Positions 1-64,000 of a DNA stretch of 64,000 nt are shown piece by piece (position 1 is the first letter of the stretch; each line of letters opens with the position of its first letter). The position numbers were made by a program, and so were the translations under genes. The notes below the pieces were generated by a model. The model ran no database searches, was not told the DNA's origin, and worked only from the letters and a program-made list of their open reading frames with translations. This DNA comes from Apostichopus japonicus (taxonomy: Eukaryota; Echinodermata; Holothuroidea; Aspidochirotida; Stichopodidae), in assembly GCF_037975245.1 (NCBI RefSeq), contig NC_092571.1:27542564-27606563 (forward strand), in the 5' to 3' direction.

Positions 1-340
1 GTCTCTCGTGGTCCGTTTTACCCAAAAAAGCAATGACAACGATATAGGGAAAGAAAGAAAAGAAGTCATATACCCATGACGAGAGTCGAACTCGCGCCTC
101 GCCGCAAGCGACGTATCCTAACCAATTAGACCACATGGGCTACTCGTGAATCAGTGAAGATTTTAGGAATATTATACACTTAAATAAGGCATCTATTTTA
201 CATTTTTTTGTCAGAAAACGTTGTTTAAATGCTTTCTTGACCTTCAACTTTTCAGAAATCGAAATCTTTCATCACAAACGATTGTTTAATTCGAAGATTT
301 CCTTCATGTTTTAAGAGAAATATTTGTACTGATTGAACCA
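1..340. repeat. Direct repeat copy 1 containing a tRNA-like sequence
   Basis: This stretch recurs almost unchanged at 1541-1878, an offset of exactly 1540 bases. Both copies start with the same bases, include a tRNA-like sequence, and lose similarity about 338 bases in. The window begins at the first base of the copy, so the true left edge may lie outside. The offset suggests a tandem duplication of about 1.54 kb or two insertions of one repeat. Confidence 0.85.
71..140 (-). tRNA. tRNA-like sequence, probable pseudogene (copy 1)
   Basis: Read on the minus strand, 140 to 71 folds like a tRNA. It has a 7-bp acceptor stem (one G-T pair), a Glu/Arg-like D arm (GTCTAATTGGTTAGGAT), and a 5-bp T stem with TTCGACT loop, followed by A as discriminator. 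An anticodon arm with four of five pairs and loop CTTGCGG would read TGC (Ala). The variable region is then only one base, so the molecule is about 70 nt, shorter than a normal tRNA. A tRNA-derived repeat or pseudogene is therefore more likely than a working gene, and the isotype is uncertain. Confidence 0.5.
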
Positions 341-1029
341 AGCTATATCTAGGAGTTGACCTTTTCTCTTTTCTTTTCCATGCTTCAGTAGACAGCTGTA
401 CTCCTTATTTATGTACTTAGACGGACGTTAGTGACAACCAGCTACTATATACAATTGTATACAAGTTTAACCCCCGATAAAGACGCACACACCATATCCG
501 ACATTGCCGCGTGAAATGGTAGTTAGCTGACCTACAAACAGAATGTGGATATCAATGGGACACTTGTGCATATACTTTCATTCGATGAGCTCTCCTATGT
601 ATAGGCCAAATTTGATTACTTCACAAATTTCTCTCAATTGTTTGAAAGATATGTACTCAAGTCATATAATTCATGAAATAGTATTTTCTTATGAACCCTC
701 ACCATTCACATTCTCTTCCTCCTTGGTATAAACAGAATGAGGAGATCAATAGGGGGACGCTCGTGTTTCTTCTGTTGTTTGAAAGTTACTTACTAAAGTC
801 ATATAATTCATGAAATGATATTTCTTACAAAGTTTCTTTCTTCTTCTTTTTTCTCAATTACTTGGTAATTGTACAGCTATTATAAGTCAATGCCAATATT
901 GGTTCAGTTTTTGAGAAATAATAGTTAAAAATCTGAGTCTCGAAAGTTAAATGACTGAGCTGGATACTTCCTTTTTACACAAAATATGGACTGTTTGGTA
1001 CGATAATGTGAAATTGTAAATATTTAAGG
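341..1029. other. Intergenic, no feature recognised
   Basis: AT-rich sequence with a short internal near-repeat (around 640-690 and 780-830, both with a tcatataattcatgaaat motif). I see no coding signal; the small open frame at 543-731 has no recognisable motif. Confidence 0.5.
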
Positions 1030-1500
1030 ACAGAAATTGTTGATAGATCTTATAAGCAGTTGGCAAGGCCTCATCTTAAGAATGATATTCAGGCTTGCAG
1101 TCTTTACTTTTATTAAGACAAGGAACTATTGGAAGAAAGTTCAAAGACGAATGGGTCGTACTTATAGTTCTATTCAATCACTGACGGGTGTTTCCAATCA
1201 TGATAGGCATGGCATTCTCAATCTCATTACCCTGGGAATGAGAAGGTTGCGAGGGGAATTAATTCAAGTGGACAAGATTGTCCAAAGTTTTGAATACTTG
1301 GCTTTTAGTGACTTTTTCGTTTTCAAAGGGTAGGAATACCAGAGGTCATTGTCTTAAGTTGTAGTAGATTAAATGTCGGGAAGAACTCTTCTCAGAGACT
1401 TGTGGATGAATGGAATGATTCGGTGTTCCTTTCTTAAAAGGAAGTGTTAATGGTTCCAAGAACTATTTGAGAAAGAGCGATTTAATTTGAAGTTTCTGTG
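1030..1500 (+). pseudogene. Decayed LINE reverse-transcriptase C-terminal fragment
   Basis: Conceptual translation from about 1037, with stops and shifts, follows the C-terminal end of CR1/jockey-type LINE ORF2. In order it shows a LARPHLKND-like stretch, EEVQRRMGRTYSSIQSL, and LGMRRLRGELIQVDKI. Beyond the stop at about 1331 a degraded NTRGH motif and an FF.E..VDEWN-like motif follow. These are known landmarks of the region after the RT fingers and palm. There is no RT catalytic core or endonuclease, so this is a 5'-truncated dead copy. It is a different lineage from the intact LINE at 13380-17232. It lies between the two tRNA-like repeats and may be part of the same 1.54-kb unit. Confidence 0.65.
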
Positions 1501-1540
1501 TTAAAATATATTTTTATATTGTCGTTGATGGGGACTTAAT

Positions 1541-1878
1541 GTCTCTCGTGGTCCGTTTTACCCAAAAAAGCAATGACAACGATATAGGGAAAGAAAGAAA
1601 AGAAGTCATATACCCATGACGAGAGTCGAACTCGCGCCTCGCCGCAAGCGACGTATCCTAACCAATTAGACCACATGGGCTACTTGTGAATCAGTGATGA
1701 TTTTAGGAATATTATACACTTAAATAAGACATCTATTTCACAATTTTTTGTCAGAAAATGTTGTTTAAATGCTTTCTTGACCATCAACTTTTCAGAAATC
1801 GAAATCTTTCATCACAAATGATTGTTTAATTAGAAGATTTCCTTCATGTTTTTAGAGAAATATTTGTACTGATTGAAT
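1541..1878. repeat. Direct repeat copy 2 containing a tRNA-like sequence
   Basis: Nearly identical to 1-338 with a handful of substitutions. Similarity stops after the tactgattgaa motif, where the two copies continue with unrelated sequence. It follows directly after the LINE fragment. Confidence 0.85.
1611..1680 (-). tRNA. tRNA-like sequence, probable pseudogene (copy 2)
   Basis: Identical over the tRNA-like region to the copy at 71-140, with the same acceptor pairing, T arm and one-base variable region. That this 70-base core is unchanged while the flanks carry substitutions could reflect recent duplication or weak constraint. The short variable region still argues against a functional tRNA. 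Confidence 0.5.
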
Positions 1879-3825
1879 AAAAAATGCCAAATTTTTCATT
1901 TTAAGTGCTAGAAGTCCCAATTTTGGATCAAAGTAGTTGCTATGGTGTTTAAAAATGGTTTTCAAGCAAACGTCAGAAAATTTCAAGCTTGGGTGATTTT
2001 TACGCATAAATTAGTATTACAGCCTTAAAGTACCACAAAGAGCATGTGCGTTTCCATACATTAGGCTAGAATAGCCTTCTGAGCATTTCTAACCAGTTTT
2101 CCTCCCCAACAAATATTGGGTCATTAAGCCTTGACCTACCAAAGCTTCCGTAGTATGATTCCTGCCTTGAATCTGCTAAGTAGGTGCCAAATGCACGAAA
2201 TTCAAAATCCTTCAGAATCAGACCAAAATGCCTGCAGTGTGTTTGACGTGAACGACTAAGTTCAGTGAAATTTGACATCTGTGGGCACCTAAAGAACATG
2301 GTAATCATACTTTGGGTTATTTTTGCTAAAGTTGGAAGTACCTGGTGTTTAACTAAGGACAAAAACTCAGTTTCAATGCATGAAATACCCCTAATGTTGT
2401 TAGCTTAGGCCTAGGCCTCAGGTTCATAATGGCGCTACGTTAGTATCCTAGACCAAGTCTACACCAGCTGTAGCACAATGTTGTATGAGGTCTGTATCCT
2501 AAGTGGAGTGGCTGCTGAGGGCTAATACCTTGCACAGAGAATGTTTTGAGTCTTATTTAGCAAATAATCCACAAAGGTATGCATTTTCTGCTTCTGCCAA
2601 TGTGCATCAAGGTGTTTTTGAGCCTACTCACTCCTCATTAGTTTTCTGTTGTTTTGTCAATTTCAGAGAAAGTTGATGTGATAAGTCTTCAGCATGCACA
2701 GCGATATACTTTGAATGGGTGTGGTATCAATGGACTCAACTGGTTAGATGAGGTAACAACAAATCCCAAACAACTCTGACAGCAGAAAGAGATATCCTGA
2801 TGCTTCCATGGGAGATCTACTGTAGTAACTATAGGAACCAGTGCTTGCCACCAATAGAGAATAAGGTAATTTGACGTTGTTGTTCTCTGCCGAGCAACAA
2901 ATTTGAATGTTTTATCATGAAATATGCCCCCCCCCCCCTTATCCACCTCTCTTCTCTTATAACTGTCTTTAATACATTGTAACAACCTATGCACAAACCT
3001 TTAAATGGACTGGATATGCTATTGAGGTGAACAGTGTATCTAGATAGCATTCCAGTAAGCTTTCCTTTTGACTACTGTAATACTGTTACAGCGAGGCTGT
3101 TGTTTACAAATCCCGATGATCCAGTTTTGGCAAAGAACACCTTCAATTCTCTTCTTTTATTCTTAGTAACTTAACAGTTGCACTGGAGTGACATGCAATA
3201 TCAGTTTAACATGTGCCAAACAGTTCAGGAATACATTGGGGTATGTCCTGTGGGTCAGTTTGTGAGGAATCTGCTGAGCTAAACAAAAGTAGTTTTCATC
3301 ACTTTTCAGAGCCAGAGACGAAAAAGCCCTCACCGCTAACCCTTCTATGGATGATGTTTCTGCAGGTAGGGCAAGCCAGACTAAGTGGACTGTGATCAGG
3401 GATACCAATCATACCTGCAAGAATCATAGATGCACCCAAATTGGTCAAGCTTATCAAAATTGGTGACTGGAAGTGTTGTTGCAGACATAAAGTTGCCATG
3501 AAGAAATTTTGAAATGTTTTTCTGTCATAACACAGTCAACAGGAGTATCTATCATAACACGTAATGAAACTACTAAATACTATCTGATGAGTATTAAATA
3601 GGATGGAATGGAATGTATGATGCATTTTCAGGATTATTTTGAGCTCTCATCCTCCTTGATTATCTGAGCCATGTATTCAAAATTTGAGTGTTCAAGAAAA
3701 ATTGCTTACCTATTCCACAAACGTAGATATGTATACTACAACATTAGACTGATAGCATGTTGAAAACTGACACTTCTTATTTTTAGGCCATGTCCCCTCC
3801 ATCATGGAATTGCCCATATATAGAT
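1879..3825. other. Mostly unassigned; one candidate isolated exon at 2667-2752
   Basis: No sustained coding frame. One stretch looks spliceable: a pyrimidine-rich acceptor ending ttgtcaatttcag at 2666, then 86 bases open in one frame (it encodes YTLNGCGINGLNWLDE), then a gtaac donor at 2753. I do not recognise the peptide and see no partner exon. Short runs of C around 2930-2940 suggest an old repeat edge. Confidence 0.3.
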
Positions 3826-3829
3826 ATGT

Positions 3830-3842
3830 ATAGATATATATA

Positions 3843-3940
<98 letters not shown>

Positions 3941-3950
3941 CATATATATT
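3830..3950. repeat. (TA)n microsatellite
   Basis: About 120 bases of nearly pure TA dinucleotide with a few tacatacata interruptions. It marks the edge of the block duplicated at 33.2-36.5 kb, whose copy is also bounded by a TA microsatellite (32790-33235). Open frames of alternating Tyr and Ile across it are artefacts. Confidence 0.95.
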
Positions 3951-4604
3951 ACCACATGTATCAAAATTACATGATCATGTTTGCAATAATGCCAGAAATT
4001 GTATTAATTTGTTTCTTTTTTATCAATCCTCAAGTCATTATTCTATTCTCTTAATGTGTCATTTCTCTGGCTGCTAGCGTCGACAGTGCGTGGTGATTCG
4101 CAATTGCATAGTTTCAACAAATGAGACCAACGAAAAGGAAATTAATTGGTTGTCGTCTTGTGCGCCTAACTCCCATTCTGTGCGTTGAAGTCAGTGTTAA
4201 TTGGCTCTGGGTTTTACAATAGGTTATATAAAATGAAGGAAATACCATGTAGTTCAAATTGCGCCTGTTGGGGTAGCACACCCACCCCCTGTGTCCTCCA
4301 CTCCGCTAACCAGGCGTGGTGGTGTGCTAACAAACAGACTATTGTTCCAAAGTTCCCAGACTACTGTACATGTAAATACAAATGCCGCAATGGAGGGATG
4401 GATATATTCAGACTATTTCCACCAATGTGTATCACGTTACATGATACAACAGAATGCCGTCTGTCATTAACTGTTTTTGAATTATCACGGTAATTTGATG
4501 ATAAAGTACTAAATACTGTATTTAACACAATAATAAAAAAAAAAAAATAATGAATCAAAACCAAAACGTAATATATGAATATAAGTTTATAACATAAAGA
4601 ATAA

Positions 4605-5845
4605 TCATTTAACAATATCATACTGTTCATATTCTTGTAAAGGTTCGCAGGGAGACAGATAACCACCACTGTCATAAGTAAATAAAGATGAATTGATGTT
4701 CGTATAGTTATCTGTGGGTAGATTTAATGCATTACTATTATCAATCTGAGATTCAATCGGTGGGACTATGTCATCATTCATGGATGTATTTCTATCATTA
4801 GCATTATTCGTACTAGGGTTCTCTCCGGCGGAAACATTTAAGCGATATTTACATACTATAATTACAATGAGACATATTAAACAGAAGCTGATGACCACGA
4901 CAACTAATAAAACAGCTATTACTCGACCTGGATTATTGGTTGCACTGATTTGGATCGTCGTTGTGATATTTCTATTTCTGTAGTTACCAACACATGGTAT
5001 ATTCACTGGGCAAACGTCCCTTCCGGTATCCGTAACATACAGTTGAATGTATGTATCGCCTTAACTAATATAATATTTCCAATGACTAGGGATGTTAGTC
5101 CAGGTTAGGTTAACTTCACTCACATTACTGGTACAAATAAAAATATGATTCTTCACATTACTGCAAATGATATCTGATGGAGCCACCGCAACAGAGAACA
5201 ATTGGAGAAGTAGTATAGGTCTTAAGGAGCATGATCCTTGATAACTTTGATTATAAGGAGCTGGTAATTGTTGAGAGACATTATTGTTAAATGATGAGTT
5301 GAAGTACGATGAGAATGATAGAGTCTTGGAGGAATGCGGGTGAGAGGATGTTGTCTTGGTTGAGATGCTAGTGACATCTGTGGTTTTAATTCCCTGTATG
5401 ATATGGTTTGACATAGTCACGTGTGGAATTCCTTCCTCTGAAGTACAGTTCATCTCGACAAGGTCAATCTGATCCTCGAAAGTATATGGGCCGATTTCAA
5501 TGGAAGATTTACAAATAGGTTTACTGCTTATTAATGTGTAGACATTGCTAATCACAGCATATTTCTCATTACCAACTTCACCACATCTATATGTTCCTTT
5601 ATATTCTTCAGTTGCATGTTTTAATGTCAGGTTGCCCGTAGTGAGACCAATCTTATGTTAAATGGATTGTTAGCACTCTGTTCACAAATAAATTCAACTG
5701 TTTCATTCTTCAGAACGTTGATAGGGTCAGGAATAGGAGCAAATTTTGTAGTCATACGCCGAGGAAAGGAAGGTTCCAAACATGTTGTTATAACCGCACA
5801 CGATAAAAGTGTCGATAAAATATTCTCAAGTCTCATTGAATCCAT
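4605..5845 (-). pseudogene. Ig-like type I receptor pseudogene, subfamily 1
   Basis: This is a broken copy of the intact gene at 33910-35238. The start (MDSMRL) and signal peptide, parts of all three Ig-like domains, the membrane helix and the tail ending EYEQYDIVK are all recognisable. Three lesions separate it from the intact copy. A 73-base deletion at about 5648 in domain 1 shifts the frame. A 15-base deletion at about 5280 in domain 2 removes SVFVC, including the domain's second cysteine. A TAA stop lies at 5061-5063 in domain 3, after WKYYIS. The part after the stop stays open to the normal end. Domain 3 here resembles subfamily 2 (GDTYI), not its closest relative. A good splice acceptor (tttctattttag) lies about 45 bases upstream of the ATG on the minus strand. 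Confidence 0.9.
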
Positions 5846-5955
5846 ATTGGTCTTCAGCCGTGTGATGATACTTACAATTAAGGCTATGTACCTAAAATAG
5901 AAAGGACAAAAATAATAAGAGCTTTTTAATGTCTCAAATTGAATAGATATCTTCA

Positions 5956-6334
5956 ATGTATGTATGTATGTATGTATGTATGTATGTATGTATGTATGTA
6001 TGTATGTATGTATGTATGTATGTATGTATGTATGTATGTATGTATGTATGTATGTATGTATGTATGTATGTATGTATGTATGTATGTATGTATGTATGTA
6101 TGTATGTATGTATGTATGTATGTATGTATGTATGTATGTATGTATGTATGTATGTATGTATGTATGTATGTATGTATGTATGTATGTATGTATGTATGTA
6201 TGTATGTATGTATGTATGTATGTATGTATGTATGTATGTATGTATGTATGTATGTATGTATGTATGTATGTATGTATGTATGTATGTATGTATGTATGTG
6301 TGTATGTATGTATGTATGTGTGTATGTATGTGTG
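5956..6334. repeat. (TATG)n microsatellite, about 95 units
   Basis: Essentially pure tetranucleotide repeat with a few G substitutions at the right end. The flanks atatcttcaatgtatg and tatgcattattcgcata also occur at the duplicate locus (35385-35425), where only about three units are present. Open frames of MYVC repeats across it are not genes. Confidence 0.98.
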
Positions 6335-7432
6335 TTATGCATTATTCGCATATCGATGGAATTTAAATATGCAGGAGTAGGAGAAGCCGGTTGAAAGTTG
6401 TGTTAGGGGTGGGACAAAAGTCGATTTGAGTTGTAGAAGTTACCTTGGCACTATTTCAGTTTTGCACAAACTGCGATGACCTAGACGATAAATTGGGAAT
6501 TTCAACTTTTCCTATCCACATCTCGAATATACCTGTTCTTGGAATTAATTTATCTTGTCCTTTTTCCCTGAGTAACTGCCTCCTCTTGAAGTAGCAATTC
6601 TCCTACCAACAATTAGTATTATCTCAGACAAGATTAGAAGTATATCATCTCAAACTTCGATTGGCATTATTTTTTTGCATAAAATTTAATAATTTTTGTA
6701 AAAAGACGAAAGTTCTACGAACATTTAAAATTCTCGAATAATCGCCCCAAACTACTATTTGCTATTTCAGTTCCACTTTTTCTCAACTGATGATATTTTT
6801 TAACTCTAATTTTGGACATTTATCTCAATATTTCTACTACTTCGTTCGGAATTTCTATTTGTAGAAATTAAGGTATTTCATTCACAAACTGTCGACGTAT
6901 TACTCATATTTTACATTTTTTATTAAACATCCAACTTTCTTTAAAATGCTTCACTATTCAATGTAAAAACTGAGAATGTTTACTTCCTCAAAGTCTTGAA
7001 ATGTTTCTTATGATTACAATTGGATTATTGCAATTAGTTACTTGTTTTTGTATGCCGTAATTTCGACTGTTTAATTTTTCGATATTTTGAGCAAAAAAAT
7101 GGTGAATGATGCTATATGCTGATATTAGAATGCAATGTGCCTCTTGTTCTGTTCTTATAAAATTGGGAAGAATGGGAAATGTCGAGAAAGCAACTCCTGC
7201 CTTTACTCTGATCAGTGCTAGCTCCCCTGCACCTAGTCCCTAAGCCTATACTATGTGATGCTATACTATCTGATGTGGCGTAGCGCTACATTATTGCTTC
7301 AAAGTGAAGCTAGCTTATAAGGCTTTTACAAAATTTCAACGAATAACTGATGCCCGTAAAACTAGATTCCTTAATACTTTCCTCATAGCTTGTTTAACAG
7401 TTATAGTAACATTAAGTGGACTTACCGACGTA

Positions 7433-9535
7433 ACAAATCTCAATCGAACTTCCCGCTATTGAGGATTCAATTCACAAAAAATCCTTCAGAAATTAAACAG
7501 TATAGCTTATAGAATTATTCCAATTTATACATTATGAAAACTAGAATGAACTACAAACTTCAGCGCTTTGATCCGTGCCTGCGTTATACGTCTCTGAAAA
7601 CATGGAAATTACAACCGAGACAATTGAAAGAAAAATAAGTACTGTACCCTGGTACCAGCGTTTGAAGATAGACTTCTTTTGGAGATACTTTTACACAAAC
7701 CGAAAGAACCTGTAAAACGCACTTATTTTTGAATTGCAATTTAATTTATTATTTGCTTATCGACAAACATCTATAAATATCGACAAACCTATTTTAATAA
7801 GCATGACAAAAATCAGCATAAATCAGCATATAATCACTGTACTAACCATTCATTTCCTCAAAGGCCTCCGTGAAAACCTTGAACATGATGCATACAGTAA
7901 CTGCACAGTTCAGCAGTGTTGGAAAACCTTGTTCAATTTCCCGTGAACACACTGCCGATTTCCCGCCGGTGTTCGCCTGCCTAGCACGCGTAACGTGCGA
8001 GCATAAAGGCGTGGTGTCCAGGGGCCCGTCTTAGGGCTATGGTGGGGTCATGGGGTAGGACCCCTCGTGGGGATCCTGGGGGCAAAAGCCCCCGAAAATT
8101 GTTGTCATTTTTTTGCGATGTCTGGCGATGAAAAAATTCGCAGTTGAGGATGCAAAATAATGACAACTTTTTTTATTTAAATTGTCACGAAACTGATGAA
8201 AATTTTAAAATGACAAGTTAAAGTAGCTATATTATGTTATAAAATGAAAAGAGATTTAATGAGTCTTTCAATCTTTAAAAAGTGCAACTTACAAAACTTC
8301 CGATATTATGAAACAAACAACGTTCAGCAAAGCCCCGTTTCTAGACTGCCTAACAATGAATAGCGTGCACTATGCGTACATTTTTACAACTGCAGTGTTT
8401 AACATGTACATGTGCTTCGAATTTGCCCAGGTACCTTCCCAACAACTGTGAGCTCATCCCCTGTGTAACACCTGTTTGTTAACATTTTTTGGCACGTTGC
8501 CAGGGAACCTTTTAGTTACATGAGATCCGTAACCGCGAGGTGGTTAGGCTATTTGCTTTACACTTAACTATGGTAGGATATTATTTTTTCAGGTTTTTTT
8601 TTTCGCTATACGGTCAAGTGAATACGTTGTACATTGAGTATAAACTCAATAAATTATAACTTCTACATTATGATCGACAGTTCGTAAGTTAAGGTTTGAG
8701 TGTTTGCTCCCAAATCTGACTAGGAATTTGTATCGCACAAATCGGCACAATGTGCGATGCTGATTTGGAAACGTCTCGCAAGTTTGTCGTTTTGGATCGC
8801 ATTTTGCGATGCGATACCGGAAAAATCGAAAACTGCTTATATGGTGTTGGCATCGATATGCCTTTGACTACACACATAGACAGTTTTTGAGGCTGTTCAT
8901 CGTGGAACATGCATTTCAATGCTCACTGATATGATGTTATATCTGCTCTTTGCTTTACAAATTCGAAAAGGCGTGTAGCGAGTAATTGCCGAGGGAGGGG
9001 CGAAGCCTGTAGGCAAACTATCTAAGCGAAGCGCCACCATGCGTTGGCGCGAAGCGTACAAGAAAAATTTTGGCCAAAAATGCCTCCCAGATCGCTGGAA
9101 ATGACACTTCACAGGCCTTGTAAGTTGCATCTAAGCATTGTCTATTTTGAAATTACTAGCGATGTCATAAAGTAAATTTGCTCGGGGGGGGGGGGGGCGG
9201 TCGCCCCCTTCCCGAAATGCGTCATGTACTCCGACGACTCGGTCGAGTTCAAGACCAGCCACAGTTGGTTCCATATAGCACAATTGTACAATTGTTTAAG
9301 GCGTCCATACACACACACGCGTTATGATAGACCATATGTAGTATTTATATAGATACATTAGTGAGAGAGGAAAAATGGAAACGTCAAAAATGGAGTTGTC
9401 GGTGTAAGGGATAGGGTGAGGCGCACACCCCCTCCGTAATTCTTGATCTGTCACTGGCTACCCTGTGTATATTATAGGGATCAGCGCTTTAATTATGACT
9501 GTTCCTCTTTCTCTTCCCGAGGTCTTGGCTATCTT
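7433..9535. other. Intergenic with hAT-like MITE fragments
   Basis: No gene. Bases 7437-7730 share degenerate similarity with 24890-25010 and 26920-27010 (a ccctggtaccagc motif and neighbours), so they are old duplicated flank. Bases 8010-8105 (GGGGCCCGTCTTAGGG and GGGGATCCTGGGGGC) and 8975-9210 (AGCGAAGCGCCACCATGCG, a long G run) look like pieces of hAT-type non-autonomous elements. A related motif lies at about 25440-25475 inside another MITE. Confidence 0.4.
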
Positions 9536-9712
9536 CTACTCCCTCCTTTTTTCCTTTTTCTCTCTTTTTTTCTTTTTCTTTTCCCTTCCTTCCTCTCCTC
9601 CTTTTCTTTTTTCCCCCTCCTTTTCCCTTTTTTCTTCTCTTTTTTTCTCTCCTATTTTCCTTACCCGGGGGGGGGGCGCGCCCCCAACGCCCCCCCCTGG
9701 ATACGCACCTGA
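9536..9712. repeat. Pyrimidine tract and G/C-run repeat end
   Basis: About 120 bases of C and T only, then runs of G and C, ending in a segment whose reverse complement starts CAGGTGCGTATCCAGG. That resembles the end of an hAT-like element. I cannot find its other end with confidence. Confidence 0.45.
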
Positions 9713-9715
9713 TAA

Positions 9716-10070
9716 CAATTACAATGATAATGATAATCAACATCAAACATATTGCTGGACTGGTTGCAACGAAAGAATATGTGACTAACGTATTGTGCTG
9801 TTGTTAAGATGGCTATGTATCCATAGTAACCAACACATTGCATATAAACGTTGAATAGGCGGTATCCGTAATATTAAGTTTAATTTAGTTGTTGCGTGTG
9901 TTAATATCATATTTGTAGTAATTATTTATTTACTTCCATATCACTTTACTTCACTTAATACATTACTGCATCACTTCAGTATTTTATTCCTCACATTACT
10001 GAACTTGATTCTGGATGGAGTCAATGTAACAGAGAATAAAGGTAGAAGTATAATAGGCTTTCTTATATCA
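9716..10070 (-). pseudogene. Old relic of an Ig-like receptor gene
   Basis: Read against 49785-50133 of the intact gene, landmarks survive in order. These are the tccatagtaaccaacacatt segment (domain 3 QCVGYYG), ggtatccgtaatattaagtt, cactttacttcacttaa, and gatggagtcaatgtaacag. Many substitutions and indels leave no open frame. Only the domain 3 to start-of-membrane part remains. A second relic with the same boundaries lies at 46875-47120, so the decay began before the module was duplicated. Confidence 0.7.
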
Positions 10071-10369
10071 AATGATCTCGGAACAGACGGTGTGTCAGAG
10101 ACGAAGATAAAAAAGAATAAATAGGGTCTGCCATACAAATAAACCCTATCATGTGTGGCTTATAATAACAAATATTGTAAGTCTTTAGCTGTCATGACTA
10201 GATAAAGGTTATTTGATGCATTTCGTTTGAGTCCTCACGTACAGGAGCTGATTATATTAATTACATTGTTTATCACTTGTTATGTTTAGAAATGTTAGTT
10301 TCTTCTTAAGCGTCGGTTAAATTTCCAGGCTTTCCTGACATGTTAAAGGAAGATGAAAAATCGAATAGA

Positions 10370-11040
10370 GAGCAAATAGAGAGCTTGATGTCAGTGAATC
10401 TTTCTCTGAAGTTATGGTTTTTCTAATTCAATGCATCATAGGCTTAGAGAAATATGAGTTATCCAATGCAATATATATTTTAGTAGCGTTTGATCTCAAA
10501 ATGTTTCAACTTCAATCTTAGCCTCGCTCCAAATGCAGAGTTGACAATAATGTATACATTATTGACTTGATATGACATTTCCTTCAGTTCAAACTTCCTG
10601 CACAAAATGTCAGTCTTTCGTTTTAATGTTTTTTTTTTTACAATTTGTCACGACTTGAGCAAACACTTCAAAATATGGTCTAGGCAAGAGTTGAACTATA
10701 GAGAGCAAATAGAAAGCTTGATTTCAGTGAATATTTCTCCATAGTTAAGATTTGTTTAATTCAATGCATTATAGATTTAGTGAAAATATTAATTATCGAA
10801 CGCGATGTATATTTTAGAAGCGTTTGATCTCAAAAGCTTTCTTTTACAATCTTGGCCTTGCTCTAAATGCAGAGTTGACAATAATGTATACATTATTAAC
10901 TTATACGTGACATGACAGGGACTTATATATAACATGACATTTCTTACAGTTCAAACTTCCTGATCAAAATGTCTTTCAGTTTTAATGTTTATTTTACAAT
11001 TTGTCACTTCAAACACTTCGAAAAATGGTCTGGGAAAGAG
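10370..11040. repeat. Two tandem copies of a ~310-base flank repeat
   Basis: Copies begin near 10370 and 10700. Each contains gaaagcttgat(t)tcagtgaat, agcgtttgatctcaaaa, a palindrome around AATAATGTATACATTATT and a following cagttcaaacttcctg. The same unit occurs once at 47590-47900 and three times at 55970-56860, always in the flank of subfamily-2 genes. Confidence 0.75.
10545..10564. promoter_or_regulatory. Perfect 20-bp palindrome, conserved in each flank-repeat copy
   Basis: CAATAATGTATACATTATTG is its own reverse complement. Versions occur at 10880-10897, at 47765-47780 (AATAATGTACATTATT) and at 56384-56401. Conservation inside otherwise drifting repeat copies could mean a dimeric factor site, or simply young duplication; no function is shown. 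Confidence 0.35.
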
Positions 11041-11227
11041 TTGTACTTGCATTGCTCAATTAGTTTCAGGAAATGCTTTTCACGATAAAATAATCGAAAC
11101 TGAACATTGACATACTTTAAACGAGTTCTGTATCCGCAGAAAGCCTGCGTGTAATGAGAATATATAGGTTGCTCTGTGATTTACTTTCCTTTAAAAGATG
11201 ACTTCAGACAAACTGTTAGACATGACA

Positions 11228-11252
11228 CACTCTTAAAACGTTGGGCAAAAAT
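11228..11252 (+). repeat. T1 left terminal inverted repeat
   Basis: Starts CACTCTTAAAACGTTGGGCA and pairs with 21404-21428 with two mismatches. It is preceded by the target-duplication dinucleotide CA at 11226-11227. Subterminal TTGGGTA and CCAAC motifs continue to about 11380. Confidence 0.88.
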
Positions 11253-11253
11253 T

Positions 11254-12787
11254 TGTTGGGTAGAGATGTTTTAAGAAAATGTTGGTTAATTCTTTAACCA
11301 TTATGGGTAAAATGATGTTGGAAACATTTATCCAACGTTTATCCTGTACATATACGAGTCCATTTGCCCAACGTCTGGGCAATGTTCCCGCCAAAATATT
11401 GTCGTACAATTCGCACTGCAATGTGATCATTGCTTACGTACATCCGTATACTAACTACGCTGGAGTACCAGCGAAGGCATGTTGCGCGCTGCGACGTGAT
11501 AACAGCACACTTTTACTAGATACGGTACATACGATCGAATTGCAATAGAATGTTCTTGAGTATATTCATGAGTATATTTTGAATTATGTCTTTCTCGTCG
11601 CCGGTTGATGATGGTGATGTGTTGACACTTTAACGAAGTTGAGGTGTAGAAGACTTGAAGGAATCATTTGAAGGTATAGTATAATGTATTTATACCCCCC
11701 CCCAAACGGATTGGCTTGTATTACTTGGCCTAGCCTAACGTTAGGCTGTGTCTGTCTACAGACTTGGCAATTTCCAAACGTTAGGTCAACAGTATATATT
11801 GTGTTCGTAGCCCAGACTACCCCGTGCGTAGGCTAGGCCTAACTCTGCTGCACAAGATGGAGCGCGCTTTGCGTGTACGTTAGGCTACGGAGGTAAAAAG
11901 TTATGCTTGTGTTTGGCGTGGGATAAGTAATGTTGATGAAACTTGACCAGTCCTAGTCTCACATTTGTCAGTTTTCTGAACAAAGTTAAGAAAACTATTA
12001 AGAGGTCACTAAGGATAGGCCTAACTTAGTCCACTTCATACTAGCTTGCAGAAAATTGTTTTGGAAAACTTAGTTTGAGTGTCATATATTACTTACTATT
12101 ACAAATATAGTTGTGTCATATATTACAAATATAACTTAAATAAATGCTAGTATTGCCTGGGCCATATTGATCACATTTGTATAAATTAAATAGTTTCTCG
12201 TCCTAACTGTTCAGAAAAAGTGAGGGTGCAGGCAATTAACCTACAGAGAGTGCGACCAGAAGGGGAATTTCTGTGGTAAAAATTTGGGTAAATTGGTTGT
12301 TCAAATTTGAAAAATAAAAAAGGGAAGGGAAATTGACCCAGTGGGCAAAAGGATGCAGGCAGGACAAGAAACTACTTATTTATACCTCGCCTTAGTATTA
12401 CGAATTTTGATTTTTATTGGGGCTCACAATATTCATAAATTTATGATTTAAGTGTAAATCCTACGTCTGCAAAATTTTCACAAAATGGTACAGTAAGCGT
12501 ATCTGTAGTCCCGAGACTATGTGATAAGAAAGACAAGATTTTGACATGTAAAAATATGTCTCCTCATTCTATCATTTTCTTTTTCAGGTATAAATGAATT
12601 GAGTGATAAAACTTAAAGGGGCCTATGCTAAGGCTAGGCGTATGCCAAAAAAAATCACTACTTGATGAAGGTGCAACAATTTTTTTTAATGAATTCTCCC
12701 CTCCCTTATTGCTTTTTGGCACTGTTTTGATTTTGAAACTTTATGCTATTTTCTTTAAATGCTAGTTTTTTGTTGTTGTTATTTCAG
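11254..12787. other. T1 interior, left part: no coding signal
   Basis: Subterminal motifs to about 11380, then non-coding sequence. The first exon or promoter of the internal gene may lie around 11580-11700 or 12560-12600, but no start is identifiable. The segment ends in a good splice acceptor (ttgttgttatttcag) at 12787. Confidence 0.4.
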
Positions 12788-12884
12788 AGAATGAGATAGA
12801 CAATGCTGCATTGTCCTTGTTGGATGAAGGTACTATAAAGGAGCTCATACCAAAGATTGGCACCATGATGACAGTTTTGAAGGG

Positions 12885-13379
12885 TTGGTGACAGAAGGTA
12901 CTTTAAAGAAACTAAATGGGATATACATTTTCAAGTGTCTCAGGGTTGTAGATGGCAACATTAGGACTTCTTTCTTTCACTTGAAACATGCCCATGGCAT
13001 TAATGCTCAACATAGGTCAAATATTATTTGTAGTCAGGAAAACTGTAAATTAAAATTTGGAACATGCTGTGGTTACAAAAGGCATCTGCTCACAAAACAT
13101 AGTTTGCCATCTGAACTAACAGTAAATGAAAACAATGTTCAAAATGAACTTGAACAATTGGAAGAAACTGAGAGTGGTGATGATGCATATTCATGCGGTG
13201 ACATAGAAGATAGAGATCTTGAAATTGACCAAAGTAATGACCCTGCTGCAATTTTCATTGAGAGATTGAAAGCCTCAAATATACCATCATCACTTGTACA
13301 GACCATTATTTGTGACACAAAAGTATTGATAGGCAATTTTGTTGATGATGTGGAGAAACATATATCAGACATTTTATAG
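12885..13379 (+). CDS. C2H2 finger and acidic-linker exon of the T1 gene (partial)
   Basis: An open frame of 164 codons whose first codon is TTG, so it begins inside an exon rather than at a true start. Residues about 49-70 form one zinc finger with spacing C-x4-C-x12-H-x4-H (CSQENCKLKFGTCCGYKRH followed by LLTKH). An acidic stretch (EQLEETESGDDAYSCGDIED) follows, then a helical segment (PAAIFIERLKASNIPSSLV). The C-terminal EKHISDIL ends in a stop right where the LINE begins, so the natural continuation was probably displaced to beyond 17232. The SAM-like segment upstream is in another frame, so an indel or unseen intron separates them. Confidence 0.6.
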   Translation: MVTEGTLKKLNGIYIFKCLRVVDGNIRTSFFHLKHAHGINAQHRSNIICSQENCKLKFGTCCGYKRHLLTKHSLPSELTVNENNVQNELEQLEETESGDDAYSCGDIEDRDLEIDQSNDPAAIFIERLKASNIPSSLVQTIICDTKVLIGNFVDDVEKHISDIL

Positions 13380-13401
13380 TGATGAATGTTCTTACCTAAA
13401 A

Positions 13402-14031
13402 ATGTTCTTACCTAAAAACTGCCCAAAGTACATATGCCGAATTTGTAATACCCAGGGTCATAGAGAAGCAAGTTGCCCTTCTGTGGTATGCTTTAACTGT
13501 CAGGGACTCGGGCATAAGAGCTTTAATTGTCCGGAAAGAACAGAAGTAGGCGACGAATACAATAGCGATGAGACCGATGAACAAGTCAATCCCAAGACAA
13601 CCGCAGACAGATCTGAGCACACAATAGAGCATGACCAGGCTAATACAGATCTTAACAGAATGGACCCGCCCCAAAACATCCAACAAAAGACATCCTCAAT
13701 GGAACACAGCCGAGCAAACACAGACAAACAACAGGAACCAAAGACTGGTAAGAAAACTTGGCAAAAGGAACAAAAGGCAGCCACACCGACACAAAGAATA
13801 CCAGGAAGCAGGCAAAATGCAGAGGTTTCAGTCACTAATCAAACCAACAAGACAACAGAAAATCCACAACCCCCAAAAAGGCAAATGTCATCATGTGATG
13901 CAGAGCAGTTCATGACGGTCAAATACAAGAAGAAAACGCTAATCCCAAACCTGAGTAGAGCGAGGAATTTCAAACCAGGTGAGACCAAGGTGACACCAAG
14001 GGCTAATCCAACTGGAACTTTGCAGAAATGA
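13402..14031 (+). CDS. LINE ORF1: nucleic-acid-binding protein with two zinc knuckles
   Basis: The start at 13402 (MFLPKNCPKYICR) is preferred because the frame upstream runs into the interrupted host exon. Two CCHC knuckles follow closely at about residues 12-25 and 31-44: CRICNTQGHREASC and CFNCQGLGHKSFNC, both C-x2-C-x4-H-x4-C. The remainder is hydrophilic, rich in Gln, Thr and Lys, with a basic C-terminus. In this LINE class ORF1 binds element RNA and helps assemble the retrotransposition particle. At 209 codons it is short for ORF1, and no RRM or coiled coil is visible, which suits an N-terminal truncation. Its TGA stop overlaps the ATG of ORF2 (ATGA), a layout allowing reinitiation. Confidence 0.8.
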   Translation: MFLPKNCPKYICRICNTQGHREASCPSVVCFNCQGLGHKSFNCPERTEVGDEYNSDETDEQVNPKTTADRSEHTIEHDQANTDLNRMDPPQNIQQKTSSMEHSRANTDKQQEPKTGKKTWQKEQKAATPTQRIPGSRQNAEVSVTNQTNKTTENPQPPKRQMSSCDAEQFMTVKYKKKTLIPNLSRARNFKPGETKVTPRANPTGTLQK

Positions 14032-17000
14032 ACCTCATAACAAATATATTCATTTTGATGGCGTTACCAGTTACTACTGCGAAAGCTGACCGGAGAAAAA
14101 GTACCCCGAACGAACCGGAACATACTGATAAATTCAATGCTGTTATTTTAATTGAGCACAATATCTCATGTATGCATTACGACATTACATCATTTAATAA
14201 TCTCCCTAGACATGATGATTTATCTATTTTTCATCACAATAGTCGTAGTTTGAATCAAAATTTTAATGATATTACAACTTTTCTCTCTCTACTCAGAGAT
14301 GATTTCTCAATTATCGGATTTTCTGAAACTTGGCTAAATGACAGTATCTCACCTCTGATAAGCATTAATAATTTCACGTTAATAGAACAACATCGCAGCG
14401 ACCGAAGAGGAGGCGGGGTATGTTTATTTGTTCATAATACCCTGAGTTTCAAACATAGACCGGACCTGTCGATATTCAATCCGACGATTGAATCTATATT
14501 TGTTGAGATAACAACACCTAGTAGTAAAGAGAAATGTATTATTGGCGTAATCTATAGACCACCAAGTGGTTCGATAGATGATTTTAATGTTCATTTACAA
14601 TGTATTCTTAACGTCATAACGAATACCAAATTTAAATCCTATATCATGGGAGACTATAATATCGATCTAACCAACAAACACATATCCGCTAGTTTCTTAA
14701 ACACTATTTACGCATATGGATTCACACCAACAATTAGCAAGCCCACCCGTATTAGTAGTACTTCGGCCACATTAATTGATAATATCATCACCAATGTTAC
14801 CTCTACCATTACATCAGGAATTCTGACTACTGATCTAAGTGATCATTTACCCATTTTTATCAAAGTTCCCGCAAGAAAATATATACCAAAGAGCCCTATT
14901 CACGCTAGAAATTGTAATACCAATAATATAAGACGATTTGTATCAAGCATCAAAGAAAACAATTGGGACGATGTCCTCGATAAACATGACGTCAATGTTG
15001 CTTATGATATATTTTACAATATTGTAGATTCAACTTATAATGATTGCTTTCCATACCGTAAAATAACTAAAAGAGGTAAAAAGAAACATCCTTGGATCAC
15101 AAAGGGTATACTAACCTCTATTCAAAGGAAAAATAAATTGTTCAAACGTTACATTAAGAATTCGACAGAAAGTTATAAGACTTCTTATAATACCTATCGT
15201 AATAAGCTTAATCATGTTATTAGATTCTCTAAGAGATTATATTTTAATAACAAGTTTTATGATGCTAGAAATAATTCGAAGAATACCTGGAATATCATTA
15301 ATGAAATTCTTCATAATGACCGCAAAAAATCAACATATCCTGCTTCTTTCAAAAATGGCGATCAAGAGATTACCAATGACATCGATATTGCAAACGACTT
15401 CAATAACTTCTTTATCAATCTTGGTCCTTCATTGGCAGACAAGATTACGAGCAAAGGGACGCATAACGAGTTTATGCATAAAACTAGTCACAACAATTCG
15501 ATTTTTACATTTCCTGTATGTGAGGAGGAACTCCTTAACGTTGCGACTGCTTGTCTAAAACCTAATAAAGCAGCAGGATATGATGATTTTAAGCCAGGTA
15601 TCATTAAACACATTATTCCTTTAATTACTAAGCCTTTGACTCATATTTGTAACTTATCTTTTAATACTGGAACATTTCCAGATTCGTTGAAAATTGCAAA
15701 GGTTATTCCGATTTTTAAAAAGGGCGAAGCAGATTTATACGAAAATTATAGACCCATTTCATTGCTTTCATGTTTCTCGAAAATCATTGAAAGACTTATG
15801 TTTAATCGAATTTTTAATTTTCTTAACAAATATGACATTCTATGCAACCAACAATATGGCTTTCGACCACATCATTCTACTGAACTTGCACTGGCAGATG
15901 CCGTTGACAAATTGTACAGCAGTCTTGATAATAATAGATCTTGCTTGGGTGTGTTCCTAGATCTTTCCAAAGCATTCGACACTATTGATCATACCATTCT
16001 ACTTAGTAAATTACAACATTATGGCATCAGAGGAACAACGCTGAACTGGATCGATAGTTATATATCTAATCGGTATCAATATATCTCTTACAAAAACACT
16101 CATTCTCATCTTGCAGAAATTCAATGTGGTGTTCCACAAGGCTCAATTCTAGGCCCTTTACTGTTTATTATATATGTCAATGACATCTGCCACGTATCAG
16201 AAATCGCAAACATTACGTTATTTGCCGACGACACAAATATTTTTTTCGAATCAAATGAAAATGAAAATTTATTTCATATTAAAGTGTCTTCTGAATTGAA
16301 TAAATTTAACGACTGGTTTGCCTCTAATAAGCTATCGCTTAACATTGGTAAAACGAATTATATCGTTTTTAATACATCCCGAAATTTTAGCTGGGATAAA
16401 GATATTTTTATGGGAGGTAAAATTCTCAAAGAGGTATTTTCTAATAAATTCTTAGGTGTACATATTGATCATAAACTTTCATGGGGTGATCATATTTCCA
16501 TAGTATGCAAGAAAGTTGCAAAGAATATAGGAATATTATCGAAATTGAAACACTACCTGCCACAACACATATTAAAGACACTTTATCAAACTTTAGTGGT
16601 CCCACATTTTTCTTATTGCTCGATAATTTGGTCTGGTACACGTGATACTAATCTTAAGCCACTTATTATATTACAAAAGAAAGCTGTCCGCCACATATCA
16701 CATGCTGCACCACGTGATCACACCAACCTTCTATTCAAGGATCTGAATGTATTGAAAATTAATGACATAATACGTGTAAATCTTGCCACCTTCACTTATA
16801 AGGCTTGGAATGGACTCCTACCTAATGCATTTCATAATTATTTAATCAGTAATTCGGATATACATCACCACAACACAAGACATGCAAATCATGCGCATTA
16901 TCACAACACGAATACCTCAACAGGAATGTTAAGCCTCAGAAATCGAGCAATAAAAACCTGGAATTCTATTACTGACATTATTAAAAATAAATTATCGTGT

Positions 17001-17048
17001 AGGACATTTAGAAAATGTTATATTAAAGAAATAATTGCATCATATTAA
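14028..17048 (+). CDS. LINE ORF2: APE endonuclease and reverse transcriptase
   Basis: A 1006-residue open frame without stops or shifts. An apurinic-type endonuclease occupies roughly residues 60-280: HHNSRSL, FSETWLND, IGVIYRPPSGS, MGDYNIDL, TLIDNIITN and LSDHLPIFI in the expected order. Reverse transcriptase follows at roughly 500-780: NKAAGYDDFKPGI, YENYRPISLLSCFSKIIE, QYGFRPHHST, LDLSKAFDTIDH, CGVPQGSILGPLLF, and the catalytic FADD at about residue 730. A C-terminal region typical of CR1/jockey LINEs follows (PHFSYCSIIWSG, LQKKAVRHI, TRHANHAH). It would nick target DNA and prime cDNA synthesis there. All visible catalytic landmarks are kept, so the copy is recent and may be competent. Its ATG overlaps the ORF1 stop. 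Confidence 0.95.
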   Translation: MNLITNIFILMALPVTTAKADRRKSTPNEPEHTDKFNAVILIEHNISCMHYDITSFNNLPRHDDLSIFHHNSRSLNQNFNDITTFLSLLRDDFSIIGFSETWLNDSISPLISINNFTLIEQHRSDRRGGGVCLFVHNTLSFKHRPDLSIFNPTIESIFVEITTPSSKEKCIIGVIYRPPSGSIDDFNVHLQCILNVITNTKFKSYIMGDYNIDLTNKHISASFLNTIYAYGFTPTISKPTRISSTSATLIDNIITNVTSTITSGILTTDLSDHLPIFIKVPARKYIPKSPIHARNCNTNNIRRFVSSIKENNWDDVLDKHDVNVAYDIFYNIVDSTYNDCFPYRKITKRGKKKHPWITKGILTSIQRKNKLFKRYIKNSTESYKTSYNTYRNKLNHVIRFSKRLYFNNKFYDARNNSKNTWNIINEILHNDRKKSTYPASFKNGDQEITNDIDIANDFNNFFINLGPSLADKITSKGTHNEFMHKTSHNNSIFTFPVCEEELLNVATACLKPNKAAGYDDFKPGIIKHIIPLITKPLTHICNLSFNTGTFPDSLKIAKVIPIFKKGEADLYENYRPISLLSCFSKIIERLMFNRIFNFLNKYDILCNQQYGFRPHHSTELALADAVDKLYSSLDNNRSCLGVFLDLSKAFDTIDHTILLSKLQHYGIRGTTLNWIDSYISNRYQYISYKNTHSHLAEIQCGVPQGSILGPLLFIIYVNDICHVSEIANITLFADDTNIFFESNENENLFHIKVSSELNKFNDWFASNKLSLNIGKTNYIVFNTSRNFSWDKDIFMGGKILKEVFSNKFLGVHIDHKLSWGDHISIVCKKVAKNIGILSKLKHYLPQHILKTLYQTLVVPHFSYCSIIWSGTRDTNLKPLIILQKKAVRHISHAAPRDHTNLLFKDLNVLKINDIIRVNLATFTYKAWNGLLPNAFHNYLISNSDIHHHNTRHANHAHYHNTNTSTGMLSLRNRAIKTWNSITDIIKNKLSCRTFRKCYIKEIIASY

Positions 17049-17196
17049 TTAAAATATCATATAATTGATTTATTGTCGAAACGCTTAATTTGATCTTTAA
17101 TTTTTTCTTCTCTTTTCTTTCTTCAGGGAGTCTTCTACATTGTTAAGCTATTGTATGCTTTATAGAAGACTTCCTTTCACCTTGTATATTTGCACG

Positions 17197-17232
17197 TGAA
17201 AAACAAAATAAATCAAATCAAATCAAATCAAA
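17197..17232 (+). repeat. LINE 3' pentamer tail
   Basis: Four or more AATCA/TCAAA units end the LINE after a short 3' untranslated region of about 150 bases. Such short tandem tails are typical of LINEs that prime on their own 3' repeat. It is followed by gagagtaaataaccc, which belongs to T1. Confidence 0.85.
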
Positions 17233-17556
17233 GAGAGTAAATAACCCATTTTATGTGCCAAGGAATTACAAAATTCTAGGTTTTATATTTAAATTTGGCC
17301 TCATACCCATTACAGGTACTGTGCTCCAATTTATGTACATGCAATGCTCTTTTGAGAAATGTTACATGTTCTTACGTAAAACACACCAACTGGAACAGGG
17401 AAAAGGCGATAAGTAACAGGGAAACTTATTTTAGCACTCCAAAACTGGATGAAAAGCTGTGGATGGCATTATTAAACCTTTGTTGAGAAAAATTACTCCA
17501 TAAAACTTAAGTACCCACCCACAAACACTGGTAATGTGATATGCTCTAATTCACAG

Positions 17557-17672
17557 ATCAAAAGAAGAACCTTGCATTCTTCATGCTACCAATAATACTA
17601 CAAGGTGTGAAGGGTAAAAGGGGCCATAGCTCGGCACAGCAATCCATGAAAAGCTTCATCACTGTTCAGCCG
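17557..17672 (+). pseudogene. Candidate exon of the T1 gene (KSFITVQP segment)
   Basis: Bounded by acceptor ttcacag and donor gtaagt. The exon is open in one frame, encoding GVKGKRGHSSAQQSMKSFI and ending VQP at a codon boundary. The next exon begins in the same phase with EDVDIEEYAKDYR, so the splice would join cleanly. Confidence 0.5.
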
Positions 17673-18957
17673 GTAAGTAGTTTATTCAAAAAGGTAAAAT
17701 TTGTTGGAATCATGCATGAATTAATGGATTTTGTGATCTTAATTTGGAATTGCTTCATGATCTGATTCCCATTGCAAATTAGGTATATATAATTTGACAG
17801 AGATCATGTAGTCAACTAGTAATAAACTTTATGTTATTTGTGTTTCACTTTCATGACCAACTTTTAAGAAACTTCTTTCACTTTCATGACCAACTTTTAA
17901 GAAACTTCTCCAGTTAGATGGTCTAAAAATTGTACACATCATCCTTTTTTGAGAGGGGAATAAACAGACAACAATTAATCATAGTTTCTCAACCCTGGGG
18001 TCATTGAGAACTATTTTCCTGGGTGTGGGGGGGGGGTCTGTGAGGGCAGATTGGTTAGCCAGGGTTGCCAGCCATCCTGGAAAATGGGAGCAGAACCTTG
18101 AAAATTAGTTTCCCTTTTTCCAGTCAGGGAAAGTTAGGGAATTTGAGAAAAATGCTTCAGAAATCAGGGAAAAGCTAGGGAATTTGATTGGCCCAAGAGA
18201 GCAGTCAGTCTCATATATTGGCTGTCCAAACAGTGCGAAGACATATCACACTAGAAATAGGTTGAACTAATCATCAGGGAATATTGAAAATTCATCAGGG
18301 AACTTTGTTGTCATGAAATGCTGGGAAACCTTCCCCTCCCACCCCCACCAAAAATTTATCATGTCCCACGCTCACCTACTGTATATAAGCTACATAATGG
18401 GGAAAAAAACGAGTGGTCAAAGCCAGCCAGGAGGCGGGGGCTCAATTTCCAATCCCAGCCGTGTCTGACCAAAACTGTTAGGCATGTTGATGTCTCGCTT
18501 GACCTTCACTGCAGAGTCTAAGTATTTGGTTGAGGAAAAACTAGTAAGATTACTGTAATGTATGAATGTTCAAAGTTGCTACATGAAATTAATACTAAAA
18601 TGGCATCATGACCAAAAGTTTATTCTGAATCTGTTTAAAGTTGCAAGGTCACTTATTTTATGAATGTGAATTTATGGCTATTATGAGAGAAAATATCTCA
18701 TGCTTCATGTGACGGAAATTCCACGTTCACATAATTTGTCTTCTCTGGAATCTGGTCAGAGATGATGTTAGCTGTGTGTGCTCAGCAGTTACATTCTTTC
18801 TTGTCCTGTCTAACTAAGGCTAGTACTACTTAGTAAAAAGGTGTCACGGTCATATTCTGCATTGCATTTTCTTTGATTTGAAATGTCCCTGTCACAGATA
18901 GGAATAAATTACAGTCACAATCAAAAATAAATGGTATCTCTTCTTTCATACCTGTAG
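17673..18957. other. Intron-like T1 interior with a degenerate repeat
   Basis: Non-coding. Bases about 17995-18320 hold several 'cagggaaa.t.agggaattt' segments and G runs, typical of a dispersed non-autonomous repeat, but no clear ends. A 45-base direct duplication lies at about 17846-17910 (tttcactttcatgaccaac twice). Confidence 0.4.
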
Positions 18958-19124
18958 GAGGATGTTGACATAGAAGAATACGCAAAGGACTATCGATGTG
19001 GACATGACGCCACAGCCCTTGAAGTGCAGAGGCACCCACCTAACACCATCCCAGGCCTATGTTATTCTCGAGAGACATGCTCTGCCACAACCATCCCTAC
19101 TGACAGAAATAGGTGTTTGCTTTA
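18958..19124 (+). pseudogene. Candidate C-terminal exon of the T1 gene, frameshifted
   Basis: Follows acceptor cctgtag. It opens with EDVDIEEYAKDYR. A one-base shift near 18997 moves the frame to MTPQPLKCRGTHLTPSQAYV, then ILERHALPQPSLL and CFK. This ILERHALPQPSLL block is the most family-diagnostic part of the gene. The frame ends at about 19168. Confidence 0.55.
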
Positions 19125-19129
19125 AAGGG

Positions 19130-21050
19130 TGTGAAGACTCGCGCAAAGAGAAACGTCTAATGCCGGTAATCTGACCTAGTTTCGAATGAGGTGTAACAGA
19201 AGTGTTAGGCACCACCATCGATCCCAGAAAATACACACAAAATTTGCTACCGTCGGTAATTAGACACTAGTATACAGTCAGTACATACAGCTGCGGTCAT
19301 TACCCACAGCAGTGTATAATCGATACAGCGATGGACATCTCAGGTCCAGCTAAAGATAAAAACGTATCACGTTTTATTACTGTACTGCCTGCATTATGTA
19401 GCGACACAAACAAAACGTCACTTGCAAGCAACAGAAAGTTAACTTTTTCAGATGGTTGCACACGGTTTGGGGCGAGTCTTCAATGCATAAGGCTGTGTAT
19501 ATTTTCGATAGTGAATTCCAGCGACATTGCAAGCTGACATGGAAGTTTCTTCCAACCTTCATATACGAATTCTTGGACGCAAACATTTCAAGCAGCATCA
19601 GAGATCTTATGGTATTTATTTCTTCCAAGCAATGACTTTTCAGTGTACTGGATAGTTTAATCTGTTTGTTACAGTTTTTCTTCAAACAAAAAGTTATGAC
19701 TTACTTCTTGGATCCGAACCTTGCTGCTATTACTCATTTCATTGGTTCAATAATTAAGTTGGTTTTTGTAACTTAAAATTCTTTTACTTCTTTGCATGTT
19801 ATCATTTTTCATAAACATGCACTGACTGTATATGTCTTTATGTGAAACTTTACTTAAATATGACTTGAAATGTTTGTATACGTTTGCTTATAAAATTCAT
19901 CTTATCATTTTTTTCGATAACATGTACACATTGATGTTGTTTGATCCTACTTATGACAGAGTTGAGGGTCTTTTTTAAGACAAATGTACAGATCTGACTA
20001 TTCTTGAGAAGGGAAGCAGGCAATCAAAAATTTACACTTTAACTACTAGGGCTAGATTTCAAACAGTTTTGTGATTGTCATGCTTTTTCATGCTGTATGC
20101 AATGTTTAACATTAAAATAAGTTTTATAAAGAGAACTGGTTAGGGATTCATATTTGATATGTGTGAAAATTCCTAGGTGCCTGTGAAATATACAATATTT
20201 GATATGTTTACTATGTGCATTGGCTTGAAGAACTAGGTAAACCTGCACCATCATTGACCTTTCCTTTTATTTTCTGTAAATTTCATATCATTATACTTAC
20301 AAATTGTGCTCAAATTCCAACAATTGAGACATTAAAGACATATGAGAGGTTTGTATGTGTGATACCATGTGTGTTCCATTCAAGTCAGTTTGCATTGTAT
20401 AGGTAATATGTTTAAAAATGACGAATATGTGTAGCTGCACAAGACTGCTTATGTTGGAATTTAGCCATTGATATATCATAAATAGTCCTCCTTTTAAACA
20501 TTGAGCCATATTTGTTTTCCACTACTAGTTATATCTATATAATTATTATGATATAATTATGAGGACTTGCCATTTCCTGTTGAACTTCTTGCTTCTGTGC
20601 TCAAATTTCTTAGCACGTAATGGAGTGTCTAGTGAAAACAATCACCTATAACTGCAAAAAAGGCTCAGCTGTAAACAACACTTGTTACAAATTGGTCAGT
20701 GGGCAAGAACCAAACAACGTTGTGCATGTTAAGGTTAATTTTATCCATGAAGAGAATAGATTGTAGTTTAATGATCAACTTGTATGTCAATATTCATGTT
20801 CCAAGTCCTAAAGCAAATTTGCAAAGCATACATTGATACATTTTCATGATGAACATATTGACACAATATGATATAAAGTAAGTTAATAGATTACTGCAAC
20901 CAACAATACCATGTTGCTAAATTCTGTGAAACCATTTTATGTGTTTTTAGTTCTAGTGAAGCTTTTTGAAGCTGTTTTCATAAATAAAATGAGAATTTAA
21001 TACTATTTTATGTGTTAATATTTTTAAACCCTAGTGTACATTTCATTTCA
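19130..21050. other. T1 interior, right part: nothing recognised
   Basis: AT-rich, with no sustained frame and no transposase motif. The 60-100 codon frames here have no recognisable domain. Confidence 0.45.
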
Positions 21051-21054
21051 TTCA

Positions 21055-21403
21055 TTCATCGACCAATGTTGGGTAACAAATTGCCCAATTTAACTGTATC
21101 AATCAACCAACATTGGGTAAAATCACTCAAATATAATTAGATTCATTAACCAATATTGGGTATCAAATTACCCAACTAATTGTAACAATCAACCAACATT
21201 GAGTAAAACAATCCAATACAATTTCATTCATTAACCAATCTTGGGCAAAAAATTGACCAACTAACTTTATGGATTAACCAATAATGGGTAAAATAATTTA
21301 CCCAACTACGTGGTAAATGCATTACCCAACTGCTGTTGGGCAAACTTTGCCCATTTTTTGAGCGGTTACATATGTACCCAGTGTTGGTTAAAAGTTGGTC
21401 AAT
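21055..21403. repeat. T1 subterminal repeat array
   Basis: At least six loosely repeated units of about 60 bases, each with attaaccaa(t/c)(a/c)ttgggta on one arm and ttacccaact on the other. The left end of T1 has sparser versions. In CACTA-type and some hAT elements such arrays bind the transposase, so they support element status. Confidence 0.75.
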
Positions 21404-21428
21404 ATTTTTACCCAACTTTTTAAGAGTG
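21404..21428 (-). repeat. T1 right terminal inverted repeat
   Basis: Ends aactttttaagagtg, the complement of the left end with two mismatches in 25. It is followed by the duplicated CA (21429-21430) and then by tgtcatag, the continuation of the interrupted site. Confidence 0.88.
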
Positions 21429-22918
21429 CATGTCATAGGTCATGGGATAGCTACTTCTGTGTTGAGAACTTGAGAGTATTCATTATCCAGGGACAATCTC
21501 AACACCCGATGCACAAATTTCGTTATTAGCATAATCGGAACAGGGAAGAGTTGAACAAAGAAGAGATTGATGATCACCTTACTTTATACAGTGGATATAC
21601 TTATTGTTATCATAATCGTAAATTAAAATCATGCGAGGATTGAAAATCAAGTCTTGACTCATGTACTACTGTTAATAAATGCACAAATTATTGGAGATAT
21701 TATATATAGCGATCATGTTTGTGATGGCGAAAGTAAACTACATTGTACGCCGTGTATAAAAGTATACATACTCTAAGTTATCCACATGTCAACTAAACAC
21801 TCCCATTGTCGAGATTTTCTTTCGATTTAATTTTGCAACAAACGACAGGGTCACTTCACAGTATTACCTGATTAGGTGTTCAACGCTCATTAGTGTGTAA
21901 AGCTTATTATCTGATGTTAGCAGGAACTTGCTTTTCCATGACAAAAGAAAAACGACGCTGTGTTAATCTATATCGCACTACATGTACCACGTCATATCAG
22001 TGTAAAGTGTATTACATGATTTCCCTTCACGTACTGTGTAACAAAGCCAGAATGTTATTAAATACTATAGATATTGTTCTATTTATGTGTAGTAGCCAAG
22101 TCATATATTGCAATTCATTACTATATACTATGTATCATTCGTGGTAGTGTTCCCAACAAATGTGACCTAAGGGAAATAATTCGTTGTCGTCATGTGCGCC
22201 TATCAGTCAGTTGTGAGACTGTGGGTCTTACAAAAGGTCATTTAAAATGGAGGGAAAACGTCATGTAGTTGAATCAGCTACACACTGGCTCTCCTCACCG
22301 AGCATGATGTCGCTAACAAACGGACTATAGTACCCAGAGTTAATCACAGCAATGGTCACTCCCGCAGTATAAATTGCAGATATGTTAATCTAATACCTTT
22401 CAGGGCAACTCGTCCACATATTGAATTTAGGAATGCTACGGCTTCAATTCCCATTTTATTCCTATCTCGGATAAACTTTCCCCTTTTCTAAAATAGGTTA
22501 CATAAATTTCTTTATTAAAGTATGCAATGCAGAGACACCGACAGACAGTCTTCCCTCGTACACAACAATTGATTAATTTTGGAACCAAACGCTTTGTTAA
22601 ACATTATGTTATCTCAGTTTAAGGGCGCTCGAATCATCATGATGTATTAATAGGTAATATTATATCGACAGACGTCCGTTCAGCTTCCTTAACACAAATA
22701 CTGCATTGAAGGGACGGGTGTATTCAGACTACCACCAAAAGTAACATATTCAATAATGTATGATACATAACAATAACTTCAGTGATTGACTGTTTTGGGG
22801 TGTAACGGTAACTTGAAAAATAGTAATATGAGTACAGTACTCATAAAAATTATTTATAAAATAACTGTAAAAAAAACTAAATAAAAGATGAAGAAATGTT
22901 TTTAAGAGAAAAGGATAC
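21429..22918. other. Duplicated 3' flank of Ig-receptor gene (subfamily 2)
   Basis: Collinear with 48095-49553 and 57013-58203 and more distantly with 43440-44690. Shared landmarks include caatctcaaca, cgttattagcat, gttgaacaaagaagagat, and cccttcacgtac. It is probably 3' untranslated and intergenic sequence of the duplicated module. No gene is seen. Confidence 0.7.
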
Positions 22919-24202
22919 TCATTTAACAATATCATACTGTTCATCGTCTTGTAAACGTTCACATGGAGAGAGATAACCACCACTGTCATATGTAAGTGAA
23001 GATGAATTTATGTTCACGTATTTCTCCGTGGGAAGAATCTTCGGTAAAACGTCTACGGAAGCATCATCCATTTGAGTTGTGTCCTTACTATGTTGAGAGT
23101 TTATCACAAAAATGCGACTGAGAAGAAACGCAACAGCAACACAAGCAACAACAATGATGATGATCACCAAGGTCAAATATATTGCTACATTGTTTACTAT
23201 GACACAATGTGGAAAATATAACACGTGTGCTGTTGATGCAATGACTCTATCTCCATAGTAACCAACGCATTGTATGTCAACTAAGTAGACGTCACTTCCG
23301 GTATCCGTTACATTTAGTTCAATGTATGTGTCGCCTTCCTTAATATCATATTTCCAGTGATTAGGGATGTTACTCCAGGTAAGGTTAACTTCACTCACAT
23401 TACTGGTGCAACGTAATATTGCATTTCTAATATCACTGAAGTCGATAGTTGATGGATTCGCTGTGACAGAAAACAAAGGGAGAAACAGAATAGGTCCGAA
23501 GGAGCAAGATCCTTGATAACTCTGATAAGGTGCTGGTAATTGTTGAGAGACATTGCAGACAAAGACACTATTGTTAAATGATGAGTTGAAGTACGATGAG
23601 AATGATAGAGTCTTAGAGTGGTGCAGGTAAGAGGATACTGTCCTAGTTGAGATGCTAGTAACGTCATTGATTTCATCTCCATCTCTGATGTAAATTGACA
23701 TCATCACTGGTGGGTCTCCTTCCTCTGAAGTACAATTCATCTCGATGTCACTTTGTACCGAATCCTCAAATATGAATCGAGATCCATATGATGATGAACA
23801 AAGAGGATTAACATCATTAATCGGATGAAAACCCACGATTGTAGCAGATAGTTCCTTTTGATTGCGACATCGAAACAATGTGCCGTTTATTTGACTTGTT
23901 AATTTATTTATTGTTAACAAAATAGTTGTTGAATTAATCATGTCCAATTGATAGGTGGTAGAAAATTCATCCAGCAGTTGCGAATTTATAGCTATATTAA
24001 AAATTTCCTTACTACTGCTTAAAGCCTGTACTTGTAAGATGTTTATCTCTTGTTCACAGTAAATTCCTACAGTACTTCCAAAAGGAAAGAACGCATTATA
24101 GTTTTCCGTCCTAAAGTTCGCATATTTAATCGTCTCTTCAGAAGCAAGAATAGTCAAGAAAGCAAAGATTGCTATCAATTTAAACGTCGCCTTTGTATTC
24201 AT
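22919..24202 (-). CDS. Three-Ig-domain type I membrane receptor, subfamily 2
   Basis: A 427-residue single-exon frame. A signal peptide (FKLIAIFAFLTILA) precedes three Ig-like domains with cysteine pairs about C49/C112, C157/C216 and C265/C312. Domain 2 carries EMNCTSEEGDPPVMMS and NSVFVCNVSQQLPAP. A membrane helix spans about 337-362. The 65-residue tail has tyrosine motifs YVNI (395), TYDSGG (405), YLSP (410) and YDIV (423). Many N-x-S/T sites indicate an extracellular, glycosylated protein. Family knowledge suggests YVN binds Grb2-type SH2 and YxxP binds Crk-type SH2 domains once phosphorylated; that is inference. Ligand and pathway are unknown. A tttttttccag acceptor lies upstream of the ATG. 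It differs from its paralogs by CERLQ instead of CEPLQ, and the first domain is highly divergent. Confidence 0.88.
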   Translation of the reverse strand: MNTKATFKLIAIFAFLTILASEETIKYANFRTENYNAFFPFGSTVGIYCEQEINILQVQALSSSKEIFNIAINSQLLDEFSTTYQLDMINSTTILLTINKLTSQINGTLFRCRNQKELSATIVGFHPINDVNPLCSSSYGSRFIFEDSVQSDIEMNCTSEEGDPPVMMSIYIRDGDEINDVTSISTRTVSSYLHHSKTLSFSSYFNSSFNNSVFVCNVSQQLPAPYQSYQGSCSFGPILFLPLFSVTANPSTIDFSDIRNAILRCTSNVSEVNLTWSNIPNHWKYDIKEGDTYIELNVTDTGSDVYLVDIQCVGYYGDRVIASTAHVLYFPHCVIVNNVAIYLTLVIIIIVVACVAVAFLLSRIFVINSQHSKDTTQMDDASVDVLPKILPTEKYVNINSSSLTYDSGGYLSPCERLQDDEQYDIVK

Positions 24203-24259
24203 TTTAAAGCTGCGAGTTATAGAAACAATATTTGGCTCTGGAAAAAAACTCTCTTATAA

Positions 24260-25266
24260 TATATAGCTTCAATTATTTCAATACAAGTACCCTTTAATAG
24301 GGATGAAATGCATACAAGTGAAGGATATACGTTGATTTTCGTTCCTGAACTTGCAGAGAGTATCACATAATTCCATCGATTGTGGTTAGATTTTGGTAAA
24401 AGTAGTATCTATCATGTGTCATTTCCTTACATCAACATTTGAACTTGTACTTCAAAAGTTCCATAAATATACTCCAAAAGCATTTACTTTTCATTTTCAT
24501 TATTTATGATATGAAAGAAATGTCCTTTTATATCCGTCCGACATTTCATCTGAGAATTCGATGATCGCAAAATGTAAAAAATTATTTATTTTGTATGAAA
24601 GACGTTTGACTTTCTTAGTTGTAAAAACTGACCGTTGATGTCGAATTTGCGAGTGCCATATGTCGTAAGTTTGACATGTTGACTTCTTCTTGAAAAGAAA
24701 CGGCCGGACTTCTCATGTGACTTCTTCTATTATTTCGGAAGAGAAGGGGAAGAGCTAAATGACAATAATGTTGCTAACGGAACCCTTCTTCCTCTCGTAT
24801 CGATTTGATTCGCTTAGCATGATTTCGCTAACCCGATATCACAGTCCCGATGGGCATGCTAGTGAAATCTTATGTGAAACGTACCTGCATCATTGAAATC
24901 CTTCAGAAATTACCCAGCATAGCGTACTGTTCTAGAAAAATTAATCCATTTTCAAGATGAAAACTATAGTTAAATACAAACTAGAATTAACTCCAATGAA
25001 GGTCCTTTGCACCCTCAGGTCCATGCATGCCTTACTTATATACGTCATTTGTCCATCAGACACAAATAAGTCGATAGACAACTTCTTCAACATTTTTCTT
25101 TCCGATATTTGAATAATAATATAATTGTACTTGCAGGCTTCGGCGTTTCAACTCGTGACTCCATTAGGAAAGAAATGCTCCGTCCAGACACTTTTGTCTG
25201 AATACTATAATTGGTTTATCGTAAGGGATATAGATTCATTTGGTTGTTTAACTGAAAGAGAGCGCT
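24260..25266. other. 5' flank of the 22919-24202 gene
   Basis: Non-coding. A stretch at about 24890-25010 resembles 7490-7590 (aatccttcagaaatta and neighbours), so part of this flank is shared with the subfamily-1 block. No promoter element can be named with confidence. Confidence 0.45.
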
Positions 25267-25891
25267 CGGGGCGGATCCAGGATTTTGCCATGGGAGGGGC
25301 TTATAACATATAACTATAACATTCAAGAAGAAACACAGAGGCACTTTTTGTTTCATGTACTATTTCAGGCTCCTAGCCGTGTAGATAAGTCCGGTTTCCG
25401 TGTACACTTTCAGCAAAATTAAAATGACGGTAGTAACTATAAAGCAAAGCGCCACAATTAGTTGGCGCGAGCGCAGGAAATTTTACAATATGGCAACCCA
25501 ATAGCAGCCAAAATGGCAGCATCGGTGCTTCTGAAGATACCACCAACAGTCATTATTGCAAGGACACTGAGCAACAGAACCCCTTATTTTATTTTAGTGG
25601 AGTTTTCGTGTTCACTCACAGCAAAATTGAAATGACTGGAATGGTAAACTTTGCAAGTTTGTTGTTGCTTTTGCGATTAGTGATGGCCGTTCTAGGGGAA
25701 AGGTCTACAGGGAGGGTGTTTTCTTGGGTAAAATAACTAAAATTACAATTTTCAACTCGATCCAGAGTAGATCTATACGGGCCCTGTGTGGATCCTGCGA
25801 AATAGGAGGGCACTGCGTACAAGGGTAGTTTTTTTTTCTAATTCAGAAAGCTCAAGGGGTTAAACCCCCACCCCCCCTTGATCCGCCCCTG
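25267..25891. mobile_element. hAT-like MITE
   Basis: Left end CGGGGCGGATCCAGG and right end (reverse complement) CAGGGGCGGATCAAGG form short inverted termini of the type seen on hAT non-autonomous elements. The interior is non-coding and contains AAAGCGCCACAATTAGTTGG, related to 9013-9033. An 8-bp target duplication is not clear (agagcgct versus gtgctgtt), so the boundaries may be off by a few bases or the flanks have diverged. Confidence 0.65.
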
Positions 25892-28236
25892 GTGCTGTTC
25901 ACGAAAGTCTAAAGGCACATACAGTGAATGATAAACCGCAAATGGTGACCGAGTCATTTTCACACAGTAGTTATGACACATATATGGTCACCCCTCCCCC
26001 TTGCGACTTAACTTCTTAGCATCATAACATTTTAGCATATTAGCATCACCAGACGCTAGTCGATATCAAAATTAAGATGCAAACATCTGCACTTTTAACT
26101 GCGTGCGATGATAAGTTTACTCTAAAACTCTATCAAACGCAGGTTGGACCTTTTCGAATCTCGATTGTCACTACAATGCTGATATTCTTACGTGCTTTGC
26201 AATATTTCTAGGGATTCCATTTCTGAATTGTCAATCTCTTGTTGCAAATATTGTTGTATGGAGCCAAAAACAAGTCTGAATCGGCTTATGGACTTCTCTC
26301 TCTGTGGGAATCACAGCGACTTCTCTTTATGTTTTGCCATTCAAAGAATACGGGAAATGAATGTGAAATGAAAATATTACAAGGTACGCGTGGTCATTTT
26401 TATTATATCTTACTGCATTAATATGTTTTTTTTTTTTGCATTAATATCATTTTCTGTTGTTGATATTTTGCATATTTCGCTAATAATAATTTAGGACAGA
26501 TGGTCAATTATAATGCGATTTCTTTCCAGCATTGTCATTGTTAGACGAAGGTCTCGGATTCTGATCATTTTTTTGCCTATTTACCATTGCATTAAACGAA
26601 TATTATTTTACACGGTTCGTAGGAGTTCGAAGAGTGATAAAGTATAATGACTTTATCAGAGAAACTGAAAAGGAGGGGTGTGAGCATGAGGCCGTTGAAA
26701 CGTATTCACATGTAGACGGAGATGGTTCTACCTCCCACTTAAACAATAATATAATGAATACATTGGCTATGAGTAGGTTTTATAGGTCTACATACATACT
26801 ACTTTAAACCTATGGGTGGGGCTGAAGGGTGAGTTGGATGGGTATACACCTCACTCTCCTTGGTCGCTACCTGCGTTCCACGTCTCTTTTAAAACAAGGG
26901 ACATTTGAAAGCAAAATTCTAACTTTACCCTGGTACCAGCTATGCAAGATAGATGTCGTTTGGAGATACTTATACACACATACTGAAAAAAAACCTTTAA
27001 TCGATAAATAAAATAGTAAACTCTATTATTACAGAAAACAGAACTTCCTTGCCATCTCCATTCTATTTTCTGGATTGTTGAAGGGATATAGTGTAACCCG
27101 GGTTACTGACGTAGGGGGCAATACGAGGCACCGTAAGGCTCTTACATTATACTGAAAAAAATAGTTGCGCCATCATTTTCTAATGACCACAAGTCGAAGA
27201 GTGTTAAAGATTAATTCGTCATTAGCCTAACGTAATATAATACAAATTGAAGCCAGATAGCCTCAATGGGCAAAATGACGCAGTCGTGGAGGATGAAATG
27301 ATGCACACTTGAATGACGCTAATATTTCATACAGATACACTTGCAAAATACTGCTAGATTTTCTTGTCCATTTTTGACATCAATATGTTTAGGATATTAT
27401 TGGTAGTATTTTGTTAAGCAATTTGACAGTTTTGACATATTACAGTTAGATTGATATTTTGTTCACCATGGCCCAGAATTTCAAGTGTTAACAATGTTAC
27501 CCTCCCGGATGTAAAATAAAAGACTTTTAAAAGAGAATTTGGTATCTTTCATTGGTGACATTTTTTAAATTTTGGTATGTGACATGGTGTAGCCTCTACT
27601 GTTTCCTTTTACTGTATCCTACTGTATCCTTTATGTGAAACAGCAAACTTTTAAAAGCATTTAAAAATTATTAAAAACATGTTTTGTTCTACATGATTTT
27701 GTTGCTTAAGGTTACCATCAAACTTTTTATATGCCTAACTCAAACTATGCTTTAAACTGTTTGCCACAATTATTACTCCGTCATTGTTCCCAACAAAAGG
27801 GGAATATGACGCATTTCACTTTTGTCACTTTGAGTCACAAAATATAACTCTTGGACAACAGTAACTAAAATTGTGTAATTACATTATGTAGCATGAAGGT
27901 TAATATCTCTATTGAACATAGTGAGTTTGAAATTGAATTCTACGTTTTTGAGAATTTGAGATATTTTTGCTTAGGTGCCTCATTCCCCCCCCCCCACCCG
28001 TGGTACCATGTACAATAGGAACCATCAAATGTGTTCTTTGTTACGAGTTGAAGATAGGCAGAACATCAAGATCTATGGAAGAAAATCATGTTATCTCAAT
28101 CATCTATGTTTGTATAAATATATTTCTTCCAGTGGTACATTTGCAACAAAGGCTACCCCAAACAAGTGAGAGTAATCTATAGTGAGCCCCTATGTGGATC
28201 AACGATAACTTCTACAGATATCTTGGTGGAATGGTA
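25892..28236. other. Intergenic, nothing firm
   Basis: No gene recognised. Bases 26918-27010 resemble 7644-7730. Bases 28040-28240 are collinear with 39040-39236, the left flank of element T2. Confidence 0.45.
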
Positions 28237-28244
28237 GGCCTACA

Positions 28245-28615
28245 CAGTGGCGTAAGAAGGTACTTTTTAGTGGGGGGCTGAAGACCGATGGCCGGCCTGG
28301 GGGAGTGGTCTAAGGGGAGGGGGTGCCCCCCTCCCCTTTGGATTTTTTTGCATTTCCAGGTGGCCTCAGATGCAATTTGGTGCAATATAGCACACTTCAA
28401 CACCCACTCCATTTTGTAAACTTAAGTTTGTATTTTCACCTGGCCTTAGATGCAATTTGGTGCTCCAAATGAGACTTTTTTTTCTCATTTGGAAATGAAA
28501 AAGGGGTTTTCTGACTTGCGAAGCGGGGGGGGGGGGGGGGAATGATACTTCCGCCCCTCCACATTTTCACTGGGGGGGGCTGGCGCCCCACAGCCCCCCG
28601 GTTCCTACGCCCTTC
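28245..28615. mobile_element. hAT-type MITE with 8-bp target duplication
   Basis: Starts CAGTGGCGTAAGAAGG and ends with the complement of GAAGGGCGTAGGAACC. It is flanked on both sides by GGCCTACA (28237-28244 and 28616-28623), the 8-bp duplication expected of hAT elements. The interior holds a tttccaggtggcctcagatg motif and a reverse-oriented segment shared with 31490-31750. It sits at the same point of the duplicated flank where T2 inserted in the paralogous locus. Confidence 0.88.
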
Positions 28616-28623
28616 GGCCTACA

Positions 28624-30784
28624 TCTGGTAGGTGATGTCCCGAATTAAGTTAAAAAGGGATCATCTTTAAAAACACCGAGGTACACAAATGCATCATGTA
28701 TGACTGTGTTGCAATTATTCATCATGCAGGGACAACCTCAACAACCAAAGCACACTTTTCGTTATTGGCAGAACAGGGAGGTACTAAAAAAAGAAGAGAT
28801 TGATGTTCACGTGACATTACATTATAACTATACTTATTAATTTTCTTAGACGTAAATTCAAATCATGCAACGCGTGGGAGAGTAAATCTTCACTTATGTA
28901 GTACTGTAGCTACATACAATTGTTCGGCCTAAGACACAACCTCATCCACCGCAGGATGGATGAACGGTTCGATATAACTAAATCGCTCAGTCGCAATTTC
29001 AATGAGCAAGAGTTGTTCCAGGATGCAATCTCAGGTTTCTCTGAAGGGACATAAGGATGAGTGCTAAGAAGACTTTACTGTTCTATAAAGAGCAACTTTG
29101 TAAAAGTCTCTTCACATTTTAATCTCATCAAATCATAGTGGCTGTAAGAAATGAATATTCACAAATTAAAACTGATGGAAGCAACATTTGTTGGCGGTTA
29201 GCGGAGTATTATGTCTACAATTTATTTTAATTATTAAAACAAAAACGTAACAACGCTGCTTGGCGCTGTTTACCAACGCAGCTGTGGGAAAATGACATTA
29301 AATGAAACGATAATTATACACAATTAAAACTCTAGTGTCTCCAAATTTTGAGCAAAACATTATACATGTAGCTTAGTTCGAAACAGATATTATCTCATGT
29401 TTACACTTGGCTTAGGAGAAAATAATAATATATACAAGAATATAACTGCACTTTTCACACGATCTGTATTAATTTAAACCGTTGTCAGGCAACCATTTAC
29501 ACGCTGTATAGATTCAAGAGGAAACCGACTCGCACTTTCTGTTTCTCGTACTATTTTATGCTACGATGAAGTAAAAGAGCCACATTACAAAGCAAATATC
29601 AGGAAGCAGAAACAACATCAAATAAAAGGAGCTTTTGACCAAACCCTGCAGTATGACCATAGCAACAAAATCAACACGATGTGGAACGTTAAACACAGAA
29701 TTAACTTAACCTTATGCAAAAGAGTCTTATTTTCAATTTAGAAGATGCGCTCAATTGTATACGTGTTGAAACTTTGGTTGTAGGAGGCCTACAACTTACT
29801 TCTGATAATGAATTCAGGGATACAATGGAATTCATTACCCACTATTTCTCCAAAGCGTAGACAGAACCCACTTACAGAAGTAAGTATGGTAACTATAAGT
29901 ACAGAAGATGCTGTGACATTATGACACATTACTTTACACACTGAGTTTTAATAGGTACAGCAACGTTATTGGTATATTCAAACTATAGCCTTTTGATTAA
30001 AATTCTTAAAAACTGTAAACACATTGCAATTTGTATTGATTTCAGTCAATGATTGTTTCATGAAGTTGTTGCTTAACAATTAACAGTTTCAGACAGTTCA
30101 GTATCACCGCAGCATTATCAAAATGCTCTCGTGAAGGCAGAATAAGCGGAAATACTATATGTGACTGTATATATTGCTATATGATGATTATTGTTTCACT
30201 GAAATATCTCTTTAAATATCATACATTTTAGCATTACAGGTACTGCACTGCCTTGTATTAGCATACAATTAAGGGCACTATAACAGCTATTACAACTATT
30301 CACGTACATCTTTCTATGAATTTCCCTCTTTGAATTGTTTAAAAGGGAAATGGTGTGAAACTAAAACTGAAAGAGAACCCCCTACCACCCCCATCCCCGA
30401 TGAAGAGACTTTGAAGAGAAACAAACTTGAGCTTAAGTATTACACATCAATTAGTGCAAACGCCTAGAGTGATTTTAATAAATATTAATTGCGTACTTAG
30501 GAATGTTGAAAGGATTTCCCCTAGAATTTGATGACACAACACCACAACGGCATGACCTTAAATTTTTCAATTGCTGAAAGTAACGTTTTGGACATTTGAC
30601 GATCAAGATAAAACGCAAGTGGAAAACTGTTTTCTCACAAACAGTTATAATTTCGACAACTGATGACCGACTTCCACGTTCTTATTACGTTGAAGTCAGA
30701 AGGGCGGTAATGCGGTAACTTGCTCCGTACTTTGTCTATTTTCCTTTTAATCAATGCCCTTCTCTTAAGACTCTAAAGCATATG
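28624..30784. other. Intergenic; partly shared Ig-gene flank
   Basis: Bases 28624-28920 match the T2 right flank (43371-43620) and the other Ig-gene 3' flanks. The rest is AT-rich with no recognised feature. Confidence 0.45.
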
Positions 30785-30792
30785 GTGATCAG

Positions 30793-31752
30793 CAAGGGCG
30801 TAGGAACCGGGGGGCTGGGGTGCGCCAGCCCCCAGTGAAAAATATGGAGGGGCGGAAGTATCATTCCGCCCCCCCCCCCGCTTCGCAAGTCAGAAAACCC
30901 CTTTTTCATTTCAAAATGAGAAAAAAATCTCATTTGGAGCACCAAATTTTCATGAAAATGCAAAATTATATACAAAACGAATTTATAGTAGGTGCATTTT
31001 GTGGCAGGATGGTTTTATAAGATTTTTGTCACTTCATTGATCTTTTCAGTATCCCACTATTTATCCCATCTTCCAACCATATATGTATGGCGTTAGTAGG
31101 AAGGGGAAGATAGGGGTACAAGCAAGGAGGTTTTGAGAGGCTATTGTTGTATAAAATCAGTTTATTCAGCAAGAAAATATATGAAATAAAAAAAAATAAC
31201 AATCTACATTCATTGTTTTTCATAATTCCTTTGTTAAATTTGTTCCTTTGTTCAAAATGTGAAATCCTTAAGAAAATGATAAAATATAAATCACTATGGG
31301 ACTTTCAGTATACAACAGGCAAACATAAACAAACATACTATACATGTACTTCATTCCCAATTATATAAAATGGGAGAAAGATCATATCTTATAAAATTTG
31401 TTCATTAATCGCATTTTCTTGAAAGAGCGTTCTTTGCAGCTGGCCACTAAAATAAACACAAACATGCAGGTATTGCATCACAATTAGCAAGGGCGTGGGG
31501 ACCGGGGGCGCCAGCCCCCCCCCCCCCCGCCCAGTGAAATATATTGTGGGGCGGAAGTATCATTCCGCCCCCCGCTTCGCAAATCAGAAAAACCCCTTTT
31601 TCATTTCCAAATGAGAAAAAAATCTCATTTGGAGCACCAAATTGCATCTGAGGCCACCTGGAAATGCAAAAAAAATCCTTAGACCCCTCCCCCAGGCCGG
31701 CCATCAGTCTTCAGCCCCCCCCCCCACTCAAAAGTACCTTCCTACGCCACCG
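30793..31752. mobile_element. Compound hAT-type element, 960 bp
   Basis: The outer ends CAAGGGCGTAGGAACC and the complement of CGGTGGCGTAGGAAGG are inverted, and both flanks carry GTGATCAG (30785-30792 and 31753-31760). A second left-type end starts at about 31490, and 31490-31752 is a full inverted relative of the MITE at 28245-28615. So the element looks like a partial copy, a unique 530-base spacer and a complete copy mobilised or rearranged as one. Confidence 0.75.
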
Positions 31753-31760
31753 GTGATCAG

Positions 31761-33235
<1,475 letters not shown>

Positions 33236-33244
33236 ATGTACACA

Positions 33245-36200
33245 TACATATATAGTACAACATGTATCAACATTACATGAGTTGTAACGTATATTACATG
33301 ATTTACCTTCACGTACCACCATGCGTGCAATAATGCCAGAAAGTTGTATCTCGATTCATTATTTAATGCTCCTAATGTATCATTCTTTCTGGCTGTCGAC
33401 ATTGCGTGGCGGTTCGCAATTGCAAGTCTCAACAAATGAGACCAACGAAAGGGAAATTAATTGGTTGTCGTCTGTGCGCCCATCTGCCATTCTGTGCGTG
33501 GAGGTCAGTGTTAAGGCTCTGACTCTTACAATAGGTCATATGAAATGGAGGAAACACTATGTAGTTAAATAACGCCTGTTGGGGTAGCACACCCACCCCC
33601 TGTGTCCTCCACTCCGCTAACCAGGCGTGGTGGTGTGCTAACGAACAGACTATTGTTCAAAAGTTCCCAAACTACTATATGTAAATACAATTGTCGCATT
33701 GGAGGGATGGATATATTCAGACTATTTCCACCAATGTGTATCACGTTACATGATACAACAGAATGCCGTCTGTCGTTAACTCTTTTTGGATTGTCACGGT
33801 AATTTGATGATAAAGTACTAAATACTGTATTTAACTCAATTATATCAAAAAATAATGTATCAAAACCAAAACGTAATATATGAATATAAGTTAATAACAT
33901 AAAAAATAATCATTTAACAATATCATACTGTTCATATTCTTGTAAAGGTTCGCAGGGAGACAGATAACCACCACTGTCATAAGTAAATAAAGATGAATCG
34001 ATGTTCGTATAGTTATCTGTGGGTAGATTTAATGCATTACTATTATCAATCTGAGATTCAATCGGTGGGACTATGTCATCATTCATGGATGTATTTCTAT
34101 CATTGGCAATACTCGTACTAGAGTTCTCTCCGGCGGAAACAGTTAAGCGATATTTATATACTATAATTACAATGAGACATATTAAACAGAAGCAGATGAC
34201 CATGACAACAAATAAAACAGCTATTACTCGACCTGGGTTATTGGTTGCACTGATTTGGATCGTCGATGTGATATTTCTATTTCTGTAGTTACCAACACAT
34301 TGTATATTCACTGAGCAGACGTCACTTCCGGTATCCAATACAGTGAGTTCAGTGGATGCATCGCTTTTCTTAATATCATACTTCCAGTGAGTTGGAATCT
34401 TAGTCCAGGAAAGGCTAACTTCACTCACATTACTGGTACACTTAAGAATATGATTCTTCACTTTACTGCAAATTATTTCTGATGGAGTCACCGCAACAGA
34501 GAACAAATGGAGAAGAAGTATAGGTCCTAATGAGCAAGATCCTTGATAACTCTGATAATAAGGAGCTGGTAATTGTTGAGAGACATTGCAGACAAAGACA
34601 CTATTGTTAAATGATGAGTTGAAGTACGATGAGAATGATAGAGTCTTAGAAGGAAGCGGGTGAGAGGATGTTGTCTTGGTTGAGATGCTAGTGACATCTG
34701 TGGTTTCATTTCCCTGTATGATATGGTTTGACATAGTCACTTGTGGAATTCCGTCCTCTGAAGTACAGTTCATCTCGATGAGGTCAATCTGATCCTCGAA
34801 AATATATGGTCCGATATCAATGGAAGATTTACAAATAGGTTTACTGCTTATTAATGTGTAGACATCGCCAATCACAGCATATTTCTCATTACCAACTTCA
34901 CCACATCTATATGTTCCTTTATATTCTTCAGTTGCATGTTTTAATGTCAGGTTGCCCGTAGTGAGACCAAAAATTTGAAAATCGAATATATTTGAAAATT
35001 CCTCTACTACCTGCTTGTTTTGCACAAGTACAATGCCTTTAAATCTTATGTTAAATGGATTGTTGGCATTCTGTTCACAAATAAATTCAACTGTTTCATT
35101 CTTCAGAACGTTGATAGGGACAGCAATTACATCAAATATTGTAGTCATACGCCGAGGAGAGGAAGGTTCCAAACATGTTGTTATAACCGCACACAATAAA
35201 AGTGTCGATAAAATATTCTCAACTCTCATTGAATCCATATTGGTCTTCAGCCGTGTGATGATACTAACAAATTAGGCTATGTACCTACAACAGAAAGGAC
35301 AAAATATAATACACGATCAAGACTTATATCATATCTATAGTTGATCATTTAAAAGAGCTTTTTAATGTCTCAAATTGAATAGATATCTTCAATGTATGTA
35401 TGTATGTTATGCATTATTCGCATATCGATGGAAGTAAAATATGCAAGAGTAGGAGAAGCCGATTGAAAGTTGTGTTAGTTGTGTTAGGGGTGGGACAGAA
35501 GTCGGTTTTGAGTTGTAGAAGTTCCTTTGGCACTATTTCAGTTTTGCACAAGCTGCGATGATCTAGATGATAAATTGGGAATTTCGACTTTTCCTATCCA
35601 CATCTCGAATACCTGTTCTTGGAATTAATTTATATTGTCTTTTTTCCTGAGTAACTGCCTCCTCTTGAAGTAGCACTCGTACCAAGATTAGTATTATCTC
35701 AGACAAGATTAGAAGTATATCATCTCAAACTTCGATTAGCATTATTTTTTACATGAAATTTAATAATTTTGTGAAAAGACGAAAGTTTTACGAACATTTA
35801 AAAATTTCGAATTATCGCCCCAAACTACTACTTACTATTTCAATTCCTCTTTTTCTCAACCTATGATATTTTTTAACTCTAATTTTTGACATTCAGCTCA
35901 ACATTTCTACTACTTCGTTTGGAAGTTTTATTTGTAGAAATTAAGGCATTTCATTCACAAACTGTCGACGTATTACTCATATTTTACATTTTTTATTAAA
36001 CATCTAACTTTCTTTCAAATGTTCCACTATTCAATGTAAAATCTGAGACTGTTTACCTCCTCAAAGTCTTAAAATGTTTCTCATGATTGCAATTGGATTA
36101 TTGCAATTTAGTTACTTGTTTTTTAATGCCGTAATTTCGACTCTTGATGTGTTCGAAATTTTGCGCAAAACAAAATAATTGGTGAATGATGCTATGCTGA

Positions 36201-36481
36201 AAGAAGAATGATATTTGCCTCTTGTTCTGTTGTTAAAAAATTGGAAGAGTGGGAAATGTCGAGAAAGCAACTCCTGCCTTTATTCTGATCAGTGCTGGCT
36301 CCCCTGCACCCGTCCCTTAGCTTATACTATGTGATGCTAAACTATCTGATATACCGTAGCGCTACAATATTGCTTCAAAGTGAAGCTAGCAGACAGTGCT
36401 TTTAAAAAAACTTCAACGAAACATTGATGCCCATAGCTTGTTTAACAGTTATAGTAACATAAAGTGGACTTACCGACGTAA
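33245..36481. repeat. Segmental duplication block D (partner 3960-7432)
   Basis: Same order and high identity as 3960-7432. Holds the intact subfamily-1 gene, while the partner holds a pseudogene. The right limit is the shared cttaccgacgtaac at 36481. Confidence 0.85.
33910..35238 (-). CDS. Three-Ig-domain type I membrane receptor, subfamily 1
   Basis: A 442-residue single-exon frame, the only intact subfamily-1 copy here. A signal peptide (about 1-22, ILSTLLLCAVIT) is followed by three Ig-like domains: C54/C112 (with the Ig-typical YRC), C158/C217 and C267/C314. A membrane helix spans about 338-360 and is followed by YKYRL. The cytoplasmic tail has YTNI (410), TYDSGG (420), YLSP (425) and YDIV (438). 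Its last 30 residues match subfamily 2 closely, although domain 1 is unrelated in detail. Domain 3 (WTKIPTHWKYDIK, SDAS) resembles the subfamily-2 gene at 49554 more than the related pseudogene at 4605. On the minus strand an excellent acceptor (tcctttctgttgtag) lies about 45 bases before the ATG, so a 5' UTR intron is likely. Ligand and function are unknown; a recognition receptor is a reasonable guess. Confidence 0.9.
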   Translation of the reverse strand: MDSMRVENILSTLLLCAVITTCLEPSSPRRMTTIFDVIAVPINVLKNETVEFICEQNANNPFNIRFKGIVLVQNKQVVEEFSNIFDFQIFGLTTGNLTLKHATEEYKGTYRCGEVGNEKYAVIGDVYTLISSKPICKSSIDIGPYIFEDQIDLIEMNCTSEDGIPQVTMSNHIIQGNETTDVTSISTKTTSSHPLPSKTLSFSSYFNSSFNNSVFVCNVSQQLPAPYYQSYQGSCSLGPILLLHLFSVAVTPSEIICSKVKNHILKCTSNVSEVSLSWTKIPTHWKYDIKKSDASTELTVLDTGSDVCSVNIQCVGNYRNRNITSTIQISATNNPGRVIAVLFVVMVICFCLICLIVIIVYKYRLTVSAGENSSTSIANDRNTSMNDDIVPPIESQIDNSNALNLPTDNYTNIDSSLFTYDSGGYLSPCEPLQEYEQYDIVK

Positions 36482-37839
36482 CGGTTGAAGCAGTATTTGT
36501 GTCTCTTTGAGCTTGACAATATGATATTGAATGCATATAGTTCAGTAACTAGAACCTCAGTAATATCGTAGGCGGAAGTGAGCTTATTACAGTTACAACC
36601 TTCTAGCCGGCTTGCCAATGTTTTCTGCAAAGTTGGCAGATGAAGCCATTTCAACTTTGTAAGGTCGCCTTTCCTTCAAGGGGTGAACAGCAGATCGATG
36701 TTGGGACTGATTAGCTTTCTTTAGACCGACCGCAGTGACTGGCCGACAACGTTTGAAATATTAATCCAACAAAGTGATAATTTCTGTTATAATTACAGCT
36801 TTATATTCTGATATGACAACTCTATATTATAAAATTCGTCTATTTGGAGTTGTACGTGATTGTCATTCTGTTTCAAATGTGTAGTGTGGCGCTGTTTAAG
36901 TAATGAAAAAATATGTAATGGATTTTCCAAGACGTTCTCAAGAGGTCAAATTGTTTGAAGATACATTTAATTAAGTTCAATGGTAGCTATTAAACACTGT
37001 GGTTCGCCCTAGTGTCTCTCCGTTCAATGCATTTCATTCAGACTTAATTCAAACGTAATTTAGTTTCAAAGAGACCTTAAAAGTGAATAATATTTTATCC
37101 ATTATACACTGAGCCTTGAAAATAACGAGTCGAAAGCGCGATAGATTGAAATTTGTGAAGAACAACTGGCAACAGAAGGATCAATAGTTGGCCCTAACAA
37201 TCTCTTTGAATAATCAAAAGTGACTGCATATGCTTAAGAGAGGGCTAGATCTGTAGGGGGGGGGGGGGGGGTAATACATCTGGAGTAAACTTGGGAAAAA
37301 GGAACTGCAATTCACCTCAATGCGTCCACAACTGAATTCACCAACTGACAGGGACGTCGATTTGTTTCCAGGGTTAGCAGGTCAAACTTACCGATTGAAG
37401 TAAATGTATGAAAATGCAGTGGGACACAAGCATACTCAAATTGGCTGTACGATGTAACTACTTCTTTTTGTTATATCTTCATGACGAAAATAAGATTAGT
37501 TGCATTTATTTTAATAATTCATCAACACGATTAATAAGCCAGATTCTAATGCACATGGATGTACGTCGCTCTGCTCGCTGGGAATACCTTTGCAGATGTA
37601 ACTCAAAATCAGTAAGGTGAAGTTGCGCTGAGATCAGTTAGCGCTTTGTACAACTCAATTACTAAGTTTATGATAACATGTGCTTCATAATTTAAGGTAA
37701 TCCTTGCCGCATATGACTAAATATGTCAGAAAGACTGGAAAATGAACTTAAAAATGAAACTTGGAACTACAACTGATTTAAACTCCTCTTTTATTTCTAA
37801 CTACAGTTAACAGACTTTTACAGCAATCATATAATCAAT
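36482..37839. other. Intergenic, nothing recognised
   Basis: No domain or repeat end identified. A G-run of about 17 bases lies at 37255-37271. Small open frames have no motif. Confidence 0.45.
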
Positions 37840-38535
37840 CGATCGATCCATCGATCGATCCATAGATCCATCGATTCATCGACCCATCCATCCAACGATT
37901 CATCGACCCATCCATCCAACGATTCATCGAACCATCCATCGATCAGTTCATCGATCGATCGATCGATCGATCGATCGATCGATCGATCGATCCATCCATC
38001 CATCCATCCATCCATCCATCCATCCATCCATCCATCCATCCATCCATCCATCCATCCATCCATCCATCCATCCATCCATCCATCCATCCATCCATCCATC
38101 CATCCATCCATCCATCCATCCATCCATCCATCCATCCATCCATCCATCCATCCATCCATCCATCCATCCATCCATCCATCCATCCATCCATCCATCCATC
38201 CATCCATCCATCCATCCATCCATCCATCCATCCATCCATCCATCCATCCATCCATCCATCCATCCATCCATCCATCCATCCATCCATCCATCCATCCATC
38301 CATCCATCCATCCATCCATCCATCCATCCATCCATCCATCCATCCATCCATCCATCCATCCATCCATCCATCCATCCATCCATCCATCCATCCATCCATC
38401 CATCCATCCATCCATCCATCCATCCATCCATCCATCCATCCATCCATCCTTCCATCCATCCATCCATCCATCCATCCATCCTTCCATCCATCCATCCATC
38501 CATCCATCCATCCATTCATGCATCCATCCATCCTA
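37840..38535. repeat. (CCAT)n / (GATC)n microsatellite complex
   Basis: About 530 bases of almost pure CCAT (37990-38535, with a few C-to-T changes near the right end) are preceded by a GATC run at about 37950-37990 and a degraded mix of both from 37840. The long MDGW-type frame on the minus strand is a repeat artefact. Confidence 0.98.
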
Positions 38536-39236
38536 AATCAATGCGTTATCGACTAAGCACACATTTGGCCTAATGACTAATTCTAACAATAAGTTTGCTA
38601 GTATCGTTTGATCTCAAATTCAAGTTTACATCCAAATGGCTTGGATTTTGGTTTTGCTCTTAATAGAGAGTTGGTAATACTGTGCAGTGTTTACATGACA
38701 TGATATTATACACAGTTAAAACTTAGCGATTGAACGGTCCTTCAATTTTGATTTAATCCCTTGTGTTTGTAATGGTTGAAACAATAACACACCGGAAAAT
38801 GTCCGGGGCGGGAGTTGTACTTTCTATAATGTTTATATATAATCCTAATTAATCCCAGTATATGCTTTTCACAGAAGTTTACCTGAAACTTCCATTAGTT
38901 CAGTGTTCGGATGACACGTTAACAAATATGGGTCATAACGAAAATTATCGAAAAGTCGTGATGAGATGCGTCGCTTTCAATATTTCTCACACGGTAAGTG
39001 TAGCTGGTTCTAAATGTGTTTCTTTGTTAGTTTCGTCGCGTTGAATATAATAAAAGCAGAACTCCAAGATATATGGCTGTTGATCATGGTAATATAACCT
39101 GTATCTCAATCAATTGTACATGTATAGCCTACAATATCTTCCAGTGGTAAATTAGCATTTTTTCCCAAACAGGTAATCTATAATGAACCCTTGTTCTTTG
39201 TGGTTCATTGATAACTTGTACAAATATAGGTAGGCC
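38536..39236. other. Duplicated intergenic flank left of T2
   Basis: Bases 38600-38740 are a diverged copy of the Ig-gene flank repeat (tatcgtttgatctcaaa and gagagttggtaata). Bases 39040-39236 match 28040-28240. No gene is seen. Confidence 0.55.
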
Positions 39237-39305
39237 ATCAGCTGAAGCTCAAAATGTGGCTGTAAAATCAGTTTCGTTCCAGCAACACCGGGTCTAGACT
39301 TTTAA
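39237..39305 (+). repeat. T2 left terminal inverted repeat
   Basis: Pairs with 43319-43370 read in reverse: ATCAGCTGAAG, then a variable 8-16-base segment, then GTTTCGTTCCAGCAAC, then GGGTCTA. Substitutions and an indel in the middle indicate age. Confidence 0.8.
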
Positions 39306-41113
39306 TGCATTTTTGGGTAGTTTAATGCATCACAAACATTATATCAAAAGTTCTCCAAAAAATTTCCTGCAGTATTTTTGTAACGCACCCTTGAAATTGG
39401 GTATGTTATGTAGACATTACGTGCTACGATGCTATGTATTAGGAACACATGTGCTAACGTTAGATTTGGTACAGTGGTGCATACATACCACTCTTTTCTT
39501 ATATGTTTAATGACGACTGATATATTTTTTTGTATAATAGTTGGGTCAGGGTTACAAGAATGGTGGAAGAGGATTCTGGTCTAAGGGTCAGTGAGGGTTG
39601 TTTTCAGGCATTACAAGTTGTGCCCTTCCCCCCCCCCCCCCCCCTCCATTTTCGCCAAAATGGTAAAAAATCACATTTTCAACTTTGAAATATGAAATAC
39701 AATTTTTGAACATTATAACTTAAGGGTTTTAATTATAAAAATGTACCACTTTTAATAAACTCAGATATAATGCTTTGTAATAAATCAAATATTTTTAGAT
39801 TTTCCCCCTATGTTATGAATGCATTTCGTCTGTGCATGTATGCGTAAATATACACATATAATGAAAAGTTCCTCTCCATAATTGTTACACTCCCCATCCA
39901 AACTGTTTTACACATGTGACCCCCTCCCCTTCTACTTTACATGTAGCTAAATCCCTAGTTACAGTGAGATGTGCCAATGCCCCAAGACCAGTGAGTTATT
40001 TCCTTTGTATAAATCAATATATAAGTTGGCACACTAAGACATCATGGCATATCGTAGATGTGAAATAAAGTTAGTCGGTATATATCCGTTACCTTAGTAC
40101 TCTTTCTACAGTCTTCTGCAAAACTAGGTACTTTCTCCTTGTTACGGAAACGACATGTTTATAATTCGTATTCCTGCAAAAAGTGTTTCCAAGGGAGTTA
40201 ACGTATAAAAGAAAAGATCGACAAGGTTTCGAATGGTATTTTGAATAATAATAGTTCTATATTCTACAAATAATATGAATAATAAAGGTGAATGGTACAA
40301 ATAAGTGAATAACGAAGACAGTTAACTTAAGCCCCAGATAGAAAGAAATAGTGTATCTATTAAGACTGGGTCGATACACTCAATGGTGTAGTAGAGCTGG
40401 GCCTTTGCGATGATTCAAGATACAGGTTCTTCATCAAAAGGCGCGGCGAGGAATTAATAAGTGATTAAAAGTTCATCCAAGGACAGTTGTACTAGTTATA
40501 ACAGGATCCACTTCAATTCACTGCATGGAAGTCAGATATGGTATGGAAAAGGGAAAGTCCATTCCGTAGTAGAGGTGAAGATAATTAGATGAAATAAAAG
40601 TCACTAAAGACTTGAATATCCTTCAGTCAAAACTTGAACAGATGCACAAAACGTGTTAACAATATGAATAAAACAGATAACGAAATGTTACGGCAAAACA
40701 ATAAAGAACCGTGATATTGGAACAGGGTCAGGGGCGATGGTTCCCCAACAACAGTATATAAACCTCTGACTGGTTTCAGGACGCGGTATTTGTGTCATCG
40801 TCATCAGTAAATGTAGTTGTGAATATGCAAGAGGTAAAGCATGCCCATAACACCCTCCTCCCCCCTCCCCTCTCAGCAAAAAAAGTGTGATTTGAAGAAA
40901 ATGTGGATATTTATCATAAGGTGTCTGGTAGGTAGGGTAATCTACGTAAAACTACCAATAGCTAAAATGAATATATGAATAAGATCATGTTTTCTGGTGC
41001 CTTTAAACTCTGGGGAACAAAATAATGACAACATGACTTTGAAAAAGTTAACCCTCTTCACAAACTTCAAACTTGATTAAAATTTCAGACTAAGATATCA
41101 AGATTAAACACCA
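39306..41113. other. T2 interior without coding signal
   Basis: AT-rich. C-runs at about 39628-39645 and 40850-40870 may mark nested repeat edges. No frame of interest. Confidence 0.4.
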
Positions 41114-43072
41114 TCACAGTTCATCCTCCAAATCATCTTCCCCTGCATCAACAATCTCAACATCTTCTTGGAAGTTGCTGCAATTTCTATATTTACATAG
41201 GTCTGTACACGGTAGCTGTGCATTCATTCAGGAACATCTTCCTTTAAGACATTTGCCGACTCTACAGCTACTGCTGACACACTGAAGCAAAACATCTGGG
41301 TCAGGTGGCTTCGACATCCAAGTGATTATAAGGTCATCATTTTCAAGTTTCCATCCATGTCCCTCTGGTGAGAGTGCATCAATCCTTTGCTGCAATGCCC
41401 TACTGTGAATAGCAGCCTGGTTGGTGCAGCGCTTAACATGCTGGATCAGAGCATCTTTTGTTGGTGGTAAACTCTGCTCTGAGGAGGAGATGAACAGAAC
41501 ACCTTGTACCATGAAATTGGATATTTTTGTGTCTCACATTTTATGATGGGGTACCAATATAATTACAATTCAGCTAGAAATATGTTGCAAATTACTTTAA
41601 TAATTTCAATGGAAAGATTAACCTGATATTGCATCTCAAAGCGTTTAGAGAATTTTTTAATTTTCCTTGGGGGAGGACCCCCATATTCCAAAAGTCCTAG
41701 ATCCACCCCTGAACACTCAATGAACCACACATTGAAGAGAGTACTTTACCTTTCAAGATCTGTATGTCTTCCTTGTCAAGAATTGTATCTAGTTTCTTCA
41801 ACATAGAGAGTGGTACCTCACTTCAATGGCAGCACGGTCTTTTCCTCTAATATTCATAAAATCTGGGCTCATCTTTTTTCCGCTCTGCTGCTTGTCGAAG
41901 CAATACTTTAATAAAATGAAATAAAAAAAGCAAATTGTTTTGCATTTTCTGTTGATCAAAATGTAAGTTTGAACAAATAAGAACTAAGACAATTTTATTT
42001 ATATACCATGTGATATGCTCATCTTCTATGGACAAACAAAGACACATTCAAATTTTGCAAACCAGTGTCATGCAAAAAAGAATTAAAACAGGCTTTTTTT
42101 GACAGTACAGTACATTATCTCTTAATGTTATGGTTTAAATTATACAATGGTAGATTATATCTGTTACTAATAATAAAGGAGACAGATACTTGTTCATTTT
42201 GGTAAAGCTAGACAGGCTGACCATAAGACCTTGCAAACCTAACCTTATTGCACCTTTGTTACACTTATTTTTCTAACTAATATAATATCTCTATCATTCA
42301 AATAAAGGGCCACAGTAAGAAAACTATGAAGCCTGTATTTAACACTTAGGCTAGTGCCCCAGATGGAGAATTTGAAACAAATTTCCGTTCCTACCACCTT
42401 ATAACAAAACAAATCAGATGACCAAGCCACTAATTATATTATGTTCAGGTCCAACACTGTGCCCTTTGACTTGGATTCTATCCCTCAAGAGCTACTGATC
42501 TTGCATTATGCAACTTCTCTTAACACTTCAACTATGCCACAGAAGTACAAGTAGAGTTGTGTAGTATGCTTAGGCTTACCTCCATCGAAAGTCTCTGCCT
42601 GCTGCAGCTTGTCCTGCACCCGTTTGCAACGCCGAGTAATGTATTGTTTCTTTTCCCACATATAATAAATTGAACAGGCAATACACCAGAGCTTCTGCTT
42701 GGTTTCCTCGATCTTTTCCGTCAATTCTTCGTTTAAAATCATATGGGGTCTCCTCTGGAACTGTTCGTTTTCTTGCAGCAATATGCTTGCTATCATTATC
42801 AATGAACCGCCTGTAACACTTATCGTGGAACCCCATCATACTATGCTGTTGAACACACGCTTGATCGTAGTAGGCCATGGAGTAATCAGTAGTACGGCGA
42901 TATCACTGTCTCCGCCGCTGAGATTAAGCCAATCTTTAGCGCAGGAAGTAACTTTAGTCCATCGTTTATTCGTCAGTGCCTTGACTGCTTCAAATTTTAC
43001 AGATTCAATGTGCACTGAGCACTGTAGATTTCCGTGTGTCGGAGACTGACTGGCGCCCGTGGGAGCCGCCAT
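41114..43072 (-). pseudogene. Decayed Cys-rich-tail gene carried by T2
   Basis: Minus-strand segments appear in the order of a multi-copy family of uncharacterised metazoan proteins (recognised from memory). The N-terminal exon starts at 43072 (MAAPTGASQSP, then SVKFEAVKALTNKRWTKV and DWLNLSGGDSDIA). A frameshift near 42890 leads to GFHDKCYRRFIDND. A donor (gatggag/gtaag) lies at about 42583. A middle exon at about 41757-41900 shows EPRFYEY, RGKDRAAIEVRYHS and LKKLDTILDKEDI in different frames. The last exon has LPPTKDALIQHVKR, GHGWKLENDDLIITWMSKP and a Cys-rich end (SSSCRVGKCLKGRCS). A TGA at 41228-41230 stands where a Cys would be expected. Beyond it QLPCTDLCKYRNCSN and an acidic end continue to a stop at 41114. 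Function is unknown. Confidence 0.7.
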
Positions 43073-43318
43073 GTTTGTTGTTTTCTACAAAGATTGCACA
43101 CAGAACTCATGGCTCATTGGACAATTCATATCACATGGTACAGATATTTCACTGGCGCACAACTTTTGAACGTAAAACGGCAGGTTTCTTAACATACGCA
43201 ATAAAAAATATAGTTCGATCTTTCGAGCGGAATTGCAAAAAAACTGCAGGAAAGTACATGGAGAACTTTTGGATCATTAATCTTAGTTAATTTATGTATT
43301 CAATGCTGTAGAGAAATT

Positions 43319-43370
43319 TTAGACCCGCAGTTGCTGGAACGAAACAAGCGAATTTCGACCTTCAGCTGAT
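43319..43370 (-). repeat. T2 right terminal inverted repeat
   Basis: Ends ccttcagctgat, the complement of the left terminus, and is followed by the duplicated GGCC. Confidence 0.8.
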
Positions 43371-44690
43371 GGCCTAAGGAAGGTGATTTCCCGAATTAAG
43401 CACAAACGGGATCATCTGTACAATAATTGTAGTACACAAAAGCATCATATATATTACTGTGCTGAGAGTATTCATCATTCAGGGATTATCCCAACAATCA
43501 ATGCATAATTTCGTTATTGGCATATCCGAACAGGGAGATTGTCGTCCACGTGAGATTATATTGTTTTATATCAACTTTTGCATAAACGTAAATTCAAATC
43601 ATGTCATGAATTGTAAAGCCATCTAAACGCTCTCATGATCGAGACTTTCTTTCGATTTTAGTTTGCATCTCTTGACTTTGCAAGTATAAAGATAGGGTCA
43701 CTTCGCAGTGTAACATGTGATCAACGTTTATAAGTGTGTAACGCTTGTTAACTGACGTGAGCAGGAAATGCTTTCCCATGAAAATTACGACACTAAAGTT
43801 ATCAGTATAGTTCAACATGTACATATCAATATCGTATCAGTTGTTACTTGATTTTGCTCCACGTATTACCATACGTGCAGCAATCCAAGAAAATTATAAT
43901 TTTGTGTAGGGCGTACTTGACGTCCAAAATTGCAATTCATTATATACTTTATGCTCTATTAATGTATAATACTGTCTGGTAATTGGCAGTCTGTAGTGGT
44001 TCACAAGTGCATTGTCTCAACAACTTTGATCAAATAAGAAGATTTTACATGTGACGTAAACGAGTTGCCCCCCTTAAGAAAAATCTTGCCCTCCTAACAA
44101 TAGAATGCTGACTACGCCACTGCTGTAGTACCCAGAGTCAATCACATGAATGCTAACCCAAATGTATGTCAACTCTGACATTGACATGTTATATGTTACC
44201 TTCAGGACAGCTCGTCCACATATCGGATACTAAATATAGTAACGCAACGACCTCCACTTTATTATATTCAGTATCTCGATTTAATATAGTTAACACCTTT
44301 TCTATATAAGCTTCATGTATGTCACTAACAATTGCAAAACAGAGACTTTGAAAGTAAACATCCTCTTGCCCAGACTCCATAAAAGTCCTCTCTAGTACAA
44401 ACCAATGATCAATTTGGAACGTTATTTTTGCTTAAATTAAGGGCGAGCGCATCGTTGTGCTGTAGTTATAAATAGTACATTATTTTAAGACGTCTGATCA
44501 GCTGTCAAATGCGAATGTAGCATTAAAGGGGCGGATATATTCCGACTACTGCAATCAATGTGCATGTGTTACATAATACAAAAGAAATACTGCCTGTCAT
44601 TCACTTTCCTTTATTGTGCAAGGGTAACTTGACAAATATTAGTAAATACAATAATCAAAAACAGAATGAATCAAAAACGGAGGTAAAATA
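43371..44690. other. Duplicated Ig-gene flank with a MITE end
   Basis: Collinear with other receptor 3' flanks (cgttattggcat, gcaggaaatgcttttcc-like segments). Bases about 44050-44122 end in the complement of CAGTGGCGTAGTCAGC, an hAT-type terminus, but I see no second end. No gene. Confidence 0.55.
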
Positions 44691-44697
44691 GGAATAT

Positions 44698-45136
44698 TTA
44701 ATTAACAATATCATATTGTTCATCTTCTTGTAAAGGTTCGCAGGGAGACAGATAACCACCACTGTCATAAGTAAATAAAGATGAATTGATGTTCGTATAG
44801 TTATCTGTGGGTAGATTTAATGCATTACTATTATCAATCTGAGATTCAATCGGTGGGACTATGTCATCATTCATGGATGTATTTCTATCATTGGCATTAC
44901 TCGTACTAGAGTTCTCTCCGGCGGAAACAGTTAAGCGATATTTATATACTATAATTACAATGAGACATATTAAACAGAAGCAGATGACCATGACAACTAA
45001 TAATACAGCTATTACTCAACCTGGGTTATTGGTTGCACTGATTTGGATCGTCGATGTGATATTTCTATTTCTGTAGTTACCAACACATTGTATATTCACT
45101 GAGCAGACGTCACTTTCGGTATCCAATACAGTGAGT
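44698..45136 (-). pseudogene. Truncated Ig-like receptor pseudogene, subfamily 1
   Basis: Only the end of domain 3, the membrane helix and the tail remain, collinear with 33910-34348. A CGA-to-TGA change at 45016-45018 (after TNNPG) gives a stop before the helix, the kind of change expected at a methylated CpG. The final residues are YDIVN rather than YDIVK. At 45136 similarity stops and the unrelated dispersed block R begins. A deletion or rearrangement removed the rest of the gene. Confidence 0.88.
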
Positions 45137-45138
45137 TG

Positions 45139-46880
45139 GTTCAGTAGGAGGATTTTTTATTTGGACCACTACTACGGCTGTAGGCTACCCGCCCCACCCC
45201 TCTCGTTTTCTACTATATACCTAAGTATTTATTACCAAAACCTTGCGTTTAGTGCTACATCAATAGACCTAACTGATGGCCTAAATATACACAACAGAAT
45301 GCATCATTTGACATCTAAATTATTTCGGTGATATCCCACAACTCGAGAAACACACGAGATTACCGCAGGACAATGCTCCATTCATTATAAAATCATTCCT
45401 TCGTCTCTAGCCCTCCCATTATCAGGTTTAGGCTTATACCTTAATCAGTCGATGGCACATCTGGCCCTGCCAAGGCTGCCATAAAGGTTCATGTAACTAT
45501 CTAAACCATACAGGGAATTTAAGTGAGTCATTTATTAGCACAAGCTTGCATTTAGAGCAAATGTAAGGCATGTTACAAGATCATGATTACTAAATCAAAA
45601 TCGCCACCCAACTGTTTTGGCTAAAAATATAAATGACCGGGTCATTTTGTAGATGATCTGATAGTACAAACATGGTAGTTATTTGATCTTGTTTTGTTCA
45701 TTGGAAAGCAGAATGATACATAATTTAAACTACATGGACTTAAAGAGAATAAGTAAAGGTATTCCAAATTATCCTTAATATGTGAAACAGCCTTACTATG
45801 CATCATACATTCAAGTTGTCAAGTTGATAGAAAATGTCACTTGAAAATGTAATATTAATGGCTGTAATGTTATTATATGATGTCCAACTAAACTACTTTT
45901 TTAGCTCTTGAATACCATATTACTGTACCACATAACATATGTATACAGCATGTTAGGCCTACATGCAAACTCCTGCCTCTTGCAACCATGCCTTCCGCGC
46001 GGTAACTTCAAATACATTTCTGTAAGACTATATAAGTGTCTTGTCTTTATTTGAACAATTCCGATCCTCATACTTCGTCAGTAACATAACAATGCCCAAT
46101 GTCTTCAGTATTATATGTACAGTATGTTGTTTGTTTAAGCCTCAATTTGGTTGCAGTCGTCTCGTCAGTAGATGAAAATAAAATGTCCATTTAAACTGCT
46201 GATTTAACAGTATGGCCTATTCGTTTTAGTTTAACGAAAAATAACAGCGAACACAGTCCACTAACTGATTAACAGTGTAACATATGTCTATATTTTGTTT
46301 TACTATTGTGGCTTAAGCAAGGGGTGGAAGATAGGGAGGGTGAGGCACTGTCTTACAGAGAGAGCATTCATATAAGATACAACAGTGTGTTGTATTAATA
46401 ATGACTTATGTTGTGTAGGTTCTAGCAAATCACATCTGACGGGAATCACGAGATCTTCAAATTCGTATGCGGTCGTTATATACGTCAGGTTCAGAGTTAC
46501 GTGCATCAAGTAATATGGGCAGCATATAGACATATCGTAAGAGTGCTAGCTTACATGCTAAATTTCATGCAATAAAGGTAGTAATGGTTCAACATAAGGA
46601 GCCACTGTTGATGCAATATAGGCGTGTTAATTAAATGTCTTTTAATACCCTGGGGCAATTTATAATATTGACGTTGTTTTGTTATCTTGTGGCATGAGGA
46701 TTATAGTACAGCAGTAGCTCTAACGCTTGTCGCAGGTATTTAATAGAAGACGGCACTGATAACAGAGGACCTATTTTAGATTGGCGAAACAAATCAGTGC
46801 ACAAATTTCACGATTGACAATAATTATATTTTATTATTGTGCAAAAGACATTGTGCTGCACCCCAACCACTATGTATGAC
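45139..46880. repeat. Dispersed block R, copy 1
   Basis: Matches 53252-55440 in order and at high identity, from ttcagtaggaggatttttta to attgtgcaaaagacattgtg. The second copy has extra segments (including about 55170-55385 and about 53545-53760). No inverted ends or coding region are seen, so this is part of an 8.1-kb tandem duplication rather than a clear transposon. Confidence 0.8.
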
Positions 46881-47120
46881 TATATATCCATAGTTCCCAA
46901 CACATTACATATACATTAAATAGGCGTTATCCGTAATATTAAGTTCAATTGATTTATTGTCTGTGTTAATATCTTATTTATAATAATTAGCCTTATTTTT
47001 CTTCCACATAACTTCATTTCACTTAGTACATTACTACAACACCTTATTTCTGACGTCACTGAACTTGATTATGGATGGAGTCAATGTGAAAAAGAATAAA
47101 GGGCGAAGTATAATAGGCTA
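46875..47120 (-). pseudogene. Old relic of an Ig-like receptor gene
   Basis: Same decayed domain 3 fragment as at 9716-10070 (ggcgttatccgtaatattaag, then ggatggagtcaatgtgaaa), with no open frame. It sits in the same place relative to the next receptor gene, which shows that the modules share ancestry. Confidence 0.7.
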
Positions 47121-47139
47121 ACTTATATCAAAAGATACA

Positions 47140-49553
47140 GAAACAGAAGGTGTGTCAAAGACGAAATGAAAAAGAATAAATAGGATCTATCATACAAACC
47201 CTATCATGTGTGGCTCATAGATGGCAAATACTTAAAGTCTTTAGCTGTAATGACTAAAGGAAGGTAATTTAATGCATTTCATCTGAATCGTCACGTTCAA
47301 GAGCGGATTAAATTAATTACTTATATTTCCTCGTATTTTACACTTGTTATATTACAAAAAATGTGAGATTCTTGGAACGTCGGAGACATTTCCAGGTGGC
47401 GACCGTGCGGAATTATGGAACTATTAAACTGGTGATGTTTAATCGACTGACGGAATCATGATACCACATGCAACATTTGCATTTCGAGTTTACTCACGTT
47501 TTTCTATTGACTGAGGTGTTTACGTATCGTTCATATTAGCAAAAGAGGTTTCAGTAAATGCAGTCTTGTCAATATGTTAAGGAAGATGTTAAAACGAAGA
47601 GAAAAAATAGAAAGCTTGATTTCAGTGAATCTTTCTCCATAGTTTAGTTTTGTTTAATTCAATGCATCATAGACTCCGTGCTCGTATGAATTTTTAGTAG
47701 CTTTTTGATCCTCAAATCAAGTTTTCAACTTCAATCTTGGCCTTGCTCTAAATGACGAGTTGACAATAATGTACATTATTTACTTGACATAAACTTTCTT
47801 TCAGTTTAAACTTCCTGGTAAAAATGTCCTTCAGTTTTCGTGTTTATTTTTAAATTTGAAACGACTCAAGCAAACACTTCACAGAATGGTCTGGGCAAGA
47901 GTTGTACTTGCTTTAATGTAGCATTGCTAAATTAGTTTCAGGAAACGCTTTTCACGATAAAATAATCGAAACTGAAAATTTACATACTTTAAAGGCCTAC
48001 GTGTAATCAGAACATAATAGTTGTTGTTGTTGCTATGTGATTTACTTTCCACGAAAAGATGACATCAGACAAACTGTTAGACATGACATGTCATAGTTCA
48101 TGGAATAACTATTTCTGTGTTGAGAGTATTCATCATTCAGGGATAATCTCAACAACCAATGCACAAATTTTGTTATTAGCATAATCGGAACAGGGAGGAG
48201 TTGAACAAAGAAGAGATTAATGATCACCTTACTTTATACAGTGGATATACTTATTTCTATCATAAACGTTAAGAAAAATCATGCGAGGATTGGAAATCAA
48301 GTCTTGACTCATGTACTACTGTTAATAAATGCACAAATTATTGGAGATATTATATATAGCGATCATGTTTGTGATGGCGAGAGTAAACTACATTAGTACG
48401 TCGAGTATAAAAGCATGCATACCCTAAGTTATCCACATGTCATCTAAACACTCCCATTGTCGAGATTTTCTTTCGATTTAATTTTGCAACAAACGACAGG
48501 GTCGCTTCACAGTATTACCTGATTAGGTGTTCAACGCTCATTAGTGTGTAAAGCTTATTATCTGATGTTAGCAGGAAATGCTTTTCCATGACAAAAAAAA
48601 AACGACGATGTGTTAATCTATATCGCACTACATGTACCAACGTCATATCAGTTGTAAAGTGTATTACATGATTTCCCTACACGTACTGTGTAACAAAGCC
48701 AGCATGTTAATATATATATACTATCAATAATATTCTATTTGTTTGTAGCAGCCAAGTCATATATTGCAATTCATTACTATATACTATGTATCATTCGTGG
48801 TAGTGTTCCCAACAAATGTGACCAAGGGGAATTAATTCGTTGTCGTCATGTGCGCTAATCAGTCAATTTTGAGACTGTGGGTCTTACAAAAGGTCATTTA
48901 AAATGGAGGAAAACGTCATGTAGTTGAATCAGCTACACACTGGCTTTCCGCACGGAGCATGATGGCGCTAACAAACGGACAATAGTACCCAGAGTTAATC
49001 CCAGCAATGGTCACTCCCGCAGTATAAATTGCAGATATGTTAATCTAATACCTTTCAGGGCAACTCGTTCACATATTGAATTTAAGTATAGGAATGCTAC
49101 GGCTTCCATTCCAATTTTATTCCTATCATGGATAAACTTTCCCCTTTTCTAAAATAGGTTACATAAATTTCTTTATTAAAGTATGCAATGCAGAGACACC
49201 GACAGACAGTCTTCCCGCGTACACACCAATTGATTAATTTTGGAACCAAACGCTTTGTTAAACATTATGTTACATCAGTTTAAGGGCTCTCGAATCATAA
49301 TGCTGAATTTATAAGTAATATTATATCGATTGACGCCCGTTTCAGCTTCCTTAACATAAATACTGCATAGAAGGGACGGATGTATTCAGACTCATACCAC
49401 CAAAGTGACATGGTTTTTAATGATATATGATACAAAAGTATACCTTCAGTGATTGACTGTTTTCGAGTGTAACATCACAATTACACAAAAGCACCGTAGC
49501 GAATAAAATGCAAACATTAAATATGAAGAATTGTTTTTGAGAGTAAAGAATAT
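47140..49553. other. Duplicated 3' flank of the 49554-50837 gene
   Basis: Collinear with 10100-11227 joined to 21429-22918, and with 55750-58203. Contains one flank-repeat unit (47590-47900) and the uninserted T1 target at 48076-48095. No gene is seen. Confidence 0.75.
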
Positions 49554-50837
49554 TCATTTGACAATATCATACTGTTCATCGTCTTGTAAAGGTTCGCAGG
49601 GAGAGAGATAACCACCACTGTCATATGTAAATGAAGATGAATTGATGTTCACATAGTTCTCTGTGGGAAGAATTCCCGGTAAAACATCTACGGAAGCATC
49701 ATCCATTTGAATTAAGTCCTTGTTTTTTCGAATATTTGTCACATAAACGCGACTGAGAAGAAACACAACAACAACACAAACAACAACAATGGTGATGATC
49801 ACCAAGGTCAAATATATTGCTAGATTGGTTACTAGGACAGACAGTGGTGAATATGATAAATGTGCTGTTGTTGTGATGACTCTATCTCCATAGTAACCAA
49901 CACATTGTATGTCAACTGAGTAGACGCCACTTCCGGTATCAAATACATTGAGTTCAATGGATGCATCGCTTTCCTTAATATCATATTTCCAATGAGTTGG
50001 GATTTTAGTCCAGGATAGTTTAACTTCACTCACATTACTGCTACAACTAAATACTGCATTTCTAATATCACTTAAGTCGATAGATGGAGGTGTCGCTGTG
50101 ACAGAGAACAAAGGGAGAAACAGAATAGGTCCGAAGGAGCAAGATCCTTGGTAACTCTGATAAGGTGCTGGTAATTGTTGAGAGACATTGCAGACAAATA
50201 CACTATTGTTAAATGATGAGTTGAAGTACGATGAGAATGATAGAGTCTTAAAGGGGTGCGGGTGAGAGGATGCTGTCCTGGTTGAGATGTTAGTGACAAA
50301 TTCATCTCCATATCTGATGTAAGTTGACATCATCACTGGTGGGTCTCCTTCCTCTGAAGTACAATTCATCTCGATGTCACTCTGTACCGAATCCTCAAAT
50401 ATAAATGGAGATCCATATGACGATGAACACACAGGCTTACCATCATCAATCGGATTAAAACCCACGATCTTGGCACTTAGCTGCTTTGGGTTCAGACATA
50501 TGAAGGTCCTGCCATTTATTTCAGTCGTAAAATTCTTGATCTTAAACAAAGTAGTCGTTTCATTAATCACTTGAAACTGATACGTGTTTGAGAATTCCTG
50601 TTGTAATGTTGAATTTTTCACTATTTTATTAGCAGTGTTATCAGTGCTAAAGACTTCAATCCCTTTGTTTGTTCCCTGTACACAGTACAAGCCTACAATA
50701 CTTCCAAAAGGGAAGCCGATAGCAGCATTTCCCGTTTCAAATGTTTTAAACTCTCCATATTTGATCTCCTCTTGAGATGAATTAATGACAAATAAAGCAA
50801 TGATGACACTAAGTTTGAAAGCTACATTCATTTCCAT
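49554..50837 (-). CDS. Three-Ig-domain type I membrane receptor, subfamily 2
   Basis: The start at 50837 (MEMNVAFKLS) gives 427 residues, the same length as the paralog at 22919. The frame is open further upstream to 50888, but that extension would bury the signal peptide (VIIALFVIN). Cysteine pairs are about C52/C114, C159/C216 and C265/C312, the helix spans about 337-362, and the tail tyrosines are YVNI (395), TYDSGG (405), YLSP (410) and YDIV (423). Domain 2 and the tail are almost identical to the other subfamily-2 genes; domain 1 is very different. Domain 3 has the WTKIPTHWKYDIKESDAS version shared with the subfamily-1 gene at 33910, where the other subfamily-2 genes have the GDTYI or GNTYI version. 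The gene is intronless in the coding part. Partner and pathway are unknown. Confidence 0.88.
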   Translation of the reverse strand: MEMNVAFKLSVIIALFVINSSQEEIKYGEFKTFETGNAAIGFPFGSIVGLYCVQGTNKGIEVFSTDNTANKIVKNSTLQQEFSNTYQFQVINETTTLFKIKNFTTEINGRTFICLNPKQLSAKIVGFNPIDDGKPVCSSSYGSPFIFEDSVQSDIEMNCTSEEGDPPVMMSTYIRYGDEFVTNISTRTASSHPHPFKTLSFSSYFNSSFNNSVFVCNVSQQLPAPYQSYQGSCSFGPILFLPLFSVTATPPSIDLSDIRNAVFSCSSNVSEVKLSWTKIPTHWKYDIKESDASIELNVFDTGSGVYSVDIQCVGYYGDRVITTTAHLSYSPLSVLVTNLAIYLTLVIITIVVVCVVVVFLLSRVYVTNIRKNKDLIQMDDASVDVLPGILPTENYVNINSSSFTYDSGGYLSPCEPLQDDEQYDIVK

Positions 50838-50889
50838 TTCTTTTACAAGGTAAATGGAAGATCGGCAAGCAAAGGAAACAATAGTCACT

Positions 50890-51486
50890 TATTTGATCCC
50901 CTTCAATCTCACTGAGTCTTCTTTGTGAGATTTAATTCACTACTCATTTAAGAGTGCTTACTGGTTTATCGCACAATATAAATGTAGCTGTTACACAAAG
51001 ATAATGAATGATAAAAATTGATTTCTCAAACCAGCGACATCTATGATTTTTTTAAAGTTGTATTGAAGTGTTTGATGTCTTTCTCGTATAGTTTACTCTG
51101 GAGGATGCACTCCAACCTTCAGTTTTTCTTCAACATCCAGTAAGGATAAAACTAAAGTAAAGGAAAGATAAATAAGTTAACAGTTGCACTGCGATGATAA
51201 TAATGAACTTTTAAGTGTCGTTTGTGTTGGATAAAGCAATCTTTTCAAAACTTTTTTTCTGGCTGTAAACCTTTTTTAATAGATACGTAAAGTGTAAAGC
51301 AAGTGAAGACGTTAATCCTAAGCAGGAATTTCAATGTTGGTTTTTGTCATCATTTGAACTGTTTATGAGGTCATATATATCTCTATTGCTGTTAGTTGAA
51401 GTTCACTTTGCTAAAGTGGCCGTTCATATTGGGTACATCATAAGGTTAAAATTATAAGCAGGTGCGTAGAGTATGGGGGGAGGGGG
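50890..51486. other. 5' flank of the 49554-50837 gene
   Basis: AT-rich, no feature recognised beyond a possible promoter region. Confidence 0.4.
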
Positions 51487-51492
51487 CTTAGA

Positions 51493-52037
51493 CAGACCTG
51501 TCAACCTGTTTGACCCCAAAATAGGGAGAATAACATTTTTCAGGGCCAAAAAATAGGGAGACTAAGGAGAAAATAGGGAGCTTGGTAATTTTCAATTGAA
51601 ATGATATAAATACTCCTAAATAAGTATAGTCTACTTATGCAATACAGTGAGAGAATCATACAATCAGTGTTTCTTGTTGTAGTTTACAACAGCTCGCTTC
51701 GCTTTCTACAGGGTTTCTTTAGTAGGCTTCCATTTGAAAAAGGGAACAGTGGAATCTGGGTACTGTGACTTCATGCCTAGTATGCTAGATAGTCCCATCA
51801 AGCTTGAGACTTGACCGACTGTCTGTCTTGTTCTTGCGAACTACACTACTTAGACTTTCCTGTTCAGCGTTACTGTGGGAATTACTAAGAATAGGACTAA
51901 TTGTTGGCTATTTTCAGAAATGTCGCAAGTGATGAAACATTAACAAACCGGGAGAATAGAATATGAAACCGGGAGGCCGGGAGATTCGGGTAAAAACCGG
52001 GGGTCTCCCGGTAAAACCGGGAGAGTTGACGGGTCTG
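51493..52037. mobile_element. Non-autonomous TIR element, 545 bp, duplication CTTAGA
   Basis: Ends CAGACCTGTCAAC and the complement of CAGACCCGTCAAC (12 of 13) are inverted, and CTTAGA flanks both sides (51487-51492 and 52038-52043). Subterminal runs of AATAGGGAGA on the left and CCGGGAG-type motifs on the right form internal hairpins. The interior lacks a gene. The superfamily is uncertain. Confidence 0.85.
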
Positions 52038-52043
52038 CTTAGA

Positions 52044-53251
52044 GGCAGTGTCGGACACATAAACCCTCTGAAAAGGTGTGCCTACTGAGGACGGAATCAT
52101 TGTCCTTTCAGTTATCAACTTATCTTTCGCTGATAAATGAATACACTCGGATTCTCTCGATCTTGAAGATTTGACAGAGACATGATTCAAATTACTGGCC
52201 TATTCCGAAATGGTAGAGTAGTCACACAGCATAATAATGCACGATTCCATAAAGAAACGGTTCTTATTATAACAGTATCAAACAGTTTTAAATTTTCCTT
52301 AATTTAATATAGGTCGCATTGGTATTGCACATGCAACAAAATATCGATAAACAGTGAATCATTTTACGACAAATACTTACATAGTGTTACCACAAACACT
52401 CAGTCCGTGACGACATACTTTAGATAAATCAATGATATACCAATTCGTCCAATGAGAAAACTTCTTGTGTGAAAACACTGTGTAACTATGAAGACTGGCT
52501 TATATAGCTCAGTCGCCATTATCAATTTTCGAACATATATAAGCAATATGGAAGCTTGTAGGGAACATGAAGTAGTGTTCTACGGAAGCGTTCAAAGGAC
52601 ATCCACATTGAGAGCTTATACACATTGCATCTGAAAAAGACCGTTTGCACACTACTTCCTGTAAAAACGTTACAAAAATGAAAATAAATTTCTATACTGG
52701 CAAAGCAGTAAAATTGTCATTTACACACATGATTCCAAGTACTAGTTCGCAAAACTATAGTTTTTTTTTGAAAGATTTTGTGCCGTTTTGCAGAGTTAGT
52801 ACATCTGTTCATGACGGTAATGTTCAGAAAATTGAAATTTGGTAATATGATGTCCGTTCCACTCTTAGGTAGATTTCTATTAACTAATTATACTTTTAAG
52901 GTCACAATCACATGCAAATAATTTCCGTGATTAGTCGCATAATTTTGTCGTGCGACCTGTAGGACCGTCGTCGGACTACCAATCGGGAAATCGAACTTCC
53001 AACTTCCCAGTCGAGAAAAACAATTTCGCAACTATCATGTCCGACTGAAGGTCTAGCTACGAATTTTCAGTAGGATCACACAGAAAATGACTAATGTCCA
53101 TTAATATATCTCCTACTTTTCGAAGGTTCAATTGATTTACGTTGTATTTAGTTAGGTATTTTGTATCCAGCTATGTAAATCTGGAAGTGTTACAAGATGC
53201 ATTGGCGTGCATATAGAGAGGTTGGCGGGGTATGTAGGGGGAGGAAGAAAT
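52044..53251. other. Intergenic, nothing recognised
   Basis: No coding or repeat signal identified; AT-rich. Confidence 0.4.
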
Positions 53252-55440
53252 GATTCAGTAGGAGGATTTTTTATTTGGACCACTATTACGGCTGTAGGCT
53301 ACCCCGCCCCACCCCTCTCGTTTTCTACTATATACCTAAGTATTTATTACCAAAACCTTGCGTTTAGTGCTACATCAATAGACCTAACTGATGGCCTAAA
53401 AATACGTAACAGAATGCATCATTTGACGTCTAATTTATTCCGGTGATATCCCACAACTCAAGAAACACATGAGATTACCACAGGACAATGCTCCATCCAT
53501 TATTAATCATCCCTTCGTCTCTAGCCCTCCCATTATAAGGTTTAGGCTCACACATTTTGAATTTATCGTTATTGATTAACACGACCTTCCGTTTGAGCTG
53601 CATATAGAAACTTATAACTTATAACCTTAATGTGCCTCAAAATGCACCATTTAGTGTCTCATTTGTGTCCGAGGAAGACCCAAAGACACCAAGGTTGTTG
53701 ACTTCAATGACCCACATCAGCACTCCTTCCTTTATATAATACTTCATTCACATCTGGCCCTGCCATAAAGGTTCATGTAACTATCTTAACCAGACTGGAA
53801 ATTTAAGGGAGTCATTTATTAGCACAAGCTTGCGTTTAGAACAAATGTTATGCATGTTACGAGATCATGATTACTGACTCAAAATCGCCACCCAAACTGT
53901 CTTGGCTAAAAACTGCTGTTTATGATGGCGCTCTTTTGTAAAAGTTTTCAATAATGGTTCGCTAGAATCAATGTATACATTAATATAATATAAATGACCG
54001 TGGCCAAATGGTCATTTTGTAGATGATCTGATAGTACAAACATGGTAGTTATTTGATCTTGTTTTGTTCATTGGAAAGCAGAATGGTACATAATTAATAT
54101 ACATGGACTTAAAGAGAATAAGGACAGGTATTCTAAATTATCTTTATGTAGTATGTGAAACAGCCTTACTATGAATCATACATTCAAGTTGTCAAGTTGA
54201 TAGAAAATGTCACTTGAAAATGTATTATTAATGGCTGTAATGTTATTATATGATGTCCAACTAAACTACTTTTTTTAGCTCTTGAATACCATATTACTGT
54301 ATCACATAACATATGTATACATGTAGACTCCTGCCTCTTGCAACCATGTCTTCCGCGCGGTAACTTCAAATACATTTCTGTAAGACTATATAAGTGTCTT
54401 GTCTTTATTTGAACTTTCCCGATTCTCATTCTTCGTCAGTAACATAACAATGCCCAATGTCTTCAGTGTGTACAGTATGTTGTTTGTTTAAGCCTCAATT
54501 TGGTTGCAGTCGTCTCGTCAGTAGAAGAAAATAAAATGCCCATTTAAACTGCTGATTTAACAGTATGGCCTATTCGCTTTAGTTCAACGAAAAATAACAG
54601 CGAACACAGTCCACTAACTGAATAACAGTGTAACATATGTCTAGATTTTGTTGGCTAGTGCGGCGTTAGCAAGGGGTGGAAGATGGGGTGGGGCACTGTT
54701 TTACAGAGAGAGCATTCATATAAGAATGACTTATGTTGTGAAGGTTCTAGCAAATCACATCGGACGAGAATCACGAGATCTTCAAATTCGTATCGGATTG
54801 CTATATATGTGTTACTTGCTTGGTCGCAACGCTAACTTCAGGTTCAGAGGTACGTGCATCAAGTAATATGTGCAGCATATAGACATATCGTAAGAGTGCT
54901 AGCTTACATGCTACATGTCATGCAATAAAGGTAGTAATGGTTCAACATAAGGAGCCACTGTTGATGCAACATAGGCGTGTTAATTAAATATCTATTAATA
55001 CCCTGGGGCAATTTATGATATTGACGTTGTTTTGTTATCTTGTGGCATGAGGATTATAGTACAACAGTAGCTCTTACGCTTGTCGCAGGTATTTAATAGA
55101 AGACGGCACTGATAACAGAGGACCTATTTTAGATTCGCGAAACAAATAAGTGCACAACTTTCACTATTGACATGTCAGCTGATATATTGATTTCGCTAAG
55201 CAGGACCTATTAAATTTGGCATGAATAATATTTTCCAAGCAAAGAAAACGCATGTCGAAATAACCGAGACTTTGTCTGTCTTGTTCTCTATAGTTCCCCC
55301 TTCTCAATGACATATCACTTGCAATGTGTATTACGTGATTTCCCATCACGAATGCCACCGTGCATGCAAACTGTGATGTAATGATCAATAATTATATTTT
55401 ATTATTGTGCAAAAGCCACTGTGCAGCACCCCCAACCAAA
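53252..55440. repeat. Dispersed block R, copy 2
   Basis: Partner of 45139-46880, 8113 bases downstream. It carries extra segments at about 53545-53760 and 55170-55385. Downstream it continues into the flank of the receptor gene at 58204, as copy 1 does for the gene at 49554. Confidence 0.8.
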
Positions 55441-58203
55441 TATTTTTATGACAATTCGGTCAATATGCACCAGGCTACTGAAAGAAAAATAAATTGCAAT
55501 GTGTCTTTTAATGGCTAATCTTATATCATTATTTTCATGATTATTGTAACGACTTGCCCAAAAATGATAACCAATATGGAAGGGTAATAACACGGCAAAT
55601 GATTGTATGTAATTGGCATGCGATGTAATAACCGATGCATGTCTACATGATATTCACATTAACACGTTGTACGCGCGCCGAGCGTATTTCAATATGGTAA
55701 TATTTTTGGGTTAAGTCGTTACAGCCCCCAAATCAAATTGGGCTCCTATATGTGGCGACCGTGCGGAATTATGGAACTATTAAACTGGTGATGTTAAATC
55801 GACTGACGGAATCATGATACCACATGCAACATTTTCATTTCGAGTTAACCCACGTTATTCTATTGGCTGAGGTGTTTACGTATCGTTTCATACTCTAGCA
55901 AAAGACGATTTAGTCTTGTCAAATATGTTAAAACGAAGAGAACAAAAACAAAGCTAAGTGCAAATATGTATTATTGAATGCAATATAAACTTTAGTAGCG
56001 TTTGATCTCAAAAGTTTTCGACTCCAGTCTTGGCCTCGCTCTAAATGCAGAGTTGACAATAATATTCATTATTGACTTGACATGACATTTCTTTCAGTTC
56101 AAACTTCCTGCTCAAAATGTCAGTCTTTCAGTTTTAATGTTTATTTTACAATTTTTCACGACCCAAGCAAACACTACAAATAATGGTCTGAGCAAGAGTT
56201 GTACTATAGAGAGCAAATAGAAAGCTTGATTACAGTGAATCTTTCTCCATAGTTTAGTTTTGTCTAATTCAATGCATCATACACTTATTGCGAATATGAA
56301 TTATCGAACGCATTAAGTTTAGTAGCGTTTGATCTCAAAAATTTTCAACTTCAATCTTAGCCTCGCTCTAAATGCAGAGTTGACAATAATGTACATTATT
56401 GACTTGACATGACATTTCTTTCAGTTCAAACTTCCTGCTCAAAATGTCAGTCTTTCAGTTTTAATGTTTATTTTACAATTTAGTGCAAATAGAAAGCTTG
56501 ATTACAGTGAATCTGTCTCCATAGTTTAGATTTGTCTAAATCAATGCATCATACACTTAGTGCAAACATGAATTATAGAACGCATTATATATTTTAGTAG
56601 CGTTTGATCTCAAAACGTTTTCAACTACAATCTTAGCTTCGCTCTAAAATGCAGAGTTGACAATAATGAAGACATTTTTTACTTATATATGACATGACAG
56701 GGACTTATACATGACATGACATTTCTTTTAGTTCAAACTTCCTGATCAAAATGTGTTTCAGTTTTAATGTTTATTTTACTGTTAATTTGTCACGAATCAA
56801 GCAAACGCTTCAAGAAATGGTCTGGGCAAGAGTTGTACCTGCATTGCTCAATTAGTTCAGGAAATGCTTTTCACGATAAAATAATCGAAACTGAAAATTT
56901 ACATACTTTAAGCGCGTTCTGTATCCTCATAAAGCCTACGTGTAATGAGAACATATGTTGCTCTATGATTTACTTTCCATTAAAAGATGACTACAGACAG
57001 ACTACATGACATGTCATAGTTCATGGAATAACTATTTCTGTGTTGAGGACTTGAGAGTATTCATCATCCAGGGACAATCTCAACAACAAATTTCGTTATT
57101 AGCATATTAATCAGAAAAGGGAGAAGTTGAACAAAGAAGATATTAATGATCACCTTACTTTATACAGTGGATATACTTATTTTTTATCATCAACGTAAAT
57201 TAATATCATGCATACATGCAAAAAACGACGCAGTGTTCATCTATATTGCAACACATGTACCACGTCATATCAGTGTAAAGTATATTACATGATTTCCCTT
57301 CACGTACTGTGTAACAAAGTCAGTACGTTAACATATAATATAGATAATACTTTATTTGTGTGTAGTAGCCAAGTCATATATTGCAATTCATTACTATATA
57401 ATATATACTATGTATCATTCAGTATGACAGTCGGCCGTGCAAGGTAGTTCGCATTTGCTTAGTCCCAACAAATGCGACCAAGGGGAGATTAATTCGTTGT
57501 CGTCATGTGCGTCAATCAGTCATTCTGTGTGTGGAGGTCAGTTGTGAGACTATGGGGTCTTACAATAGGTCACTTAAAATGGAGGGAAAACGTCATGTAG
57601 TAGAATTATGCCACACAGGCTCTCCTCACCGAGCATGGTGGCGCTAACAAACGGACTAATGACCAGAGTTAATCACAGCATTGGTCACTCCCTGCAGTAG
57701 AAATTGCAGATGTGTTATATGTTACCTTCAGGACAACTCGTCCACATATTAGAATTTAAGTATAGAAATGCAACTGATTCCATTCCAATTTTATGCCTCG
57801 ATTACAGTTTTCACTTTTTCTGTGTATAATAGGTGACATGAATTTCTTTAAAGTATGCACCAATGCTTTGTTAAACACATGTTACCTTAGTTTAAGTGCG
57901 CTCGAATCGTTTGCTGTATTTATACATATTATACTATTGTAAAACGCCCGTTTAGCTTCCTAACACAAATATCGCGTTGAAGGAACGGATGTATTCTGAC
58001 TTATACCACCAAAGTGGAATGTATTTTGAGTTGATGATAAATGATACAAACGTACACCTTCAGCAATTGACTTCTGGGTTAACGATAACTTGACAAATAG
58101 TACTATGAGTACAGTATTCCTAATAATTACACACAGACAAAATATGTAACGAATCAAATACAAACATTAAAGATGAAGAATTGTTTTTGAGAGTAAATAA
58201 TAC
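55441..58203. other. Duplicated 3' flank of the 58204-59505 gene
   Basis: Collinear with 47398-49553 (gcgaccgtgcggaattatgg onward). The flank repeat is present three times here, and an uninserted T1-like target lies at 57003-57018. No gene is seen. Confidence 0.7.
55970..56860. repeat. Three tandem copies of the ~300-base flank repeat
   Basis: Units begin near 55970, 56215 and 56480. Each has agcgtttgatctcaaaa and gcagagttgacaataat followed by acttcctg(a/c)tcaaaatgt. Copy number differs between modules: one, two and three. Confidence 0.75.
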
Positions 58204-59505
58204 TCATTTAATAACATCATAATACTGTTCATCGTCTTGTAAAGGTTCACAGGGAGAGAGATAACCACCACTGTCATATGTAACTGAAGATGAATTTAAG
58301 TTCACATATTTCTCTGTGGAAAGAATTCCCGGTAAAACGGAAGCATCATCCATTTGAATTGTATCCTTGTTTTTTCGAATTTTTATCACATAAACGCGAC
58401 TGAGAAGAAACACAACAGCAACACAAGTAACAACAATGATGATGATGATCACCAAGGTCAAATATATTGCTAGATTGTTTACTTGGAAAGACAGTGGTGA
58501 ATATGATATATGTGCTGTTGATGCGATGACTCTATCTCCATAGTAACCAACACATTGTATGTCAACTGAGTAGACGTCACTTCCAGTATCCGTTACATTA
58601 AGTTCAATATATGTATTGCCTTCATTTATATCATATATCCAGTGACTAGGGATGTTAGTCCAGGTCAGGTTAACTTCACTCACATTACTGGTACACATAA
58701 TAATATGTTTCTTCACCTTACGGAAAATGGTTTCTGATGGAGTCACCGCAACAGAGAACAAAGGCAGAAACAGAATAGGTCCGAAGAAGCACGATCTTTG
58801 ATAACTCTGATAAGGTGCTGGTAATTGTTGAGAGACATTGCAGACAAAGACACTATTGTTAAATGATGAGTTGAAGTACGATGAGAATGATAGAGTCTTA
58901 AAGGGGTGTGGGTAGGAGGATACTGTCCTGGTTGAGATGCTAGTGACGTCATTGATTTCATCTCCATCTCTGATGTAAGTTGACATCATCAGTGGTGGGT
59001 CTCCTTCCTCTGAAGTACAATTCATCTCGATGTTACTTTGTACCGAATCCTCAAATATGAATCGAGATGGATATGATGACGTACACATAGGATTAGCATT
59101 ATCATTTAGCCTATGAAAGCCCAAGATAGTGGCAAATAATTGTAGGTCGCTTTGTAGGTCGCTCAGACATGCAAAAACTGTGTCATTTAACTGACGGGTT
59201 AGGTTATTTATTGTAAACAGAGAAGTCGTTGAATTAATCACTTCAAACTGATAAGTGTCTGAGAACCTATTCAGTAAAACCGAATTTTCAACTATGTTGA
59301 TAGTACCTTTATCGTAGATTTTGATGTCTGTCCAGTTGCTTGTCTTCTGCACACAGTAAATCTCTATCTTACTACCGAAAGGGAATTGTTGTACGGGATC
59401 ATCTATTATCTTTCGAAATTGTGCATATTTTATCTCCGCTTGAGAAGAATAAGCAATCAAGAAAACAAAGATCAGCAAAATGTCAAAAATAACCTTTATT
59501 GCCAT
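58204..59505 (-). CDS. Three-Ig-domain type I membrane receptor, subfamily 2 (mosaic)
   Basis: The start at 59505 (MAIKVIFDILLIFVFLIAYS) places a clean signal peptide at the N-terminus and gives 433 residues; the frame is open to 59532. Cysteine pairs are about C41/C113, C163/C222 and C271/C318, with a helix at about 343-369. Tail tyrosines are YVNL (400), TYDSGG (410), YLSP (415) and a modified end QYYDVIK. The body is subfamily 2, but the start of domain 3 (SVAVTPSE, KVKKHI) is the subfamily-1 version, encoded at about 58693-58762. This points to gene conversion or unequal exchange. Domain 1 has an extra short duplication (SDLQSDLQ). Role unknown; probably a surface recognition receptor. 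Confidence 0.88.
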   Translation of the reverse strand: MAIKVIFDILLIFVFLIAYSSQAEIKYAQFRKIIDDPVQQFPFGSKIEIYCVQKTSNWTDIKIYDKGTINIVENSVLLNRFSDTYQFEVINSTTSLFTINNLTRQLNDTVFACLSDLQSDLQLFATILGFHRLNDNANPMCTSSYPSRFIFEDSVQSNIEMNCTSEEGDPPLMMSTYIRDGDEINDVTSISTRTVSSYPHPFKTLSFSSYFNSSFNNSVFVCNVSQQLPAPYQSYQRSCFFGPILFLPLFSVAVTPSETIFRKVKKHIIMCTSNVSEVNLTWTNIPSHWIYDINEGNTYIELNVTDTGSDVYSVDIQCVGYYGDRVIASTAHISYSPLSFQVNNLAIYLTLVIIIIIVVTCVAVVFLLSRVYVIKIRKNKDTIQMDDASVLPGILSTEKYVNLNSSSVTYDSGGYLSPCEPLQDDEQYYDVIK

Positions 59506-59539
59506 TTTAAAGCTGTATTTTTCTACCTTCACATAAATG

Positions 59540-60799
59540 GGCCAATGTCTTTTAGCAATGTCCGCTTACAACTTTAATAACCTATTTATAATCAGCTATT
59601 TAGCTGCAATCAAAAGACGTGATAGCTAGAATGAGTCTTTAATGGTTATTCTGATGCACTAAATAAAATGTTATTAAGTTTAATACTAGTCTGACCCTTT
59701 ATGAATGAAAATTGCAGCACATATTTCTCGCAGAGCGGTGGTATAGTACACTGTTAATGCGCTATTAAGTACGTATATATTTGTACACATAATATTATTA
59801 TGAACAATCCTTTGTCGATACGCCATGTAAATATTGATGTATCCTTGGTCCAATAAAAACAAGAAACAAATCATATGCGTGGCAGTCTCAAGCACTGAAT
59901 CCCAGAAGAAACAGCAGTAATGTGCTAGTAAAATCCCTGATCCCTCCGTTCAACACACAAATATTGTGTACTGGATTCATACATCACCACTGGCTTTACG
60001 ACGTACTCACTGCCTTTGCGTTAAGAAAGGTAATAGCAGTGATGTATAGGTGAGAATTATATATTATAAATTATACTTAGAGGGCGTTTTCGAGAAATTG
60101 CGGCAGTTGCAATGTATGGAACTTACAACAGCAATTAAAGCCATCGTTTTCAAATCGAGCTCTCTTTCACAGAGCTGTTAGAGCTTCGAACGTTATAACA
60201 CACCTGCTAGAGCTCCCTGTCAGCGAGGCTCCGCGTCCACCGACCTAAAACAGATTTTGTGCATCTTGGTCTTCTATTCAGTCTTGTTCAATCCAGTTTG
60301 ATGGCACCGCGAATAATCAAGGTACACCTGGTTCTGAGCCCGTGGCCATGCTACAGATAGAACTGCTACAGCACGTTCGCAAAAGTAGCTTCAAATATGC
60401 CAGAACGAGGGATCCAACGAGCCCACGAACCATAACAAGAACAGGTAGACAGACCACAGTTTTCTTGACTGCTACACCAGTTCCCCAAATCCGATCTCAA
60501 CCGGTTCTCAAACTGCCAAACGATAACTGATATTGGTCCGCGAACTAGAACAGTTGGAAGTCAGCGCAAGACAACCGCAACTGTCCGCTGATTTACGTCC
60601 GTAAATGGAGTGTCGCGACGTCTGCTCCATATCCACAACATTATCTTCAGGTTCTGAACGTGCACGAACTACTTGTTTGCTGGCTGGACAATCGGCACAT
60701 ACAAACATATCAATCTCCATTGTCGCACTTTGGAATCCGATTTTGTTCGTGAGATCATTTAAGTTTGCAAGGATGCAGATCAATTCAAATGAAAATTTT
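59540..60799. other. 5' flank and unassigned sequence
   Basis: Bases 60300-60790 have higher GC and open frames on both strands (plus 60342-60530, minus 60508-60807). Neither has a motif I recognise, so no gene is called. Confidence 0.4.
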
Positions 60800-60925
60800 T
60801 CTTTCATTCATTCATTCATTCATTCGATCCTTTGTTCGTTCGTTCCTTCACTCATCATGCATTTAGTTATTCATTCATTCATTCATTCGTTCGTTCATTC
60901 ATTCATTCATTCATTCATTTTCAGT
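60800..60925. repeat. (ATTC)n / (TTCG)n microsatellite
   Basis: Imperfect tetranucleotide arrays in two blocks (60800-60835 and 60870-60920). Confidence 0.9.
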
Positions 60926-61290
60926 AAGTAAACACTTGTACAGAATTAGAATAGAACAAACTAGTGAGTACATTTACAAGCATATTTACATGTTCACATA
61001 CTACTGGTATCTTTATTGTACCTTTATTGCATGGAAGAGGAGCAAACAGAAGTGCAATACTTATTCAATCGTTTCCTCTACGCTCTCCCAATAATTCTCA
61101 GGAAAACAGTTGCTCGAGGAAAGAACTTGACAAAAAGTAGGCATTAATAACCAATGAAATCATTGTGAAAAGGAAGGATATTACAAAAGGCGCTCAGATA
61201 ATACTTTGGCGCGTTGTAACAACGCATCGACGAAACGTCTGTTAGCAACAGCTGAAGGATATCAATGTAACGATAATTATACACAAGAAG

Positions 61291-64000
61291 GATAATAGCT
61301 GTAGAGCGAGACTCTCTTTTGCACGCGGTGGCTCGAACCCCAGTGATGACGTCTTTTGCCGATCTTTTACAACTCTGGCTTGCATTAGGAGCCTTAACTA
61401 TTAAACAATCAGCCAATATCTCAGCCGATACAGTGGCCGGACGGCGTGGCGCACTGTAATAGCTGTAGAGCGAGACTCTCTTTTGCACGCGGTGGTTCGA
61501 ACCCCAGTGATGACGTCTTTTGCCGATCTTTTACAACTCTGGCTTGCATTAGGAGCCTTAACTATTAAACAATCAGCCAATATCTCAGCCGATACAGTGG
61601 CCGGACGGCGTGGCGCACTGTAATAGCTGTAGAGCGAGACTCTCTTTTGCACGCGGTGGTTCGAACCCCAGTGATGACGTCTTTTGCCGATCTTTTACAA
61701 CTCTGGCTTGCATTAGGAGCCTTAACTATTAAATAATCAGCCAATATCTCAGCCGATACAGTGGCCGGACGGCGTGGCGCACTGTAATAGCTGTAGAGCG
61801 AGACTCTCTTTTGCACGCGGTGGTTCGAACCCCAGTGATGACGTCTTTTGCCGATCTTTTACAACTCTGGCTTGCATTAGGAGCCTTAACTATTGAACAA
61901 TCAGCCAATATCTCAGCCGATACAGTGGCCGGACGGCGTGGCGCACTGTAATAGCTGTAGAGCGAGACTCTCTTTTGCACGCGGTGGTTCGAACCCCAGT
62001 GATGAGGTCTTTTGCCGATCTTTTACAACTCTGGCTTGCATTAGGAGCCTTAACTATTAAACAATCAGCCAATATCTCAGCCGATACAGTGGCCGGACGG
62101 CGTGGCGCACTGTAATAGCTGTAGAGCGAGACTCTCTTTTGCACGCGGTGGTTCGAACCCCAGTGATGACGTCTTTTGCCGATCTTTTACAACTCTGGCT
62201 TGTATTAGGAGCCTTAACTATTAAACAATCAGCCAATATCTCAGCCGATACAGTGGCCGGACTGTGGCGCTGTGGACTGTGGCGCACTGTAATAGCTGTA
62301 GAGCGAGACTCTCTTTTGCACGCGGTGGTTCGAACCCCAGTGATGACGTCTTTTGCCGATCTTTTACAACTCTGGCTTGCATTAGGAGCCTTAACTATTA
62401 AACAATCAGCCAATATCTCAGCCGATACAGTGGCCGGACGGCGTGGCGCACTGTAATAGCTGTAGAGCGAGACTCTCTTTTGCACGCGGTGGTTCGAACC
62501 CCAGTGATGACGTCTTTTGCCGATCTTTTACAACTCTGGCTTGCATTAGGAGCCTTAACTATTAAACAATCAGCCAATATCTCTGCCGATACAGTGGCCG
62601 GACGGCGTGGCGCACTGTAATAGCTGTAGAGCGAGACTCTCTTTTGCACGCGGTGGTTCGAACCCCAGTGATGACGTCTTTTGCCGATCTTTTACAACTC
62701 TGGCTTGCATTAGGAGCCTTAACTATTAAACAATCAGCCAATATCTCAGCCGATACAGTGGCCGGACGGCGTGGCGCACTGTAATAGCTGTAGAGCGAGA
62801 CTCTCTTTTGCACGCGGTGGTTCGAACCCCAGTGATGACGTCTTTTGCCGATCTTTTACAACTCTGGCTTGCATTAGGAGCCTTAACTATTAAACAATCA
62901 GCCAATATCTCAGCCGATACAGTGGCCGGACGGCGTGGCGCACTGTAATAGCTGTAGAGCGAGACTCTCTTTTGCACGCGGTGGTTCGAACCCCAGTGAT
63001 GACGTCTTTTGCCGATCTTTTACAACTCTGGCTTGCATTAGGAGCCTTAACTATTAAACAATCAGCCAATATCTCTGCCGATACAGTGGCCGGACGGCGT
63101 GGCGCACTGTAATAGCTGTAGAGCGAGACTCTCTTTTGCACGCGGTGGTTCGAACCCCAGTGATGACGTCTTTTGCCGATCTTTTACAACTCTGGCTTGC
63201 ATTAGGAGCCTTAACTATTAAACAATCAGCCAATATCTCAGCCGATACAGTGGCCGGACGGCGTGGCGCACTGTAATAGCTGTAGAGCGAGACTCTCTTT
63301 TGCACGCGGTGGTTCGAACCCCAGTGATGACGTCTTTTGCCAATCTTTTACAACTCTGGCTTGCATTAGGAGCCTTAACTATTAAACAATCAGCCAATAT
63401 CTCAGCCGATACAGTGGCCGGACGGCGTGGCGCACTGTAATAGCTGTAGAGCGAGACTCTCTTTTGCACGCGGTGGTTCGAACCCCAGTGATGAGGTCTT
63501 TTGCCGATCTTTTACAACTCTGGCTTGCATTAGGAGCCTTAACTATTAAACAATCAGCCAATATCTCAGCCGATACAGTGGCCGGACGGCGTGGCGCACT
63601 GTAATAGCTGTAGAGCGAGACTCTCTTTTGCACGCGGTGGTTCGAACCCCAGTGATGACGTCTTTTGCCGATCTTTTACAACTCTGGCTTGTATTAGGAG
63701 CCTTAACTATTAAACAATCAGCCAATATCTCAGCCGATACAGTGGCCGGACTGTGGCGCTGTGGACTGTGGCGCACTGTAATAGCTGTAGAGCGAGACTC
63801 TCTTTTGCACGCGGTGGTTCGAACCCCAGTGATGACGTCTTTTGCCGATCTTTTACAACTCTGGCTTGCATTAGGAGCCTTAACTATTAAACAATCAGCC
63901 AATATCTCAGCCGATACAGTGGCCGGACGGCGTGGCGCACTGTAATAGCTGTAGAGCGAGACTCTCTTTTGCACGCGGTGGTTCGAACCCCAGTGATGAC
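61291..64000 (+). repeat. 164-bp satellite array with tRNA-Lys-like core
   Basis: About 16.5 head-to-tail monomers of 164 bases, nearly identical, running off the window. Each contains TAGCTGTAGAGCGAGACTCT and, about 12 bases on, GGTGGTTCGAACCCC. These resemble the D arm/A box and T loop/B box of tRNA-Lys, with about six D-loop bases missing. The repeat thus probably arose from a tRNA gene or SINE, and may keep an internal pol III promoter. The first monomer has ggctcgaacc where the others have ggttcgaacc. Open frames of 83-142 codons on both strands are artefacts, because 164 is not divisible by three. Confidence 0.95.
62001..63489. repeat. 1489-bp higher-order satellite unit
   Basis: Variant positions recur at 1489 bases: gatgaggtct at 62001 and 63490, and the long monomer with a 13-base extension (gactgtggcgctgtggac) near 62264 and 63753. 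That equals eight 164-bp monomers plus one of 177. Spread of multi-monomer blocks is therefore under way. Confidence 0.85.

Follow-up and report, generated by a model that had tools for sequence, protein, structure and literature searches.

A probable non-autonomous CACTA-like transposon with a nested LINE in Apostichopus japonicus, and a SAM-domain gene that recurs among its relatives

The window analysed here is a stretch of 64,000 nucleotides of the Apostichopus japonicus genome (contig NC_092571.1, positions 27,542,564 to 27,606,563), in which an element termed T1 interrupts one copy of a repeated module. The features of T1 and of its two empty sites are listed below. The exon numbers of the accessory gene are those of this analysis, and A7 is a complete relative elsewhere in the genome.

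11226..11227, no strand: target site duplication CA, left, by comparison with empty sites
11228..21428, + strand: T1, a probable non-autonomous CACTA-type transposon with terminal inverted repeats (TIRs), 10,201 bp including the nested LINE (empty paralogous sites, exact ends, CA duplication, dispersed copies with the same ends)
11228..11256, + strand: left TIR, CACTCTTAAAACGTTGGGCAAA..., matching the right end at 89% identity across 28 bp
12787..12900, + strand: remnant of accessory-gene exon 2 (second half of the SAM domain) with an in-frame stop, 58% identity to the A7 exon, E 1.4e-11
12828..13379, + strand: 183-aa ORF, zinc-finger N-terminus of a CACTA-type transposase, 43% identity and E 6e-30 at 12930-13367
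~13403..17229, + strand: nested LINE (non-LTR retrotransposon) that seems to be 5'-truncated and whose 3' tail is an AAATC repeat, absent from copies L009, L010 and L015
13403..14031, + strand: part of LINE ORF1, CCHC zinc knuckles (PF00098, E 4.8e-6, above cut-off, two stretches)
14007..17048, + strand: LINE ORF2, 1,013 aa, reverse transcriptase (RVT_1, E 5e-36, 124.8 bits)
17550..17672, + strand: remnant of accessory-gene exon 8, 50% identity to the A7 exon, E 2e-10
18986..19126, + strand: remnant of the accessory-gene C-terminal exon 9, first part, 58% identity, E 5e-15
19489..19626, + strand: remnant of exon 9, second part, 57% identity, E 4e-15
21051..21428, no strand: right subterminal array, TTGGGYAA-like words in both orientations plus an 85-bp tandem unit (tandem repeat 21051-21294)
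21400..21428, - strand: right TIR, read on that strand as CACTCTTAAAAAGTTGGGTAAA...
21429..21430, no strand: target site duplication CA, right, by comparison with empty sites
48087..48088, no strand: empty paralogous site 1, single CA (48087-49473 versus 21429-22806, 91.8% identity)
57010..57011, no strand: empty paralogous site 2, single CA (57010-57211 versus 21429-21634, 86.7% identity)

T1 is flanked by ...GACATGACA / CATGTCATAG.... In the paralogues without the insertion, the sequence is GACATGACATGTCATAG for the 48-kb module (CA at 48087) and ACATGACATGTCATAG for the 57-kb module (CA at 57010). Comparison of the flanks with both paralogues shows the CA duplication to be exact. Within the window, CACTCTTAAAA occurs once per strand, at 11228 (+) and at 21418-21428 (-). 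The ends, the CACTCTTAAAA termini, the 2-bp duplication and the two empty sites proposed in an earlier note on this DNA were thus verified by sequence comparison. The 10.2-kb size given there holds as far as the ends are concerned, but the length is inflated by the nested LINE, and copy L009 shows a unit of 6,379 bp without it. The termini, CACTC..GAGTG, are of the 5'-CA..TG-3' type and have C as the fifth base, unlike plant-type CACTA; a literature search on CACTCTTAAAA termini returned nothing related, judged by title. The subterminal motif arrays are real as well: TTGGGY/RCCCAA words number 10 in the last 400 bp of T1 and 3 in its first 400 bp, compared with densities per 400 bp of 0.17 in its interior and 0.19 in the window outside T1. 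The subterminal words of B-type elements, TTGGTTAA, are unlike those of T1, TTGGGTAA.

The largest ORF inside T1 encodes the reverse transcriptase of the LINE, which is 3.8 kb long and inserted between T1 positions 2175 and 6003. The N-terminal part of its ORF2 is by our own reading a putative endonuclease (the domain search gave no match), and the open frame of its ORF1 begins at 13333. Among 17 fetched T1-type copies, none contains the LINE stretch (T1 2176-6002; matches longer than 60 bp), with one match extending 5 bases inside. L009, L010 and L015 read through the site without interruption, 7 of the 17 (these three and L014, L018, L021, L025) have sequence reaching to 30 bases or less from both sides of the LINE, and the remaining 10 are deleted or unmatched there. 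These copies make it hardly credible that T1 is a composite retro-DNA hybrid with the reverse transcriptase as an integral part of the TIR element, as the size of that ORF might suggest. A duplicate of the T1 locus, about 192 kb away and 99.0–99.3% identical with flanks included, also lacks the LINE, and the locus was probably duplicated before the LINE inserted.

T1 is a member of a family dispersed in the 672-Mb genome. Its left 472 bp has 21 genome matches and its right 678 bp has 42, of which the last 21 (97.8 bits downward) are short and 70–76% identical, with the exception of a 44-bp match at 91%. For the TIR pattern CACTCTWAAAANNTTGG, 74 occurrences were counted versus 2 for the reversed control, and the first 17 bases of the left TIR are found again genome-wide. 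The earlier note had allowed that other copies might end differently; the dispersed copies share their ends, save for point differences in L018 and L025 (right) and L024 (left), while L020 has no left end. Exact 2-bp duplications (TA, CA or TG) are carried by 11 of the 12 T1-type sites where both ends were read, T1 and its duplicate locus counting as one site, and none of these 11 extends to the plant-type 3 bp. The exception is L025, with mismatched flanks (TA versus AA). Such duplications are also found at A-type (1 of 1) and B-type (3 of 3) sites, which gives 15 of 16 for all types.

Tandem and segmental duplicates are frequent in the window, and the T1 locus has a second copy that includes its flanks, which could mean that the boundaries of T1 are duplication or assembly breakpoints rather than transposon ends. 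This is very improbable in view of the ten further T1-type copies elsewhere in the genome, which share T1's ends and each carry a matching 2-bp duplication of their own (an additional copy, L025, does not match), and of the 74 pattern occurrences against 2 in the control. Both the breakpoint and the hybrid explanations were rejected, as independent T1-type copies contradict them. A 16.3-kb copy on C14 was likewise rejected as a full autonomous T1: the additional 10 kb is a second element nested in it, which is flanked by TTAA, has 15-bp TIRs and encodes a P2RX7_C-domain protein. The empty site of this second element is present in L020. We take this nested element to be Kolobok-like.

The earlier note had found no recognisable transposase in T1. 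The catalytic domain is indeed gone, but the zinc-finger N-terminus remains at 12930-13367, corresponding to residues 9–156 of the A7 protein (about 148 of 831 residues kept), without the first zinc-finger Cys and without A7's possible start methionine. This remnant has 67 genome matches. A7 (C7:10993862-11005819, 11,958 bp) is flanked by T1-like ends, encodes a whole 831-aa transposase and is colinear with T1-type copies over the SAM exon, the N-terminal part of the transposase and the accessory exons. As T1 keeps the N-terminus only, whereas this related 12-kb element encodes the whole transposase, T1 is best regarded as a non-autonomous deletion derivative, presumably moved by transposase supplied in trans. 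The genome search found no member of T1's own sublineage that is both intact and autonomous, the closest full-length transposases being about 40–43% identical to the T1 remnant.

At least 52 transposase loci exist in the genome, and at least 33 of them have an open frame of at least 800 aa (four of the 33 with a stop inside the match; C2:29245556, with 827 aa in the locus list and 535 in the alignment, is left out of the 33). A T1-type left TIR lies 1.26–2.47 kb upstream at 6 of 15 transposase loci checked, and its 17 bases are identical to T1's at 5 of these 6. Across 11 aligned relatives (alignment A1), D301, D395, C415, C418, H480, H622, H626 and E646 are invariant, though one of the 11, L044, has a single residue between the two Cs. 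Judged by how they are placed relative to C(2)C and H(3)H, D301, D395 and E646 are the likely catalytic residues; they are read in the relatives, as T1's own remnant ends upstream of that region.

Pfam Transposase_21 (PF02992) matches 3 of the 11 aligned relatives, with a best E of 2e-5. The A7 transposase gave no match to Transposase_21 at E up to 10, and solved structures gave none to the transposase at E up to 10. A genome search with Transposase_21 returned 20 matches, two of them at loci of the transposase set and both below cut-off (for example, 27.5 bits versus 28.6 at L038), while none of the 15 matches over the cut-off is among the 52 loci. The missing A7 match and the two sub-threshold set members, together with CACTC rather than CACTA termini and a 2-bp duplication versus the 3-bp one of a soybean element (PMC2613891), would fit a distinct superfamily outside CMC that resembles CMC merely at its ends. 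We consider this improbable, because the three catalytic residues, two Cs and three Hs are invariant in the aligned members, Transposase_21 is detected in 3 of 11, and 2-bp duplications have precedents among animal CACTA elements (PMC1636069). Regarding the suggestion of a new or highly derived CMC-type lineage, the CMC-type part stands on the relatives' signature residues and some Transposase_21 matches. The novelty is not established by these data: T1 is a defective derivative, and 2-bp animal CACTA elements are in print (PMC1636069).

From the observed ends, target duplications, copies, homology, nesting and LINE-free duplicate, we conclude with a probability of about 0.9 that T1 arose by deletion from an animal cut-and-paste transposon of the CACTA/EnSpm-like type (CMC clade), that it is non-autonomous and presumably moved by a relative's transposase, and that it was later hit by a LINE. 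T1 retains its cis parts, namely short TIRs starting CACTCTTAAAA, a dense right subterminal array and a sparser left one. Most of its two genes is gone: one coded for a zinc-finger DDE transposase, and the other was a multi-exon accessory gene with a SAM domain at the N-terminus. In the proposed mechanism, the relative's transposase would cut at CACTC...GAGTG and insert T1 with a 2-bp staggered cut, with a preference for TA and sometimes CA/TG. T1 would have entered one tandem module, the whole locus would then have been duplicated with the second copy about 192 kb away, and the LINE would have inserted afterwards into the T1 copy within the window. The accessory protein may bind the subterminal words like plant TNPA, and may be produced from transcripts alternatively spliced around the transposase ORF.

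In complete relatives, the multi-exon SAM-domain gene encloses the transposase ORF within one intron. The accessory C-terminus is located 4.4–6.3 kb downstream on the same strand at no fewer than 19 of 52 transposase loci, where about 0.09 would be expected by chance. No other accessory/transposase geometry within 15 kb was found among the matches listed, and 33 of the 52 loci have no accessory match among the best 150 matches listed. SAM_1 scores 25.9 bits in the B-type accessory protein (cut-off 23) and 14.6 bits, below that cut-off, in the A7 protein; against solved structures, the accessory N-terminus gave weak SAM-domain matches (best E 0.024).

The same accessory C-terminal exon is found, in one fixed geometry, beside A-type transposases and beside ones only 33–52% identical to A7's, and the A7 and B accessory exons correspond on both sides of the transposase. 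These findings argue against a passenger, that is, a captured host gene without a role in transposition. We still give that explanation a sizeable, if less than even, chance: SAM proteins are common among host proteins, and accessory sequence is kept without transposase, possibly by hitch-hiking, in T1-type copies and in 15 of 25 B-type accessory loci that look transposase-deleted, judged by spacing. Because the gene arrangement parallels maize tnpA/tnpD, we propose the SAM protein as a candidate subterminal-repeat-binding partner. A bolder and rather doubtful extension is that animal CACTA transposons hold a conserved TNPA counterpart, a SAM protein whose exons enclose the transposase ORF, which would be alternatively spliced, polymerise along subterminal TTGGGYAA arrays and pair the ends. 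We know of no SAM domain in TNPA. Vertebrate SAMD3-like proteins presumably resemble the accessory protein in their SAM N-terminus and similar C-terminal motifs, and if this resemblance is true, these host genes may be descended from the accessory gene or may have given rise to it. A literature search on the SAM/SAMD3 link gave nothing relevant among the matches listed, which is no proof of absence from print.

Taken alone, T1 is a defective transposon of an ordinary sort. Following it up uncovered many animal CACTA-type transposases within one genome (at least 52 loci), as well as clean-ended elements carrying a recurrent second gene. The SAM-domain gene is a concrete and testable accessory candidate, and its recurrence in the tnpA position suggests that a nested-gene plan with two proteins extends beyond plants.

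The CMC(T) clade is defined by a DDE transposase whose second D and E enclose the motifs C(2)C and H(3-4)H, and its elements have 5'-CA..TG-3' termini and target duplications of 2–5 bp (PMC12730594). The T1 family is alike in D, D, E with C(2)C and H(3)H in the relatives, in CA..TG termini and in 2-bp duplications, which fall within that range. With respect to the sublineages in PMC12730594, T1 is assigned at clade level. ESTA, a fungal lineage in that source, has TA duplications, and the T1 family has mostly TA but also CA and TG.

Animal CACTA elements with 2-bp duplications include SmTRC1 (7 of 14 copies; PMC1636069). SmTRC1 and the animal and fungal TRC elements resemble the T1 family in being CACTA-related, in the Transposase_21 region (matched by 3 of the 11 aligned relatives here) and in 2-bp duplications, whereas the TIRs begin with CCC in the three animal elements compared from that source and with CACTC in T1. 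SmTRC1 is reported to have multi-exon transcription with shorter products that lack the transposase domain (PMC1636069); the T1 relatives have a similar multi-exon plan at the gene level. In PMC1636069, the SmTRC1 accessory proteins matched nothing in other animal or fungal elements, unlike the SAM-domain gene here, which is found repeatedly in families that have diverged within one genome.

Maize En/Spm ends in CACTA rather than CACTC (PMC2613891, PMC1636069), and the soybean element has a 3-bp duplication versus 2 bp for T1 (PMC2613891). In common with maize tnpA/tnpD (PMC2613891, PMC1636069), the T1 family has subterminal repeats, a large transposase ORF inside an intron of a second multi-exon gene, and deletion derivatives that are moved in trans, as was presumably the case for T1.

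The earlier note had described T1 as a 10.2-kb TIR element interrupting a module, and its boundaries proved exact to the base: T1 runs from window position 11228 (CACTCTTAAAAC...) to 21428 (...TTTTAAGAGTG), with CA flanking each side. In the window sequence the uninterrupted paralogous module contains a single CA (48087-48088 and 57010-57011). The termini are inverted repeats with an 89% match over about 28 bp, and dense TTGGGYAA-like words are found in both orientations at the right end, an 85-bp tandem unit included.

In the host genome (671.6 Mb, 35 contigs; the window is G000:C11:27542564-27606563), the left 472 bp of T1 match at least 21 places and the right 678 bp at least 42, and stretches were fetched for 17 left ends. 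Both ends are readable at 12 independent T1-type sites, namely T1 and its duplicate L009 (counted as one site), nine copies (L010-L018), a copy on contig C14 (L019 and L026) and L025. A matching 2-bp duplication was detected at 11 of the 12 (TA at 7, CA at 2, TG at 2) and extends to 3 bp at none of these 11; the exception is L025, whose flanks contain no matching 2-bp duplication. In L018 the final bases are altered (GAATG in place of GAGTG), and L020-L024, L027 and L028, with one end unreadable in the fetched sequence, were left unscored for duplication. The C14 copy (G000:C14:11826136-11842760) is split by a nested 10-kb element, presumably Kolobok-like, with a TTAA duplication, the TIR AGCAGCATTTTGCGT and a P2RX7_C-domain protein, and L020 provides its empty site.

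L009 lies on the same contig as T1, about 192 kb away; leaving the nested LINE aside, its 10 kb are 99.3% identical to T1 with its flanks. Judged from this comparison, L009 is a segmental duplicate of the T1 locus rather than a second insertion. At 1,013 aa, the longest ORF of T1 encodes a reverse transcriptase (RVT_1, E 5e-36); a CCHC-knuckle ORF lies ahead of it. The LINE site is uninterrupted in L009, L010 and L015, and none of the 17 T1-type copies compared contains the LINE; since it is absent from the duplicate and the other copies, its insertion into T1 probably postdates the duplication of the locus. Its integration end is unusual, with a 16-bp target stretch repeated at the 5' junction (window 13385-13418) and no ordinary target duplication seen in the 3' junction sequence.

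A further ORF of T1 (12828-13379) looks like a zinc-finger protein and has 67 genome matches, some within frames of 831-861 aa. A T1-like right end lies some 9 kb away from three of these relatives (frames of 831, 831 and 535 aa); one of them, A7, is the following element.

C7:10993862-11005819, A7 element, 11,958 bp, ends CACTCTAAAAAAG.../...CTTTTTTAGAGTG, TA duplication

Using the 831-aa ORF of A7 as query, at least 61 genome places were found from the best 54 of 426 candidates, giving 52 loci after clustering. D301, D395, C415, C418, H480, H622, H626 and E646 are invariant in all 11 aligned transposases, which were drawn from the 52 loci for spread; the pattern was first noticed among 14 sequences, some not full length. 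In L044, a single residue separates the two cysteines. This D/D/E, C/C and H pattern of the predicted transposases is the CMCT clade signature, as its residues are given in the excerpt of PMC12730594. T1 keeps transposase residues 9-156 only, and the first zinc-finger cysteine is gone.

Transposase_21 was found in 3 of the 11 aligned members (best E 2e-5), while A7's own protein has no match. The genome search for Transposase_21 gave 20 hits, 15 of them above cut-off, whereas its 14 control genomes had no hit. Of the sub-cut-off five, two are loci of the A7-query set, and no locus of that set is among the 15. Above-cut-off hits include G000:C11:27647262 (-), about 41 kb past the window (633-aa frame), and G000:C3:30889088 (-), near the T1-type copy L027 (822-aa frame, with a stop within the match).

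The transposase is accompanied by a second, multi-exon gene, whose exon boundaries and numbers were read from genomic sequence alone. Exons 1 and 2 jointly encode a SAM domain in A7 and in the B-type protein (SAM_1, cut-off 23: B 25.9 bits; A7 14.6 bits, below cut-off). A GT donor at the end of exon 2 lies 13 bases (A7) or 23 bases (B) ahead of the transposase ATG, and more exons follow past the transposase; in exons 3-5 the A7 and B peptides match each other (E 5e-6 to 3e-13). With SAM exons before it and matching exons beyond it, the transposase ORF is predicted to sit within an intron of the SAM gene. T1 retains parts of exons 2, 8 and 9.

Of 665 candidate matches to the 105-aa C-terminal accessory exon of A7, 150 were scored; among these, at least 19 of the 52 transposase loci have this exon on their own strand, 4.4-6.3 kb downstream, against an estimated 0.09 pairs expected by uniform chance. 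In the same 150 matches, no pair of other geometry occurs within 15 kb, and none falls at the other 33 loci. From this architecture and recurrence, we propose that the SAM gene may be an animal counterpart of TNPA.

The TIR pattern CACTCTWAAAANNTTGG occurs at 74 genome sites, versus 2 for the reversed pattern. Among 15 checked transposase loci, a T1-type left end lies upstream of six, at 1.26-2.47 kb (its 17 bases the same as T1's at five, one base off at the sixth), a right end lies downstream of three (A-type), at 6.8-7.3 kb, and six have neither. For B-type accessory matches, a left end lies upstream at 22 of 25 checked and is absent at 3. The distance is 9.2-10.0 kb at seven, six of which are transposase loci of the A7 search (exception C8:14939323), and 5.2-6.3 kb at 15, which by this spacing are apparently transposase-deleted. 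In complete B elements this distance is 9.2-10.0 kb; in the short loci, whose left end is T1-type (e.g. G000:C11:23451019, C5:17598407, C16:28468128), it hardly varies, staying at 5.2-5.4 kb save for one locus at 6.3 kb. The 15 appear to be an amplified deletion family keeping the end of the SAM gene. TA duplications flank three B-type elements; the B-type subterminal word is TTGGTTAA, whereas that of T1 is TTGGGTAA.

Elsewhere, the window is shaped by several module duplications (e.g. 4029-7355 and 33350-36432; 45137-50448 and 53251-59104), whose separate fragments are about 75-97% identical. At 71-140 and 1611-1680 (minus strand), two tRNA matches, each scoring 48 bits, lie within a 337-bp duplicate of 97% identity, and ARAGORN called no tRNA at either. 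A 164-bp tandem array (61293-64000; 16.4 copies, 97% matches) runs to the window's end; its unit contains the tRNA T-arm-like word GGTTCGAACCCC, and no tRNA or Rfam call falls in the array.

Taken together, we assign T1 with high confidence to the non-autonomous CACTA-type (CMC clade) elements. It would work as plant Spm deletion derivatives do, with the cis ends retained and the proteins gone. In maize Spm/En, according to the portion of PMC2613891 consulted, TNPA binds the subterminal repeats, both proteins are needed, and the transposase ORF likewise lies inside an intron of the second gene. For the animal element SmTRC1, PMC1636069 describes alternative splicing and 2-bp duplications, and reports that its accessory proteins were not found to resemble sequences from other elements of animals or fungi. 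T1 differs from SmTRC1 in lacking the CCC ends, and from the plant CACTA definition in its CACTC ends and 2-bp duplication. The assignment is to the clade, by way of the predicted transposases of its relatives.
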